A stretch of DNA of 58,956 nt from Candidatus Sericytochromatia bacterium (GTDB lineage Bacteria; Cyanobacteriota; Sericytochromatia; S15B-MN24; JAQBPE01). The translations under genes were made by a program, and so were the position numbers. How positions within the stretch are numbered: the stretch's first letter is position 1; every line of letters starts with the position of its first letter. The stretch is taken from assembly GCA_035285325.1 (NCBI GenBank), contig JAYKJB010000075.1:1-58956 (forward strand), given 5' to 3'. This document shows positions 1 to 58,956 of the stretch, one piece after another. The notes below the pieces were generated by a model. The model was not told the DNA's origin, made no database searches, and saw nothing but the letters and a program-made list of their open reading frames with translations.

Positions 1-308
1 GCCTCCTGGCAGGGATGCCCGTCCAGCTGGCGCAGCTGGGCCGCCCCGGCCGCCGTCAGGCGCAGGGAGGGGTAGAAGCCAGCCGCACGGCCAATCCAGC
101 CCAAACCCAGCACGTCCGCCACGCAGGAGGCCACCTCTTCCGGCGCCACCGCTGACAGCACGCCCAGATAAGGACTCTGCAACAGGCCTTTCTCCTCCAT
201 CCGGCCGATCGTTTCGCCGCGCAGCAGATATTCCAGCATGATCGGGGACATCAAACCGGGGTGTTGCTGCACGGCCCGCAGCACCGTCGTGAAATGCGGA
301 TGGCTCAT
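1..308 (-). CDS. N-terminal part of a protein with an RQC-like winged-helix domain (partial)
   Basis: The gene runs off the left edge, so only about 102 codons from the start are visible. The ATG at 308-306 follows a strong ribosome binding site (GGAGGAG, 311-320 region). The visible protein begins MSHPHFTTVLRAVQQHPG and continues with a short basic stretch, a GRMEEKGLL-like helix, and a two-strand wing ending in SLRLTAAG. This order (helix, turn with L-RG, helix, wing ending L-T-G) resembles the RQC winged-helix domain of RecQ helicases and the smaller RQC-minor DNA-binding proteins. Because it starts directly with the winged helix, it is not a standard RecQ, in which RQC follows the helicase core. 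Whether a catalytic domain follows lies outside the window. The domain call is by pattern only. Confidence 0.55.
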   Translation of the reverse strand, partial: MSHPHFTTVLRAVQQHPGLMSPIMLEYLLRGETIGRMEEKGLLQSPYLGVLSAVAPEEVASCVADVLGLGWIGRAAGFYPSLRLTAAGAAQLRQLDGHPCQE

Positions 309-571
309 CGGGTCTCCTCCTTCTGATTAGACATTTGAAATACATATTATTTTTATTGACAAAAACCACCGGACTTGCGTGCGCCATCTCAGGTGTCCAG
401 AAATAACGCATTATGTTAAACCAGAGAAGGGGGCTCAATGCATCTCCCTGGGCGATTTTTTCGACTTCCCTGAGCCATCAACGGTTCATAATTCTTCATT
501 CAAATTGCGCGCGACCTCGCTGCCGCCCCCCCGCTGATGTGGCAGGGTAAACATGGAGAGCGGGCACACCG
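309..571. promoter_or_regulatory. AT-rich divergent intergenic region
   Basis: This stretch separates the leftward RQC-like gene from the rightward operon at 572. It is much richer in A and T than its surroundings, especially 325-375 and 400-500, as expected for promoter DNA serving both directions. I could not place a convincing -35/-10 pair on either strand. I see no ORF of coding character and no RNA-like structure in it. Confidence 0.3.
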
Positions 572-940
572 TTGACGGAATTGGGCCAGGTGAAACGAAA
601 ACGACGCGCCAAAGTGGAAGTCCTGCGCGATCTCGACGCGTTGCTGGTGCGAGCAGAGTCGCTGCGCGACGCCGCCGCGGGGGATGAACTCAGCCTGGCC
701 CGAGTGGCCATCGCACGCCTGGCCTGGCGACAGGAGGTGCTGGCCCTGCTGCCGGAGATGAGCAAGGGCATGCAGGTGGCTGTCGACTTTCAACGGGCCG
801 CTCAGAGCGTCGGCGCGACGGCGGTGTCGGATCTGGCGGCCGAATGGGGCCACCATCGCGCGGCGATCGGGGCGCCGCTCGAGGTGCTTCGCAGCGCAAT
901 AGACGCCTGGCGCCGCTCCGGCACCCGCCCCCTGGAATGA
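572..940 (+). CDS. Hypothetical 122-residue helical protein
   Basis: I do not recognise this protein. An in-frame stop at 548-550 leaves TTG at 572 as the first usable start; GGAGAG about 11 nt upstream is a plausible ribosome binding site. The product is charged and probably all-helical, with a basic N-terminus (VKRKRRAKVEV), no signal peptide and no cysteines. It ends 10 nt before the next gene, whose ribosome binding site overlaps its stop, so it is probably the first gene of an operon with the secreted protein at 951 and the nuclease at 1630. A reading frame on the other strand covers the same DNA but has no matching operon structure. Confidence 0.55.
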   Translation: MTELGQVKRKRRAKVEVLRDLDALLVRAESLRDAAAGDELSLARVAIARLAWRQEVLALLPEMSKGMQVAVDFQRAAQSVGATAVSDLAAEWGHHRAAIGAPLEVLRSAIDAWRRSGTRPLE

Positions 941-950
941 CGAGGAGCCC

Positions 951-1652
951 GTGATGAACGTATATCCCTTTGCGGCGGCCCTGCTGCTGTCCGCCGTCTT
1001 GCTGTCAGCCTCCGCGGCATCCGCCGACGGCAGCGACCCCCTCGAGCCGGAAGCCGGGGCGGCCCTTGAACAGCCATTGGCCAAGCCATCCCCGGGCCAG
1101 CCCATGGCCAAGCCCCAGCGGGCCCTGGCGACCCCCTCCCGCGCGTCCCGCTCGGCCCGCAAGCGGGCAGCGCGTGAGCGGCGGCTGCCGCGCAAACCAC
1201 ACCCACAGCAGACTCCGGTGGCGGCCAAACGCCCCTCGCCGGTTCCCAAAGCGGAGCTGGTATTGCCGGAAGCCGCGCCCCATTACGACGCCAAGGGCAA
1301 GTACATCCCCACCGTGTACATCTACCAGGAGACCAACGGGGAATTCCGCATCCTGAATCCGAAGGCGCAGGAACAGGCGCAGGCCTCCGGCGCGGTCAGC
1401 CCGCGTGACGCCTTACAGGACGCCTTGAAGGCCCTCGGCGTGGCGACAGACAAGGCCCCGCGGCCCCGCGGCGGTGACAGCGACCGCGGAGGCCGCTCAG
1501 CGGGCAATGCCGGCCCCGCGGAGGCCGGCAGCAGCGGCGCAGGGGCGGCCGGCGCCCCGTCGGGCGGGGCCAGCGGCGGCGGCCCCAGCGGGGACTCGTC
1601 CGGCGGCGCTCCGGCCGGTGCAGGCAGTGATGGCGGCAATGGCATCTTCTGA
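951..1652 (+). CDS. Exported low-complexity protein (Pro/Lys-rich then Gly/Ser-rich)
   Basis: Start is GTG 951 or the adjacent ATG 954, with GAGGAG at 942-947. The N-terminus is a clear signal peptide (MNVYPFAAALLLSAVLLS, cleavage near SAASA-DG). The mature part has a basic Pro/Ala/Arg/Lys-rich stretch (about residues 45-105), a short ordered-looking core (YDAKGKYIPTVYIYQETNGE, about 112-131), and a C-terminal tail of roughly 55 residues made almost wholly of Gly, Ser, Ala and Pro. I do not recognise the family. The layout suggests a surface or periplasmic protein with flexible linkers. Its 3' end overlaps the proposed start of the nuclease gene by 23 nt, suggesting coupled translation. Confidence 0.7.
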   Translation: MMNVYPFAAALLLSAVLLSASAASADGSDPLEPEAGAALEQPLAKPSPGQPMAKPQRALATPSRASRSARKRAARERRLPRKPHPQQTPVAAKRPSPVPKAELVLPEAAPHYDAKGKYIPTVYIYQETNGEFRILNPKAQEQAQASGAVSPRDALQDALKALGVATDKAPRPRGGDSDRGGRSAGNAGPAEAGSSGAGAAGAPSGGASGGGPSGDSSGGAPAGAGSDGGNGIF

Positions 1653-2406
1653 GTGCGTCCGGGCCGTGCGGCGCGGCCGGCGTAGCGCCTGGCTGCGCCC
1701 CGCATCCCGTCTTCTGATTGGCGTCGGGGCCGTCTTGGCCCTGCTTGCCCCTGCGGCTCAGGCCAGCCCGCTCGAGGGCACTTGCGTGGCCGTTCACGAT
1801 GGGGACACCGTGACGCTGCAATGGTCCGGTGGGCGCGAAAAGATCCGCCTGCTGGGCATCGACGCCCCGGAACTCAAGCAGGTTCCCTGGGGCCCACGTT
1901 CGCGAGACCACGCCGCAAGCCTCATGCTGAACCAGCCCCTGCGCGTTGAAACCGACGTCCAGCCCCGCGATCGCTACGGGCGTCTGCTGGGCTATGTCTA
2001 TGTGGGAAGCCGCTTCATCAACCGCGAATTGATCGGCAACGGGCACGCGGTGCTGCTGACCTATCCGCCCAACGTACGACACGTGGCGGAATTCACCGCC
2101 GCTCAGACCGATGCGCGCGCCAGGGGACTGGGCATCTGGAACCCCCAGGAGCCCCTCGATGTCTCCCCTTACGATTTCCGGCACGCCAAACCGCGCGGCC
2201 GCTTGACGCGTGGGGAAGACCTGCGCCTGAACCCTCCCACGGCGAGTCCGGCCGGCTCAGGGCAGCCGGGTGATCAGGTCCGCTTCAACCCGCGCAGCAA
2301 GAAGTTTCATCGCGAGGACTGCGGACACGCCTGCGCGCGCTGCGAAGCCATGCCCCGCGCGGAAGCGGAGGCCCGCGGAGGCAGCCCTTGCAAGGAGAGC
2401 CGCTGA
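1630..2406 (+). CDS. Exported thermonuclease (SNase-like) family nuclease
   Basis: Probable exported, calcium-dependent endonuclease of the staphylococcal nuclease fold. The core shows the family landmarks in order: GDTVTL, the active-site segment IRLLGIDAPEL (Arg and Asp), the second catalytic region QPRDRYGRLLGYV, and LGIWN at the end of the fold. I chose ATG 1630 (ATG 1639 is possible) because it gives a basic N-terminus, a hydrophobic stretch (LLIGVGAVLALLAP) and a signal cleavage site after AQA; the frame stays open back to 1474 but that part overlaps the preceding gene. The C-terminus carries HREDCGH-x3-C and a final PCK, a small Cys/His motif often appended to bacterial SNases. Likely role: degrading environmental DNA for nutrients. 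Confidence 0.85.
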   Translation: MAAMASSECVRAVRRGRRSAWLRPASRLLIGVGAVLALLAPAAQASPLEGTCVAVHDGDTVTLQWSGGREKIRLLGIDAPELKQVPWGPRSRDHAASLMLNQPLRVETDVQPRDRYGRLLGYVYVGSRFINRELIGNGHAVLLTYPPNVRHVAEFTAAQTDARARGLGIWNPQEPLDVSPYDFRHAKPRGRLTRGEDLRLNPPTASPAGSGQPGDQVRFNPRSKKFHREDCGHACARCEAMPRAEAEARGGSPCKESR

Positions 2407-2432
2407 CGGCTGAGCCCGTCTGAACGGCGCGC

Positions 2433-2786
2433 TCAGGCGGGCGGCTGGGCCTCGAGCTGGGCCACCGCGGCACGCACGTTCTCAAGCAAACAGGCGATCG
2501 CCTCCCCCTCACTGTCCGCCCCCGCGTGGACGTGGCGAGCCGCCAGCAACATGGCCAGAAAGGGCGGCAGATCGGCGGGAGCATCGGCCCGCCTGGCCAC
2601 GACCTGAAAGGTCTCCAGCTCCGGGTGCCAGCCCAGCAGGAAGCCGGCGTCCAGGGTGATCAGGGTCGCCTCGCCGCGCTGGGCCGCCTGCCGCAAAAAA
2701 GCCTCGGCTTCCGCCCGAACCTCCTCGGGTGCGGCGTCCGGCGCACGTCCGGCGCTCCAGTGGGTGAATCCGTTCCAGGTGCCCAT
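2433..2786 (-). CDS. Hypothetical 117-residue acidic protein
   Basis: I do not recognise this protein. Start is ATG 2786, preceded by a good GGAGG; the frame stays open upstream but lacks another well-placed start. The protein begins MGTWNGFTHW, is rich in Ala, Glu and Leu, and looks cytoplasmic. It contains a DAGFLLGWHPELETFQVV segment that could be a short beta-helix unit, and a conserved-looking LLAARHVHAG. It is divergent from the membrane protein gene at 2886 and convergent with the nuclease gene. Confidence 0.6.
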   Translation of the reverse strand: MGTWNGFTHWSAGRAPDAAPEEVRAEAEAFLRQAAQRGEATLITLDAGFLLGWHPELETFQVVARRADAPADLPPFLAMLLAARHVHAGADSEGEAIACLLENVRAAVAQLEAQPPA

Positions 2787-2885
2787 CGGCCCTCCTCTGG
2801 CGTGACCCTCGGCCGCAACGGCGACTCTCCTGAGGCGCCACAGGCTTGCGCTACAATGTTCGCCTGTCACGCTGAGGAACTCAAG

Positions 2886-4118
2886 ATGTCCGCTTCCGAC
2901 CAAGCCCGTTCAACCCAGGCCAGCTGGGGGGCCATCGCCCTGGCCAACCTCCAGGGCTGGTTCCCCGAAAACCGACGCGAATTCATCAGCATCGCGGTGC
3001 TCTATGCCAGCATATACGCGCTTTCCGGCGCCCTTGAGACGACGCCCTACAACGCGCACGTCTATCTGGCGCAGGCCTTCTTGGAAGGCCACTTTCACGT
3101 GGACAACCTGCCGGAATTCATGGAGGAAACCCACCTCAACGGCCACAAGTACATTGCCTATGGCATCACCCCCGCGTTGGTGATGATGCCCTTCGTGGCG
3201 ATCTGGGGCCTGGCGTTCCACCAGAGCCTGTACTTTGCCCTGCTCGGCGGCGTGGCGGTGGCCGTCTGGCATTCGGTGCTGGGCAAGCTGGAACTCCAGC
3301 CCGCCTGGCGTCACATGCTGACGACCGTGATGGGGCTGGGATCTCTGTTCTGGTTCTATGCGGGCGACGGCGGCCGCACCTGGTGGATCATGCACGTGGC
3401 CACGGTGTTGTTCCTGCTGATCGCGATCCGGGACTGCGTGGGCAAGCAACGGGCCTGGGTGGCTGGTCTGGCCTTCGGTCTGGCGGTGCTGTCACGCCAG
3501 AGTGTCTTCCTCGGGCTGCCGTTTTTCGTGGGCATGCTCTGGCGCGACGACCGCTCCCAGGGCGGCCTCGGCGTGGCGGGCAAGGCCTGGCGCTTCGCCC
3601 TGCCGCTGGCGGCCCTGCTGGCCTTCAACTGTTTCTACAACTACGCGCGCTTCGGCGCCCCGCTGGACAACGGCTACGCCCGCGTCATCAGCGAGACCGA
3701 CACGCTGGCACACGGCTTTTTCAGCACCCATTACCTGCAGGAAAACCTGAGACTCTACCTGTTCGGTGTGCCACAGCGCCTGGAGCGCTTTCCCTGGTTC
3801 GACACGACCATGGGTGGGTTCAGCATCTTCATCTCGACGCCCGCCCTGCTGCTGGCCTTTTTTGCCGACTGGCGGGCCCGCATCAACCAGCTGGCGCTGC
3901 TGGCCGTGCTCGGGATCGGCACCTTTTACATGTTTTACTACTGGAGCGGCTTCACCCAGTTCGGCTGCCGCTATTCGCTCGACTTCCTGCCGTTCGCCCT
4001 GTTGCTGGTGGCCTCGGCCGTGCGCGATCGCTGGCTGGAGGCCCTGCGCACCTGCCTGCTGGCCGGCATCACGGTTCAGGTCTGGGGGCTGTTCTGGTGG
4101 ATGCACAAGGGCTGGTGA
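2886..4118 (+). CDS. Polytopic membrane protein, possible GT-C type glycosyltransferase
   Basis: About 410 residues with roughly nine hydrophobic segments, from ISIAVLYASIYAL near the N-terminus to the last helix before HKGW. Start ATG 2886 has GAGGA eight nt upstream. The first extracytoplasmic loop contains acidic and histidine residues (YLAQAFLEGHFHVD), then a YGITPALVM segment, and later WTWWIMH-like and LSRQSVFLGLPFF helices and an N-YARFG-P loop. These features (acidic first loop, aromatic lumenal loops, basic short cytoplasmic loops) recall the GT-C lipid-linked sugar transferases of the ArnT/PMT type, but I see no diagnostic motif. The gene stands alone, so context does not help. Confidence 0.6.
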   Translation: MSASDQARSTQASWGAIALANLQGWFPENRREFISIAVLYASIYALSGALETTPYNAHVYLAQAFLEGHFHVDNLPEFMEETHLNGHKYIAYGITPALVMMPFVAIWGLAFHQSLYFALLGGVAVAVWHSVLGKLELQPAWRHMLTTVMGLGSLFWFYAGDGGRTWWIMHVATVLFLLIAIRDCVGKQRAWVAGLAFGLAVLSRQSVFLGLPFFVGMLWRDDRSQGGLGVAGKAWRFALPLAALLAFNCFYNYARFGAPLDNGYARVISETDTLAHGFFSTHYLQENLRLYLFGVPQRLERFPWFDTTMGGFSIFISTPALLLAFFADWRARINQLALLAVLGIGTFYMFYYWSGFTQFGCRYSLDFLPFALLLVASAVRDRWLEALRTCLLAGITVQVWGLFWWMHKGW

Positions 4119-4164
4119 GCCCCCGTCCGTTCTGGCGGGCGCCGCGCCGGGCTGAGCGCGACGG

Positions 4165-5643
4165 TCAGCGGAACCTCACCCTCAGGCGGTGCCACCACGC
4201 CCTCCAGCCAGGGACAGGGGCCGGCTCGGCCTGTTGAGCCGCCTGGGCAATTGCCCCGGACCAGGAGGACTCCGCCCGCAGCAGCTCGCCCAGGCTCGCC
4301 AGCGGCAGATCCTCCTGCAGGGCCAGGGCCAGTTCCTGGATCAGTTCAGCGGCGGGCTCTCCCACCACCGTGGCCCCCAGCAAGTGCCCCTCAGGCGAGG
4401 CGAGCAGGCGCACCAGTCCGGGCGAGCCGCCCAGCGCGCCGGGTGGCGGCATCAAGGGCGCCTGGTGAACCCGATAGGGCGTCTGAGTCGCCACCAGTTC
4501 GGCCTCCTTGCGCCCCACGGAGGCCAGCGGGGGATCCGTGAACACCACCAGCGGCAACAGGGAGGAATGAAAGCGGGCCGCGCCCGGCTGGATCGCATGG
4601 GCCACGGCGCGCTGCGCCTGCACCAGCAGGGCCTGGGTGGCAGACACGTGGCCGATCTGTTCCCCCAGGGCATACACGCCGGGCAGACTGGTGCGAAAGG
4701 TTTCATCGACCGTGATGAAACCGCGGGCATCACGCACCAGGCCACCGGACTCGGGCTGACGCGCCAGCGCGCCGGGCACGCGACCACAGGCGATCAGCAG
4801 CGTGTCGTAGGGCAAGGCCGCGCGCTCCCCGTCCAGCCCACTGATGGCGAGCACCCGCTCCCCCTCGGCGTGGCGAACGGCGACCGGCTTGGAGGCGAAG
4901 CGAATATCGACCCCGGCGTCGCGCAAGGCTTGCTCCAGCAAGGCCGCGGCATCAGGCTCCTCCTGGGGAAGGAGACCGGAAAAGGGCTCCACCAGGACCA
5001 CGCGCGTCCCCAGACGGGCAAACGTCTGGGCCAGTTCACTGGCCACCGGACTGCCCCCCACCACCACCAGCCGCCTGGGCAGACGTTCCAGGCGCTGGGG
5101 CAAGTTGTCCGGCGTGAGATAGCCATCCGGCTGCAGCCCTTCGATGGCCGGCACCAGCGGGGCGGTGGCCCCGGCCAGCAGCAGGGCGGGGGCGCGCAGC
5201 AGGCGCTCTCCCAGCCGTAACGTGGTCGGTTCCTGCCAGACCAGCGAAGCGCCGAGCAGACGCTCGCCAGGGGCCTCCAGCTCGGCCACGGGGGGCGGCC
5301 AGACCCCCAGCCGGGCCAGCAGCGCCTGAAGCGAGGCCCAGGCGATCACGGAAGGCAGGGCCAGGCCCTCCAGCCCCTCCAGCCGGCGAGCCCGCTGGAG
5401 CAAGGTGGCCACCTGCGCCATGGCCCGACCGAAGCGTTCCCCCTGGGCACGATCCGGCAAGGCCGCCTCGGCCTCGTGATCGACCCAGGCCACCCGCACG
5501 CCACGCCGCGAGGCCTCCCGCACCGCCTCGCGAGCGCCAGGGCCGCTGCCCAGCACGATCAGTCCAAATTCGTCGGCGTCCAACCCGATGACCCTATCAC
5601 TCCCTGCGCCTGTCCGGCCGCAGACTTTCCCTATTTTACGCAC
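4165..5643 (-). CDS. Flavoprotein of the pyridine nucleotide-disulfide reductase fold lacking the redox active site
   Basis: The protein has the architecture of dihydrolipoamide dehydrogenase or mercuric reductase: N-terminal FAD fold (LGSGPG, residues 31-36), a second dinucleotide fold (LVVVGGSPVASELA), the conserved IACGRVPG and VYALGEQIG segments, and the C-terminal dimerisation domain (VVFTDPPLASVGRKE). The family redox cysteines (C-x4-C), which should follow the first FAD motif, are absent; the only cysteines are Cys8 and the one in IACGR. The C-terminal His-Glu pair (normally HAHPTLSE-like) is replaced by LRAESSWSG, and the FAD-contacting Asp of the GD motif is Glu. It is therefore probably a flavin-binding protein without disulfide reductase activity. 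The start is GTG 5643 with no strong ribosome binding site. Confidence 0.8.
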   Translation of the reverse strand: MRKIGKVCGRTGAGSDRVIGLDADEFGLIVLGSGPGAREAVREASRRGVRVAWVDHEAEAALPDRAQGERFGRAMAQVATLLQRARRLEGLEGLALPSVIAWASLQALLARLGVWPPPVAELEAPGERLLGASLVWQEPTTLRLGERLLRAPALLLAGATAPLVPAIEGLQPDGYLTPDNLPQRLERLPRRLVVVGGSPVASELAQTFARLGTRVVLVEPFSGLLPQEEPDAAALLEQALRDAGVDIRFASKPVAVRHAEGERVLAISGLDGERAALPYDTLLIACGRVPGALARQPESGGLVRDARGFITVDETFRTSLPGVYALGEQIGHVSATQALLVQAQRAVAHAIQPGAARFHSSLLPLVVFTDPPLASVGRKEAELVATQTPYRVHQAPLMPPPGALGGSPGLVRLLASPEGHLLGATVVGEPAAELIQELALALQEDLPLASLGELLRAESSWSGAIAQAAQQAEPAPVPGWRAWWHRLRVRFR

Positions 5644-5749
5644 AGTTCACCACGGCGCCGTGACGACCACGGCCCGCGCTCGGACGCCTTTACCTGATGA
5701 CGCCGGCGGGCTAGCATGGAACCCGACGCGCCCCTGCTGAGGTGATGGT

Positions 5750-6553
5750 TTGGATCGACGCCTGAATCTGGTCCCCTGGCGCCCCCCCGCCACGCCCCGG
5801 ATCGTGCTCGCCAGCGGGCTCGCCACCTACGTGGTGGCCGCCTGTGCCGCCGCGCCGGCCCTGCCTGGCCCGCCGGAGGGGCCACCCACCGCCAGCGGGC
5901 CCCCGATCGGCCTCCCCGGGGTCCTGCCGACACCGCCCACGCCCCCACCGGGGGGTCGACTGGTGGGTGATTTCTCCGCCGCTGGTTGGCGCAGCTGGGA
6001 GAACGTGACGTACTTTCCCTGGAGCCCCAAGAACGACTACCGGCGACTCGACACGCCGGACGGCCCCCTGATTCACGTGGTCAGTCAGGATGCCGCCTCG
6101 ATGCTGGTCCGTCGCGTCGAGATCGACCTGACCAAAGAACCGATCGCCACCTGGCGCTGGCGCATCGCGGCCCCGATCGCCGGGGGCGACGAACGCAAGC
6201 GCGAGACCGACGACTGCGCGGCCCGGGTGTACTTCGTCTGGGGCCTGAAGGACCGCAAGGACATCTTTTCTGCCAAAGGGCTGGCCTACGTCTGGGGCCA
6301 GACCCGCCGAGTCGGTGACATCGGGGGCTCCCCCTTCACCGACCAGATCGCGGTCATGGCGTTGCGCAGCGGATCCGCCGGCGCGGGCGCCTGGCAGACC
6401 GAGCGACGCGACCTGGAGGCGGATTACCGCGCCTACTTCAAAGCACCGCCTCCCGGCCCGATCACGGCGATCGCCCTGCTGACCGACACCGACCACACGG
6501 CCAGCCAGGCCTCGGCCTGGTACGCCCCGATCCGGGTGCTGGCCCGCCCCTGA
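5750..6553 (+). CDS. DUF3047 family lipoprotein
   Basis: The start is TTG 5750 with GAGG at 5739-5742; an ATG at 5745 lies in another frame that stops after six codons. The N-terminus has a hydrophobic segment ending VVAAC, which fits a lipobox, followed by a Pro/Gly-rich linker of about 35 residues. The mature domain shows the DUF3047 pattern: a W-rich start (WSPKNDYRRL), TWRWRIAAP, the acidic RETDDCAARVYFVWG segment, AYVWG, and the ending DYRAYFKAPPPGPITAIALLTDTDHT. The function of the family is unknown to me; predicted fold is a beta sandwich like carbohydrate-binding modules. It is convergent with the decarboxylase gene. Confidence 0.8.
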   Translation: MDRRLNLVPWRPPATPRIVLASGLATYVVAACAAAPALPGPPEGPPTASGPPIGLPGVLPTPPTPPPGGRLVGDFSAAGWRSWENVTYFPWSPKNDYRRLDTPDGPLIHVVSQDAASMLVRRVEIDLTKEPIATWRWRIAAPIAGGDERKRETDDCAARVYFVWGLKDRKDIFSAKGLAYVWGQTRRVGDIGGSPFTDQIAVMALRSGSAGAGAWQTERRDLEADYRAYFKAPPPGPITAIALLTDTDHTASQASAWYAPIRVLARP

Positions 6554-6623
6554 GCGCGGCGCTCCGCTGGGCACGGATGGGCCGCGTGACCAAGGGCCAG
6601 ACGCCCCCCAGCAGGCGCCGCCC

Positions 6624-8552
6624 TCAGCCCTGCCACTCTCCGGAGCGCAGGTCGAGCCGTTCCTCGTCATCGGCAAAGCCCAGCGTCGCCTGCAGGGGGA
6701 ATTGCGCCCCGCCCGCTTCCTGCCAGCAACCGGCGAACCAGTCGATCAGATGCTTGCCCGCCAGCTCGTGGGCGTCCTCGAGGGCTTCTTTGAGGGCCAG
6801 GAAGCGCGGTTGCGCCAGCACCTCCGCCGGGACCACCTCGGCCAGCTCCGGCAACAGCGGCTCGCTGCCCGAAAAGGGAGCGTCCTCGTCGGGCCGTTCG
6901 GCAGAGACCAGCCAGCCGTCGGCGCCCAGGGTATACAGACGCAACCCCAGTTCCCCGGCCACGCCATAGGGATGACAGAGCTCGACATCGAGACGCTCGA
7001 CCGCCTCGTGGTAGCGGCGCCCGAGCACCTGGTCGCGCAGACAAGCCAGCATGGCCGGCCGCACGGCCGCCAGATGTTGCTCCACGACCCGCTGCCATTC
7101 GGCCTTCAGGTTGAGGGGCCCCGTCAGCGCGCGCACGGGCGCCACCACGTTGGACACCACCTCAGCCCCGGCCTCCCAGGCCTCCGGCGGGCTGGCGTAG
7201 CGCTCCACCCGCGCGTGCAGCCAGGGAATCACCAGCTCGTGTTCCGGCTTGATCAGACAGGCCCGCAAGACCAGCAGTTCCTCCTGATCCCAGACCAGCT
7301 GCGGCGCGTGGGGCGCCACCAGCGCGCGCGGCAAGCGGGCCGTGGCCAGGTAGACCGGCTCGTGGGCGTCGCGCATGAGCAGCTGGAAGATCTGCTCGGT
7401 TTCCGTGCTGATCGCGCTGGCGGTCCAGCCGGCGCCGGTCGGAAAAAAGGCCACGATGTCGAGGTCGGGCGGCATCACCAGCTGCAGGTGGGGACTCGCC
7501 TCGATCAGGCCGGCCCAGGCCAGCGCGGCGCGCCGGCAGGCCTTCAGCACGGGGCCGAGGCCGTGGTTGGGCGCGAGCGGAAAGCAACGCAGGGTGGTCC
7601 AGAGCGCGGCGGCGGCCGCTCCGGCCCGGGAGCATTCCAGGCTGATCTCGCCCAGGTGCCGCGCGGCCGCGGTGAAATAGGCGTAGGGGGCCTCGTGGGC
7701 GTAAAAGCGCGCCACCTGAGGGTCGCGAAAGATCACGCAGCCGCAGCCATAAGGCTGCAAGCCGTGCTTGTGCGGATCGATCACCACGCTGTCGGCCTGG
7801 GCGATCGCCGCCCACGGCGCGGGGTCGAGGATCGGCGGCTCGGTCTCGGACAGCAACTTGAAAAACCCGCCGTAAGCCGCATCCACGTGAACGCGAACGC
7901 CATTTTCACGCGCCCAGGCCACCACCGCGTCGATCGGGTCGATCGCGCCCAGGGCGGTGGTGCCCGCCGTGACCACCACCGTGCCCAGGGGCTCGCGGGC
8001 ATGGGCCTGGGCCAGCGCCGCCAGATCCAGCCGCCCCCAGCGGTCAACCGGAATCTCGACCATGCGGAGGCCCAACAGGGCCCCCAGGCGCGCGTGGGTG
8101 TAATGGGCCTGCGCCCCGTAGGCCACGGCGCGTTCCGGATGCATCCGGCGAGCGACCCAGAGGGCCTCCAGATTGGCCATCGTGCCGCCGCCCGTCAGGT
8201 GGCCCAGGTGGCTTTCAAAGCCCAGCATGGTCGCGAGGGCCGCCACCACTTCTTCTTCCAGCGCCGCGGTGGCCGGCCCGCCGTCCAGGGCGTGGTTGTT
8301 GGGGTTGATCTGCATGGCCATGGCATAGGCCAGCATGGCCACCGGGTGCGGCGGCTTGAGCATCTGTCCGGCATAGGCCGGATGATGAAAGGGATAATTG
8401 TCGGTCAGACGATCGGCCAGGGCGGCCAGCGCCTCGTCGATCGCCTCGTCCGACAGGGCCAGGCTCGCCGCCGTCGGAAACGGCGCCCAGCGCTCCTGCC
8501 AGCGGGCCACCGCCGCCAGGCCACGTTCGAGATGGGGCAAATGGTCACGCAT
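6624..8552 (-). CDS. PLP-dependent group II amino acid decarboxylase
   Basis: Cytoplasmic pyridoxal-phosphate enzyme of the glutamate/aromatic amino acid/diaminobutyrate decarboxylase fold. The PLP lysine is in VIDPHKHGLQPYG. The cofactor-contacting aspartate region is VRVHVDAAYGGFF, preceded by VVTAGTTALGAIDP. The N-terminal part has the typical GGTMANLEAL segment and the HPAYAGQML substrate-entry region. At 642 residues it is longer than typical members (450-550), with a C-terminal extension of about 150 residues (from about 490) that I do not recognise. Start ATG 8552 follows AAGGAG. The substrate cannot be read from sequence; neighbours give no pathway. Confidence 0.85.
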   Translation of the reverse strand: MRDHLPHLERGLAAVARWQERWAPFPTAASLALSDEAIDEALAALADRLTDNYPFHHPAYAGQMLKPPHPVAMLAYAMAMQINPNNHALDGGPATAALEEEVVAALATMLGFESHLGHLTGGGTMANLEALWVARRMHPERAVAYGAQAHYTHARLGALLGLRMVEIPVDRWGRLDLAALAQAHAREPLGTVVVTAGTTALGAIDPIDAVVAWARENGVRVHVDAAYGGFFKLLSETEPPILDPAPWAAIAQADSVVIDPHKHGLQPYGCGCVIFRDPQVARFYAHEAPYAYFTAAARHLGEISLECSRAGAAAAALWTTLRCFPLAPNHGLGPVLKACRRAALAWAGLIEASPHLQLVMPPDLDIVAFFPTGAGWTASAISTETEQIFQLLMRDAHEPVYLATARLPRALVAPHAPQLVWDQEELLVLRACLIKPEHELVIPWLHARVERYASPPEAWEAGAEVVSNVVAPVRALTGPLNLKAEWQRVVEQHLAAVRPAMLACLRDQVLGRRYHEAVERLDVELCHPYGVAGELGLRLYTLGADGWLVSAERPDEDAPFSGSEPLLPELAEVVPAEVLAQPRFLALKEALEDAHELAGKHLIDWFAGCWQEAGGAQFPLQATLGFADDEERLDLRSGEWQG

Positions 8553-8676
8553 ATCGGGCTCCTTGGCCGCTCTCGGCCACCCTCCGTTTCTACCCGGCCA
8601 ACCGTGGGGCTCACCGGTCCGGGCCTCGGCTCACGGACCTCGCCTGAAACGAAACGGGCGAGTGTGACCCCGCCGT

Positions 8677-11600
8677 TCAGAAATAGGTGCCCATATCGAA
8701 GTACAGCGTGGGGGTCGGGGACACCCCACCCAGCCCGGGCAACACCCCCTGAGCGACCCCGAAACGCGCCACCCCACTGGAATCGTTGAAGGCATTCAGC
8801 CCGGGCCAGGCCATGCGCCAGACGGTCGCGATCGGGTTGGTGTTGAGCGGGTTGTTGCTGATCTTGAAATTCAGGCGAAATTCGGCCCCAAGGCCGAGCC
8901 GCAGGGCCTCGGAGGTGGGCCAGCGCGACGCCCCCTGGCTGGGCGCCGCACCGGGCAAGGTAGCCCAGTCGGCATTCCAGGCCAGACCGGCATCGCTGAA
9001 GACCGCCGCGCCCAGACGTTCGGCAAACAGCGGCAAGGTTCCTGCGCCGTGCTGCAGTTCAAGCAGCGGAAAGCGATATTCGGCCGAGGCCAGGGCCGCG
9101 ACATTGCCGTTGACGGAGGCCAGCGGATAGCCACGCAGCCCGATCAGCACATCGTCGGGATCCGCCGCCACGCGGATGTCCGGTGAACCGTTCGGATTGA
9201 CGGGACGGGTTCCGCCCAGAAAGAAGTCGCCCTGCGGCTTGCCCAGATTGAGGCCCCCCAGCCCCCGAAAGGCAAGCACGTGGTGGGTCAGCGGCAGCGG
9301 GACAAAACGACGATAGTCGAGGAAGCCCTTGTAGTAGTCGACCTCCGAACCGAGCCAGGGATGAGCCACCTCGAGACCCGCCGAACCCAGCGAGCCATAC
9401 TCGGGCGAGACCGAGTAGCCGAAGCGCCCGTTGTCGTTGAAGCGGTAGACGTAGCTGAGGCTGTGGGCACGGCCGGCCGGAGGCAGGACGCGGGCTTGCT
9501 TCAGCGGCGCCGCCAGCGCCTCGGGAGTGAGGTCCTGAATCAGCCGCACGTTCAGGTTGAGGGCATGCACGTCCCCGGTCTGGTAACTGGCATTGGTGAG
9601 GGGGGACGGCAGGTTGTTCCAGCCCAGGCCCAGGCTGAGGTTGGCAAAGCGCTGGAACGGCGTCAGGACCGAGCCATCCCGCAGCGGGACCGAGTAGCGC
9701 ATCGGATACCAGTTGGCGAAGGCATTCACGTTGGTGTCGTACTGGGTGTTCTGGTAAAGAAAGGTGCCCAGGGTGCGGTCGAACAGCGAGAACCCCTGGA
9801 AGGTGTTGGTATCCGGGTCCAGATAGCCATCACCCTGCAGGCTCCAACCCGCATGCGCGAAGAACAGGTTGGTGATCAGCACGTCGTAGCCCAACGTGAA
9901 GGCCCCGATCGAGGCCGGCGTGGCCTGGTAAAGCGGCAGCCAGAACTTGGGCAGCAGGGACGGCCAGGGGCTGTACGGCGAGCTCGGATAGGTCTCCCGC
10001 TGGCGGTGGACGTAGGGAACCACGCTCGGATCGGCCGTCGGGTGCGGCACCGGGCGCCAGCTGTCCGGCGTGAAGGGCAGGGTGTGAATGTCGAAGCCCA
10101 GGCCGCGACAGTAGGCCATGGCGATTTCCTGTCCATCAGGACGGATGGCGGGCTCGCAGACGCCGGTCAGGACGTTGGTGACCTGCCACAGGTTGCGCGC
10201 TTGCCAGTCGTAGGCAAACAGGTTGAAGACCCCGCCCTCACGGTCCGACGCGAACACGATGTAGCGGCCATCGGGCGTCCAGACCGGTCCAATGTCGACG
10301 GCGTCATCCTTCCAGAGCGGCGCGGCTTGCCCCGTGGCGGTGTCGAGCAGGAACAGGTCGCGGGAGCTGCCGCGCCAGGCGGAAAAGACCGCGTGGCGAT
10401 CGTCCGGGCTCCAGCGCGGTGCGGTGATCTGGGTGTGGTCCTGCAACTGGGTGAGCCGCCGCAGCAGCTTGCCCTCTCGGTCGAGCAAGACCAGATCGTT
10501 CTGTCCCTTGCCGTTCTGCACAGCCAGAATGCGGGTTCCGTCGCGGCTCAGCCCCGGCTGTCCGAGGCGGGCGAACTGCGTCAGGTTCTTGCGCTCGCCC
10601 GTCACGAAGTCATGGAGGAAGACGTCCTCGAAACTGCTGTAGTTGTTGCGGCCGTGGCTGTCGGAGAAGAGCATGGCCCGACCGTCCGGCGTCAGGTCGT
10701 AACATCCGACGTGGCTCTTGCGCGCCAGCGGCACGAGTTGCGGCTGCCCATCCCGAATGCCCACCCGCTCCTTGAGCATGGCCGGGCCGTGGCGCAGGCC
10801 TTCCACGAAAATCAGGTGCCCGTTCGGCAGATAGGCCGGATGGCGGTGGTGCATGCCGGAGGTCGTGACGGCCGTGGTGAGCGTGACCGGACGCCGGCGG
10901 ATCGCGGCGATCTGGGCCCTGGCGCGGCGCTTGATCCAGTGGATCGTCTCATCCCAGATCTGCTGCGCGTCTCGCCCCCCGAGCACCCTGGCCACGGCCG
11001 CGTCGATGCCGAGCCAGGGCGCCTCCCCGTAGGCGCGCGCGATCGCCGCGGGCTTGTCCGCGCCATAGCGCTGCACGATGTACTTGTAGAAGAAGGTGCC
11101 ATAGACGTAAGGGGCATCCCCTCCCGGAAAGTCGGTCATGTGGTAGGTAGCGGCCTGGTCGATGGTCAGCAGGCGCCCTTCCAGCACGTCCCCCCGCAGG
11201 TACATGTCGAAGTAGCCGTCGTTGCCGCGTCCGCCGCGGCCCTGGTTGGTGAACATCGACTCGGTCGTGACGGCCAGCCCTTCGATCAGGAAGGTGGGCT
11301 GGAACAGGTTGGGAAACAGAAAGCGCCCGAAGATCCGGTTGAGCGCGGCCGTGGGGCCGCTGACCGTCTCGAAATGGAGCGCGTGGGTGTACTCGTGGGT
11401 GATCACGAGCTTGAGCCAGTCGTCGTAGCGGCCCCACATGAAATCCGCATCGGGGGCGGTCAGGTACACGTACATGGCACTGGTCACGTAGGGCAGGGCC
11501 AGGCCATTGACCGTGTCCTCGTGATCGAACAGGGTCAGTTCCGTCTTTTGCAGGGGCTGGGTGCCGAAGTAGGCCGAGACACGGTCATGGGCCTCCTCCG

Positions 11601-11826
11601 CGAACTGGGCGGCCTTCTGGGCGATCGCCTCGTAGCCCTCCGGGTAGTGGACGTGGAAGTGCGGCGTGTCCAGGGTGTGCATGCGGATGTTGGGGTCGAG
11701 CGTGGCCGCCTGCCCCGGCGCGGCCAGCCAGGCGGCCCAGCCCAGGACCAGGCCGGCGAACCCGTTCAGCAGGCGCTGGGGCGCCCCGGCTCCGAATCTT
11801 TGCGTGCGTCTCGATGACCATCCCAC
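8677..11826 (-). CDS. Metallopeptidase-TolB propeller-Omp85-like barrel fusion protein, copy 1
   Basis: A 1049-residue exported protein with three parts. After a signal peptide (cleavage near PGQA-AT, residue 40) comes a gluzincin-type peptidase domain: H144-E-Y-T-H148, with the third zinc ligand likely E182 in FLIEGLAV, 34 residues after H148. Residues about 320-620 form a TolB-like beta-propeller with repeated SPDGR/PDGRYIVFASD motifs. The last 400 residues look like an outer-membrane barrel: the Omp85 hallmark L-R-G-Y at about 897-900, then EYRFPL and VFSDAGLAWN, and a final strand ending in Phe. This suggests a surface or periplasmic peptidase anchored by its own barrel. The start is GTG 11826 with a weak ribosome binding site. 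A paralogue lies at 14126-17047. The Omp85 assignment is by motif only. Confidence 0.8.
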   Translation of the reverse strand: MGWSSRRTQRFGAGAPQRLLNGFAGLVLGWAAWLAAPGQAATLDPNIRMHTLDTPHFHVHYPEGYEAIAQKAAQFAEEAHDRVSAYFGTQPLQKTELTLFDHEDTVNGLALPYVTSAMYVYLTAPDADFMWGRYDDWLKLVITHEYTHALHFETVSGPTAALNRIFGRFLFPNLFQPTFLIEGLAVTTESMFTNQGRGGRGNDGYFDMYLRGDVLEGRLLTIDQAATYHMTDFPGGDAPYVYGTFFYKYIVQRYGADKPAAIARAYGEAPWLGIDAAVARVLGGRDAQQIWDETIHWIKRRARAQIAAIRRRPVTLTTAVTTSGMHHRHPAYLPNGHLIFVEGLRHGPAMLKERVGIRDGQPQLVPLARKSHVGCYDLTPDGRAMLFSDSHGRNNYSSFEDVFLHDFVTGERKNLTQFARLGQPGLSRDGTRILAVQNGKGQNDLVLLDREGKLLRRLTQLQDHTQITAPRWSPDDRHAVFSAWRGSSRDLFLLDTATGQAAPLWKDDAVDIGPVWTPDGRYIVFASDREGGVFNLFAYDWQARNLWQVTNVLTGVCEPAIRPDGQEIAMAYCRGLGFDIHTLPFTPDSWRPVPHPTADPSVVPYVHRQRETYPSSPYSPWPSLLPKFWLPLYQATPASIGAFTLGYDVLITNLFFAHAGWSLQGDGYLDPDTNTFQGFSLFDRTLGTFLYQNTQYDTNVNAFANWYPMRYSVPLRDGSVLTPFQRFANLSLGLGWNNLPSPLTNASYQTGDVHALNLNVRLIQDLTPEALAAPLKQARVLPPAGRAHSLSYVYRFNDNGRFGYSVSPEYGSLGSAGLEVAHPWLGSEVDYYKGFLDYRRFVPLPLTHHVLAFRGLGGLNLGKPQGDFFLGGTRPVNPNGSPDIRVAADPDDVLIGLRGYPLASVNGNVAALASAEYRFPLLELQHGAGTLPLFAERLGAAVFSDAGLAWNADWATLPGAAPSQGASRWPTSEALRLGLGAEFRLNFKISNNPLNTNPIATVWRMAWPGLNAFNDSSGVARFGVAQGVLPGLGGVSPTPTLYFDMGTYF

Positions 11827-11936
11827 ATCCCCATGTTGCCCACCCGGCGGGGCCGCTTACCAGCTCGCCTGGAGGAACCTCGCACTGTCGTTTGGTTTAC
11901 ATTCCTTCACAAAAGACCTACCATGACCTCAGGACC

Positions 11937-14018
11937 ATGCGACAAGACAGAGAAGGCAAAACAAGCCACCTCTTGCGCTGCGGGGCTGTTGCGATCGCCT
12001 ACCTGGCGCTGGCGGCAGTCGGCAACAGTCTGGCGCTGCCGAGCAACCCGATTGCCGGCATCTGGCTACCGGCCGGCCTGTCCCTGGCGGCGGTGCTGCG
12101 TTTCGGCGTGGGCATCTGGCCGGCCATCATGGTCGCGGCCACCCTCGACGCCCTCCACTACATGGGCGGGGGCACGCCCGACGCGATGGGCTGGCCGACT
12201 CGCCTGGGGGCAAGCCTGGTGGTGGGCACGGGCGCCACCTTGCAGGCCCTGCTGGGTGCCTGGATGGTCCGCCGACGGGGCTTTCGCCCCCAGCTCGCTC
12301 GTGTCGAGGACGTCTTTTCGCTGCTGGTGCTGGGCGGGTTGGTGGCCTGCACCGTGAACGCCTCACTGGGAACGGCCATGCTCACCTGGGCAGGCTCGGA
12401 GGCGGCCGCCGACTGGCAACAAAACTGGCTGAACTGGTGGCTTTCGGACACCGTGGGCGTCATGACGATCGCGCCCCTATGCTTCCTTTTCTCGTTGCCT
12501 CAACACCGCTTGGAGGACACGAGCCTGGCCGAACGAGCGCTGTGGGGGGTGGGCATGGTCGCCGTGGCCACGATCAATGTCGAGCCGGGCGCCCCCTTGC
12601 CGTTTCTGTTCGTGCCCCTGCTGGTGTGGGCGCCGCTGCGCCTGGGCCCGCGCGTGACCGTGACGGCGCTGGCCACGCTGGCCGTCTTCGCCGTCTTTGC
12701 CACCCACTTTGGCATGGGCCCCTTCGTCAAGCCCACGCGCATGGAATCGCTGTTGTTGCTGCACCGCTTCCTGGCCTCGATCTGCCTGCCGACCCTGGTG
12801 CTGATGGCGGCCCTGTCCTCGCGCCAGCGCATCGAGGATGAGCTGCGCGCCGCCTCGTCGCTGCTTGGCAGCGTGGTCGACAACATTCCCGACCTGGTCT
12901 TTCTCAAGGAGGCACCCTCGCTGCGCTACGCCCTGGTCAATCGGGCACTCACCCAGATCGCCCAGCGCCCGCGGGAGCTCTGGCTCGGCCGAAGCGATGC
13001 GGACCTGTTCCAGGCGCCGGAGGTGGAAGCTTGGCAGGCCACGGACCGCCAGACGCTGGAAAATCGCCAGCTGGTCGAGCTGCCCCAAGAGACCTGGCAG
13101 ACCCCGACCGGGGCGCGTCATTTCCGCACCAAGAAGGTGCCCGTGCTGGACGCGAACGGACACGTGACCCACCTGCTCGGCATCTCCTCCGACATCACCG
13201 AGTTGAAGGCGGCGGAGGCCCACATCCAGGCCCTGAATGCCCAGCTGGCCGCGCAGGTGGAGCATCTGCGCACCGCCAACATGCGCCTGCGGGAACTCGA
13301 TACCCTGAAAAGCAATTTCGTCAGTTCGGTCTCACACGAGCTGCGCACTCCACTGACCTCGATCAAGGGCTATGCCGAATTCCTCGAAGACGGTCTGGCG
13401 GGGGCCTTGACGCCGGAACAGCAGGCCTTTTTGAGTCAGATCCAGAGCAGCACCACGCGCCTGGAGCGGCTGGTCGACGACCTGCTCGATTTCGCGCGCA
13501 TGGACGCCGGCACCTTCAGCCTGCGGCTGGACACCGTCGACCTGCGCCACACGCTGGCACGCGCGGCCGAGAGCCTGCAGCCGCTGATCGGCGAGGCCCG
13601 CCTGAGCCTGGAAACGCAGGCACCTGATACTCCGCTGCTGGTCCGCATGGACGCCCAGCGCATCGAGCAGGTGCTGATCAACCTGCTCAACAACGCCGTC
13701 AAGTTCACCCCGCCCGGCGGGAAGATCCGGATCGAACTCCGGCAAGAGAATACCCAGGCCCGCTGCGAGGTCTCCGACACCGGCCCCGGAGTGGCCGAGG
13801 CCGATCTGCCGCGCCTGTTCCGTCGCTTCAGTCAGATCGATGGACGCGGCATCGGCACCGGGCTGGGCCTCAGCATCAGCCAGGCCCTGGTGGTGGCGCA
13901 CGGGGGCGAGATGGGGGTGCGCAGCGAGCTGGGTCAGGGCTCGACCTTCTGGTTCAACCTGCCCCTGGCCGGCCCGTCCCTCCCGCCAGAACCCAGCCCG
14001 CACGGGGGCGACGCCTGA
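11937..14018 (+). CDS. MASE1-PAS sensor histidine kinase
   Basis: A 693-residue membrane histidine kinase. The N-terminal third is a MASE1-type sensor of about eight membrane helices (NPIAGIWLPAGLSLA near the start is the typical signature). A PAS domain follows (LLGSVVDNIPDLVFLKE to GISSDITE), then a short coiled coil, the HisKA domain with the phosphoacceptor H467 in SVSHELRTPL, and the ATPase domain with N box (NLLNNAVKFTP), G1 (DTGPGV) and G2 (GTGLGLSISQAL). Start ATG 11937 has only a short-spaced CAGGA; the frame stays open back to 11814. No response regulator is adjacent. It is divergent from one peptidase-barrel gene and convergent with the other, so regulation of them is possible but unproven. 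Confidence 0.88.
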   Translation: MRQDREGKTSHLLRCGAVAIAYLALAAVGNSLALPSNPIAGIWLPAGLSLAAVLRFGVGIWPAIMVAATLDALHYMGGGTPDAMGWPTRLGASLVVGTGATLQALLGAWMVRRRGFRPQLARVEDVFSLLVLGGLVACTVNASLGTAMLTWAGSEAAADWQQNWLNWWLSDTVGVMTIAPLCFLFSLPQHRLEDTSLAERALWGVGMVAVATINVEPGAPLPFLFVPLLVWAPLRLGPRVTVTALATLAVFAVFATHFGMGPFVKPTRMESLLLLHRFLASICLPTLVLMAALSSRQRIEDELRAASSLLGSVVDNIPDLVFLKEAPSLRYALVNRALTQIAQRPRELWLGRSDADLFQAPEVEAWQATDRQTLENRQLVELPQETWQTPTGARHFRTKKVPVLDANGHVTHLLGISSDITELKAAEAHIQALNAQLAAQVEHLRTANMRLRELDTLKSNFVSSVSHELRTPLTSIKGYAEFLEDGLAGALTPEQQAFLSQIQSSTTRLERLVDDLLDFARMDAGTFSLRLDTVDLRHTLARAAESLQPLIGEARLSLETQAPDTPLLVRMDAQRIEQVLINLLNNAVKFTPPGGKIRIELRQENTQARCEVSDTGPGVAEADLPRLFRRFSQIDGRGIGTGLGLSISQALVVAHGGEMGVRSELGQGSTFWFNLPLAGPSLPPEPSPHGGDA

Positions 14019-14125
14019 GCGAGCCCGTCCCGGCCTGCCCCCCACGCACGCCGCGGGGGCGCCCCACACGCTCACCCGGGGGAGCAGCACGCCCGCGCTT
14101 CCGGCGCCGGCGGTTGCCCCGCCGC

Positions 14126-17047
14126 TCAGAAATACGAACCGAGCTCGGCGTAGGCCGTCGGCCAGAGCAGCCCACTGCCCGGATTGACCAGGCCCTGGCC
14201 GACGCCCAGCCGCAGTTCGGTGGGCGCCTGCTGCACGTGGGTCTGCGCGCGCAACTCGAAGCCGGTGTCCAGCAAGCTGCGGCGCCAATCGAATGGCCCG
14301 CCCCAGGCCTGCCCGGCCTCCAGGAAGGCCGCCCCGTGCAGGTTGCGCAAGAATAACGGGAACACGCCGACGCCCCGCTGCACCGCCAGCAACGGGAAAC
14401 GCCATTCGACCGACAGCGAGGCGGCGTTGGGCCCGCGCTGGGTGGCGAAGCCATAGCCGCGCAGCGGCACGCCCCGGGTGCCCACGCCGCTGGCCGTGCG
14501 CAGATCCACGTTCGACAGCAAGGTGGCCGAATCCGCGCCGCCCAGGAAGAAGTCGCCCGCCTCGCGGCTGCCGCCATTGCTGCCGACGGACAGGCGGGTG
14601 GCCAGGACGTGATGGGTCCAGGGCAGCGGCGTGTAGCGTCGCCAGTCGAGCCAGATGCGATCGAAGGCGTAGGCCGAGCCCAGGGCAGGCACGGCCTTCT
14701 CGTAACCGAGCGTGGCCAGGTTGCCGCCCTCCGGACTCACGGAATAGGCAAACTTGTAGTTGTCGGCGAAGCGATAGGTGAGCGAGAGCGTGTTGGTCTG
14801 CCCCGTGCGCGGCCGGATCTCGGCCGGCAAACCCAGCGCGGCCACCTCGCTGATATCGCTCAGATGCTGCGCATTGAAGGCGAAGGTCAGCGTATCACCG
14901 GTGGCCCACTGGTTCTGAAGGAAGATGCTGGGCAGGCCCGGGAAGGTGGCCGACACCCCTTGATACTGCCCCCGCTGGACCACCTGATGGGCCTTGCCCT
15001 CATGGACCGGGGCGGAGATCAAGGTGCTGTCGGTCGCAAACACCGAGAGGCTCGGGAAGAAGACCTCGTTGCTGTAACTCAGGGAATAGAACGGCCGCCC
15101 CGACAGCAGCCCCAGGCCCACCGCGCCGAAGGCGAAGTGCTGCATCAGCACGTCCTGGCCGAAGGTCTGAAAGCCCCAAACGGGGCCCCGCTCGTCGAGA
15201 AAGCCGAAGGGCGCCCAGGTCTTGGGGCGAAAGCTGGGCCAGGCGTCATAGGGCACCAGCGGGAACGCCGCCGCCTCGACCTGCGGGGCAGGCTGCCGGG
15301 GAGGGGGCTCGGCCGGGCGCGGGCGTGGCAACGCCTGTAAGCGGGCGGGCTCGAACGGCAGGGTGACGATGTCCCAGCCCGGCAGGCTGTAACTGGCCGC
15401 CGCGATCGTCTTGCCATCCGGGCTCACGACCGGCTCGATCAGGCCTCCGAGCACGTTGCTGAGGCGCAACAGGCGCCCCGTGCGCATGTCGTGGGCATAC
15501 AGGTTGAACACCCCGTCGCGGTCCGAGGAAAAGACCAGGTAGCGCCCATCCGGGCTCCAGGCGGGGTCCTGATCGACCGCGCGATCGCGCCACAGTGGCC
15601 GCATCCGCCCGCTGGACGGGTCGACCAGGTACAGATCGCGCCCGCCGTCCCGCCAGGCGGAGACCGCGATCAGATCCCGGCGCGGATGCCAGGCCGGCGA
15701 AGAAAACTGGGAGCGGTCGTTCAGGCGCACCAGGTCCTGGCGGCGCGTGCCGTCGCTGCGCAGCTTCACCAGGGCGGTCTGGCCGCCGCCGTTCTGCACC
15801 GCCACCAGCCAACGCCCATCCGGGCTGACGGTCGGCATGTCGAGCCGCGCCCGGGTCGAGAGACGCTCCAGCTTCTTCTGCTTCACATCGAAGCGGAACA
15901 GATCCTCATAGCCGGTGAAACGGTTGTCGTCCCAGTTGCGGGCGTGATACAGCCAGTGACCATCAGGCGAGGGCTCCCAGCTGCCGAACGGGCTCTTGCT
16001 CATCAGGCGTCGGGGCTTGGCCGCCGCCTCCCGCCGCATGACCTGGGCGAAGCCGTGCCCGCTCCATTCGGCCCAGGTCAGCGCACCATCGGGCAGGAAG
16101 CGTGGATGGCGGTGGTGCATGCCGCCCTCCGTCACCGCCGTGAGGGGCGTGAGCGGGCCGCGCGCGAGGATCGCCTGGCGCTCGGCCAGGGCCTCGGCCG
16201 TCAGGGATTGCTGAAGTTCGGCCCAGAGCGCCTGGCTGTCCTTGCCCGTGAGCGTCTTCAGCTCGTCGTCGAGCCCCCAGGTGCCCACGAAGGGGTTGGC
16301 GGCGTGGGCATGGGCGAGCCGCGCCGGGGCATCGGCCCCGTAGCGTTCGGCCAGGTGGCGGTAAAAGGCGGCGCCATACACGTAGGGCAACTCGCCCCCC
16401 GGGTGGTCGATCGTGAAATAGCCGCAGGCCTGGTCGATGCCCACCAGCTTGCCCGCCAGGGCGGCCTGGCGCAGGTACATGCGGTAGGCGCTGTCGCGCC
16501 CTCGCCCGCCGCTCGACCAGCGCGTCTCGGTGTGTACGGCCAGTCCTTCGATCAGGAAGATCGGCTGGATCATGTTGGGGAAGTAGCTGCGGCCGAAGAC
16601 CCGGTTGACCAGAGCCGCCAGGCCTTCGGTCTTTTCCATGTGCAGCACATGGGTGTACTCGTGCAGCAACAGGTCGCGCAGCCAGCTGTCGTAGCGACTC
16701 ATGAGCTGGTCGCTGGGCGGGCTGCTCAGGTAGATGAAGATCTGGTTGTTGGGCAGCGGAAAGCCGAAGCCGTTGGTGGTGTCTTCCGAATCGAGCAGCG
16801 TCAACTCGGTGCGCTGGGCCGGCTCCGAACGCAGGTAAGGCGCCAGCAGCTGGTGGGCCTCCTCGGCGTAGCCCGCGGCCAGGCGGGCGATCGCCATGTG
16901 CTCGGCCGGAAAGTTCACGCGGAAATGCGGCGTGACGATGGTCTGCCACTGGATGGACGGATCGAAGATGGTGGCCGCGCGCGCCTGGGAAGGGACCAGA
17001 AGCAGACTCACAGCCAGGGCAGAGAGGCAGGAAGCAAGGCGTGGCAC
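14126..17047 (-). CDS. Metallopeptidase-TolB propeller-Omp85-like barrel fusion protein, copy 2
   Basis: A 973-residue paralogue of the protein at 8677-11826 with the same three parts. The signal peptide ends near ARA-AT (residue 24). The peptidase site is H129-E-Y-T-H133 with E167 in FLIEGLAV, the same 34-residue spacing as copy 1. The propeller carries SPDGRWLVAV, SPDGRYLVFSSD and SPDGKTIAAA repeats. A Pro-rich linker precedes the barrel, which holds L-R-G-Y (about 862-865), EWRFPL and AAFLEAGQAW and ends SYF. Start is GTG 17047 with a G-rich stretch upstream. The copies are clearly homologous along their whole length but much diverged, so the duplication is old. All zinc ligands are intact in both. 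Confidence 0.8.
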   Translation of the reverse strand: MPRLASCLSALAVSLLLVPSQARAATIFDPSIQWQTIVTPHFRVNFPAEHMAIARLAAGYAEEAHQLLAPYLRSEPAQRTELTLLDSEDTTNGFGFPLPNNQIFIYLSSPPSDQLMSRYDSWLRDLLLHEYTHVLHMEKTEGLAALVNRVFGRSYFPNMIQPIFLIEGLAVHTETRWSSGGRGRDSAYRMYLRQAALAGKLVGIDQACGYFTIDHPGGELPYVYGAAFYRHLAERYGADAPARLAHAHAANPFVGTWGLDDELKTLTGKDSQALWAELQQSLTAEALAERQAILARGPLTPLTAVTEGGMHHRHPRFLPDGALTWAEWSGHGFAQVMRREAAAKPRRLMSKSPFGSWEPSPDGHWLYHARNWDDNRFTGYEDLFRFDVKQKKLERLSTRARLDMPTVSPDGRWLVAVQNGGGQTALVKLRSDGTRRQDLVRLNDRSQFSSPAWHPRRDLIAVSAWRDGGRDLYLVDPSSGRMRPLWRDRAVDQDPAWSPDGRYLVFSSDRDGVFNLYAHDMRTGRLLRLSNVLGGLIEPVVSPDGKTIAAASYSLPGWDIVTLPFEPARLQALPRPRPAEPPPRQPAPQVEAAAFPLVPYDAWPSFRPKTWAPFGFLDERGPVWGFQTFGQDVLMQHFAFGAVGLGLLSGRPFYSLSYSNEVFFPSLSVFATDSTLISAPVHEGKAHQVVQRGQYQGVSATFPGLPSIFLQNQWATGDTLTFAFNAQHLSDISEVAALGLPAEIRPRTGQTNTLSLTYRFADNYKFAYSVSPEGGNLATLGYEKAVPALGSAYAFDRIWLDWRRYTPLPWTHHVLATRLSVGSNGGSREAGDFFLGGADSATLLSNVDLRTASGVGTRGVPLRGYGFATQRGPNAASLSVEWRFPLLAVQRGVGVFPLFLRNLHGAAFLEAGQAWGGPFDWRRSLLDTGFELRAQTHVQQAPTELRLGVGQGLVNPGSGLLWPTAYAELGSYF

Positions 17048-17124
17048 GCCCCCACTTTAGCGCATGGGACGGGTCCTGCCCACCGAGCCATGCGCGCCGC
17101 CGCGGTAACCGCGCCGAGAGAAAA

Positions 17125-17152
17125 CGGCCCCTGCTCCGGGGAGCAGGGGCCG
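17125..17152 (-). terminator. Rho-independent terminator of the exported protein gene at 17176
   Basis: A perfect 12-bp GC-rich stem (17125-17136 with 17141-17152) and a 4-nt loop. On the minus strand it is followed by GTTTTCTC, a short U tract. It lies 23 nt beyond the stop of the leftward gene at 17176-17886. Confidence 0.8.
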
Positions 17153-17175
17153 CCTGATTCACCTCAGCGCGCGCT

Positions 17176-17886
17176 TCAGCGCCAGCCGACGTGGCCCGTC
17201 ACGGCAATCGTGCCGACGGTCAGGCCCGTGGCGGGAGCGACCGTCACGTTGGCCAGGTTGAAGTCCACGTGGGCCGTGGAACTGGGCGACAGACGAGCAC
17301 CCAGCATGATCGGCGCCGCGATCGCCCCGCCGGTCATGGCATACGACGGCATGATGGTTCCCAGCACGCTCCAGGCGGGCGAGACGGGATACTGCACGCC
17401 CACGTCGGCCCCGACCGTGGCATTGTTCATCGGGTTCAACAGTGCCGGGGCGCGGAAGTTGGGCGATACCGAGACCATCGCCGAGCCCATGTCCCAGGTG
17501 AGAGGCACGGCCACGCCCAGGCCACCCACCGCCATGGCCGCACCAATGCCGTTCAACGCGGTGTTGACCGCCACGGAAGCCGCCATGCTGCCCATCCGAG
17601 ACAGCGGGTACTTGTAGGCGCCGGCCAGGTTGATGCCGGTCCCGAGACCGCCCGCGAGCGCGAAGGCGCCGCCCAGGCCGAGGCCGAGCTCACCACCGCC
17701 CATGGCCGTGGCGTAATTGATGGAATTGCCGGGGCCCGAGGCTGACACGTAGCTGACGCCCTTCGAGAGCACCGCGGCGGTGTTCTGGCCGAGGTACGAG
17801 GTGGGCGCATCTTGAGTGAAAGCCAGGGCAGGCGACGCGCTCAACACGGCGGCCGCGACAGCGAGAGCAGAAATCCGTCCGAACAT
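17176..17886 (-). CDS. Exported protein, possible small outer-membrane beta-barrel
   Basis: Start ATG 17886 has AAGGA at good distance; the frame is open 16 codons further but without a better site. The 236-residue product begins with a clean signal peptide (MFGRISALAVAAAVLSASPALA). The mature part is rich in Gly, Ala, Ser and Val, with alternating polar and hydrophobic residues and many G-x-G turns (GGGELGLGLGG, VGADVGVQYP, IMLGARLSPSSTAHVDFNL), and ends in a strand closing with GHVGWR. This suggests an 8- to 12-stranded barrel of the outer membrane. I do not recognise the family. The gene has its own terminator and stands as a single unit. Confidence 0.7.
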   Translation of the reverse strand: MFGRISALAVAAAVLSASPALAFTQDAPTSYLGQNTAAVLSKGVSYVSASGPGNSINYATAMGGGELGLGLGGAFALAGGLGTGINLAGAYKYPLSRMGSMAASVAVNTALNGIGAAMAVGGLGVAVPLTWDMGSAMVSVSPNFRAPALLNPMNNATVGADVGVQYPVSPAWSVLGTIMPSYAMTGGAIAAPIMLGARLSPSSTAHVDFNLANVTVAPATGLTVGTIAVTGHVGWR

Positions 17887-17935
17887 GGTGCTACCATCCT
17901 TTCTGTAGGTCACGCAACGAATCGGTGCACGCACC

Positions 17936-17963
17936 CCCTCACCTGAAACGGCTCAGGTGAGGG
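17936..17963. repeat. 11-bp perfect inverted repeat upstream of the exported protein gene
   Basis: CCCTCACCTGA (17936-17946) and its reverse complement (17953-17963) with a 6-nt spacer. It sits about 50 bp before the start of the leftward gene at 17886 and just beyond the end of the leftward gene at 18020. There is no T tract on either side, so it may be a weak terminator, an mRNA leader hairpin or an operator. Confidence 0.5.
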
Positions 17964-18019
17964 CTTCGGCTATGGGGGGGGAATTCGCCATTGAATCCTC
18001 CTCTTTCTGTGAGTGGAGC

Positions 18020-18445
18020 CTAGCGCCTCGGTGGCAGCGGGCCCCGGGGGGCAGTCGGTTTTCGTTCCTGGACCGTCTCGAAGCGAATGGAAATTTCCTC
18101 GCCCTTGAAACGGCCAATTTCGGTGCGCAACATGTACCGGCCCGGCGCCGGAATCTCGACGTTTTCGAAACTCGAACGGAACCCGATCCCCCCGGCTTTG
18201 TCGAGGTTGGCTGGCTTGTGCGTCAGCGTGACCAGTTCCTTCTTGCTGCCCTCGGCGATGAGGGTATGGCGGCACACGTAGGCGCCAGCCGGCAAGTCGT
18301 AGGCGCTCGAAAGCACCGCGAAGTTGAACTTGATCGGAAACGGGCTGTTGACCAGGCAGCGATGGATGGGATGAATGCAGAGCTGTTTGTTGGACTGCAC
18401 ATCCACATCAATGTCTTCAAAGATGATGGATTGGATGGTGGGCAT
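18020..18445 (-). CDS. Hypothetical 141-residue protein, DUF6941-like
   Basis: Start ATG 18445 follows GGAGGGGGAG. The protein begins MPTIQSIIFEDIDVDVQSNK and is mostly beta strands: a central FPIKFNFAVLSSAYDLPAG segment and a late EIPAPGRYMLRTEIG strand pair, ending in a Pro/Arg tail. The pattern (an ED at the start, P-x-F-x-V strand, PGxYxxR near the end) recalls the DUF6941 family of small beta-sandwich proteins of unknown function; the match is from memory and weak. It is probably the last gene of an operon after phnD-like and nagB, 45 nt downstream of the nagB stop. Confidence 0.6.
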   Translation of the reverse strand: MPTIQSIIFEDIDVDVQSNKQLCIHPIHRCLVNSPFPIKFNFAVLSSAYDLPAGAYVCRHTLIAEGSKKELVTLTHKPANLDKAGGIGFRSSFENVEIPAPGRYMLRTEIGRFKGEEISIRFETVQERKPTAPRGPLPPRR

Positions 18446-18490
18446 GCGCTCCCCCTCCGTGGGCCCCGCCCCCGTCGGGGGACCCGTCCC

Positions 18491-19186
18491 CTATATACCC
18501 GTGATTTGGGCTGCTGCTGCTGTGTCCAAAAACACGTTCACATCCGGGTGAACCTGCAGCAAGGAGGCCGGACAGGCCGGATCGACCGAGCCGCCGGCCA
18601 TGCGGGCCACGGCCTCTTGTTTGTGAGCGCCGGTGGCGATCAGCACGATCCGCGGCGCGGACAGCAAGGTGGCCACGCCCATGGTGATGCCCTGCGGGGC
18701 GACGTCCGAAGCCGGCGGCGCGAGATCAGCCACGTGGGTCCGGGCCGAGAGGGCCTGGGCCGGTTCATTGAAGGCGATATGGCCGTTCGCTCCCAGACCC
18801 AGCACCGTCATATCGAGCCCGCCCGCCGCGGCGATCGCCGCCTCATAAGCCACCGCTTCCGACCCCAGATCAGGGGCACAGCCGTTCAGCACGTGCGCCC
18901 GCGCGGACGGTAGGCGACAGGGGCCAAACAGGTGCGTGGCGAAGAAGTGGGCAAAGGAGCGCGGATCAGCGGCCGGGATGCCGACGTATTCATCCAGCGC
19001 GAACACCGTGGCCTCGGCCAGACACTCGGGAGCACGGGCCAGATGGGCATAGGTCTTGATCGGCGTGTTGCCGCTGGGCAACGCGAGGACCGCCCGCGGC
19101 CGCAAGCGTAAAAAGTCAGCCAGGTGGCGTGCCAGGGCTTCACTGACGGCATCCTCGTCCGGCAAGACGTGGAAAGAGATCGGCAT
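18491..19186 (-). CDS. nagB: Glucosamine-6-phosphate deaminase
   Basis: Converts glucosamine 6-phosphate to fructose 6-phosphate and ammonia in amino sugar catabolism. Family motifs are all present: LALPSGNTPIKTY (phosphate binding), TVFALDEYVG with the catalytic Asp, LGLGANGHIAFNEP with the catalytic His, and the QGITMGVATLLSA segment. At 231 residues it is of the short (Gram-positive/cyanobacterial type) length without the allosteric C-terminal extension of the E. coli enzyme. Start ATG 19186 follows AGGAG. It lies 18 nt downstream of the phnD-like gene, so the two are probably cotranscribed. No nagA or transporter for amino sugars is in the window. Confidence 0.92.
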   Translation of the reverse strand: MPISFHVLPDEDAVSEALARHLADFLRLRPRAVLALPSGNTPIKTYAHLARAPECLAEATVFALDEYVGIPAADPRSFAHFFATHLFGPCRLPSARAHVLNGCAPDLGSEAVAYEAAIAAAGGLDMTVLGLGANGHIAFNEPAQALSARTHVADLAPPASDVAPQGITMGVATLLSAPRIVLIATGAHKQEAVARMAGGSVDPACPASLLQVHPDVNVFLDTAAAAQITGI

Positions 19187-19204
19187 CGGGTCTACTCCTG
19201 AAAC

Positions 19205-20080
19205 TCAGCGAAGCGAGAGGCCCACTTGGGTGAAGGCTTCTCGCACCGGATCATAATCGGCCGAGCTGGCGGGCGCGAACGACTCGATCAGGTACATCTG
19301 CGAGAGAATTTTGCGGCCCTCGGGCGTCTTGCTCAGGTCCAGGAAGGCCGAGCGAATCTTGGCCACCGTGGCGGCCGGCAGCTGGCGGCTGACGGCCACC
19401 GCCCCGTTGGGAATCGGCTTGGAATAAGCGACCACCCGGATGGCGCCGGGATCGTCCCTGAGAATGTGCTTCCAGGGGACTTCCTCGCCGCGATCATCGT
19501 TGGCGAAGGTCGCCGCGGCATCCACCTTGCCGTTGGAGACCGCCAGGATGGCCGCATCATGCCCCCCGGCGAAAATCACGCGACCGAGATCCCTGGCGGG
19601 ATCAAGGCCCGCCTGCAGCATCATCAGTTTGGGGTAGACACCGCCGGTGGTGGAGCCTGGATCCACGAACGCAAAGGTGCGGCCTTTGAGATCGGCCACC
19701 CGCTTGATGTCGCTGTCCCGCCGCGTGATGATGGCGGAATAATAATGCAGGCGGCCGCGGTAGCTGGATTTCAGGATCACGCGCGCGCCCGCGACCTTCT
19801 CGGCCATGATCAGCGCAGCCGGCGAGAAGAAGGCCACATCCAGCTTGCCGCCCTTCATGGCCTCGACCACGCCGGGATAGTCCCCGGCCACGAACGGTTT
19901 GACGGGCCGCCCGAGCACTTGCCCCAGAAAGCGGGCCACCGGACCTGCCTTGCGCAGCACTTCTTTCTGATTTTCGAAAGGAGCGAAGCCGACCCGCAAT
20001 TCGCGCGCCAGCGCGGGCGAGGGCGCAGCCAGCAGGCCAGACAGACTCAGGGCGACCAGCCACCATCGTGAACGAAACAC
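19205..20080 (-). CDS. phnD: PhnD-like phosphate/phosphonate ABC transporter substrate-binding protein
   Basis: Periplasmic binding protein of the phosphate/phosphite/phosphonate family (type II fold). After a signal peptide (LVALSLSGLLAAPSPALA) the mature protein starts RELRVGFAPFENQKEV; it contains GGKLDVAFFSPAAL, KGRTFAFVDPGSTTGGVYPK (the anion-binding Ser/Thr-rich loop typical of PhnD) and AATFANDD. I chose GTG 20080, which has GGAGGT at 20086-20091; an ATG at 20110 is in frame but lacks a site. A TATAAT lies 51 nt upstream. No permease or ATPase gene is near. The ligand could also be another small oxyanion, so the symbol is by family. Confidence 0.82.
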   Translation of the reverse strand: MFRSRWWLVALSLSGLLAAPSPALARELRVGFAPFENQKEVLRKAGPVARFLGQVLGRPVKPFVAGDYPGVVEAMKGGKLDVAFFSPAALIMAEKVAGARVILKSSYRGRLHYYSAIITRRDSDIKRVADLKGRTFAFVDPGSTTGGVYPKLMMLQAGLDPARDLGRVIFAGGHDAAILAVSNGKVDAAATFANDDRGEEVPWKHILRDDPGAIRVVAYSKPIPNGAVAVSRQLPAATVAKIRSAFLDLSKTPEGRKILSQMYLIESFAPASSADYDPVREAFTQVGLSLR

Positions 20081-20130
20081 ACCGGACCTCCAGCCCCCGC
20101 GCACCCGCATGCGTCAAGGAGGCGCCGGTC

Positions 20131-20161
20131 ATTATAGCAATCCGCTAACCATCCGCGGCAA
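20131..20161 (-). promoter_or_regulatory. Candidate sigma-70-type promoter for the phnD-like gene
   Basis: On the minus strand a perfect TATAAT (20136-20131) is preceded by TTGCCG (20161-20156) with a long 19-bp spacer. Transcription would begin about 45 nt before the GTG start. The -35 part lies in the 3' end of the upstream channel gene. Confidence 0.5.
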
Positions 20162-22133
20162 TCACGATGATCCGATCGGCGGGGCCGTAAACCGTGTCGT
20201 GCGCCTTGGGAGGGTTCAGCTCGATGCCCTCGAGGTGCAGGCGCCGCCGGAGCGACTGGGGGGCCGGCGGCAGCGGCGCGAGGTGGTGGCAGGGATCGAG
20301 CAGGCGATGCCCGATGGCCGTCTCATGGCGCGCCGCGGCGGCCGCCACGACCGTGTAGAAGTTGACGGGGCGCCCGATCGGGACATAGTCGGCGACCGGC
20401 TTCAGGTAGATTTCCATGCCGGCCGTATCGAGCAGGTCCGTGAAGACCGCGTTCAGGTGCTTGTTCTCGGAGACCTGGGCCAGCATCAGGCTGATCAGGG
20501 TGTGGCTCACGATGAAGTCATCCGCCCGCGTGACGCGAGCAAGATCGCGATTGCGCACATGCAGCATCTCGGAGACGATGTTGACCTTCGCCCCGGTGCG
20601 GTCCACCAGCGTGCGCAGGTAGAGCAGGGTTTCGAGCGTGCGGGCGTCGGCGTGATTCTGACCGAGCAGCTCCGTGTACCCCAGCACGATGATGTGCTGA
20701 TAGTTCCAGATATCGAGGGCTTCGAGCGTGGTGAAATCGGTGGTGTCGCCCCGCCAGTAACTCAGGCGCTGATGGCGGAGCAGCGGCCGCAGATCGGCGA
20801 TCTCGGGCGGATCCGGCAGGTCCGCGACCACGGTAATTTCCGAACCTTCCGCCACGTAGTAATCCATCTCGCGAATGATCGCGAGGGCACGGCGATTCCA
20901 ACCCAACAGCAGGGTGCGCCGGGTGCTCTCCACCCGCGCCGGGGGGGCCTTCACGATGGCGCTCGCATCGACCACGGGTTGGCCTGAGGGCGCCAGACTG
21001 GCCTGGTCGCGGGCAATCGCAAAGATCTCGTCCCCGGGGCCCAGCCGACTGTCGGGTGGCGGATTCAGGCTGATGCGGCCATCCTGATGGCGCCAGCCGA
21101 TCACGGCACAATGGGCATACGCTTGCTGGACTTCCTCGTAGGTCCGGCCGAGCCCGCCAGGAACCGCGGCCATGTAGATCTCGTCGCCGGCGAAGTCGAA
21201 GAGTTCCGTGTACACCAGGGAAAGACCGGACTGAAAGCAAGTTTGCACCGTCAGGCGCGTGACCACCTCACTGGAAAGAATCACCTCCAGTTCCTGGCCC
21301 CCCACCAGTTTGGCCACGTCGCGCTTCTTGGGGTCCTGCAACTCGGCCACGATGTGATAGGGACGCTCCGGCCGGTCCGGGGCGTGGACCAGGGCCAGAA
21401 TGGTTTTGAGCACCTGGGTGTCGGCATCGGCCGCCTCCGAAGACAGGATGATGATGGCGCGCGCGGCCTCCGGCGCGACGATGGCCAGGTCGTCGGGGTC
21501 GATCGGAGACCCCGTTCGACAGATCACGCGCATGTCCCCGAGTTTGGGAACCTTGGCCTTGATGTCGCATTCCATGGCGACCTTGTCCCGTTCGGCCAGA
21601 ATCACGATGCGGGGACGCTGGCGCCCCCGGTTGGCGATCGCCAGCTCGGAAATGATCGTGAACACCGCCGGCGACCAGCCCAGAATCAGGGTGTGGTCTT
21701 GCTCGACCACCAGGCTACGCCCCCGCCGTAACTCCTCGACCAGGGCCGACAGACCGGTGGTGAGCAGGCCGACCAGGGCCGACACCAGTAACAGGCCCGC
21801 GACCGTCACCAGCAGGGTCACGGCGCGATAGGGCCAGAGCGGTGGGTCGTTGCCCATGGTGCCCCCGTCGAAGAGGTGGGCCAGTGCCATCCAGAGGGCA
21901 TCCAGCCAGGCCACGCCGCCCGGCCGCCCGTCCGGGCGCATCCCGAGACTCACCATGACCGCAACGGCCAACCCCACGATGGCGGCCATCAACAGCCCCA
22001 GCACCCCGACCTGGGCCCCCAAGCCCAGGCCGAGCAGGCGGTCGAGGGCATAGCGAAGGCGGGCCCGCACAGGGATGGAACGTGAACGAGGGGGCACGGG
22101 GTTCAATCTCGCAGCAGGTGAGCGACGGCCCAT
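20145..22133 (-). CDS. CASTOR/POLLUX-family ion channel with two RCK/TrkA-N-like domains
   Basis: A 662-residue membrane channel related to plant CASTOR and POLLUX/DMI1, which are ligand-gated cation channels. Two strong N-terminal helices (VGVLGLLMAAIVGLAVAVMV; VTLLVTVAGLLLVSALVGLL) flank a pore loop (WMALAHLFDGGTMGNDP). A first nucleotide-binding RCK domain begins HTLILGWSPAVFTIISEL, then the CASTOR/POLLUX middle domain (VQTCFQSGLSLVYTELFDFAGDEIYM), and a second RCK begins TLLLGWNRRALAIIREMD. The indicated ATG at 22133 overlaps a TATAAT (22137-22132), so translation may instead begin at TTG 22103 or GTG 22097. Ion selectivity cannot be inferred from this filter. The gene stands alone. Confidence 0.87.
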   Translation of the reverse strand: MGRRSPAARLNPVPPRSRSIPVRARLRYALDRLLGLGLGAQVGVLGLLMAAIVGLAVAVMVSLGMRPDGRPGGVAWLDALWMALAHLFDGGTMGNDPPLWPYRAVTLLVTVAGLLLVSALVGLLTTGLSALVEELRRGRSLVVEQDHTLILGWSPAVFTIISELAIANRGRQRPRIVILAERDKVAMECDIKAKVPKLGDMRVICRTGSPIDPDDLAIVAPEAARAIIILSSEAADADTQVLKTILALVHAPDRPERPYHIVAELQDPKKRDVAKLVGGQELEVILSSEVVTRLTVQTCFQSGLSLVYTELFDFAGDEIYMAAVPGGLGRTYEEVQQAYAHCAVIGWRHQDGRISLNPPPDSRLGPGDEIFAIARDQASLAPSGQPVVDASAIVKAPPARVESTRRTLLLGWNRRALAIIREMDYYVAEGSEITVVADLPDPPEIADLRPLLRHQRLSYWRGDTTDFTTLEALDIWNYQHIIVLGYTELLGQNHADARTLETLLYLRTLVDRTGAKVNIVSEMLHVRNRDLARVTRADDFIVSHTLISLMLAQVSENKHLNAVFTDLLDTAGMEIYLKPVADYVPIGRPVNFYTVVAAAAARHETAIGHRLLDPCHHLAPLPPAPQSLRRRLHLEGIELNPPKAHDTVYGPADRIIVIAADG

Positions 22134-22159
22134 TATAGCGGATGCCTGGCCAACGTCAG
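22132..22159 (-). promoter_or_regulatory. Candidate promoter overlapping the first codon of the channel gene
   Basis: On the minus strand CTGACG (22159-22154), a 16-bp spacer and a perfect TATAAT (22137-22132). The -10 overlaps the annotated ATG, so a transcript from here would lack it. Confidence 0.4.
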
Positions 22160-22257
22160 CCCGCCAGGGGCCCGGCGGGAGAGCCGCGCCGGGTGCGCCG
22201 GAGCCGGGTCGCGCGGCAAGCCAGTTCTGATAAAATAGGGACCCTGGAGGGTCCCCG

Positions 22258-23280
22258 GTGTTGCGCTGGTTCTTGCTCGTTTCGCTCCTGGTCTGCGGCC
22301 TGTCGGCCGTGGGCTGGACCGCCTATCAGCGCGGCCTGTCGCCCGTCTCGACCTCCACGCGCAAGCAACTGTTCGAGGTCGCCCCCGGGGCCGGCGTCGC
22401 GGGTCTGGCCGAGGAACTGGCTGACCGCCGCCTGATCCGCAGCGCGCTGGCCTTTCGCCTGTACCTGCGCGAACAGGGGCGCGACCGCGACATCAAGGCG
22501 GGGCTGTACGCCCTGGCCCCTGCCATGGGGACGCGTGGCGTGGTCGAGGTGCTGGTCGAGGGCCAGGATGTGGGGGTCCGGCTGACCTTCCCGGAAGGCT
22601 GGACCATCCGCAAGATGGCCGCCAAACTGGAGCAACGCCTGCCGGGTACGGGCCGTCGCTTTGCCGACCTCGCCGCGGCGGCTGAGGCCCAGCGCGCCGA
22701 GTTCCCCTGGCTGCCGGCCTTGCCGCCGGGCGCGTCCCTGGAAGGCTTCCTGTTTCCCGACACCTACGTGATCACGCCCGGCCCCGACGCGGCCGAGTCG
22801 CTGCTGCGTCTCATGCTGAGTCGCTTCGCGCAAGTCGCCTTGCCGGCCCTGCAGGCCGAGGGGGCACCGCTGGACGTCTACCAGCGTCTGGTGATGGCCT
22901 CGATCGTCGAGAAGGAGGCCGTGCACCCTGACGAGCGGCCGACCATCAGCGGCGTCTTCTACAACCGGCTCACCAGTCGCATGCCTTTCGGCTCGGACCC
23001 CACCGTGGAATACGCGCTGGGCTGGCACCAGGGCGATCGCGGCCTGAGCTTCAAGGACGTGGCGATCGACTCGCCCTATAACACCTACAAGTACCCCGGG
23101 CTTCCGCCGGGGCCCATTGCCAACCCGGGCCTGGCCAGCATCCGGGCAGCTGTCCAGCCGCTGCGCACCGACATGCTGTATTTCGTGGCGCGCGGGGACG
23201 GCACGCACGTCTTCACCAGAACCTATCGCGACCATCTGAACGCCCAGGCCCAGATCGTGGCCGGTCGCCGCAGCCGCTGA
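22258..23280 (+). CDS. mltG: Endolytic murein transglycosylase MltG
   Basis: Inner-membrane lytic transglycosylase that cuts nascent glycan strands. One N-terminal membrane helix (LRWFLLVSLLVCGLSAVGWTA) is followed by a LysM-like subdomain and the YceG catalytic domain. Diagnostic segments are PGASLEGFLFPDTY, MASIVEKEA (catalytic Glu), GVFYNRL, SDPTVEYALG, SPYNTYKYPGLPPGPIANPG and the last conserved YFVARGDGTHVFT. At 340 residues it is typical. Start GTG 22258 has GGAGG seven nt upstream; a TAAAAT at 22231-22236 may be its -10. It ends only 2 bp before the stop of the convergent transporter gene. Confidence 0.93.
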   Translation: MLRWFLLVSLLVCGLSAVGWTAYQRGLSPVSTSTRKQLFEVAPGAGVAGLAEELADRRLIRSALAFRLYLREQGRDRDIKAGLYALAPAMGTRGVVEVLVEGQDVGVRLTFPEGWTIRKMAAKLEQRLPGTGRRFADLAAAAEAQRAEFPWLPALPPGASLEGFLFPDTYVITPGPDAAESLLRLMLSRFAQVALPALQAEGAPLDVYQRLVMASIVEKEAVHPDERPTISGVFYNRLTSRMPFGSDPTVEYALGWHQGDRGLSFKDVAIDSPYNTYKYPGLPPGPIANPGLASIRAAVQPLRTDMLYFVARGDGTHVFTRTYRDHLNAQAQIVAGRRSR

Positions 23281-23282
23281 GT

Positions 23283-24773
23283 TCAGGCCGGGCGCAGCCG
23301 CACCTCCAGCCAGCGCGCGAACAGGCTGGTCGGATAGCTCAAGCAGAAGTAGATGGCCGCTGTCACCAGGCCGAAGGCCATGTAGTTGTAGGTCTCGGAG
23401 GCGATCATGCCGTAGGCCTTGGTCAGTTCGACCATGGTGATCACGCTGACGACGGAGCTGTCCTTGAACAGCGCGATGAAGTCATTGGTGACGGGAGGAA
23501 TCACGATCCGGATGGCCTGCGGCACGACCACCTCGCGTAACATCTGGTAGCGGCTCATGCCCAGCGCCATGGCCGCCTCCACCTGGCCCCGCGGCACCGC
23601 GAGCAGCCCGGCGCGATAGTTCTCCGCCTCGTAGGCCGCATAATTCAGGCCGAGCCCCACCACGGCGGCCACGAAGGCATCGAGCTGGATGCCCAGATTC
23701 GGCAGCCCGTAGTAAATCAGGAACAGCTGGATCAGCAAGGGCGTGCCGCGGAAGATCTCCACGTAAGCGGCGGCCAGCCAGGACAGCGCGCGGTGGCCAT
23801 AGACCCGCAGCAAGGCCAGGCTGATCCCGAGCAGCATCGCCATGGCCATCCCCAGCACCGAGACGGTGATGGTCATGGCCGTCCCCCGCGCGAGCAGGGG
23901 ACCGGCATCGCGGAGTTGCTGCCAGAAGGTGCGGTTGCTCGGCACCGGAACCGCGGCGCTGTCTGCCACGATCTGGTCGAAGGGCGCCGACAGCTTGGTC
24001 TGGGCCTCGTTCCAGAGTTCGTAGCGGCTCAGGATGCGCTTGAGCTCACCGTTCGCGATCAGGCGCCCGATCGCCGCATCGACGGCCTGCTTGAGGCGCT
24101 GGTCCTCGCGGCGAAAGGCCATCGCGTACAGCCCCTCGCCAAAGGGTTGCCCCGCGAAGGCCAGGCCCTCCCGCTTGCCATACACCACGGCGATCGGGAG
24201 GTCCTGCAAGACGGCGTCGAGCCGGCCCAGCAACAGGTCGTCGAAGGGCTGCACGCTGCTGGGATAAATTTTGATGTCCACGCCGCCCATGTGTTTGAGC
24301 AGCCGCTCCGCCACGGTCGAGCCCAGGGTACCGACCCGCTTGCCCTTGAGGTCCCGCAGCCCCTGGATGCCACGGGTGCCCTTGCGCACCACGATTTGCT
24401 GCGTGTAGACGTAGTAGGGGCGGGAAAAAATCACCTTCTGCAGGCGGTCGGGCGTGACTTCCAGCCCGTTGAAGGCCATGTCGAAGTTCTTGCGCCCGAG
24501 TGCGGGGATCAAGCCGTCCCAGGCGTTGTGAACGACCTTGCCCTTGACGCCCAGTTCGCGGGCGATCGCCCGCCCGATCTCGGTCTCGAAGCCCCCCACG
24601 CCATCAGGCGCTTTCGGATCCGATACGCAGTAAGGCGCGCCCCCCTCCAGATCGGTGCCCCAGCTCAATTCCCCACGCCGGCGAATGTCATCGAGCGTGT
24701 CCGCCGCGGCCGGGCCGGCCAAACAGCCCAGCAGCATCAGGACCAGCAGGAACGGACGAAGCCAAGCGAACAC
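23283..24773 (-). CDS. Amino acid ABC transporter, substrate-binding domain fused to permease
   Basis: A 496-residue fusion of a periplasmic solute-binding domain and a membrane permease of the polar amino acid (HisM/GlnP) family. A signal peptide (FLLVLMLLGCLAGPAAA) leads into TLDDIRRRGELSWGTDLEGGAPY and GLEVTPDRLQKVIFSRPYY, hallmark SBP_bac_3 motifs. From about residue 300 come the permease helices, with the EAA loop region EAAMALGMSRYQMLREVVVPQAIRIVIPP that contacts the ATPase, and EIFRGTPLLIQLFLIYYG. Such fusions occur in Gram-positive GlnP-type and some cyanobacterial systems. GTG 24773 was chosen for its GAGGTG; the frame is open upstream. The ATP-binding subunit is not in the window. 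Confidence 0.88.
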   Translation of the reverse strand: MFAWLRPFLLVLMLLGCLAGPAAADTLDDIRRRGELSWGTDLEGGAPYCVSDPKAPDGVGGFETEIGRAIARELGVKGKVVHNAWDGLIPALGRKNFDMAFNGLEVTPDRLQKVIFSRPYYVYTQQIVVRKGTRGIQGLRDLKGKRVGTLGSTVAERLLKHMGGVDIKIYPSSVQPFDDLLLGRLDAVLQDLPIAVVYGKREGLAFAGQPFGEGLYAMAFRREDQRLKQAVDAAIGRLIANGELKRILSRYELWNEAQTKLSAPFDQIVADSAAVPVPSNRTFWQQLRDAGPLLARGTAMTITVSVLGMAMAMLLGISLALLRVYGHRALSWLAAAYVEIFRGTPLLIQLFLIYYGLPNLGIQLDAFVAAVVGLGLNYAAYEAENYRAGLLAVPRGQVEAAMALGMSRYQMLREVVVPQAIRIVIPPVTNDFIALFKDSSVVSVITMVELTKAYGMIASETYNYMAFGLVTAAIYFCLSYPTSLFARWLEVRLRPA

Positions 24774-24920
24774 GACAGACACCTCACGACCAGCCAGACA
24801 GGTCTCCAGTGTACGGTTCCTGGAAGAAGGGTCAACTCGGCGACGCGCCTCGCAGACCTGCGTCACGGGCGGACGTTGTCGAGCCCGCGACGGGTCGCGC
24901 ACCCGGTCAGAGCGCGTGGC

Positions 24921-25697
24921 TCAGCGCGGCGTCGCCGCGAGCCCGAGCCCCCAAGCGCGCAGGTCGCTCAGCCCCGCGTCGTGGGTCATATCATATTGAA
25001 TCGGCGTGATGGACACGAAGTTGTCCCGCACCGCCATCACGTCCGAATCCCCCGCCTCCCCTTCTTCGCCCGCTTCACCGGTCAGCCAGTAGAAGGTGCG
25101 ACCCCGCGGGTCGGTCCGATGCTCGAAGCTGTCCTGATACTTGCGCACCCCCAGGCGCGTGATGCGCACGCCCTGGTAGGGTTGGGGCTGCAGTGCCGGG
25201 AAATTCACGTTGAGCAGAAATTTGGGGGGCAGGCTGCGGTTCGTCAGCTGGTCGACCAGCGACCGCGCAAACGCGGCCCCTTGCTCGTAACCCTGATCGC
25301 TGAAGCTGGCCAGCGAGAACGCCAGCGCCGGCACGCCATTGATGACCCCTTCCAGGGCGGCCGAGACGGTCCCGGAGTACAGCACGTCCGTGCCCAGATT
25401 CGGGCCTCGGTTGATGCCCGAGCAGACGAGGTCGGGACGCTCCGGCAGCAAGGCCCCCAGGGCCAGCTTCACGCAATCGGACGGGGTTCCGCTGACGGCC
25501 CAGGTCTGGCGGGCACGCCCCAGTTCCGGCCCGGGTTCAGCCCGCAAGGGACGGTGCAAGGTCAGCGAATGCCCCGTGGCGCTGCGCTCGCGATCCGGTG
25601 CCACGACGTAGACCTCGTGGGCCTCAGCCAGCGCAGCAGCCAGGGCCCCGATGCCCGGGGCCCGAATGCCGTCGTCGTTGCAGACCAGGATGCGCAT
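24921..25697 (-). CDS. surE: 5'/3'-nucleotidase SurE
   Basis: Metal-dependent survival protein E, a nucleoside monophosphatase. The N-terminal motif MRILVCNDDGIRAPGI carries the metal-binding Asp-Asp, followed by the loop APDRERSATGHSLTLH, SGTPSDCVKLAL, and the signature VCSGINRGPNLGTDVLYSGTV. At 258 residues the length is typical. Start ATG 25697 has GGAGG at ideal distance; an upstream in-frame ATG at 25742 lacks a site. It lies 19 nt downstream of the peptidoglycan hydrolase gene and is probably cotranscribed with it. Confidence 0.94.
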   Translation of the reverse strand: MRILVCNDDGIRAPGIGALAAALAEAHEVYVVAPDRERSATGHSLTLHRPLRAEPGPELGRARQTWAVSGTPSDCVKLALGALLPERPDLVCSGINRGPNLGTDVLYSGTVSAALEGVINGVPALAFSLASFSDQGYEQGAAFARSLVDQLTNRSLPPKFLLNVNFPALQPQPYQGVRITRLGVRKYQDSFEHRTDPRGRTFYWLTGEAGEEGEAGDSDVMAVRDNFVSITPIQYDMTHDAGLSDLRAWGLGLAATPR

Positions 25698-25716
25698 GGG
25701 GCCTCCGCCGGATGGG

Positions 25717-26913
25717 TTATGCCTGAGCCGTATCTCCTGCATTCCCCATCATGGCGGTGATGTGACGAACATAGTTGCGGGTTTCCGCAAAGGGCGGCAC
25801 GCCCCCGTGCCGTTGCACGTTGCCCGGACCCGCGTTGTAAGCCGCCAGGGCCTTGGTGGTATCCCCATCGAACATCTTCAGCATCTGAGACAGGTACTTC
25901 ACCCCGCCCTCGACGTTCTGCTTGGGGTCCATCGCATTGGCGACGCCCAGCCCGCGCGCCGTGTCGGGCATCAGTTGCATGAGTCCCTGGGCGCCGGCGC
26001 CACTGCGGGCGCTCGGATTGCCGCCGGACTCCTGCTGGATCACCGCCAGGATCATCTTGAGCGGCACCCCGTATTGCTCGGAGAGTTGCTGGAGGTATTC
26101 CCGGGAGACGCCAGCCGCTTCCAGCTTCTGCAGCAGGCCTTCGAAGTTGCCAGCATCGGTCGAATTGACTGTAGCCAGGCCGGAGTGGCCCCCCGCAGCC
26201 GCAGCACCACGACCGCCGCCCGCGTGCCCCCCCCCACCGGCGGCAGGTGCCGCAGCCGGGATGCCACCACCCGCGCCCGCAGCGCGCGCTTGGGCCAACT
26301 CCTCGCGTTCCTCCTCGCTCTGCATCAACGGCAGCTGAAAGGCGCTGGGGCGCCCATTGCCGGCCAGATTGAGCTGTTCGCGCGGCAGAGCCGGCGCAGC
26401 CGTGGCGCCTGGCCCGGCCGCCTGCCCCGGGTCCGCCGGCCCGTGAGCGGGCACGCCACGCGTGTCCACCGGTTGCCCGGCTTGGTCGAAAACGCGTCGG
26501 GCCGAAGTCCAACCGTCCAGCGAGCTGACCTTGACGTTGTCACCGGTTTTAGGGGCGTGCAGCACCTTGCCGTCGCCGATATAGATTCCCACATGGTGGG
26601 CCGGCTGACCCCTAAAGACCAGGTCGCCCGGCTGCAGGTCCTTCATCGCGACCGGCTTGCCCATGCGTTGCTGGCTGGCCGCCGTGCCGTCGAGATTGAG
26701 TCCCGCCATGCGGGCGGCCTGGGAGACGAGGCCGGAACAGTCGACCGGGCCAGGCTTGCTGAAGGTGCCGGGACCATGACCGCCGCCCCAGCGATAGGGC
26801 TGGCCCACAAAGCTCATGGCCTTGGCCAGGAACTGGTCGGCCTTGGTCTGGGGTCCCTGGCCAATGGTGGGCTTCGCGTGCGTCCTGGTGGGTTGATTGG
26901 AGACTGACGTCAC
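25717..26913 (-). CDS. Dual-domain peptidoglycan hydrolase: NlpC/P60 peptidase plus SLT lytic transglycosylase
   Basis: Two cell-wall cutting domains in one chain. The N-terminal NlpC/P60 domain has the catalytic Cys in GPVDCSGLVSQAAR, the His in HHVGIYIGDGKVLHAP, and the entry motif QPYRWGGGHGPG. A long Ala/Gly/Pro linker (roughly residues 180-275) joins it to a C-terminal SLT domain with the catalytic Glu in VIQQESGGNPSARSGAGAQGLMQLMP and the AYNAGPGNV motif. I prefer GTG 26913 (AGGAG upstream); ATG 27012 is in frame with GGGAGG at 11 nt, but the codons between look non-coding. With either start I see no signal peptide, which is odd for a wall enzyme. Confidence 0.86.
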   Translation of the reverse strand: MTSVSNQPTRTHAKPTIGQGPQTKADQFLAKAMSFVGQPYRWGGGHGPGTFSKPGPVDCSGLVSQAARMAGLNLDGTAASQQRMGKPVAMKDLQPGDLVFRGQPAHHVGIYIGDGKVLHAPKTGDNVKVSSLDGWTSARRVFDQAGQPVDTRGVPAHGPADPGQAAGPGATAAPALPREQLNLAGNGRPSAFQLPLMQSEEEREELAQARAAGAGGGIPAAAPAAGGGGHAGGGRGAAAAGGHSGLATVNSTDAGNFEGLLQKLEAAGVSREYLQQLSEQYGVPLKMILAVIQQESGGNPSARSGAGAQGLMQLMPDTARGLGVANAMDPKQNVEGGVKYLSQMLKMFDGDTTKALAAYNAGPGNVQRHGGVPPFAETRNYVRHITAMMGNAGDTAQA

Positions 26914-27138
26914 GGGGGCTCTCCTGGGGGGGCAAAGGCCGTCGGCCAGCGCCGCGGGGACGCTCACGGTCCTGGCGGCCGGGGGGTCTGGTAGAGCTAT
27001 CTTGGCACACATTGGCCCCGTTGCCTCCCTTGATGGAATGCAAACAGGGCTTTAATAAAGACCAAACAAATCCCGCTCACGCGCCCCACTGAGGCGATCC
27101 CGGCAACGGCGCGTGCCCGAGCAGCGCCGTGATCTCGC

Positions 27139-28539
27139 TCAGGGCTCGCCCGGCGGCACGGCCTCCTCGGGCGGCGGGGTTTCCTCGGACGCCTTCAACT
27201 CCAGCTTCAGGCGCGTGATGCGATGGCCTTCCATCGTTTCGACCATGAAGTGCGCGCGCTCCACTGCGATCAGATCGCCGACGGCGGGCTCTCGACCCAG
27301 CATGCCAAAGACGAGGCCGGCCATGGTGTCGTAATCGAGGGTCGGCAATTCCGTTCCGAACCGCTCGTTGAAATCCGCGATGCGCATTTTTCCATCCAGG
27401 CTGTACCCCCCGCCCCCCAGATGGATCACCTCGTGCTCGGGTTCGTCGAACTCGTCCTCGATTTCCCCCACCAGTTCCTCCAGCAGGTCCTCCAGCGAGA
27501 TCAGGCCAGCCGTCCCTCCGAACTCGTCCATCACGATGGCCATCTGGGTCCGGCTCTTTTTCATCTCCGTCATCAGGTCGTCGACCGGCTTGCTCTCCGG
27601 TACGAACGGCACTGTCCGCAGTAACTCCCGCAGATGAAAGCTGGCGGTATCCTTGACCTCCCCCATGAAGGGAAACAGGTCCTTGGTGTGCAACACGCCC
27701 AGAATGTTGTCGATCGTCTCTTCGTACACGGGGATGCGCGTGTGCTGCTCCGCGCAGACCAGTTTCACGACGTCGGCCCAGCTCGCCGTGACGGGCAGCG
27801 TGATCATGTCGGGACGGGGCACCATCAACTCCCGCACGCGCCGGTCAGAGAACGCGAAGACCTTGTGGAGCATCTCCTGCTCCTGCGCCTCGAGAATGCC
27901 AACCTCGTGCGAGGCACTCACGATGCGCTTGAGCTCGTCTTCGGTGTAGACCAGGTGGTGGTGAGGCGCCGCCTGGATGCCCATCCGGTCGAGCATCCAC
28001 TGGCCACTGCGGTTCAAGACGTGGATGAAAGGCGTGAACAGGGTGGCCAGCACTTCCAGCGGCAAGGTCGTTGCCAGCACGGTCGGCTCCGTTCGTTGCA
28101 GCGCCATCGCCTTGGGAATGAACTCCCCCAGCACGATGTGCATGTAGGTGATGATCACGAAGGTGGTCACGAGCGCCACCGAATGAAGCAGCGCGAGGCT
28201 CAAGGCCCCTACCAGGCCCAGCTTGTGCATGAGCGCCATCAGCAGCGACGCCACGGTCGGCTCGGCCACCCAACCCAGGGCGAGCGAGGCCAGCGTGATG
28301 CCAATCTGGGAGGCGGACAGGTAGCGGTTGGGGTCGGCCTTGGCGCGCTGGATGTAGGGCGCGATGCGATGGCCCTGCTCCACCAGCTGGTCGACGCGCG
28401 TCTGGCGCACGCTGACGAGCGAGAACTCGGCCGCCACGAAAAAGCCGTTGGCCGCGACCAACAGCAACACGACAGTCAGATTGAACGCAACGGTGCCGAG
28501 GTCGATGGCCTGGCTAGGATCTAGGGGAACGGGTTGCAT
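27139..28539 (-). CDS. CorC/hemolysin-type CNNM transporter with CBS domains
   Basis: Membrane protein of the CNNM/CorB-C (hemolysin C, TlyC) family, linked to magnesium or cobalt homeostasis. The N-terminal DUF21 domain has three to four helices, beginning FNLTVVLLLVAANGFFVAAEFSLVS, with SASQIGITLASLALGWVAEP and HIVLGEFIPKAMAL. A paired CBS module follows (VRELMVPRPDMI; HTRIPVYEETIDNILGVLHTKDL; MAIVMDEFGGTAGLISLEDLLEELVGEI), then a CorC_HlyC domain ending in ITRLKLEL. Start ATG 28539 places the first helix correctly; it has no clear ribosome binding site, and GTG 28557 is possible. Confidence 0.9.
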   Translation of the reverse strand: MQPVPLDPSQAIDLGTVAFNLTVVLLLVAANGFFVAAEFSLVSVRQTRVDQLVEQGHRIAPYIQRAKADPNRYLSASQIGITLASLALGWVAEPTVASLLMALMHKLGLVGALSLALLHSVALVTTFVIITYMHIVLGEFIPKAMALQRTEPTVLATTLPLEVLATLFTPFIHVLNRSGQWMLDRMGIQAAPHHHLVYTEDELKRIVSASHEVGILEAQEQEMLHKVFAFSDRRVRELMVPRPDMITLPVTASWADVVKLVCAEQHTRIPVYEETIDNILGVLHTKDLFPFMGEVKDTASFHLRELLRTVPFVPESKPVDDLMTEMKKSRTQMAIVMDEFGGTAGLISLEDLLEELVGEIEDEFDEPEHEVIHLGGGGYSLDGKMRIADFNERFGTELPTLDYDTMAGLVFGMLGREPAVGDLIAVERAHFMVETMEGHRITRLKLELKASEETPPPEEAVPPGEP

Positions 28540-28741
28540 AGGGGCGGCCAGGGACACAGGGGGGGCCGCGCGAACCTCCTCGACAACACAAGAACCCTCG
28601 CATGGTATCACATTCAGGCTGCCGCCCGCGAAACCACCCGCTCGGTGAGCCGTTTTAGCCCTGAGTTTGGGGTTAAGCGGCCTTCTTCCAGGGGTACAGG
28701 AAGCTCTGTCCCGGACGCTCAGCCCCAGGAAGGATCGCCGC

Positions 28742-29263
28742 GTGGAACACTTCAGCCGCTTTTTGAACGAGGTTCCATTGCTGGCGGACCTGTTGCAGCA
28801 AGCCATCCGCGCGCAGGGCAAGGCCGGGTCGAACACGGAAGAGCAGCGCGGCATCCTCGAAAGCGTGCACGGCCAGGTGATGAACACCCTGAAGGCGAAC
28901 CGCACCATTTATGCGGTCAGGCTGAATCCGGAGGCCGAACACGAATGTCCGGCCTGCCGCACCAGCTACCGCGGGGACTACGTGGAATTCAACAACGCCG
29001 CCACGGGCAAGTCCGTGGTCTGTGCCTCGATGCTGGTGCATGCCCTCGTGGCCCACGGCCAGCTCGTGATCACCACCACCGTGCGCAACGTGTCCGGCAC
29101 CCGCGTGGCCGAGGCGATCGAGTCCCTCGACCTGCCTGGCCTGCTCGCCGTGTTGAAGGACGGTCAGGTGCCCAGCGAAGTCTTGGAAGGCGCCCACGCA
29201 GCGGAACTGGCCCGCGAGCAGGCCAGGGGCGCCCTCCCCACCCCGGCCCTGGCGGCCCACTAG
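28742..29263 (+). CDS. Hypothetical 173-residue protein with a CPAC motif, upstream of pilT
   Basis: I do not recognise this protein. Start GTG 28742 has AAGGA seven nt upstream; the frame is open to 28667 but that part overlaps the divergent promoter region. The chain begins EHFSRFLNEVPLLADLLQQAI, is mostly helical, and contains CPACRTSYRGDYVEF near the centre followed by beta-rich VVCASMLVHALVAHGQLVITTTVRN. It ends with an Ala/Pro tail. One CxxC plus a lone Cys is not enough for a classic zinc finger. The pilT start is 15 nt after its stop, so the two are almost certainly cotranscribed, which suggests a role in pilus retraction. Confidence 0.65.
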   Translation: MEHFSRFLNEVPLLADLLQQAIRAQGKAGSNTEEQRGILESVHGQVMNTLKANRTIYAVRLNPEAEHECPACRTSYRGDYVEFNNAATGKSVVCASMLVHALVAHGQLVITTTVRNVSGTRVAEAIESLDLPGLLAVLKDGQVPSEVLEGAHAAELAREQARGALPTPALAAH

Positions 29264-29278
29264 AAGCGAGGTCACACG

Positions 29279-30409
29279 ATGGGCAACGCCAGTGAACTGC
29301 AAGAGCAAATCAACCGCTCCCCGCTGACCGCCGTCATGCGCGAGGCAATCGCCATGGGGGCCGCCGACATCCACATCAAGGCCAACCTGCCGCCCATGTT
29401 CGTCGTCAACGGCGCCGTGGTGCCCATGCCGGGCTGTCCGCCGCTGCCCCCGGAAGGGGTGGAAAAACTCTTGTACAGCGTCCTGCCGGAGGCCAAACAG
29501 CGGCTGTTCGAAGAACGCCTGGAGATCGACACCTCGTTCGAGGTGCCGGGGCTCGGACGCTTCCGCGTCAACCTGTTTCACAACGATCATCAGATGGCCG
29601 CGGTCATCCGCGTGATTCTCCCCAACATTCGCAGCGTCGAGGCGCTGGGACTCCCGCCAGCGGTCAAGAACGTCATCTTCGAGCGTCAGGGCCTGTTTCT
29701 GGTCACCGGGCCCACCGGCAGCGGCAAGACCACCACGCTGGCAGCCCTGATCGACCTCTACAACACCACCAAAGCAGGGCATCTCGTGACGATCGAGGAC
29801 CCGATCGAGGTCAAGCACAGCCACAAGCGCTGCGTGGTCTCGCAACGCGAGGTCGGCGAAGACACCCACTCGTTCACCGCGGCAATCAAGTCGGCCCTGC
29901 GCCAGGCGCCCAATGTGATCCTGATCGGGGAACTGCGCGACCGCGAAACGATCGAACTGGCCCTCAAGGCGGCCGAGACCGGTCACATGGTCTTCTCCAC
30001 CCTCCACACCAACGATGCGGTGCAGACCGTCTACCGCGTGATCAACGTGTTTCCGCCCCACGAGCAGGGGCCGATTCGCATCCAGCTCGCCAACGCGCTC
30101 AAGGGGGTGCTGTCGCAACGCCTGGTGCCGCGTTGCGATCGCCCGGGCCGCGTGCCGGCCGTCGACTTCTTGATCTGCACCTCGACCGCCAAGGACGCGA
30201 TCCTGAAAAACGAGATCGACAAGCTCTACGAGGTCGAGAAACAGGGACTGCTGGAAGGCATGCAGAGCATGAACCAGAGCCTGCTGAACTACTACCAGGC
30301 CGGCGTGATCGACTACGACACGGCCATGAGTTACTCCGAGAACCCGGCCGAACTGGTGCAAATGCTGCGCAACCACATTCGCAGCCTGTTCCAGCCGGCG
30401 AGCAAGTAA
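29279..30409 (+). CDS. pilT: Type IV pilus retraction ATPase PilT
   Basis: Hexameric cytoplasmic ATPase that drives pilus retraction. Features in order: N-terminal PAS-like region (GAADIHIKANLPPMFVVNG), Walker A (GPTGSGKTTT, about residues 142-151), Asp box (TIEDPIEVKH), Walker B (NVILIGELRDRETIELAL) and His box (STLHTNDAVQT). It ends LRNHIRSLFQPASK in place of the usual PilT AIRNLIRE motif; the IGELRDRET segment is also slightly off the common VGEMRDLET. Length 376 is typical. It is PilT-like rather than PilB-like because it lacks the N-terminal GSPII_E_N domain and the tetracysteine zinc motif. Start ATG 29279 follows GAGG. Confidence 0.9.
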   Translation: MGNASELQEQINRSPLTAVMREAIAMGAADIHIKANLPPMFVVNGAVVPMPGCPPLPPEGVEKLLYSVLPEAKQRLFEERLEIDTSFEVPGLGRFRVNLFHNDHQMAAVIRVILPNIRSVEALGLPPAVKNVIFERQGLFLVTGPTGSGKTTTLAALIDLYNTTKAGHLVTIEDPIEVKHSHKRCVVSQREVGEDTHSFTAAIKSALRQAPNVILIGELRDRETIELALKAAETGHMVFSTLHTNDAVQTVYRVINVFPPHEQGPIRIQLANALKGVLSQRLVPRCDRPGRVPAVDFLICTSTAKDAILKNEIDKLYEVEKQGLLEGMQSMNQSLLNYYQAGVIDYDTAMSYSENPAELVQMLRNHIRSLFQPASK

Positions 30410-30531
30410 CGCAGCGCCCGCAGCACGTCCGGACCGGCCCCAGCCAGCGGTCGCCCCGTGAGGCCGGCTCGGAAGCCACGGAGCCTCCCGGTGGCCAGCC
30501 CTCCCAGGTCTGATCGTTCAATCAGCCCCCG

Positions 30532-31776
30532 TCAGGGCGTGATGATCAGCTTGCGCCGGCGAATGCTGACCGATAACAGCAATCCGATCGCCGCGGCGTT
30601 GGTCAACAAACTGGTGCCCCCCGCGCTGATGAAGGGCAGCGGAATGCCCGTGACCGGCATGATGCCGATGGTCATGCCGATGTTGACGAAGAAGTGGAAC
30701 AGGAACATCGAGACGATGCCGATCGCCATCAGGCTGCCATAGGTGTCTTTGGCCCGCATGGCGATCATCACGCCGCGCCAGACCAGCAGCAAGAAGATCG
30801 AAACCAGCACCACGCCGCCGAGGAAGCCGAATTCCTCGCCCACCACGGAGAAGATGAAGTCGGTGTGCTGTTCCGGGATGAAGTGCAGCTGGGTTTGCGT
30901 GCCCTCCATGTAACCCTTGCCGGCCAGCCCGCCCGACCCGATCGCCACCTTCGACTGAATGATGTGATAGCCGCTGCCCAGCGGGTCGGCCTCGGGATTC
31001 ATGAAGACCACCAAGCGTTGCCGCTGGTAGGGTTTGAGCAAGCCCCAGAGCAGCGGTATGGCAAAGGCGGCGAGGGTGTTGACGACCACCAGCGCCCCTT
31101 TCCAGGCCACGTGAACGCGCGGCTGACGCCATAACCAGATGACCAGACCCACCAGATAGGCGACCCAGAGCGGCCAACCGATCAGGCTGAGCGAGACGCT
31201 CAGCAGCGGCGACAGCAGGACGAACATCATCGCCCCGGGTAGCCCCGACCAGAACAGCATGCCGAGCGTGATGGCACAGAACACCAGCGAGGTGCCGAGG
31301 TCAGGCTGCTTGAAAATCAGCGCAAAGGGAATCAGCACGTGCAGGGCCACCGCCCACAACACCCGGGGATCCTTGGCCGAGCGCATCGAAAGCAATTTGG
31401 CCAGCGTGATGATCAGCGCCAGCTTGGCAAATTCCGAGGGCTGGATGGTCATGAACCCGAGGTTGATCCAGCGCTGCGCCCCCAGCGCACTGTGGCCGGC
31501 GAACAGGACGGCTGCCAGCAAGCCGATGTTTCCCCAGTAAATCCAGCGCGACAGATTGAAGAGCCAGCCATAGTCGTACAGCAGCATCGTCAGCATGGCG
31601 ATGGTCGCAGGCACCAGGTAAATGAACTGGCGTTGTACCTCGGCCGGCCCTTCCGGGGTGCCGTGGGTCGCACTGAAAATGGCCGATAGTCCCGTCAGGA
31701 CCAGCAGCAGCACCGCCGCCAGCAGCCCCCAGTCGAAGCTGCGCCACTGTCGGTTGTCGCTCAGCGCATTGGCCAA
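30532..31776 (-). CDS. rodA: Rod-shape SEDS glycosyltransferase RodA
   Basis: Polytopic peptidoglycan polymerase of the SEDS family that works with PBP2. About ten membrane helices. Family segments are GAQRWINLGFMTIQPSEFAKLALI, FKQPDLGTSLVF, the catalytic-loop region NPEADPLGSGYHIIQSKVAIGSGGLAGKG, LHFIPEQHTDFIFSVVGEEFGFLG (SEDS Asp) and GIPLPFISAGGTSLLTN. The start is TTG 31776 (TTG GCC AAT), with a GGGG stretch upstream. It is the last gene of the mre-min cluster, 33 nt after minE, and converges with pilT. Confidence 0.93.
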   Translation of the reverse strand: MANALSDNRQWRSFDWGLLAAVLLLVLTGLSAIFSATHGTPEGPAEVQRQFIYLVPATIAMLTMLLYDYGWLFNLSRWIYWGNIGLLAAVLFAGHSALGAQRWINLGFMTIQPSEFAKLALIITLAKLLSMRSAKDPRVLWAVALHVLIPFALIFKQPDLGTSLVFCAITLGMLFWSGLPGAMMFVLLSPLLSVSLSLIGWPLWVAYLVGLVIWLWRQPRVHVAWKGALVVVNTLAAFAIPLLWGLLKPYQRQRLVVFMNPEADPLGSGYHIIQSKVAIGSGGLAGKGYMEGTQTQLHFIPEQHTDFIFSVVGEEFGFLGGVVLVSIFLLLVWRGVMIAMRAKDTYGSLMAIGIVSMFLFHFFVNIGMTIGIMPVTGIPLPFISAGGTSLLTNAAAIGLLLSVSIRRRKLIITP

Positions 31777-31809
31777 ACCGCCGCCCCTTTGCTTGAAGAC
31801 GCCGCCACG

Positions 31810-32547
31810 TCAGTCGTTTGGCTCGGCGCGCTCCGTCAGCACGGGACTGAGCAAATCCTCGCCGGAATACCAGGCGTCCCGCACAGGCAGGCGCGACGCA
31901 TCCTCCGTCCGCTCATCGTCGTCCTCGGCCTCGAGCCGACCGGACAGCACGCTGATGTCGCTGCCTTTCAGGTTGTTGAGCACGCGCACCGGGACGCTCG
32001 CCACGGCCTTGGCGGACACCGGTTCGGTGGCGATCGCCCCGGCCGCGACCGGCTGAGGCAGCGGCGACGCCTCGCCATCAAGCGGCTCGAGGTCCGCGTC
32101 CTCCGGCGTGCTGAGTGTCTCCGTGGGGGCGGTCTCCTCGGAGGAGGCATCCGGATCGGACGCCCCGGCGGCAGGCCAGGCCTCCTCGCTGTCCACGTTC
32201 GGCTCCGGCTCGGGGGCCGGCAGGGGCGCCCCCGTCTGCACCGCGTGCATCGTGGCCAGCGCGTCGGCCGCCTCGGCCTCGGTCTTCACGCGACGGATGG
32301 GAATGTTCATCACCAGGCCGATGGCCCCTGGCTCCCGCTCCAGCTGCATCTCCATGGCGTCATTGTCGATCTCGACGTACTTGGTCAACACCAGCATCAA
32401 CTCGGCCCGGATCGCCTCCATCATGGTGGCGGGAATGTCGGTGCGGTCGTGCATCAAGACCAGGCGCAGGCGATCCTTGGCCGTGTGCTTGCTGGTCTGC
32501 GCCTCCTGGCGTCCCATCAACCGTCCGATGAAGGTACCCAACCCCAT
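31810..32547 (-). CDS. minE: Cell division topological specificity factor MinE with long acidic C-terminal extension
   Basis: Residues 1 to about 92 are a normal MinE: N-terminal membrane-targeting helix (MGLGTFIGRLMGRQ), the anti-MinCD segment (KDRLRLVLMHDR), and the topological specificity domain (LMLVLTKYVEIDNDAMEMQLE, then VMNIPIRRV). MinE activates the MinD ATPase and drives pole-to-pole movement of MinCD. Typical MinE is 85-105 residues; this one has about 150 more, rich in Pro, Ala, Glu and Asp, ending in a conserved-looking block (VPVRVLNNLKGSDISVLSGR and DAWYSGEDLLSPVL). The reading frame is continuous. Start ATG 32547 follows GGGAGAG. It is located between minD and rodA. Confidence 0.9.
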   Translation of the reverse strand: MGLGTFIGRLMGRQEAQTSKHTAKDRLRLVLMHDRTDIPATMMEAIRAELMLVLTKYVEIDNDAMEMQLEREPGAIGLVMNIPIRRVKTEAEAADALATMHAVQTGAPLPAPEPEPNVDSEEAWPAAGASDPDASSEETAPTETLSTPEDADLEPLDGEASPLPQPVAAGAIATEPVSAKAVASVPVRVLNNLKGSDISVLSGRLEAEDDDERTEDASRLPVRDAWYSGEDLLSPVLTERAEPND

Positions 32548-32594
32548 GGTGTCTCTCCCTGAACCGCCTTACCCCAACCCCAGACGAGCTTGCG

Positions 32595-33416
32595 CTAAGT
32601 GAATAGCTTCTTCAACTTGTCCATCAGGCCGTTTCCGGCTTCGAGATTCAAGAAGGGCACCTCTTCTCCACGCAGGCGACGGGAGATGTTCAGATAGGCC
32701 TGAGCCGCGCGCGAGTTGTTCTTGAGCACGGCCGGTTCGCCCCGATTGGTCGAGGTGATGATCGACTCGTCATCGGGCACCACGCCGAGCAACTTGACGC
32801 TGGAGCCCAAGATGTCGAGCACGTCATCCACGCTCATCATGTCGCCGGTCTTGACCATCTGAGGGCGCAAGCGATTCACGATGAGACGATTGTTGGTAAT
32901 CGAAGCGGCTTCGAGCATGCCGATCACGCGGTCGGCGTCCCGAACCGATGACACCTCCGGGTTGGTCACCACGATCGATTCCTGCGCCCCGGCGATGGCG
33001 TTCTTGAAGCCCTGTTCGATGCCGGCCGGGCAGTCGATCAGGATGTAGGTGTACTCGGTCTTGAGTTCATCGACGATCACCAGCATCTGCTCCGGCGTCA
33101 CCGCGCTCTTGTCGCGGGTCTGGGCCGCCGGGAGAAAGGCCAGATTGGGCGTGCGCTTGTCCTTGATCATGGCCTGCTTGAGCTTGGCGCGGCCCTCGAC
33201 CACATCCACGACGTTATAGACGATCCGGTTCTCGAGACCCAACACCAGATCAAGGTTGCGCAGGCCGATGTCCGCGTCAACCAGGGCGACCTTTTCGCCC
33301 ATCCAGGCAAGCGCCATGCCGATGTTGGCGGTGGTGGTCGTTTTGCCGACTCCGCCCTTGCCGGACGTGACGACAATGACGCGGCCGGGCGCCTGGGTCT
33401 GGGTTTCCTCGGACAT
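32595..33416 (-). CDS. minD: Septum site-determining ATPase MinD
   Basis: ParA/MinD-type ATPase that binds the membrane, recruits MinC and is released by MinE. It has the deviant Walker A (SGKGGVGKTTTTANIG), the switch I DADIGLRNLD, switch II YILIDCPAGIEQGF, and a C-terminal amphipathic membrane-binding helix (GLMDKLKKLF). I chose ATG 33416, which has GGAGG about 10 nt upstream; ATG 33434 is in frame without a site. It follows minC by 47 nt and precedes minE by 47 nt. Confidence 0.95.
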   Translation of the reverse strand: MSEETQTQAPGRVIVVTSGKGGVGKTTTTANIGMALAWMGEKVALVDADIGLRNLDLVLGLENRIVYNVVDVVEGRAKLKQAMIKDKRTPNLAFLPAAQTRDKSAVTPEQMLVIVDELKTEYTYILIDCPAGIEQGFKNAIAGAQESIVVTNPEVSSVRDADRVIGMLEAASITNNRLIVNRLRPQMVKTGDMMSVDDVLDILGSSVKLLGVVPDDESIITSTNRGEPAVLKNNSRAAQAYLNISRRLRGEEVPFLNLEAGNGLMDKLKKLFT

Positions 33417-33463
33417 GGTGGGTTGTGCCTCCATCTGGGACAGGGTTCTTTCGAGGGGTGGAT

Positions 33464-34162
33464 TCAGATCGTGTCGCGCAGGGGCAAGATGTGAATCTCA
33501 CCATCCTGGATCCGAGCCACTTCGGGATATTTCGACAACGGCGGCGCAGCCGAGTCCGGGCTGCGCGCGATGTGACCGGCGATCCGGATCTGGGTGGGCC
33601 GGAGGTTGATGGCCACCACCTGAGTGCCCGCATCGCCGGTCGCCCCGGCATGCGCCACCCCGCGCAGGGTTCCGAAAACGATGATGTCGCCCGTGGCGAT
33701 GACTTCCGCGCCCGGGTTGACGTCCCCGCAGATCACGATCGTACCGAAATGGCGGATGGATTGGCCACTGCGAATGGTCTGCCGCATGTAATGCGCGTTG
33801 TTGGGAATGAAGGCGCCAAGGTCAGGCGCGCTCCCGTCGTCTCCGGCCCGCGCCGAGGATGACTCCGGTGCCAGCAGCGCCAGGGTCGCTTCCTCAGCCA
33901 GCTTTTCGAGTTCAGGCGTATCACCGACCAGCGCGACCACGTCGACCGAGAAACGCTGGGCCAGGTGCGCCCGGAGTTCCCCCAGCGCTTCCGCCGAAGG
34001 TGCTTGCTTGCCCAGATCGAGACTGACACGCGTCCCCGTCAGGAAACTTTGCGCCGCCTGCAGGTGCGTCTCGAAGGTGTCGCAGACGGCGCCCCAATCG
34101 TCTCCGTCCGGCAGTGTCAGGGTCACCCCCCGCGGACTGCCCTTGATGAGAAGTTCAGACAT
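33464..34162 (-). CDS. minC: Septum site-determining protein MinC
   Basis: FtsZ polymerisation inhibitor. The N-terminal domain spans MSELLIKGSPRGVTLTLPDGDDW to about residue 95, and the C-terminal beta-helix domain has the typical MinC_C motifs: IRSGQSIRHFGTIVICGDVNPGAEVIATGDIIVFGTLRGVAHAG, read here in short segments. Start ATG 34162 was chosen because it begins exactly at the family start; the frame is open 20 codons upstream. A candidate internal promoter lies about 100 nt upstream, separating the min genes from mre/mrdA. Confidence 0.93.
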   Translation of the reverse strand: MSELLIKGSPRGVTLTLPDGDDWGAVCDTFETHLQAAQSFLTGTRVSLDLGKQAPSAEALGELRAHLAQRFSVDVVALVGDTPELEKLAEEATLALLAPESSSARAGDDGSAPDLGAFIPNNAHYMRQTIRSGQSIRHFGTIVICGDVNPGAEVIATGDIIVFGTLRGVAHAGATGDAGTQVVAINLRPTQIRIAGHIARSPDSAAPPLSKYPEVARIQDGEIHILPLRDTI

Positions 34163-34258
34163 GACCACCGCAATCGAACTGACGGGACAATGAAACAGGC
34201 ACGGACAACCTCGTTGAACCACGCGACAGCGCGAGCCAGGGCGGCCCGCGACCCCATC

Positions 34259-34283
34259 ATTCTAAAGCGTTTGCCCCAAACGC
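34259..34283 (-). promoter_or_regulatory. Candidate minC promoter with an overlapping perfect inverted repeat
   Basis: On the minus strand a TAGAAT -10 element (34264-34259) is directly preceded by a perfect 7-3-7 inverted repeat (GCGTTTG...CAAACGC, 34267-34283) sitting where the spacer and -35 would be. It lies in the 216-nt gap between mrdA and minC. It could be an operator over a promoter, or a weak terminator of the mre operon. Confidence 0.4.
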
Positions 34284-34378
34284 GCCACGGATCGCCTCCG
34301 ATACGAGCCTCACGCAAGGCCTGATGGCGGCCTCCAAGAAGCCAGGCAAGGGTGGGCCAGCGCCCCCCGGCGACAGGT

Positions 34379-36136
34379 TCAATCCGAGAGGTCAGCTCGC
34401 CGGATCTTGCCATCCTTCAGCCCGAAGTAGCGATCCAGCACCTTGCGCGCGACGGGCGCGGCGATCTCCCCCCCGTGGCCGGCGGCCTCGGCAAAGGCCA
34501 CCACGGCGATGCTGGGATGGGTATCTGGACCGTAACAGACGAACCACGCATGGGTTTTGGGCTTGCCGCTCTCAGCGGAGCCGGTCTTGCCGGAAATGCC
34601 CTTGCCCGGCACGTCCGCCGCCACTCCCGTGCCAGAAGCCACGACGGCGCGGATGCCTTGCCGGACCACCTTCAAGCTGCTCGGACGCCACTTGCTTTGC
34701 AGGCGAAACTGCGGCGCGGAGCCGTCGTCGACCAGGCGCGGAACCGCCACCTTGCCGCCCGTCGCGATGCTACTGACCATCACCGCCGCCTGCAGGGGCG
34801 TGACGCTCACCGCCCCCTGTCCGATCGACATGTTGGCGGAGTCGCCAGGCCACCACTTGTCCTTGAACTCGCGCTGTTTCCATTCGGGATCAGGGATCAG
34901 ACCGCGGCTCTCGCCGCCCAGCGCCACCCCGGTGTAGTCGCCCAGGCCAGCTTCGCGGGCGTAGCGCGCCATGACCGCCCCACCCATCTCGACCCCGAGC
35001 TGGTAGTAGACCGTGTCAATCGACCATTGCAACGATTGCGTCAGGTTGACCGAGCCGAAGCCCTCAGCCTTCCAGTCGTGAAAGATACGGTTGCCCACGC
35101 GCAGAGAGCCCGTCGAGTTGAAGGTGCGCCCCGGGCTGCAACGACCGGACTCCAGCGCGGCCAGCGCCATCGGAATCTTGAAGATCGAGCCCGGCGGATA
35201 GGCCGAAAGCGCCCGGTTGACGAAGGGGAAATTCATCCGCTGCAACGCCTGCCATTCCTTGGCCTTGACGCGCCGACTGAAGACGTTGGGCTCGAACACG
35301 GGGCGACTGGCCAGCGCCAGCAGTTCGCCGTTCTGCGGATTCATCGCGACCACCGCGCCCGTCAGCTTGGCCTCATCCAAGGCTTGTTCGGCGACCAGCT
35401 GCAGGTCGGCATCGAGGAACAGTTTCAGGTCCTTGCCAGGAATGGCCGGAATGACGCCCATCATCTGGACCAAACGCCCACGCGAATCGACCTCGACCCG
35501 CTGAAAGCCGTTTTGCCCCCGCAACCAGGCGTCCTGCGTGCGCTCGATGCCACTCTTGCCGATGATGTCCCCCGTGCGCATGCCCCGCTCCGGAAAGCGG
35601 CCCAGTTCGTACTCCGTGACCTCCCCCACGTAGCCCAGCACGTGAGCGCCCAGGCGACCCTTGGGATAGAAGCGAACCGTATCCGGCTCGATCGACACGC
35701 CGGGCAGATCCCCCTGATGTTCAGCGATGCGCGCGATGATGCGCTGGTCGATGTCAGGGATCAGCTTGATGGGATGAGAACTCTGGTAGCCGAAGCGCTC
35801 GACGCGACGGCGGATCTCGGCACCATCGACGCCCAGCAGGGCCTGCAGGCGGTCGATCACCTCGCCCACCTGGGCCCGCTTCATCTTGATCGGGTACAGG
35901 GCCAGGCTGTAACTCAGCCGGTTGCTGGCCAGGATGCGCCCGTGACGATCACGAATCACGCCGCGCGGCGCCAGCTGCGGGATGATGCGCAGGCGATTGC
36001 CTTCGGCCAGCTTGAGAAAACGGCCACCTTCATAGATCTGCAACTGGGCCAGGCGGCCCAGCAACACCGATCCCATCACCAAGGCCACGCCCATGAAGCA
36101 GACCGCCTTGAATCCTCGTTCTTCGCGATCATCCAT
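34379..36136 (-). CDS. mrdA: Penicillin-binding protein 2 (elongasome transpeptidase)
   Basis: Class B PBP that cross-links peptidoglycan during elongation with RodA and MreBCD. A single N-terminal membrane helix (FKAVCFMGVALVMGSVLL) is followed by the PBP dimer domain (PRGVIRDRHGRILASN) and the transpeptidase domain with the catalytic Ser in YPPGSIFKIP (S-x-x-K), SID in WSIDTVYYQLG (S-x-D), and KTG in GISGKTGSAESGKPKTHAWF. At 585 residues it is slightly short but complete. Start ATG 36136; upstream ribosome binding site weak. It follows mreD by 45 nt. Confidence 0.94.
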   Translation of the reverse strand: MDDREERGFKAVCFMGVALVMGSVLLGRLAQLQIYEGGRFLKLAEGNRLRIIPQLAPRGVIRDRHGRILASNRLSYSLALYPIKMKRAQVGEVIDRLQALLGVDGAEIRRRVERFGYQSSHPIKLIPDIDQRIIARIAEHQGDLPGVSIEPDTVRFYPKGRLGAHVLGYVGEVTEYELGRFPERGMRTGDIIGKSGIERTQDAWLRGQNGFQRVEVDSRGRLVQMMGVIPAIPGKDLKLFLDADLQLVAEQALDEAKLTGAVVAMNPQNGELLALASRPVFEPNVFSRRVKAKEWQALQRMNFPFVNRALSAYPPGSIFKIPMALAALESGRCSPGRTFNSTGSLRVGNRIFHDWKAEGFGSVNLTQSLQWSIDTVYYQLGVEMGGAVMARYAREAGLGDYTGVALGGESRGLIPDPEWKQREFKDKWWPGDSANMSIGQGAVSVTPLQAAVMVSSIATGGKVAVPRLVDDGSAPQFRLQSKWRPSSLKVVRQGIRAVVASGTGVAADVPGKGISGKTGSAESGKPKTHAWFVCYGPDTHPSIAVVAFAEAAGHGGEIAAPVARKVLDRYFGLKDGKIRRADLSD

Positions 36137-36181
36137 GGGCGTGAGCGCCGACAGGAGCGATGGGGATGGGCAACACGGGCG

Positions 36182-36679
36182 TCAACCTTCGCGGGCTTCC
36201 TGGCTGGGAAAGCGAGACAGCACCAGATAAAACAGCATCACCAGGGCCGCATTGGCAAGCCCCACAGGCATCGACAAGGACGCAAAGTGGTCCCACACGG
36301 CCATGCGCCCCTGAGCGAACAGGTACAGCGCGATCAGCAGCCCCTCGCCCAGGGTCGCCAGCACCCCCACCATCACCAGGCTGAGCAAGTCCAGACGATA
36401 GATGTGGGGCTGCACCATGCCCACGACAAAACCGGCCAGCCCCTTGGTGACGGCATACAGCAGCCCGGCCCCCACCAGCAGGTCCTGGCAGCCCCCCGCC
36501 AGCACGCCCAACCAGGCTCCGATGCGAGGGCCCCGTAACATGCTGGTCAGCACGACCAGCGCCAGCACCGGATCGAGCCGCCACTGAAAGTAGGGCAACA
36601 CCGCCAGTTCACTGGACTGCCAGATCAGCGCGAAGGGCAACATCAACCAGAGGGCACGCTCCAAGGTCACGGGGGCCAC
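36182..36679 (-). CDS. mreD: Rod shape-determining membrane protein MreD
   Basis: Small membrane protein of about five helices that links MreC to the elongation machinery. It is recognised by position between mreC and mrdA, size (165 residues) and the family segment FQWRLDPVLALVVLTSMLRGPRIGAWLGVLAGGCQDLL, seen here as PDxLL-like (QDLLVGAGLLYA). The GTG start at 36679 abuts the mreC stop codon, so translation is probably coupled. MreD is poorly conserved and the family call leans on context. Confidence 0.85.
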   Translation of the reverse strand: MAPVTLERALWLMLPFALIWQSSELAVLPYFQWRLDPVLALVVLTSMLRGPRIGAWLGVLAGGCQDLLVGAGLLYAVTKGLAGFVVGMVQPHIYRLDLLSLVMVGVLATLGEGLLIALYLFAQGRMAVWDHFASLSMPVGLANAALVMLFYLVLSRFPSQEAREG

Positions 36680-37582
36680 CTAGGGCGCCGCCGAGCTGGT
36701 CGGACTGGGCTTGGGCGTGGGCGACGGCGTCGGCCGTGGGGGTTCCGGCATCGCCGACAGCCCGGGCGGCATGACGAGCACCTCTTCGAGCTTGCCCAGG
36801 TCGACGGCGGTGATGACCCGCAATTCAGGAAACAGCATCGCCTGCACCGTGGTACCCGGGGCATTCTTTTCCGCCTGCAACTGCACGATGCGACCGACCG
36901 GCAGGCCTTTGGGGAAGGCCCCCCCATAGCCACTGGTGATCAACACGTCCCCGATGCGCCACTTTTCCGGGCGTTCCAGGTAACGCAGGGCCGGCCAAGC
37001 GTCGCCCTGTCCCTGCATGATGCCGGCGTAGCGGTTGCGCGTGTTGATGACGGAGACCGCGCTGGAGGGGTCCGTCACGAGCGCGACCATGGCGGTCGAC
37101 GAAGACACCGTCACGATCCGGCCGACCAGGCCCTGGCGCGTCAGCACCACCGAGTTGAGCTGCACTCCCTGCAGTTGACCCAGGTCGAGCACCAGGCGCT
37201 GATGCCAGTTGTCCGGATTGCGTCCGACCACCCGAGCCACCACAGGGGCCACGCCGGTCGGCAACCTGAGTTTCAACAGATCGTGCAGCCGGGCATTTTC
37301 CAGACCCTGTTCCGTGCGGGCTTGCAGCAAGGCTTCCAGTTCCACCACACGGGCTTCCAGGCGGGCCTTGTCGGCTTCGAGCGAACGCAGGTCCTTGACC
37401 CGATCGATGGTCTGGTGAGTCGCCCCCGTGACGCGCTCGATCAGGGCGAGAAACGGGGCCATGACCTCGTGCAGCACCATGGTGCGCCCGGAGAACCAAC
37501 CCACGGCAAGGGCCGCCCCCAGCAGGGCGGCCACAAACAGCACTTCACGAAGGGGAAACTTTCGTCGCCTTACGCTCGGCAT
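36680..37582 (-). CDS. mreC: Rod shape-determining protein MreC
   Basis: Periplasmic scaffold of the elongasome anchored by one N-terminal helix (EVLFVAALLGAALAVGWFS), followed by a coiled coil (LRSLEADKARLEARVVELEALLQ) and the two-barrel MreC domain with ARVVGRNPDNWHQRLVLDLG, NRYAGIMQGQGD and GDVLITSGYGGAFPKGLPVG. The C-terminus has a Pro/Ser-rich tail of about 25 residues. I chose ATG 37582, which gives the short basic segment MPSVRRRKFPLRE before the helix; it lacks a clear ribosome binding site but lies 10 nt after mreB. Confidence 0.92.
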   Translation of the reverse strand: MPSVRRRKFPLREVLFVAALLGAALAVGWFSGRTMVLHEVMAPFLALIERVTGATHQTIDRVKDLRSLEADKARLEARVVELEALLQARTEQGLENARLHDLLKLRLPTGVAPVVARVVGRNPDNWHQRLVLDLGQLQGVQLNSVVLTRQGLVGRIVTVSSSTAMVALVTDPSSAVSVINTRNRYAGIMQGQGDAWPALRYLERPEKWRIGDVLITSGYGGAFPKGLPVGRIVQLQAEKNAPGTTVQAMLFPELRVITAVDLGKLEEVLVMPPGLSAMPEPPRPTPSPTPKPSPTSSAAP

Positions 37583-37592
37583 GGGGCGAACG

Positions 37593-38815
<1,223 letters not shown>

Positions 38816-38887
38816 CTTCAAGCCAGGCCACGCTTGTCAGCTCCAGGGCCCGCGGCCGGCCGGACAGAGCCAGAGACACCGCGGCCC

Positions 38888-39655
38888 TCACCCAGGTGCC
38901 CCGACGGGGGTTCGCGTGCGCCGCCAGGCATCGCTGGTTTCCCGCAAGCTGACGAAGCCTCCGGCGCCGATCACCAGATGGTCCAGCACCTCGATGCCCA
39001 GCCAATCGGAGGCCCCTAACAGGCGGCGGGTCAAGGCATGGTCCTCCGGGCTGGGGGTCGGGTCGCCGGAAGGGTGGTTGTGGGCCAGCACGATCGCCGC
39101 CGCCCCGCGTCGAATGGCCGCGCGAAACACCTCCCGCGGATGCACGAGCACCGCCTCCAGTGAACCGATCGCCACCACGTCGAAGCCAAGCGGCGCATGC
39201 TTGCGATTCAGCGAGAGCACGCCGAAATGTTCGCGGTCCAGGCCTTCCAGGCGAGGCGCCAGGTGCCGCCAGCTGGCCTCGGGGGAGTCGATGCGCGACG
39301 GGGGCTGCAGGCTGCTGGCGCGCAGGCGGCGGCCCATTTCCTGGACGGCGGCCAGTCTGGCCTGCTTGACCGGTCCGATGCCCCGCACGGACAAGCGCTC
39401 GCCGGCAGCGGCGCGCAACAGCCCCGTCAGACCGGACGGGTCGCCGGCATCCTGATAGCGCGACAACAGCATCTCCGCGAGTTGCAGGGCACTGTGGCGG
39501 GCATCGCCCGTCCCGAGCAACAGGGCCAGCAACTCCGCCTCGCTGAGCGAGGCCGCCCCGCGAGTGGCCAGGCGCTCACGGGGAGCGAGCCCGGAGGCCC
39601 AGCGCCCGTTTCGGGCGATCGCCCGGGCCGACCCGCCGGCCTGCGCGCGGCTCAC
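38888..39655 (-). CDS. radC: RadC/JAB1-MPN domain protein
   Basis: Member of the RadC family, once linked to DNA repair, whose exact role is unsettled. An N-terminal UPF0758 helix-hairpin-helix segment (LSVRGIGPVKQARLAAVQEMGRRL) precedes a JAB/MPN metalloprotease-like domain with the zinc motif HNHPSGDPTPSPED and the upstream Glu region. At 255 residues it is typical. The GTG start overlaps the maf stop (GTGA), so translation is coupled. The maf-radC-mreB order is also known in Firmicutes. Confidence 0.93.
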   Translation of the reverse strand: MSRAQAGGSARAIARNGRWASGLAPRERLATRGAASLSEAELLALLLGTGDARHSALQLAEMLLSRYQDAGDPSGLTGLLRAAAGERLSVRGIGPVKQARLAAVQEMGRRLRASSLQPPSRIDSPEASWRHLAPRLEGLDREHFGVLSLNRKHAPLGFDVVAIGSLEAVLVHPREVFRAAIRRGAAAIVLAHNHPSGDPTPSPEDHALTRRLLGASDWLGIEVLDHLVIGAGGFVSLRETSDAWRRTRTPVGAPG

Positions 39656-40257
39656 AACAGCCGCCAGCCGAGCTCCCGCCAGGCCGCGTCGAGGCGGGCC
39701 AGCGGCAAGCCGACGATGTTCTGATAATCCCCGCGAATCTCCCTCACGAAGACCCCGCCCAGTCCCTGAATGGCATAGGCGCCCGCCTTGTCGAGCGGTT
39801 CCCCGGTCGCAATGTAGGCGCTGATCTCTTCCGGCGCGAGCGGTCGCATGAACACCTCGCTCTGCACGTGGGCGACGACCGACTGCCCGCTGGGCACGGC
39901 AAACAGGGCGATGCCCGTGTAGACGGCATGCCAGCGCCCCGCCAGCGCCGTCAGCATGCGGCCGGCATCCGCCGCGTCGCAGGGTTTGCCCAGAATCTGC
40001 CCGTCCAGGACCACCACGGTGTCGGCCCCGAGGACCAGGTCCGCGCCGGGATGACGAACCATCACCTCTCGGGCCTTGTCGGAGGCCAGCCTCGTCACCA
40101 GGTCTTCGGGCGTGATGCCGGGTGGCACATGCTCCGGGTTCCGGCTCGGATCGACCAGCGGCGTGAGGCCGAGCTGGCCCAGCAGCGTGGCGCGACGCGG
40201 GGAGGCGGAGGCCAGCACGAGGCGAGCGTCCCGCAGATTGCGCAGGGTCAAGGGCAT
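39652..40257 (-). CDS. maf: Maf family nucleoside triphosphate pyrophosphatase
   Basis: House-cleaning pyrophosphatase that hydrolyses non-canonical or specific NTPs. It starts with the Maf signature LVLASASPRRATLLGQLGL and contains LVLGADTVVVLDGQILGKP, HAVYTGIALF and GDYQNIVGLPLARL at the C-terminus. The Asp and Lys residues of the active site are in place. ATG 40257 gives a standard 201-residue protein; AAAGGCGG upstream is a possible ribosome binding site. First gene of the maf-radC pair. Confidence 0.93.
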   Translation of the reverse strand: MPLTLRNLRDARLVLASASPRRATLLGQLGLTPLVDPSRNPEHVPPGITPEDLVTRLASDKAREVMVRHPGADLVLGADTVVVLDGQILGKPCDAADAGRMLTALAGRWHAVYTGIALFAVPSGQSVVAHVQSEVFMRPLAPEEISAYIATGEPLDKAGAYAIQGLGGVFVREIRGDYQNIVGLPLARLDAAWRELGWRLL

Positions 40258-40394
40258 CCGCCTTTCAAGAGCATCGGGGATAGGGAGGCGATCGCCGAAA
40301 TGGCTCGTCGGCGATGTCGGCAGCGTACCACTGCCAGGGGCCCGAATCCAGTCAAAACAGACCACTTCGGGGAATTGCCGCCCTGACGGCTCCT

Positions 40395-40440
40395 TGACGT
40401 CAGGCATCTGTTTAACAAGACCTTAACGTCATTTATGACG
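40395..40440. promoter_or_regulatory. Two palindromes upstream of the LRV-repeat protein gene
   Basis: TGACGTCA (40395-40402) and CGTCAT-TT-ATGACG (40427-40440) lie within 62 bp of the start at 40457, in an AT-rich stretch. TTGACG at 40394-40399 could be a -35 but I found no well-spaced -10. The second palindrome shares the TGACG half-site of the first (as CGTCA/TGACG), suggesting sites for one dimeric regulator. Confidence 0.4.
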
Positions 40441-40456
40441 AACCTTAGGCGAAGAC

Positions 40457-41872
40457 ATGATCAAGCAGCGGGGAAAACCGATGACACACGCACAGAAAAA
40501 CCCGACTCAGACGGCCCGCCTGGGCTATGACAGCTACCAGCCGGTCCGGCACCAGCCCGCGCCGCTGACGCCGGTCTGGCTGCCGGCAGCACGGCCCCTG
40601 TCCCGCGAGGAACGCCTGCAGCTGGCCATGAGTCCGCTGGTGGATGAGGCCACGTGGTTCAAGCTGGTCCAGTCGCAGGACATCGAGATCCAGGTGGCCG
40701 TGGCGCTCAACCCGAAAGCCACCCGCCACGTGCTGGAATTGCTGGCCCGCACCGCCCACGAAGAGGCTCAGATCGCGGTGGCCGCCCACCCGCAGATGAC
40801 CCCATCGCTGCTCAGCGTGCTGGCCAACACCGGGCGGCAGCGGGTCCAGGAGGCGGTGGCCTGTCACCCACTGACCCCTCCGGCCCTGCTCGAAAGCCTC
40901 GTGGCATCCGCTCACGTATCCGTGCGTGCCGCGGCCTTGCGCCATCCGAAGCTCGCCCCCGAGACGATCGCAGAGGCCCTGACCGGCTCTGCGGCGGCCC
41001 GTGAAGCCGTCGCCCGCAACCCTGCCCTGACCCGCCACCAGCTGGCGCAGCTGGCCCAGGCGGCCACCCCTGGCGTGGCCGCCGCCCTGCTGCGTCATCC
41101 CAAGCTGGATGCGCCCTTGTTCACCCAGTTACTGGGTCTGGGCGATCAGGCGCTCTGGCAAGCGGCCCTGCGCCATCGCCTGATGACCTCCGATGGCCTG
41201 CTGGCCATTCTGGAGCGTCGCCCTGGCCCGACCATCAAGGCCGCCATCCTGCAATCGCCTCGGGTCGACCGCAAGGTGCTGACCCATCTGGCGCTGGACC
41301 CCGATGCGAAGATCCGGGCCGGCGTGGCGCGGCACCCCGACACACCGGTCTCGGTCTTGCTGACGCTGCTGGAGGACGTCCGAGAGGATGTGCGCCTGGC
41401 CTTGCTGTCGCAACCCCGCTGGCACGCGCCGCTGCTGGATGCGATCGTCACCGGCCCTGACCATGACCTCAAGCTCGCGCTGGCCTGCCATCCCCACCTG
41501 CCCGAGGAGGTCCTCAACGCCCTGCTCGACACCCGCCATGTCACCCTCCACGCCGCCATCCTGCGCCGCCCCAGACTGGGACCGCGGGTGCTGACGAAGC
41601 TGGCTCACTCGCCTTTCGCGAGCGTGCGGCTGGAACTGGTTCAGCACCCAGCCTTGAACCCGGCGCTGGCCGAGGAGCTGGCCTGTGACCGTAGCTGGCC
41701 CGTGCGGGACATGGCCCTGCGCTCGGGCAAGCTGCGCGAGAGCACCCGCCAGCGCCTGACCCACGATCCCGTCAAATGGGTTCGCCTGACGGCGGCCGGA
41801 CAAGCGCCGACGTGGCCCTGGGAGTTCACGCAGCGCGACCGCGATTTCGCCGCGGCGCTGAAGGCCCGCTGA
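40457..41872 (+). CDS. Leucine-rich repeat variant (LRV) or HEAT-like repeat protein
   Basis: About 470 residues, cytoplasmic, built almost entirely from short helical repeats of about 22-25 residues of the pattern V-A-x-H/N-P-x-x-P-x-x-L-L-x-x-L-A-x-D (for example AVAAHPQMTPSLLSVLA, AAALRHPKLAPETIAEAL, AGVARHPDTPVSVLLTLL, ALACHPHLPEEVLNALL). This is the LRV signature; I count at least 13 repeats. The canonical LRV protein also has an N-terminal 4Fe-4S cluster, but this one has no cysteine cluster. Likely a protein-protein scaffold of unknown partner. Start ATG 40457 or ATG 40481 (GGGG upstream); both are plausible. Confidence 0.72.
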   Translation: MIKQRGKPMTHAQKNPTQTARLGYDSYQPVRHQPAPLTPVWLPAARPLSREERLQLAMSPLVDEATWFKLVQSQDIEIQVAVALNPKATRHVLELLARTAHEEAQIAVAAHPQMTPSLLSVLANTGRQRVQEAVACHPLTPPALLESLVASAHVSVRAAALRHPKLAPETIAEALTGSAAAREAVARNPALTRHQLAQLAQAATPGVAAALLRHPKLDAPLFTQLLGLGDQALWQAALRHRLMTSDGLLAILERRPGPTIKAAILQSPRVDRKVLTHLALDPDAKIRAGVARHPDTPVSVLLTLLEDVREDVRLALLSQPRWHAPLLDAIVTGPDHDLKLALACHPHLPEEVLNALLDTRHVTLHAAILRRPRLGPRVLTKLAHSPFASVRLELVQHPALNPALAEELACDRSWPVRDMALRSGKLRESTRQRLTHDPVKWVRLTAAGQAPTWPWEFTQRDRDFAAALKAR

Positions 41873-42022
41873 GAACGTGCCGGGGGCCGTCGGATAGCCC
41901 CCACGTCCCTCCGGTTCCCCGACGCTCGTGCAGGGGCAACCTGGCGAACGCGTTTGTCAGGGCGCGCAAGGGGGTAGGAAGGGGGCAACGAGGGTCCCTG
42001 GGGTCAGGGGCCTGGAGATTCG

Positions 42023-42520
42023 ATGCGCCAGGGTATCATCGTGTTCGCCGACTCCGCCCCCGCCGGATCGCCAGCGCAAGCGCGTCTGCTGGCGACGATG
42101 GAGGCGCTCCGGGGCGTGGCTGAGGCGGTCCCGTTTCTGGCCTACGCAGACGCTCAGCACACCCAGACGCTGCGTGACCTCGTGGGCGGTCCACCGCCCC
42201 GCTTCTTTCCTCAGGCCAACCGACCGCAATTGGGCGAACGGCTGGCGCAGGCCTTCGCCTTCCTGTTCATCCAGGACTACGAACGCGTGGTGCTGCTGAC
42301 GGAGCAGTTCGAACCGCGGCGCGCCGAGGAGATCCAGCAGGCCTTGCAGGCCCTGAGCGAAGCCGCCTGCTGCATCGAAGAGCGCAACGGGGCTTACATG
42401 GTCGCCGTGCGACGCGCAGACTTCCCCCTGGTGGCCCCGATCTTCGATGAGGTACGCTGGGACAGGCCCGGAGCCAAATCCGAGGCCGATGCGTTGCTGG
42501 CCGCCGCCAGCGATACCTGA
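42023..42520 (+). CDS. Degenerate DUF2064 (glycosyltransferase A-like) protein
   Basis: At 165 residues it matches the DUF2064/TIGR04282 nucleotide-sugar transferase-like fold: QLGERLAQAFAFLFIQDYERVVLLTEQ aligns with the G-x-R-L..AF...Y-x-x-V-V-L-I-G-x-D block, followed by EIQQALQALSEAACCIEERNGAYMVAV and FDEVRW near the end. In normal members the strand ends in DxP or DSP and the later loop reads DGGYYLIG; here these are TEQFEP and RNGAYMVAV, so the putative metal/nucleotide Asp residues are missing. Probably inactive as a transferase. Start ATG 42023 has GGAG. Similarity is by memory of the family. Confidence 0.6.
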   Translation: MRQGIIVFADSAPAGSPAQARLLATMEALRGVAEAVPFLAYADAQHTQTLRDLVGGPPPRFFPQANRPQLGERLAQAFAFLFIQDYERVVLLTEQFEPRRAEEIQQALQALSEAACCIEERNGAYMVAVRRADFPLVAPIFDEVRWDRPGAKSEADALLAAASDT

Positions 42521-42564
42521 GCGAGCAACCGCGACACGGACGCGGGGAAAGAGAGACCAGCGCC

Positions 42565-43074
42565 ATGGCCATGCACCACGCGGCCCCACAGGCCGGAAAT
42601 CCGGGCGGTGGGCAGCAAGTCTTCAAACCCCGGGCCTCCGTCTACAAGTTCCAGTCCTATTACCCCCTGATCGCGGCCGGCCTGGTCGTCGCGGTGGCGG
42701 CCGGGGCGGCGATCGCCTACGGGCTGCGTGCCTGGCTGCCCCTGTGGTGGATGATCCCTCTTTTCATGGCCTTCCCGGCCGTTTCGGTGGGGGTCGGCGC
42801 GATCTACGCCCAGCGCCTCACCCGATCGCGCATCGTGCTGGACGGGGAGCGGTTGCGAATCTTCTCGGGCCAGAACCTGGAAGCCAACATTCCCTGGAGC
42901 CACATCACGCGGCTGACCGTTCGCCGCGAACGCAACCAGGAAATCTTCGAAATCTGGTTGCGGGACCAACCCGTTCAGCTGCCGGTGGCCTTCTTTGAGC
43001 AGGGCGAGGGATTGCTCCAGGCCGTCAGCGCCCGCACCCGCCGTCCCTGGGAACGCCCCCGAGCACGGGCCTGA
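42565..43074 (+). CDS. Small membrane protein with a PH-like domain
   Basis: A 169-residue protein with two adjacent membrane helices (YPLIAAGLVVAVAAGAAIAY and PLWWMIPLFMAFPAVSVGVGAIY) followed by a beta-rich cytoplasmic part (SRIVLDGERLRIFSGQNLEANIPWSHITRLTV and FEIWLRDQPVQLPVAFF). That pattern, helix pair then a strand-rich domain with an I-x-W-x-x-I motif, is typical of bacterial PH-like (bPH/DUF304-type) membrane proteins of unknown function. ATG 42565; a second ATG at 42571 is possible. Located just before the ncRNA gene. Confidence 0.7.
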   Translation: MAMHHAAPQAGNPGGGQQVFKPRASVYKFQSYYPLIAAGLVVAVAAGAAIAYGLRAWLPLWWMIPLFMAFPAVSVGVGAIYAQRLTRSRIVLDGERLRIFSGQNLEANIPWSHITRLTVRRERNQEIFEIWLRDQPVQLPVAFFEQGEGLLQAVSARTRRPWERPRARA

Positions 43075-43089
43075 GCGCGCCTGATTGGA

Positions 43090-43118
43090 TTGCCACGACC
43101 CTCTTCCCGTGCTACGCT
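43090..43118 (+). promoter_or_regulatory. Promoter of the 6S-like ncRNA gene
   Basis: TTGCCA (43090-43095), an exact 17-bp spacer and TACGCT (43113-43118). Predicted transcription start is near 43125, right where the closing stem of the RNA begins. Confidence 0.7.
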
Positions 43119-43124
43119 GGGCCT

Positions 43125-43302
43125 CGTTCACGTTGGCTGCGGACCCTTGATGTGTTTCGGGCTACATTTTTTGAACAAGGGAACCCACATCTCAGAGGGT
43201 GGCCGTAAACCGTCCTTGCAGGCGGAAACTTCAAACCCTCCGGCGGGAACCCACCTGGTGAACCAGGGTTCGAAAGCCGTCAGGTCCGTAGCGCCAACGT
43301 GG
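43125..43302 (+). ncRNA. Structured non-coding RNA, probable 6S RNA (ssrS)
   Basis: An independent transcription unit of about 178 nt with no coding potential. The ends form a closing stem: 43129-43136 pairs with 43294-43301 (8 bp), then after a 2-nt bulge 43137-43145 pairs with 43283-43291 (9 bp, one G-U). Inside are two copies of GGGAACCCAC (43179-43188, 43245-43254) and a GGGTTC (266-271 of the 43 kb line, 43266-43271) able to form a hairpin with the second copy. Size, a long rod with an internal open region, its own strong promoter, and a terminator match 6S RNA, which binds and sequesters RNA polymerase. I could not run a covariance search; other RNA families are possible, but tmRNA, SRP RNA and RNase P lack their hallmark motifs here. 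Confidence 0.6.
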
Positions 43303-43345
43303 ACGAAGCTGCTCGACCGGCCCTGGTCGGGCAGCTTCGTTGTTT
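43303..43345 (+). terminator. Rho-independent terminator of the ncRNA
   Basis: A long hairpin: ACGAAGCTGC (43303-43312) pairs perfectly with 43331-43340, with an inner stem CGACC/GGTCG (43314-43318, 43325-43329), followed by TGTTT. It lies before tsaE, so tsaE needs readthrough or its own start. Confidence 0.8.
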
Positions 43346-43375
43346 GATGCGCGCCCCGTTGCCTGGACGATCGCC

Positions 43376-43879
43376 ATGCCCGCCTGGTCCCTCTTCCTGC
43401 CCGACGCCGACGCCACCGAACGTCTGGGCCACTGGCTGGGTCAGACGGCCCGCCCGGGCGATGTGCTGCTGCTACACGGCAACCTCGGGGCCGGCAAGAC
43501 GACGCTGGTGCGAGGACTGGCGCGCGGATTGGCCCTGGACGCCGAGGTGACCTCGCCGACCTTTGCGCTGGTGCAGACCTATGGGGGGCACCCCGCGCTG
43601 CACCACCTGGACCTTTACCGGCTGGAAACGGCCGAGGTGCTCGCCGCTGGACTCGATGAATACTGGGAAGCCGGCGATGCGGTGTGTGCGATCGAATGGC
43701 CGGAGCGCCTCCGCGGCGACGGCCTGGACCTCCGGCCCGCCGCCAGCCTGGCGCTCAGCCTGACCGCCGAGGAGCCGGAGGGAAGACAGGCCGCGTTCCA
43801 GGCCGAAACAGGCGGCCGGCCGTCTGAATGGCTTGCGGCCCTCGAGACGGTCGCGCGTGAGGCGGGAGTCGTGGCGTGA
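43376..43879 (+). CDS. tsaE: tRNA t6A-modification ATPase TsaE
   Basis: P-loop ATPase required for N6-threonylcarbamoyladenosine formation at position 37 of ANN-decoding tRNAs, acting with TsaB and TsaD. Walker A is LLLHGNLGAGKTTLVRGLARGL; the family segments TSPTFALVQTYGG, HHLDLYRLE and AIEWPERL are present. At 167 residues it is normal. ATG 43376 is the start with the best family length; TTG 43340 in frame would add 12 residues inside the terminator region. Its stop overlaps the tsaB start. Confidence 0.92.
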   Translation: MPAWSLFLPDADATERLGHWLGQTARPGDVLLLHGNLGAGKTTLVRGLARGLALDAEVTSPTFALVQTYGGHPALHHLDLYRLETAEVLAAGLDEYWEAGDAVCAIEWPERLRGDGLDLRPAASLALSLTAEEPEGRQAAFQAETGGRPSEWLAALETVAREAGVVA

Positions 43880-44601
43880 TCCTCGGCATCCACACCGCCA
43901 CGCCGCAGCTCTCATTGGCCCTGGTCGAGGACGGCACCGTGCTGGCCGAGGCCAGTCAGGCGGTCGGCAACGCCCATTCCGAAGCCCTCTTCGTGCAACT
44001 GGAAAGCCTGTTTGCCTGGGTCGGGCGGCCGCGCACGGCGCTGCGGGCGGTCGGTGTGGCCATGGGACCAGGGGGCTTCACGGGGGTCCGCACCGGCATG
44101 GCGGCCGCCAAGACGATCGCCCAGTTCTGCCAGCTGCCCGTCTACGGCATCCCAACCCTCGAGGCCCTGGCGGCACAGTTCCCCAGCACCGGCCCGGTGG
44201 TCGCGGCCCTCGACGCCCGCCGCGATCTGGTGTTTGCCGGGGTCTGGCGCACCGATGGCGCCCAACCCGAACCGATCGTCCCGGCGGGACTGCACGCCGT
44301 GGACGAGTGGCTCACGCGGGTGCAGGAACTGACCGGCGAGGGGCCTGTCTGGTGGATCGGGGAAGGCGCCTGGTGTCACCGGGAACGCATCCGCACCAGC
44401 CACGCGAACTGGCATGTGCCGGAGGCGATCGCCCATGTGGCCGGGGCCGTTTCCGTCGCCAGCCTGGCCGAACGGCGCCTGGCGGCCGGACATCCCTCGG
44501 ATGGCCCGACGCTCGCGCCCCAGTACCTGAGAGAGCCGCAAGCCGTGATCAACTGGGAAGCTCGGCAGGCGGAAGCGCCTGCGGGAGGAGGCCGGGAATG
44601 A
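43876..44601 (+). CDS. tsaB: tRNA t6A-modification complex protein TsaB
   Basis: ASKHA-fold partner of TsaD in t6A synthesis. N-terminal ILGIHTATPQLSLALVEDG, the AHSEALFVQLESLF region, VAMGPGGFTGVRTGMAAAKTIA and VAALDARRDLVFAGV are diagnostic. The GTG start at 43876 overlaps the tsaE stop by 4 nt and its stop overlaps the rimI start by 4 nt, so the three genes form one translationally coupled operon. tsaD is not in the window. Confidence 0.93.
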   Translation: MILGIHTATPQLSLALVEDGTVLAEASQAVGNAHSEALFVQLESLFAWVGRPRTALRAVGVAMGPGGFTGVRTGMAAAKTIAQFCQLPVYGIPTLEALAAQFPSTGPVVAALDARRDLVFAGVWRTDGAQPEPIVPAGLHAVDEWLTRVQELTGEGPVWWIGEGAWCHRERIRTSHANWHVPEAIAHVAGAVSVASLAERRLAAGHPSDGPTLAPQYLREPQAVINWEARQAEAPAGGGRE

Positions 44602-45098
44602 TCGCCATTCGCCCCATGCAAGGGGCCGACCTGCCCCGTGTGGTGGAAGTCGAGCGCGCCTGTTTCGGCGAGCGCTGGAGCCAGCGCGCCTTCGAAAACG
44701 AACTGGCCAACGTGGCGAGCCGTTATTTCGTCTGCGAGTGGGACGGTCGGATCGTCGGCTACGCCGGCTACTGGTTGATCCTTGAGGAGGCCCACATCAC
44801 CGCCATCGGGACCGATCCCGCCTACCAGCGTCGGGGCCTGGGCGAGCGCCTGCTGCTGCACCTGATCGACCATGCCGCCAGGGCCGAAGCCCGCTGGCTG
44901 ACGCTGGAAGTGCGGGCCAGCAACGTGGCCGCCATCCGGCTGTACGAGAAATATGGCTTCAGCTCGCTCGGGCGCCGCAAGGCCTATTACCAGGACAACC
45001 AGGAAGACGCCCTGGTGATGTGGACGGAAAACATCGAACAACCGGAATATCAGGCCCTTCTCGCTCGCCTGCGGGACGCCTTGCAGACCCGCCCCTGA
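44598..45098 (+). CDS. rimI: Ribosomal protein S18 alanine N-acetyltransferase RimI-like
   Basis: GNAT acetyltransferase. Motif A (GIGTDPAYQRRGLGERLLLHLI-type, Q-R-R-G-L-G) binds acetyl-CoA; the N-terminal I-R-P-M-Q-G-A-D-L, the YAGYWLILEEAHI strand, LEVRASNVAAIRLYEKYGF and RKAYYQDNQEDALVM (the typical RimI ending) support the family. Start ATG 44598 has GGGAGGAG. rimI next to tsaB is a common bacterial arrangement. The open frame extends far upstream but only as antisense-like overlap with tsaB. Confidence 0.92.
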   Translation: MIAIRPMQGADLPRVVEVERACFGERWSQRAFENELANVASRYFVCEWDGRIVGYAGYWLILEEAHITAIGTDPAYQRRGLGERLLLHLIDHAARAEARWLTLEVRASNVAAIRLYEKYGFSSLGRRKAYYQDNQEDALVMWTENIEQPEYQALLARLRDALQTRP

Positions 45099-45333
45099 AG
45101 CCGCGCCTGTCCCGCTGGACCCCGTGGAGAGGCCGCCAGAAGCCGGGCCATCCCACCGGCCAAGGCGGATCCTGAACGGGCATCACGGCGATCGAGCCAG
45201 CACCGGTTTGTCCCGCCTGGTGTCTGTTTCGTCACAAGCGTGTCCGGGTACGAACGTGAAAGTCGGGAATCGGACGACCTGGCCTTGCCAATGTTTTCAG
45301 GTGGGCCACGCGGCGTGCCACGGAGGGAAATGC

Positions 45334-47868
45334 ATGCGGACCATGCGGTGGTGTTTGGGTCTTTCGCTCGGGCTCTCGGGCTGCGCGCCCCTGCCCTTGC
45401 AGCAGCTTAGCGGGGCCCAGTTTGCCCTGGGAGAGCTGGATGGCGCCAACGTGCCGTTTCAGGACGAAGGCGGCCAGACCTATACGCTACAGTCACTGGG
45501 CGCCACCAAGTTGATCGTGCGCTTTCACCCATCCGTGCGCGGCAAACGCGTGCCCAAGGGCGGGACGCGGGTGATGAACCTGCCGAACGGGTCGGAATTG
45601 TTTCGCTTCGCCTCCCCCGCCGTAGCAGGGCGTGCCTTGGCGGTTCTCAAAAGCGATCCGGAGGTGCTGCTGGCCGAACCCGACGCGCCGCTGCGCTCGT
45701 TTTCGGCCTATTCCGGCGCTCTCAACGACCCTCTATTGGGGGGACAGCTCTACTTGAAGGCCGAACAGGCCAACGCCTCGGCAGCCTGGAGCGTCGAAGC
45801 GGGTGATGCGGCCTCCTGCTCGGTCGCGGTGCTCGACTCCGGCATTCGCTCCACCCACGAAGACCTGGCCGGCGCGCTCGATCTGGCGCCCCTCGGCGGT
45901 GCCCTGAACTACATCGCCACCCCCACGACCGACGTCACGGACAACCACGGCCATGGCACCCAGGTGGCCGGCATCATCGCGGCCCGGGCGGGCAACAGCA
46001 TGGGCATCGTAGGGGTGGCGCCGCTGACCAAGGTGGTGCCCTTCAAGGTCAGCGACTCGGTCACCATCGAGACGTCAGCCGTGGCGCGGGCCCTGATGGC
46101 CGCAGCCGATCTGCCCCAGGTCGGCGTGATCAACCTGAGCCTGGGGGGTCCGACCGACGTGGCCTCACTGCGCGAAGCCGTCGACTATGCGGTGCGAAAG
46201 GGCAAGGTGGTGATCGCCGCGGCGGGGAACTCCTCGTCCTCTGCGAAAACGTATCCGGCAGCCTACAAGGGTGTACTGGCGGTGGGCGCCAGTCAGATGG
46301 CCGCCGATGGCACGCTGGGCAAGGCGTCATTCTCCAACTTTGGCGACTGGGTCAAGATCGCCGCACCGGGAAGCGTGATCTACACCACCGGCAAGGACGC
46401 GGACGACGATTATGACCAGCCATCCGGTACCAGCATGGCCGCCCCGATCGTGTCGGGCGCCGCCGCCCTGGTGCGCGTCAGACGCCCGGCCTGGAGTGCG
46501 GAACAGGTCCGCCGTCAGCTGGTCCGGACGGGCCGCTTCGGCATCCCGAGCTTCAACTCCAGCGAACTGACCCACCTGGATGTGGTGCGTGCCCTGGACG
46601 TGCCCAACACGGCCGGGACGCCGATCGACATGGCACCCGCCTTCAGCGGCGTGGTGGCCAAGGCGGGCCCCAATCCGCTCAACGAGATCATCATTGGCTG
46701 GGATTCCACCGAAGCGGTCGATCCCATGGTCAAAGCCTCGGGCGCGATGAACGTGGCGGCCACCACCACCATTTCCACACTCCGCGCCTTGATCGACAAC
46801 AGCGGCGTATCGGGCAGCGTCTCCGCCACCGGCGCCATCTCCTCGAAACCGCAGGTGCTGATGACCGGACTCAAAGCCGGCACCACCTATCGATTCCTCC
46901 TGAGAGGGACGGACGAAGCGGGTCAGGAGACCCTCGACCAGGGGGTTTACACCTTCAGCACCAAGCCGGTGACCATGTCCACGCCGAATTACACGCCCGC
47001 GGTGTATTCGCCGACCCTGACGTGGAGAACCAACGTACCGATGAAGCGGGTGCTTTACTACAGCGAAAGCGCCGACATGGCCGCATCCCAGTCAATTGTG
47101 GTGGACCAGGTACTCGACATGTCGCATTCGGTGGTGTTCCCGCGCTTGCGACCCGCGACTCGCTACTATTACCGCATCGTCTGCACGGACCGCTTTGGCA
47201 ACGTGGCCCAGACCAACCCGATCGCGAGCGCTCCCTCGTTCCTGACGAGCCCGATCATCGTCTCGCAGCCGACCGTGTCGAGCAATGCCACCGGGCATCA
47301 CGTGTCGTGGAGCACCAACGTGCCGACCCGCTCCCAGCTGTGGTACGGGGCCCAGGCCGGCGTCTCCGCCACGGGAACGTGCGACCCGGTCGCCACCTGC
47401 AGCATCGCAACGGGCAGTCAGGAACTGAGCACCGTACACTCGATCCGGGTGGACCGCCCCGCGGGATTGGTGGCCGACTTCCTGAAACCGGTGGCCACAG
47501 ACGACATGGCCACACCAACGGTGGCGCATGGCAAGGTCGTGCAAGCCAAAACCAGCGCCATCCGGGCTTTCAACATTGCTTTCAGCGACATCCAGGCCAC
47601 TTCGGCCGTGTTGAACTTCACCACCGAGCGCCTGGCCACCGTGGAAATTGCCACCTCCACCCTGGCCACCCCCTCCTCGCTGACCTACAGCAACCTGGCC
47701 GGCGGCACGGCGGGCACCCATTTCAGGGAAAACCTGCTCGGCTTCGCTCCTGCCACTCGTTATTATGTCTGGCTGCGCCTGAGGGCCTACCGGGAAGCCA
47801 CCGCGTCAGGCGATGGCGGTCTGGTTGTCCAGCCCGTTGGCAATGTGCTGACCAAACCGGTGCCCTGA
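45334..47868 (+). CDS. Subtilisin-like (S8) lipoprotein protease with C-terminal FN3-like domains
   Basis: An 844-residue exported protease. The signal peptide ends in a lipobox (LGLSGC, Cys17), predicting lipid anchoring. An N-terminal propeptide-like domain (about 50-120) is followed by the S8 domain with catalytic D168 (AVLDSGI), H207 (HGHGTQVAG), N299 (AAGNS) and S367 (GTSMAAP). From about 410 to the end come three or four beta-sandwich domains of FN3 type (for example LKAGTTYRFLLRGTDEAG; LRPATRYYYRIVCTDRFGN; FAPATRYYVWLRLRAY). Start ATG 45334 follows GGAGGG. Likely a surface protease whose FN3 tail binds wall or polymeric substrate. Confidence 0.9.
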   Translation: MRTMRWCLGLSLGLSGCAPLPLQQLSGAQFALGELDGANVPFQDEGGQTYTLQSLGATKLIVRFHPSVRGKRVPKGGTRVMNLPNGSELFRFASPAVAGRALAVLKSDPEVLLAEPDAPLRSFSAYSGALNDPLLGGQLYLKAEQANASAAWSVEAGDAASCSVAVLDSGIRSTHEDLAGALDLAPLGGALNYIATPTTDVTDNHGHGTQVAGIIAARAGNSMGIVGVAPLTKVVPFKVSDSVTIETSAVARALMAAADLPQVGVINLSLGGPTDVASLREAVDYAVRKGKVVIAAAGNSSSSAKTYPAAYKGVLAVGASQMAADGTLGKASFSNFGDWVKIAAPGSVIYTTGKDADDDYDQPSGTSMAAPIVSGAAALVRVRRPAWSAEQVRRQLVRTGRFGIPSFNSSELTHLDVVRALDVPNTAGTPIDMAPAFSGVVAKAGPNPLNEIIIGWDSTEAVDPMVKASGAMNVAATTTISTLRALIDNSGVSGSVSATGAISSKPQVLMTGLKAGTTYRFLLRGTDEAGQETLDQGVYTFSTKPVTMSTPNYTPAVYSPTLTWRTNVPMKRVLYYSESADMAASQSIVVDQVLDMSHSVVFPRLRPATRYYYRIVCTDRFGNVAQTNPIASAPSFLTSPIIVSQPTVSSNATGHHVSWSTNVPTRSQLWYGAQAGVSATGTCDPVATCSIATGSQELSTVHSIRVDRPAGLVADFLKPVATDDMATPTVAHGKVVQAKTSAIRAFNIAFSDIQATSAVLNFTTERLATVEIATSTLATPSSLTYSNLAGGTAGTHFRENLLGFAPATRYYVWLRLRAYREATASGDGGLVVQPVGNVLTKPVP

Positions 47869-47885
47869 TATCAATGGATGCGGGC

Positions 47886-47926
47886 GGCCCGGGCAAGTCC
47901 TGCGGGATTTGACCCGGGCCTTTTTT
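47886..47926 (+). terminator. Rho-independent terminator of the first subtilase gene
   Basis: GGCCCGGG (47886-47893) pairs with CCCGGGCC (47113-type position 47913-47920), followed by six T residues (47921-47926). It lies 18 nt after the stop of the protease gene. Confidence 0.85.
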
Positions 47927-47949
47927 AACCCCGCCTCAAGGAGCTCCGC

Positions 47950-49737
47950 ATGCCATATCGGACGTCATGGGGGCCTCGGGGTGTGGTACAACCATCGCAT
48001 CGCCGCCTGTCGTTCCCGAGGATGCCCGCTTCCATGCTGACCGCCGTGCGCTCGCACTTCGCCACCCTGCTGTCGATCGGAACCTGTGCCTGGGCTTTGG
48101 GAGCCGGTGGCGCGTCGGTGGCTCAAACGCTGGAGGACCCTCAGGCGCATCTGCTGGTGCAGGTCATGAGCACCACCGATGTGCATGGCCGGATCTACCC
48201 CACCAATTATTACGGCGACAAGGGCGACGAGCCCGTCGGGGTGGCCCGCGTGAGCACCCTGGTCAATGGCATCCGCGCGAAAAACCCCCACACCCTGCTG
48301 GTCGACTCCGGCGATTGCCTGCAGGGCACGCCGCTCACTTACTACCACGCCCGCCTCGCGCCCCGGGCCCTGAACCCCATGGTGGCCGCCTACAATGCCA
48401 TGCGTTTCGATGCCTTCGCGGTCGGCAACCATGAATACAACTACGACCTTCCCTACCTGCTGAAGGCCCGCGACGAGGCCCGCTATCCCTTCGTGTCGGG
48501 CAACATCTATCACCACGGCACCCGCAAGCCGGTCTTCCGGCCCTACACGATCAAGACGGTGGGCGGCGTGCGGGTGGGCATTCTGGGCTTCACCACACCC
48601 GGGGTGGCCGTCTGGGACCGCCGCTTCGTGCAGGGCAAGCATGACTTCGGGGACATCACCGAAGCCTGCGGGCGCTGGCTGCCCGAGTTGCAGGCCGAGG
48701 GGGTGGATGCCGTGGTGGTGATCATCCACTCGGGGCTGGGCGAGCCCTACGAGCCGACTTTTGGCGGCTATTCGGCCGATGACGGACTGCCGGAGGAAAA
48801 CGTCTGCGCCAAGCTGGCCGACACCTATCCGGCCATTGACGCGATCCTGCTCGGGCATTCGCACAAGGAACTGCCCAAGCTGATCCGCAACGGCGTGTTG
48901 CTGGCCCAGGCCAAGAAGTGGGGCGAGCGGCTGGTGGTGGTCGACCTCAACTTTCAGCGCCAGGGCGAGCGCTGGAAATTGACCCACAAGGACTCGCGCA
49001 GCCTGACCACTGAAGGCGTCAGCCCCGATCCGCAGGTGCTGGCCGTGGCCCGCAAGGCCCATGAGGACACCGTGGCCTACGTCAACTCGGTGGTGGGGGC
49101 CTCGACGGCCGTCTGGAGTTCGGCGCGTTCCCGCATCGAGGACACGCCGATCATGGACCTGGTGAACGAGGTGCAACGCGCCAAGAGCGGTGCTCAGTTG
49201 TCGGCCGCCAGTGTCTTCAACGCCTCGGCCCACCTGCCCAAGGGCCCGCTGCGCGTGTCCGACATCGCAGCCCTGTACGTCTATGAGAACACGCTCACGA
49301 CCGTGCAACTGACGGGGACGCAATTGAAGGAGTACCTGGAAACCAGTGCGGCTTTCTTCGCGCCCTACAAGCCGGGGGCGCCGATTTTCGATGATCGACC
49401 GGCCTACAACCACGACATGGTGCAAGGGGTGGACTACACGATCGACGTGACCCGACCGGCCGGCGACCGCATCACGCGCCTCGAGTACCTGGGGCAGGCC
49501 GTCAAGCCCGACCAGCTCTTCACCATGGCCCTCAACAGCTACCGGCAAAATGGCGGCGGGGCTTACAAGATGCTCAAGCAAGCCCCGCTGAAAGGGGTCG
49601 TGAATGTCGAGATCCGCGACCTCATGCTGGACTGGGTGAGGGAGCAGAAGACGATCGATCCGGGCAAGGTCTTCAAGTCCAACTGGCGCTTGGCGCCGGA
49701 AGGTGTCATCGCGACGGACGGCAAGCACTACCGCTGA
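47950..49737 (+). CDS. Exported 5'-nucleotidase / 2',3'-cyclic phosphodiesterase family protein
   Basis: Calcineurin-like metallophosphatase of the UshA/CpdB/YfkN family, used to scavenge phosphate and nucleosides outside the cell. The N-terminal signal region includes FATLLSIGTCAWALGAGGASVA. The two-metal site motifs are in STTDVHGRIYP, VDSGDCLQGTP, VGNHEYNYD, IIHSGLGE and LGHSHKELP. The C-terminal 5_nucleotid_C domain (from about 360) includes ASVFNASAHLPKGPLRVSDI and NSYRQNGGGAYKML. The start at ATG 47950 has AGGAG at ideal distance and yields an N-terminal extension of 24 residues before a second possible ATG 48022. Confidence 0.9.
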   Translation: MPYRTSWGPRGVVQPSHRRLSFPRMPASMLTAVRSHFATLLSIGTCAWALGAGGASVAQTLEDPQAHLLVQVMSTTDVHGRIYPTNYYGDKGDEPVGVARVSTLVNGIRAKNPHTLLVDSGDCLQGTPLTYYHARLAPRALNPMVAAYNAMRFDAFAVGNHEYNYDLPYLLKARDEARYPFVSGNIYHHGTRKPVFRPYTIKTVGGVRVGILGFTTPGVAVWDRRFVQGKHDFGDITEACGRWLPELQAEGVDAVVVIIHSGLGEPYEPTFGGYSADDGLPEENVCAKLADTYPAIDAILLGHSHKELPKLIRNGVLLAQAKKWGERLVVVDLNFQRQGERWKLTHKDSRSLTTEGVSPDPQVLAVARKAHEDTVAYVNSVVGASTAVWSSARSRIEDTPIMDLVNEVQRAKSGAQLSAASVFNASAHLPKGPLRVSDIAALYVYENTLTTVQLTGTQLKEYLETSAAFFAPYKPGAPIFDDRPAYNHDMVQGVDYTIDVTRPAGDRITRLEYLGQAVKPDQLFTMALNSYRQNGGGAYKMLKQAPLKGVVNVEIRDLMLDWVREQKTIDPGKVFKSNWRLAPEGVIATDGKHYR

Positions 49738-49830
49738 ACGAAAAACTTAACTCAAGCTTTGCCTCGTTTTACGCCATAATGGCATCAGTCCCTCGCGGGG
49801 GCCGATCGCACGCGTCAGAAAGGAGGCCGC

Positions 49831-51105
49831 TTGTCCCACGCACGCCATGCATGCGGACTGCTGCTCTGGGCGCTTGGTCTGAGCGCCTGCCAGGCGACCG
49901 CGCCCTGGAACGCCCCCACAGGCCCGTCTCAACGCCTGCAAGCGACGCCGCGAGGCCAGGCAGACCCGCTCAGCGCGATCGTCCGCTGGAAGCCTGGCAC
50001 CTCACCGAACGCCGTCCACACGACGCTGGGCGGCCTGCGGCTGACGCTGCGGCGACATCTGCCCGCCCTGAACGCCAGCAGCGTGTCCTGGAGCAGCGGC
50101 GCGGGCCCGAGCGCCGGCCTGATGGCCAGTGGGCTGGTGGCGGCCATCGAACCCAATCACATCTGGCGCCTGTCACCCCGACGGGCCGCCCCGCGGGCGC
50201 TGGGCTTCAGCCTCAAGCAGGCCGAGGACCCCGGTTACGCGCAACGCCACTGGGGCCAGACCCGCATCGGGGCCGACCGGCTTTGGTCGCAGTATCGCGG
50301 TGCGCCGCGCACGCTGGTGGCCGTGATCGACACCGGCATCGACCTGCAGCACCCGGATCTGCGGGGGGCCCTGGTGCCCGGCTTCACCACCTTTGCGGAG
50401 AGCAGCCCGCAGGACTATGAAGGCCATGGCACCCACGTGGCCGGCATCATCGCCGGTCAGGGCAGCGGCCAACCCGGCGTGCGAGGCGTCGCGCCGGATT
50501 GTCGCATCATGCCGATCAAGGTCATGGGCCCGCGCGGTCGCGAAGGCCGGGTCGAGAACGTCGTCGCCGGCATCATCTGGGCCGTGGATCACGGGGCCCA
50601 GGTATTGAACATGAGCCTGGGTGATGAGGGCACCAGCCCGCTGCTGCGCGATGCGATCCGCTACGCCCGCGAGCGCGACGTGGTGGTGGTGGCGGCCTCG
50701 GGCAACTTCGAGGAAGGTCGTCACGCCAGCACGAACACGATGAACTACCCGGCGGCCCTGCCCGGTGTGATCGCGGTCGGGGCGGTGGATGACCGCGAAA
50801 ACCTGGCTGATTTCTCGTTCTGGGGCCACTGGCTGTCCGTGACGGCGCCCGGCGTGGACATTCATTCCAGCGTCCCGGCGGATGGCGATGAACGCGGAGC
50901 GTACATGAGCGAACAGGGCACCAGCATGGCGGCCCCGTTCGTGGCCGGGGTTGCAGCGCTGGTGCGCAGCCGCCATCCGGACTGGAACGCGGCCCAGGTT
51001 CAAACCCGCCTGGAAAAAACCGCCCATGATCTGGGGGCACCGGGATACGATCCCCGCTTCGGGCACGGCCGCCTCGATGCCTACCGGGCCGTGCTGGGTC
51101 CCTGA
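49831..51105 (+). CDS. Subtilisin-like (S8) lipoprotein protease, minimal form
   Basis: A 424-residue protease with lipobox GLSAC (Cys20), a short propeptide-like domain, and the S8 catalytic set D167 (AVIDTGID), H199 (EGHGTHVAGIIAG), N292 (ASGNF) and S365 (GTSMAAP). Compared with the 844-residue protease upstream it has no FN3 tail. It is unusual in starting with TTG (49831), but the ribosome binding site AAGGAGG is ideal. It is followed 12 nt later by the degenerate haloperoxidase-like gene, so the two are probably cotranscribed. Confidence 0.92.
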   Translation: MSHARHACGLLLWALGLSACQATAPWNAPTGPSQRLQATPRGQADPLSAIVRWKPGTSPNAVHTTLGGLRLTLRRHLPALNASSVSWSSGAGPSAGLMASGLVAAIEPNHIWRLSPRRAAPRALGFSLKQAEDPGYAQRHWGQTRIGADRLWSQYRGAPRTLVAVIDTGIDLQHPDLRGALVPGFTTFAESSPQDYEGHGTHVAGIIAGQGSGQPGVRGVAPDCRIMPIKVMGPRGREGRVENVVAGIIWAVDHGAQVLNMSLGDEGTSPLLRDAIRYARERDVVVVAASGNFEEGRHASTNTMNYPAALPGVIAVGAVDDRENLADFSFWGHWLSVTAPGVDIHSSVPADGDERGAYMSEQGTSMAAPFVAGVAALVRSRHPDWNAAQVQTRLEKTAHDLGAPGYDPRFGHGRLDAYRAVLGP

Positions 51106-51117
51106 GCCCAACCGGCC

Positions 51118-52503
51118 GTGCCGCGACGCCTGGGGGAATCTCTCAAACGCCTGACCCGGCCAAGCGGCTGGCTGGTTCCGGTGCTCCTGCTCAGCGGCCA
51201 CGCGTTCACCGCACCCGGAAGGTCCGAGCCCCCCGTCGTCGAGGGCCCCTATCTGCTCGGACCGCCCGGCCTCGAACTGCCTCCCCCCCCTGCGCCCTGG
51301 TCCCAGGCGGCCTGGGACGATCGCCTGGCCGTCTCGCGCTGGCAAGCGCAGCCGCCGGCCGGCAGCGCCGAAGCGCAGGCGCTCTGGCTGAGCCAGGACC
51401 CTGTTCTGGCCTGGGGCCATCCGCTGCTGCTACGGCTGGCCAGCCTGGAACGCCCCGACCCGCCACGGGCCGCGCGCACCTTGGCGCTGTTCCATGCGAC
51501 GTGCCACGACGTGAGCGTGGCCGTCTGGCAGGCACGCGCACAGCACCGTCGCCCAGGACCGGCCCGTCGTCTGGGAGCGGCACAAGGCCCGGGAGCGGGG
51601 TCCGCGTCCGAGGCGATCGCCTCGTATCCGGATCACGGGGCCGCCGTGGCCGCTGCCGCCAGTCGGTTGCTGGGCGCCCTCTTTCCGGAGGCCGCCCAGG
51701 GCCTGCAACGCCAGGCCGACGCCGTGGCCTGGCTGGGCGTGGCCGCGGGCCAGGCCTACCCTTCCGATATACGGGCCGGCTGGCAGATCGGTCAGGCCGT
51801 GGCAGTTCGCGCCCTCCAGCGCCTGCAGCGCGATCCCCTCCGCCTGCCCGCGAGCGCCCGGACGCCCGCCCGCTGGGCCCTCAGTCCGGAAGCGGCCCAC
51901 TGGCAGTGCTGGAGCCGCCCCGCGCCACCGCCCCTGCGGGCGCCGGAGGAATCGGCCGCCCGCCGCGCCGAGTGGCGGCGCGCCGTCGACCAGTTGGGCA
52001 TCCGCGAGCGGGCGATCGCCATGAAGTGGCTCCGCCAGGACATGGCCCAGCACTGGTATGTCCGGGCCGCCGCCCTGGCCCGCAAGGAAAAGCTCGCAGG
52101 GCCCGAACTGGCCCGCGTAATGGCCGGCACCAGCCTGGCGCTGTCGGATGCCGCGGTGACCTGCTGGGCCTTGCAGGCGCGCTTCAAGCGTCCCCAGCTG
52201 GCCACGCAGCTGCCGGGATTCCGCCCCCTGCTGCCGGCCCCGGACCACCCCGGCTTCCCGGCCGACACGGCCGCCATGGCCCAGGCCGCGGCCACCTACC
52301 TGGGAAGCGTCTTTCCGCTCGCCCGAGCAGGCCTGGCGCGCGAGGCAGGGGAAGCCGCCGAGGCGGCCATCTTCGCCGGCTGGGGCGATCGCCTGGACCG
52401 CGACGCTGGCGTGCGCGTGGGCGAGGCGGTGGGGCAGGCCGTGATCCGGCTGACGAGTCGGCTGGACCATCCCCAGCACGAAGCGCCCACGCGCGCCCCA
52501 TGA
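51118..52503 (+). CDS. Exported protein with two degenerate PAP2/vanadium-haloperoxidase-like units
   Basis: A 461-residue exported protein (signal-like LVPVLLLSGHAFTAPG). Each half resembles a PAP2 or vanadium-haloperoxidase helical unit. First unit: ALFHATCHDVSVAVWQARAQHRRP, then SYPDHGAAVAAAASRLL, and GVAAGQAYPSDIRAGWQIG (cf. GVHYPSDVLAG). Second unit: ALSDAAVTCWALQARFKRP, then HPGFPADTAAMAQAAATYL (cf. YPSGHSTF), and FAGWGDRLDRDAGVRVGEAVG. The catalytic His of P-S-G-H is Asp or absent (P-A-D-T), and the third-motif His is Ala/Gly, so vanadate or phosphate chemistry is unlikely. Start GTG 51118, weak ribosome binding site. Confidence 0.7.
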   Translation: MPRRLGESLKRLTRPSGWLVPVLLLSGHAFTAPGRSEPPVVEGPYLLGPPGLELPPPPAPWSQAAWDDRLAVSRWQAQPPAGSAEAQALWLSQDPVLAWGHPLLLRLASLERPDPPRAARTLALFHATCHDVSVAVWQARAQHRRPGPARRLGAAQGPGAGSASEAIASYPDHGAAVAAAASRLLGALFPEAAQGLQRQADAVAWLGVAAGQAYPSDIRAGWQIGQAVAVRALQRLQRDPLRLPASARTPARWALSPEAAHWQCWSRPAPPPLRAPEESAARRAEWRRAVDQLGIRERAIAMKWLRQDMAQHWYVRAAALARKEKLAGPELARVMAGTSLALSDAAVTCWALQARFKRPQLATQLPGFRPLLPAPDHPGFPADTAAMAQAAATYLGSVFPLARAGLAREAGEAAEAAIFAGWGDRLDRDAGVRVGEAVGQAVIRLTSRLDHPQHEAPTRAP

Positions 52504-52545
52504 CCGCCGGCCCGCCTCACCCCGAAGCCGGGGAGCGTCAGGCCA

Positions 52546-53049
52546 TCAGTCGTCGTGGCGGTGGAACCGGTGCGTCGAGGGACGGGAAGGAAAGGCACCG
52601 GCCTGCTGACAAGCGCCACACAGGCCGGAAAACTCCAAGCGATGCGCCTCGATCGCGAACTGCGACTGGCTCGCGATCACCTGCTCGATCAGTTCCATCC
52701 CGGGGCAGTGGACCTCCTCGATCGCCCCGCAGCGACGGCACAGCAGATTGTGATGACAGTGCTGCATCTGCGGCCGGTGGCAATCGTGTTCGGGCGCGAG
52801 CTGACAGCGCCGGTACTTGCCGGTGGAGAGCACCCGGTGCACCAGATCATTCTCTTCGAGGGTTTGCAGGATGCGGTACATGCTGACCACATCGCCCTTC
52901 TCGCCCTGACCTCGCAGCGATTCAGCCAGCTCATAGGGCGACAGCGGCGTCTCCGCTGCCGCCAGGGCTTCGAGCACCAGCTTGCGCGGTCGGGTTTGGC
53001 GGTAGCCGCGCGCCTTCAAGAGCGCCATGGCCATCTCGGGATAGGACAC
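52546..53049 (-). CDS. Fur-family metal-responsive transcriptional repressor (Zur or PerR-like)
   Basis: A 167-residue regulator with an N-terminal winged helix (LLKARGYRQTRPRKLVLEAL, then VVSMYRILQTLEENDLVHRV) and a C-terminal dimerisation domain with HRPQMQHCHHNLLCRRCG and a later CGAC, giving the two CxxC structural zinc pairs. The H-H-N-L-L-C core places it in the Fur superfamily; whether it senses iron, zinc or peroxide cannot be read from sequence. Start GTG 53049 has AAGGAG; the frame is open a few codons more. It is divergent from the STAND regulator gene, with about 96 bp between. Confidence 0.85.
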   Translation of the reverse strand: MSYPEMAMALLKARGYRQTRPRKLVLEALAAAETPLSPYELAESLRGQGEKGDVVSMYRILQTLEENDLVHRVLSTGKYRRCQLAPEHDCHRPQMQHCHHNLLCRRCGAIEEVHCPGMELIEQVIASQSQFAIEAHRLEFSGLCGACQQAGAFPSRPSTHRFHRHDD

Positions 53050-53145
53050 GCCGGTCTCCTTGGGGGGAACACGCAATTAGCGGGGGCAGCGCCATGATAG
53101 CAGCCAGCGGGCGATAAGCCTGGCTCGCCGGGGAACAATGGCCAG

Positions 53146-56100
53146 GTGCCATCGCCGTCTGCACCCCCGACCCTGCCCGCCGGTTTCGTGCGCCGCGCCC
53201 TCGGACATCCCGGGACGCCGCCGGCTTGCGTCGTGGTGACGGCAGGACCCGGCTTCGGCAAGAGTTTTGCGCTGCACGAATTGCGCCTGCGCCTCGACGC
53301 CTCAGGCCCCCTCCTGTGGCTCACGCTGCAACCAGGCGACGCCTCGACCGGCCGCTTCTTCCGACGCCTGCTGGCAGCCCTGGAGCACACGATTCCCGGC
53401 CTGTCTGCGGCGGTCTTCGTGCCTCCCGAGGAAGGCCCTGAAGCGGCTCAGGCAGCCTGGCGCGCGCTGTTCGAGGCGCTGGACTCCTACGGCGCCCCAT
53501 CCTTCAGCTGGATCTTCGATGACGTCCACCTGGCCTTGGGAGCGGGGGGGCATTGGTTGAAAGCCCTGGGACCTTGGCTGGGGCATCTGAGGCCCGAACA
53601 ACGCCTCGTGCTCGCCTCCCGGCAGCGACTGCCCCTGCCCCTGCGTCGTCTGGTGGCCGGCGGCCTGGCCTGGGACATCGGACAAGCGGAGCTGGCTTTC
53701 TCGTTGCCGGAGGCAGAGGCCCTGCTGGAAGCACGCTCACTGCCAGTTCCGTTGGACCTGGCCGCGCGGGTGACGGCGTGTGCCGGCTGGCCGCTGGGGC
53801 TGGCCTGGGGGGCGACGCGCGCCCCCGGGCCGCTCGCCCGCAGCTGGCAGGGGGCCGTCCGCGAGGTGGTGGAGGAGGTCCTCGATCAGCAAGACGAGGC
53901 CGGACGGCAGCTGTTGCTGGGTCTCGCCCTGCTGGGGGAATTCGACGCGGCGCTGGTTCAGGAGGTCCTGACGGCGCCGCAGGCGGAACAGGCCCTGGCG
54001 GTCTTGCAGGACCAGCACCTGGTGGAACCCGGTGACGTGGGGCTGCGGCTGGCGCCCCATCTGCTCCAGGGGCTGCGGGACGCCAGCCGCCAGGCCTGGG
54101 AAGCGTCTCGCCGCCAGGCCATCCACCGGATGGCCGCGGGGCGTCTGGCGGTGGCCCAACGCCCGGAGCAAGCGCTGGAACAAGCCTGGCTGGGCGGTGA
54201 CTGGGACCAGGTGGCCGAGCTGGCCGCAGTGGTGTTTCCGCGCTGGCGCTTCGACCAGCGCCAGGCGGCGATCGCCGAGGTGATCGAAGCGGTGCCGGAG
54301 GATGTCCAGGCCAGGAGCCCTTTCTGGTCGCTGTGGGAGGGTCACCTGGCCAGCTGGAGCGGCCTGCACGCCGAAGCCACCATCCTGTATCAGGAGGCCG
54401 CCCGCCTGTACACCCAGCAGGAAGACGCGGCGGGACACTTCAAGGCGCTCTATCGCTGCCTGTACGTGGCCCTGATCCAGCAGGACCACAGCCAGATCGC
54501 CACGCTGCGCGCGGCGGCCGCGCCCCTTCTATCTTCGGCCAGCTCGGAAGATCGGGCGGACTGGGCCCTGGCGGAGGCCTACTGCGCGGAACAGGCTGGC
54601 GACATGGCGGCCATGCGCGAGCACAACCTGGCCGTGCTGGAGGTGGCGATCGCCGGCTCGCGCGAGGTGGCGGCCAGCCAGGCGATCGCCCTGATCAACC
54701 TGCACACCCACGCCCTGCACGCGGGCGCCCTCCAGGAGGCGACCAGATGGATCCAGCAGGCCCGCGCGGTGGCGGACACCTGGTCGCTGACCTCTTACGG
54801 CACCTATGCGGTCATCCTGGAGGCCCACCTGGCGCTCTGGCAGGGTCAGCTCGAAGCAGCGGGCGTGGCCTTCCGGGCGCTGCCGGCCGACTGGCCCGCC
54901 CGACTGGACTGGCACGACCGCGCCTGCGCCCACGTGATGCAGGCCGCCTGGCACCAGGCAGAGGGGGCCTACGACGCGGCCGAGGCGGCGGTGGCCGAGG
55001 CCCGCGCCCTGTTCGCGGCCGCGGGCTTCGCCCAGGGGCTCAAGCTGGTGGCCGAGCGCGAGGCCTGGCTGGCGATCGCCCGTCGCCAACCCGAGCGGGC
55101 GCTGGCCATCATCGAACCGGCCCTCGACGACGCGCCGAGCCTGTACGAGGCCGCCCTGCACCTGCCGCGCTGCCGCGCCTGGATCATGCAGGGCGAGGCC
55201 GCCCGGGCCCTGCCCGTGCTCGCCAGCGTGGAGATGGCCTTCACGCGTCTGGGAGCCGGCCTGCATGCCGCGCGGGCAGGCCTGCACCGCGCCCTGGCCG
55301 AGCAGCAAGCGGGCAAACGCCTCGCCGCGGAGGCGCGCCTGGAAACGGTTCGGGCGCGCATCACGGAGGCCGGTTGGGACTTCTTGCTGCACGAGGACCA
55401 GGCCCTCTGGCAAGCGCTGGGGGAGCAAGCGCAGCCGGCCGAGGCAACCCAGGAAGGGCTGGAAATCCGCCTGTTGGGTTCCTTCGAGGTGCGCCGAGGC
55501 GGGGTGCGGGTCGACCAGTGGGCGCGTCGCCGCCCCCAGATCCTGCTGGCGGCCCTGGTGCTGTATCCGCACGGGCTGAACCTGGCCGAACTGGCCGACG
55601 TGCTCGGTGAAGCCGGGGCCGAGAGCAAGTGGCGTGTCACGGTGTCGTACCTGCGTCAGGCGTTGGAGCCTGGGCTGGCCAAAGGGCGCGCCTCCCACTA
55701 CGTGCGCATGGTGCATGACCGCTACCAGCTGGACCCGGACGGCCTGAGCCGGGTGGACGTGCGGCAGTTCGAAACGGCGATCGCCCGGGCCCGCCACGCC
55801 CGCGCCCAGGACCCGGCCACGGCGGCCCAGCACTACGCGACGGCCCTGCAGCACCACAGCGGCGAGTTGCTGGCCGACCCCTTCTTCGCGCGCTACTTCG
55901 AGGCGGCCCGGGAAGCCCTGCGCTTGCAAGCGGTGGAGGCGCACCTGTGGTTGCTGGACTGGTGTCTGGATCGGGGCGAGCAAGCGGGAGCCGAGACCCA
56001 CCTGCGCGAGGTGATGGCGCTGGCCGCCGCCGAGGAGAGCGTCGCGCTCGCCGCCCAGCAGTACTGGCGGCGCGTGGGGGATCCCACCCGCGCCGCCCAG

Positions 56101-56208
56101 GTCTACTGGGACCACCGACGCGCCCGCCAGATGCGCTTCGGCCTGCCTCCCTGCGAGGCGGTCGAGGCTGCCCATCGCCAACCGCAAGCAACCGCGGCGA
56201 AACGCTGA
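53146..56208 (+). CDS. STAND ATPase / SARP-type transcriptional regulator with TPR-like middle
   Basis: A 1020-residue MalT-like signal-transduction ATPase. Walker A G34-P-G-F-G-K-S (TAGPGFGKSFAL) and Walker B SWIFDDVHLA with D125-D126 begin the chain. The middle (about 330-760) is a helical repeat region of TPR type (AAEAAVAEARALFAAAGFAQG and similar). Unlike MalT, which ends in a LuxR helix-turn-helix, the C-terminus is a winged helix (LEIRLLGSFEVRRGGVRVDQW to YRQALEPG..., residues about 770-865) followed by a BTAD domain (about 867-1000), the arrangement of SARP regulators. Start GTG 53146. Target genes unknown. Confidence 0.88.
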   Translation: MPSPSAPPTLPAGFVRRALGHPGTPPACVVVTAGPGFGKSFALHELRLRLDASGPLLWLTLQPGDASTGRFFRRLLAALEHTIPGLSAAVFVPPEEGPEAAQAAWRALFEALDSYGAPSFSWIFDDVHLALGAGGHWLKALGPWLGHLRPEQRLVLASRQRLPLPLRRLVAGGLAWDIGQAELAFSLPEAEALLEARSLPVPLDLAARVTACAGWPLGLAWGATRAPGPLARSWQGAVREVVEEVLDQQDEAGRQLLLGLALLGEFDAALVQEVLTAPQAEQALAVLQDQHLVEPGDVGLRLAPHLLQGLRDASRQAWEASRRQAIHRMAAGRLAVAQRPEQALEQAWLGGDWDQVAELAAVVFPRWRFDQRQAAIAEVIEAVPEDVQARSPFWSLWEGHLASWSGLHAEATILYQEAARLYTQQEDAAGHFKALYRCLYVALIQQDHSQIATLRAAAAPLLSSASSEDRADWALAEAYCAEQAGDMAAMREHNLAVLEVAIAGSREVAASQAIALINLHTHALHAGALQEATRWIQQARAVADTWSLTSYGTYAVILEAHLALWQGQLEAAGVAFRALPADWPARLDWHDRACAHVMQAAWHQAEGAYDAAEAAVAEARALFAAAGFAQGLKLVAEREAWLAIARRQPERALAIIEPALDDAPSLYEAALHLPRCRAWIMQGEAARALPVLASVEMAFTRLGAGLHAARAGLHRALAEQQAGKRLAAEARLETVRARITEAGWDFLLHEDQALWQALGEQAQPAEATQEGLEIRLLGSFEVRRGGVRVDQWARRRPQILLAALVLYPHGLNLAELADVLGEAGAESKWRVTVSYLRQALEPGLAKGRASHYVRMVHDRYQLDPDGLSRVDVRQFETAIARARHARAQDPATAAQHYATALQHHSGELLADPFFARYFEAAREALRLQAVEAHLWLLDWCLDRGEQAGAETHLREVMALAAAEESVALAAQQYWRRVGDPTRAAQVYWDHRRARQMRFGLPPCEAVEAAHRQPQATAAKR

Positions 56209-56362
56209 ATCAATTCGGCCTGCCGCCATTCCGCGCGGCAGTCGGGCACTAGCAGGCTCGCCAGCCCCGGACACCGTCGCTTGAAGCCGAAGGCCCAGAG
56301 GGGCCGGCGGTGGCGCGGCGCCCCTGGGCAAGAGCGGGTTCCCGGCGGTCAGGTCCGCGCGG

Positions 56363-57505
56363 TCAGAGCTTCTCGGCGCGGATCGCGGCCTTGATCGCCT
56401 CGATGCGCTTGCGGGTGGGGGGGTAACCGTTGTCGAGGTAGATCTTGTCGGCCATCGGCTTGGGGTCGAGCTTGTTGAGGAATTCGGCACCCGCCTGCGG
56501 ATCGAAGCCGGCCCGCGCGGCAAAGCGGACTCCATCGCGGTCGGCGCGCGTTTCCTGGATGCGACGCAGGATGATCTGCTCCTGTTTGACCGCCTCTTCG
56601 ACCCGGTCGCGCACGCTCTTCGGCACGCCCTCGCGACGGGCCCGCTCCTGCCAGTTCTGGAAGCGCTTCAGCGACAGGCGCGCCGCCGCGGCATCCCCGT
56701 GCACCTCGTGAGCCAGCTCGTGCCCCATGATGAAGGCCAGCTCGTCGTCGGTCTTGGCCAGCTTGAGGATCGAGTCGTGGACGCCGAACTGGCCACCGCC
56801 GGCCGAGAAGGCGTTGGGGGTCTGGCGCTGGAAGACGGTGTTCTCCAGCTTGTAGGGGCGCTCAGGCGCGACCTTGGCCAGACGGTCCATGATCGCCTGC
56901 ACCCGGGCATGATCGATGCCGGTCTGCTTGGAGACCCAGACCACGTCGCTGTAGCGGAAACGGCGCGTCTTCTGGAAGTTGGTGAGCAGTTCCGGCGCGT
57001 TTTCGAGCGTCGCCCAGACCTTGGTCATCACCTTGTAAGCTTCGATCAGCTGCTTGCCCTCGGTTGCGGCCGTGACCGCCGGGGTGGGCGAGGTCAGCAC
57101 CTGGGCCGCATCCTTGCGCAGCAACCGACCGATCGCCTTGCGGGTTTCCGCCTCGGGCGGCGTCTGGATGGTCTTCTCGATGCCGGCCAGCTGGCGCATC
57201 CAGTCGCTCTTGCCACGCGACCTGGAGAGCGTGTCGGCCAGCGCCCGCTCGGCCGGCGTGAGTTGCTTGGCCGTCTTGGTGATGGCCTGCTGGCGCACGA
57301 GCGAGGCCCGCTCCAGCATCGAGAGCGTCTTGACCTGCCCCTTCACGGCATTCGGCAGAGCATCCTGACCGAACGCCTCGCGGATCAGGCCCACCTCGGC
57401 CCGGGCCCCGGCCGTGACGCGCATCAGGTCTTTCTCGGCGCGGGCTTGCTGGTTGTGGAAGGCCAGGCGGGCAATCTTGGCCACACGATGCTTCACTGCG
57501 TTCAT
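56363..57505 (-). CDS. M48-family metallopeptidase
   Basis: Zinc peptidase of the M48 (HtpX/Ste24) clan. The catalytic motif is HELAHEVHGD (H-E-x-x-H), and the third ligand Glu lies in ETRADRDGVRFA. Unlike HtpX and BepA it has neither signal peptide nor membrane helices; the first 200 residues are basic and helical (MNAVKHRVAKIARLAFHNQQ), of unknown fold. ATG 57505 has GAGGAG; an upstream ATG at 57529 is less well placed. It lies next to the LmeA-like gene at 57634, and the two may be functionally linked, but they are separated by 128 nt with a likely promoter. Confidence 0.87.
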   Translation of the reverse strand: MNAVKHRVAKIARLAFHNQQARAEKDLMRVTAGARAEVGLIREAFGQDALPNAVKGQVKTLSMLERASLVRQQAITKTAKQLTPAERALADTLSRSRGKSDWMRQLAGIEKTIQTPPEAETRKAIGRLLRKDAAQVLTSPTPAVTAATEGKQLIEAYKVMTKVWATLENAPELLTNFQKTRRFRYSDVVWVSKQTGIDHARVQAIMDRLAKVAPERPYKLENTVFQRQTPNAFSAGGGQFGVHDSILKLAKTDDELAFIMGHELAHEVHGDAAAARLSLKRFQNWQERARREGVPKSVRDRVEEAVKQEQIILRRIQETRADRDGVRFAARAGFDPQAGAEFLNKLDPKPMADKIYLDNGYPPTRKRIEAIKAAIRAEKL

Positions 57506-57601
57506 GGTTGGACTCCTCTCACACACCACCGCCAGCCCCGCTGGCTCACGAGAGGGTTGTGCCTGGAACCGGTTTCACTCGGGTTACGCCAGACCGTCCA
57601 A

Positions 57602-57620
57602 ATGGTTAATATATGGTTAA
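57602..57620. repeat. Direct repeat ATGGTTAA-TAT-ATGGTTAA
   Basis: Two identical 8-bp copies (57602-57609, 57613-57620), 11 bp apart, in the AT-rich stretch upstream of the leftward M48 peptidase gene. One helical turn apart suggests side-by-side binding of a regulator, or it may be part of the promoter. Confidence 0.4.
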
Positions 57621-57633
57621 TTTAGCGGAGAGT

Positions 57634-58908
57634 TCAGTAGTCGATCACCAGGCGCCCCCGGTCCTCGCGCATCCCGCGCGGACGAGGCGCCTGCAAGCCC
57701 GCCAGCTTGCTCAGATCGAGGATCACGCCGTCCCCCGCCGCGCGGGCCCCGGGCAGATCGAGCAAGGCCTGGCGCAACGCGCCGGACAGCATGTCGTGCT
57801 CGTCGGGCGTGAGTTTCAACTGGCCCTCCGGCGTGAGCGAGAAGGCGATCTTCGCGCAAACCGGCACACCCAGATCTTCGGCGCCCCGGGTTTCGGCCAC
57901 GCCCCGCACGAAGCCAGCCGCGCCCCCGAGCATCAGGCCGAACAGCCCCCCGATGGCGCCGGCCGAGACCCGGTAGCGGCCCTCCAGTTCCAGCACCTGC
58001 CCCTTGAAGCGCGCCGACTTGACGCTGAACTCGGGCACGCGCTGGGCGATCGCCGTGGCGACCGAGGACTCCGTGACCACCAGGCTGCCTTTCTCCACGT
58101 GCAGTTTCACCCCGCGCGGAATGTCGTTCAGGAAGATCGGGTAGTTGGCGTCGGTGCCGTTCTCGACAAAGGCCTTGGCGTCTTTCAGATTGCCGTCCGG
58201 AATCGACAGCTCGCCGCGGGCTTCGACCTCAACCCAGTTGGCCGCACCGCGCCGCGGCGCGCGGGGCGGGATGCTGGCACCATCCTCGGCAAAGCGCATG
58301 ACCAGGCGCCCCTCCTGCACCTTCACCGCTTGCAAGGCGGCCGTCACCGTCGGCAGCTGACGGGTATCGACCAGCAAGGCGCCGTCGGGGGAGCGACGCG
58401 CCCCCGGGACGGCGGCGGCCATCTCGGCCAGCAGATCGCGTCCGAGCAAGCCCAGCGCCCCCCGATGCAGCAACGACAGCTGCGGTTCGACCCGCAGGGT
58501 CTGGGCGTCATGGCGCTTGAGGCGAAAATCCAGCGAAATCGGCCAGGGCACGCCCAGCCGGTCCAGGCGGGCAGCGACGCGCACGCGCCCATCTTTCAGG
58601 AAACGCACCTGCGGATCGCTCAGCCCCTGCTGCGCCAGCGCCACGCCCCCGAGCTGACGCACGATCGTGGTGGCCTCCTGCTCACGCACCCGCACTTCGC
58701 CGCTGTGGATGCGCACCGCGTACGAGCCCCAGTCGAGCGGCTTGAGCGGATCCGCCGGCGTGAGGTCGGTCAGGGTGGCGTCCAGATGCACCACATCCGC
58801 GCCCCAGCTTCCGTCCGGCGAGGCGACCCAGCCGCCCTGGGTGACCACGTGGGCCTGGTTGGTGGCCCGCGGATCCAGCGGCGGCTGATTGGGACGAATA
58901 TCCGGCAT
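57634..58908 (-). CDS. Duplicated LmeA/DUF2993-like lipid-binding protein (tentative)
   Basis: About 424 residues without an obvious signal peptide. The chain shows two similar halves: each has a V-x-x-x-E-G-x-L-V-x-x strand pair and a segment ending in DL/DT-x-K/Q-L-P. Compare GALLVDTRQLPTVTAALQAV + VQEGRLVMRF with DGVILDLSKLAGLQAPRP + REDRGRLVIDY. Long amphipathic strands with few charges facing one side are typical of BPI-like or LmeA (DUF2993) tubular lipid-binding folds. I could not confirm the family. Start ATG 58908 follows GAGG; ATG 58920 is in frame but lacks a site. Confidence 0.5.
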   Translation of the reverse strand: MPDIRPNQPPLDPRATNQAHVVTQGGWVASPDGSWGADVVHLDATLTDLTPADPLKPLDWGSYAVRIHSGEVRVREQEATTIVRQLGGVALAQQGLSDPQVRFLKDGRVRVAARLDRLGVPWPISLDFRLKRHDAQTLRVEPQLSLLHRGALGLLGRDLLAEMAAAVPGARRSPDGALLVDTRQLPTVTAALQAVKVQEGRLVMRFAEDGASIPPRAPRRGAANWVEVEARGELSIPDGNLKDAKAFVENGTDANYPIFLNDIPRGVKLHVEKGSLVVTESSVATAIAQRVPEFSVKSARFKGQVLELEGRYRVSAGAIGGLFGLMLGGAAGFVRGVAETRGAEDLGVPVCAKIAFSLTPEGQLKLTPDEHDMLSGALRQALLDLPGARAAGDGVILDLSKLAGLQAPRPRGMREDRGRLVIDY

Positions 58909-58956
58909 CCAGAACCTCATCGACGGGCAAGAAGATAATCGTCATGTTCCACCGCT

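Follow-up and report, generated by a model that had tools for sequence, protein, structure and literature searches.

Two genes within the window, the 58,956-nucleotide stretch of Candidatus Sericytochromatia DNA analysed here, each encode a single polypeptide in which a zinc peptidase domain, a TolB-like propeller and an Omp85 barrel follow one another. By analogy with envelope proteins of known role, I propose, with a probability of about 0.5, that these two proteins, P1 and P2, are barrel-anchored zinc peptidases that would face the periplasm and serve the processing or quality control of outer-membrane proteins.

Domain layout and predicted folds

P1 and P2 (Table 1) are paralogues of about 1000 residues that can be aligned end to end, with 38% identity over the full length (613 bits in a pairwise alignment). 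Both start with a hydrophobic, signal-peptide-like segment and end in phenylalanine, and in both a glutamate lies 34 residues past the last histidine of HEYTH. HEYTH with this glutamate, and a chain that unites peptidase, TolB-like propeller and Omp85 barrel, had been proposed in the initial annotation from the bare sequence. Both are confirmed, the domains by Pfam, profile and fold comparisons. In Pfam searches, PD40 and Omp85 (PF01103) exceed their cut-offs in both proteins, the latter with 35.9 and 24.7 bits for P1 and P2 against a cut-off of 24. The L-R-G-Y sequence earlier read as an Omp85 mark occupies residues 897–900 of P1 and corresponds to the R-G-(F/Y) motif of Omp85 loop 6; its arginine and glycine are kept in 30 of 32 aligned family members. 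No POTRA domain was found in any Pfam scan of P1, P2 or the family, and about 35 residues separate the propeller from the barrel. On these sequence matches, P1 and P2 classify as Omp85 superfamily proteins devoid of POTRA domains, and domain searches did not place the chain as a whole in any single well-described family.

The peptidase domains of P1 and P2 reached no Pfam model and gave no match when used as single sequences in Pfam or PDB searches. Both stay below the cut-off of PF13485 (Peptidase_MA_2), a model which is matched by 15 of the 32 aligned members at E ≤ 0.1 (best value 3e-12) and whose cut-off is exceeded by loci of one clade of the family, clade B (see below), in 13 genomes. 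In fold and residues, P1 and P2 nevertheless agree with the matching members.

The fold was modelled for P1 with AlphaFold2, using the 32-row family alignment as input, and the N-terminal domain was also modelled separately. The model of the entire protein (pLDDT 83.4, pTM 0.85) comprises a largely helical N-terminal domain that also contains a small sheet, a propeller of six blades between residues 338 and 593, and 16 strands between residues 628 and 1047. Comparison of this model with the PDB by Foldseek matched TolB and BamA; the refuting outcome named in the initial annotation, a C-terminal part that is not a beta-barrel, thus did not occur. The isolated N-terminal domain (pLDDT 87.9) matched collagenases G, T and H (M9), M1 aminopeptidases, an M61 aminopeptidase and the M30 peptidase lugdulysin, with E values from 3e-05 to 1e-03; all of these are gluzincins. 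Used as a profile against PDB sequences, the domain gave only weak matches (E of at least 0.12), one of which, to the M1 peptidase 3cia, suggested which tyrosine is catalytic. The invariant Y-x-x-G of the family falls opposite Y-x-K-G of the M1 enzyme in this weak match, and Y240 is by this analogy probably the catalytic tyrosine.

That secreted collagenases are among the nearest folds of the N-terminal domain is a point in favour of a surface protease, whose barrel would move the peptidase and the propeller outside, where external protein would be degraded. This was one of two roles suggested in the initial annotation, and surface delivery was also the earlier proposal for PlpD, another Omp85 protein with an N-terminal enzyme domain. 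In canonical Omp85 barrels both ends are in the periplasm, and the N-terminal domains are periplasmic. This orientation weighs against a self-delivering surface protease, as does the fate of the PlpD proposal, which was overturned when the N-terminal domain of PlpD proved to be periplasmic (PMC11116518). Since about 550 residues of propeller and peptidase would in addition have to pass a 16-stranded barrel, I consider surface delivery unlikely.

Table 1. Positions of P1, P2, their parts and the two-component genes. Coordinates refer to the window, except in the last line, where they refer to the locus named.
Feature	Position	Strand	Basis and remarks
P1, peptidase-propeller-Omp85 protein	8677..11826	-	ORF of 1049 aa; Pfam PD40 and Omp85 above cut-off; AlphaFold2 model
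P1 predicted signal peptide, residues 1-40, cleavage near PGQA/ATL	11707..11826	-	By inspection of the sequence, and model helix 15-35; start codon uncertain
P1 gluzincin peptidase domain, residues 43-322	10861..11700	-	AlphaFold2 domain model and Foldseek
P1 zinc motif HEYTH (H144, E145, H148)	11383..11397	-	H-E-x-x-H in 32/32 members
P1 third zinc ligand E182 (EGxA)	11281..11283	-	Invariant in the alignment
P1 Y240-x-x-G243, likely catalytic Tyr	11098..11109	-	Invariant in 32/32; role by analogy with M1-type YxxG
P1 six-bladed TolB-like propeller, residues 330-600	10027..10839	-	PD40; model strands 338-593; TolB in PDB
P1 16-stranded Omp85 barrel, residues 612-1049, with L-R-G-Y and C-terminal Phe	8680..9993	-	PF01103 8e-09; model; BamA by profile and fold
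P2, peptidase-propeller-Omp85 protein	14126..17047	-	ORF of 973 aa; PD40 2.3e-16 and Omp85 2e-05, both above cut-off
P2 peptidase domain	16127..16966	-	Alignment with the family
P2 zinc motif HEYTH	16649..16663	-	Motif location
P2 TolB-like propeller	15302..16126	-	PD40 (Pfam)
P2 Omp85 barrel	14129..15268	-	Omp85 (Pfam)
Sensor kinase MASE1-PAS_4-HisKA-HATPase, 734 aa	11814..14018	+	Pfam; between P1 and P2, head-to-head with P1
Clade-B gene with regulator and kinase, window's genome	L048 (G000:C120:45000-62000), 5184-10477		Same arrangement in L035, L038, L051, L053, L056, L061 and L064

Conservation and distribution of the family

Searches of whole genomes of relatives yielded about 35 family members, and the alignment of 32 of them underlies the residue counts given here. 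PD40 is detected by Pfam in all 32 and Omp85 in 19 (E ≤ 0.1), and 29 end in phenylalanine. In the N-terminal domain, F57, E77, H144, E145, H148, P177, E182, G183, A185, R211, Y240 and G243 (P1 numbering) are invariant in all 32 sequences. The statement that the diverged copies keep all zinc ligands thus extends from P1 and P2 to every aligned member, and an invariant set made of H, E, H, a later E, an arginine and Tyr-x-x-Gly in 32 proteins is not due to chance. The same sequences bear on whether the architecture could be an artefact, caused by motifs read wrongly, a frame joined in error or a chimaeric assembly. The sequence is high in G+C and contains many spurious ORFs, and the draft genome consists of 138 contigs; however, the domain order recurs in about 35 homologues from independent assemblies and the models are confident, which already refutes this explanation and leaves it a negligible probability.

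Of the three domains, the peptidase has changed least between orthologues. Comparison with G001, the only other genome of the window's family-rank group, gives for P1 identities of 67.5% in the peptidase, 55.0% in the propeller and 54.0% in the barrel, and for P2 identities of 65.0%, 57.4% and 59.8%, respectively. This stronger constraint on the catalytic part argues for P1 and P2 being active enzymes. The peptidase domain might instead bind clients, with cleavage being secondary, in which case P1 and P2 would be chaperones or assembly factors. There is a parallel in BepA, which promotes assembly as well as degrading (PMC8423444), and barrel and propeller are conserved throughout the family; yet a binding role would not require that H, E, H, E and Y be kept without exception in all 32 members, and I regard a primarily non-catalytic role as unlikely.

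A profile of the N-terminal domain detected the family in 17 of the 18 genomes of the class; the 226 other genomes examined from the phylum all lacked it. In this sample the family is thus a marker of a single class within the cyanobacterial phylum. The closest named relative, at 57% identity, is in the metagenome-assembled genome 'Cyanobacteria bacterium RYN_339', and a search of plasmid records brought up only a relative that has no barrel. The family tree splits into two clades, both with good support. Clade B, with the zinc motif HE[LMF]xH, is single-copy across the class, while clade A, mostly with HE[YF]TH, is restricted in this sample to the window's order, where it is expanded, with up to three copies per genome. 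Four family members are present in the window's genome. G001 contains one orthologue of P1 and another of P2, which makes the duplication older than the split between the two genomes. At one locus of another genome of the order (L062, G006:C23, 6127-12356), two clade-A members lie head-to-head. A conserved gene is found beside several clade-A members (L037, L054, L058, L059, L062 and L065); at L065 it is a 389-aa frame with no Pfam match, and the frame after it carries four peptidoglycan-binding repeats.

Genomic context and two-component genes

The initial annotation described P1 and P2 as lying around a sensor kinase. The kinase does sit between them, but this arrangement is not conserved in the genomes sampled. 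The listed ATG of the kinase overlaps the listed start of P1 by 13 bases, which suggests that the true start of the kinase, of P1 or of both is further in. In G001, the nearest relative, this kinase is not beside the P1 orthologue, and the only neighbour shared with P1 is a PLP decarboxylase gene on the opposite side. No clear orthologue of the window kinase adjoining any family member elsewhere was found in the genomes sampled. Kinases are very numerous in these genomes, so that adjacency to P1 may be fortuitous. For want of an orthologous arrangement in relatives, the kinase was rejected as a part of the P1/P2 system; it is probably an orphan outside it.

Other genes of the window were recorded as well. 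Some 129 bases upstream of P2, and in the same orientation, lies a gene (17176-17934, minus strand) for a protein of 252 aa with a signal-peptide-like start; this protein has no Pfam or NCBIfam match and its gene was not seen beside the P2 orthologue in G001. Farther away are genes for a 662-aa Castor/Pollux-type ion channel protein (20145-22133, minus strand; PF06241, 2.7e-27), a DUF3047 protein (5750-6553, plus strand; PF11249, 7.2e-46), a metallophosphoesterase (48166-48867, plus strand) and an M48 peptidase (56387-56911, minus strand).

One might also suppose that P1 and P2 are translocation-and-processing devices, each barrel inserting or exporting one client that the peptidase matures as it passes, with the paralogues serving different clients. 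Omp85 barrels with the loop 6 R-G motif usually transport or assemble proteins, and this motif is kept here; the expansion and divergence of clade A, up to three copies in one genome, are also what such a device would lead one to expect. Set against this are the failure to detect a POTRA domain and the lack of a conserved client gene beside P1 or P2; apart from the PLP decarboxylase gene, P1 and its counterpart in G001 have no neighbour in common. I therefore hold translocation of dedicated clients to be a possible but rather doubtful function.

Clade B has a conserved association with a two-component system. Eight genomes of the order have clade B, and in every one of them its gene is head-to-head with a response regulator gene, which is followed by the gene for a membrane kinase. 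The gaps between the stop-bounded frames of the clade-B gene and the regulator are 46-269 bp, and the regulators are orthologous to one another at 448-508 bits. The regulator resembles YycF/WalR, MtrA, RpaB and PhoB, though it scores below every one of their cut-offs, and the kinase resembles PnpS and WalK. Outside the order, the regulator/kinase pair was beside clade B in none of the four testable genomes of other families. On the strength of these resemblances, the link would fit a control of clade B by the state of the envelope.

Proposed function and relation to known systems

Omp85 proteins assemble or export outer-membrane proteins. The preferred reading, a periplasm-facing peptidase anchored by its own barrel, builds on this setting and on the observed domain order, folds, catalytic residues, constraint on the peptidase and class-wide occurrence. 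P1 and P2 would be exported by the Sec system, as their predicted signal peptides suggest, and the barrel would then fold into the outer membrane. The periplasmic N-termini of Omp85 proteins, together with the location of the PlpD enzyme domain, make it most likely that peptidase and propeller lie under the barrel. Both would project from the barrel mouth into the periplasm. There the propeller would stand in for the POTRA array, offering substrates or partners in the envelope a place to dock, and outer-membrane or exported proteins would be trimmed or destroyed by the peptidase. A single chain would unite the roles of Escherichia coli BepA, of BamB/TolB and of a BamA-type barrel. The second role suggested in the initial annotation, that of a membrane-anchored quality-control device, thus stays the best reading, with a presumed location, activity and substrate class.

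Four observations count against it: the peptidase domains of P1 and P2 reach no Pfam model, the genome has seven M48 matches, the two-component link is confined to clade B and to one order, and the kinase beside P1 is not conserved. The M48 matches, none of which is in P1 or P2, mean that other BepA-like proteases may exist in the genome. In favour of the reading, the family is not the sole Omp85 of the genome, since two stronger matches to Omp85 are found elsewhere in it, in frames of 683 and 997 aa (159 and 145 bits). The TolB_N model, for its part, had no match in the window's genome or in any of 10 genomes of the order, an absence that would allow a TolB-like propeller to serve a different function. 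A more far-reaching and rather unlikely scheme is that the single-chain proteins do the TolB and BepA-like outer-membrane work of the class, the ancestral copy being under the divergent WalR/PhoB-like envelope-sensing pair while the expanded copies, P1 and P2 among them, would be specialised for different clients.

TolB is the best match of the P1 and P2 propeller by sequence and by fold, but the scores of 81 and 95 bits are far from the TIGR02800 equivalog cut-off of 343. BepA, a periplasmic zinc peptidase at the barrel-assembly machine that both promotes assembly and degrades barrel proteins (PMC8423444), provides the precedent for a zinc peptidase that handles such proteins beside an Omp85 barrel; it is a separate M48 protein, in contrast to P1 and P2, which carry their own barrel and have no PF01435 match. 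The closest topological precedent for an enzyme domain N-terminal to an Omp85 barrel is the patatin-like protein PlpD, whose enzyme domain had once been taken for a secreted one but proved to be confined to the periplasm (PMC11116518). PlpD has a lipase-type patatin domain and one POTRA domain, with neither propeller nor zinc site, whereas P1 and P2 match neither patatin nor POTRA models. Heinz and Lithgow (2014; PMC4104836) described a 'Metallo' subfamily with a 'metalloprotease' domain before the barrel, for which quality control was suggested. It was defined by PF00149, a Pfam model whose name is Metallophos; this model does not match P1 or P2, whose motif is HExxH. This published group is therefore not the same thing as P1 and P2, and a true peptidase-Omp85 fusion seems so far unrecognised.

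The nearest published relatives are the WD40-Omp85 proteins of the same paper, in which a TolB-like propeller N-terminal to an Omp85 barrel, of the non-POTRA type and with no function assigned, was likened to a BamA-BamB fusion (PMC4104836). In 2024 this branch was still termed not well characterised (PMC11116518). P1 and P2 share with it the propeller before the barrel, two of their three parts; the text of the paper mentions no peptidase, though some of the published members may carry one unrecognised (PMC4104836). The parts are separable, as illustrated by the best plasmid match, Salinibacter ruber WP_118831798.1, a protein of 633 aa in which a peptidase-like N-terminal domain (HELVH) precedes a PD40 propeller and no barrel follows. 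No description of a chain made of peptidase, propeller and Omp85 barrel was found in the open literature searched. The earlier view that no system of this form had been described must thus be narrowed: the propeller-Omp85 pair was already published, and it is the addition of a peptidase that goes unmentioned in the text of that paper (PMC4104836). Judged against that text, P1 and P2 are a variant of the published subfamily, in which the intact peptidase before the propeller-barrel pair is apparently new. The invariant zinc-peptidase site gives the WD40 branch, for which no assigned function was found, a concrete and testable activity.
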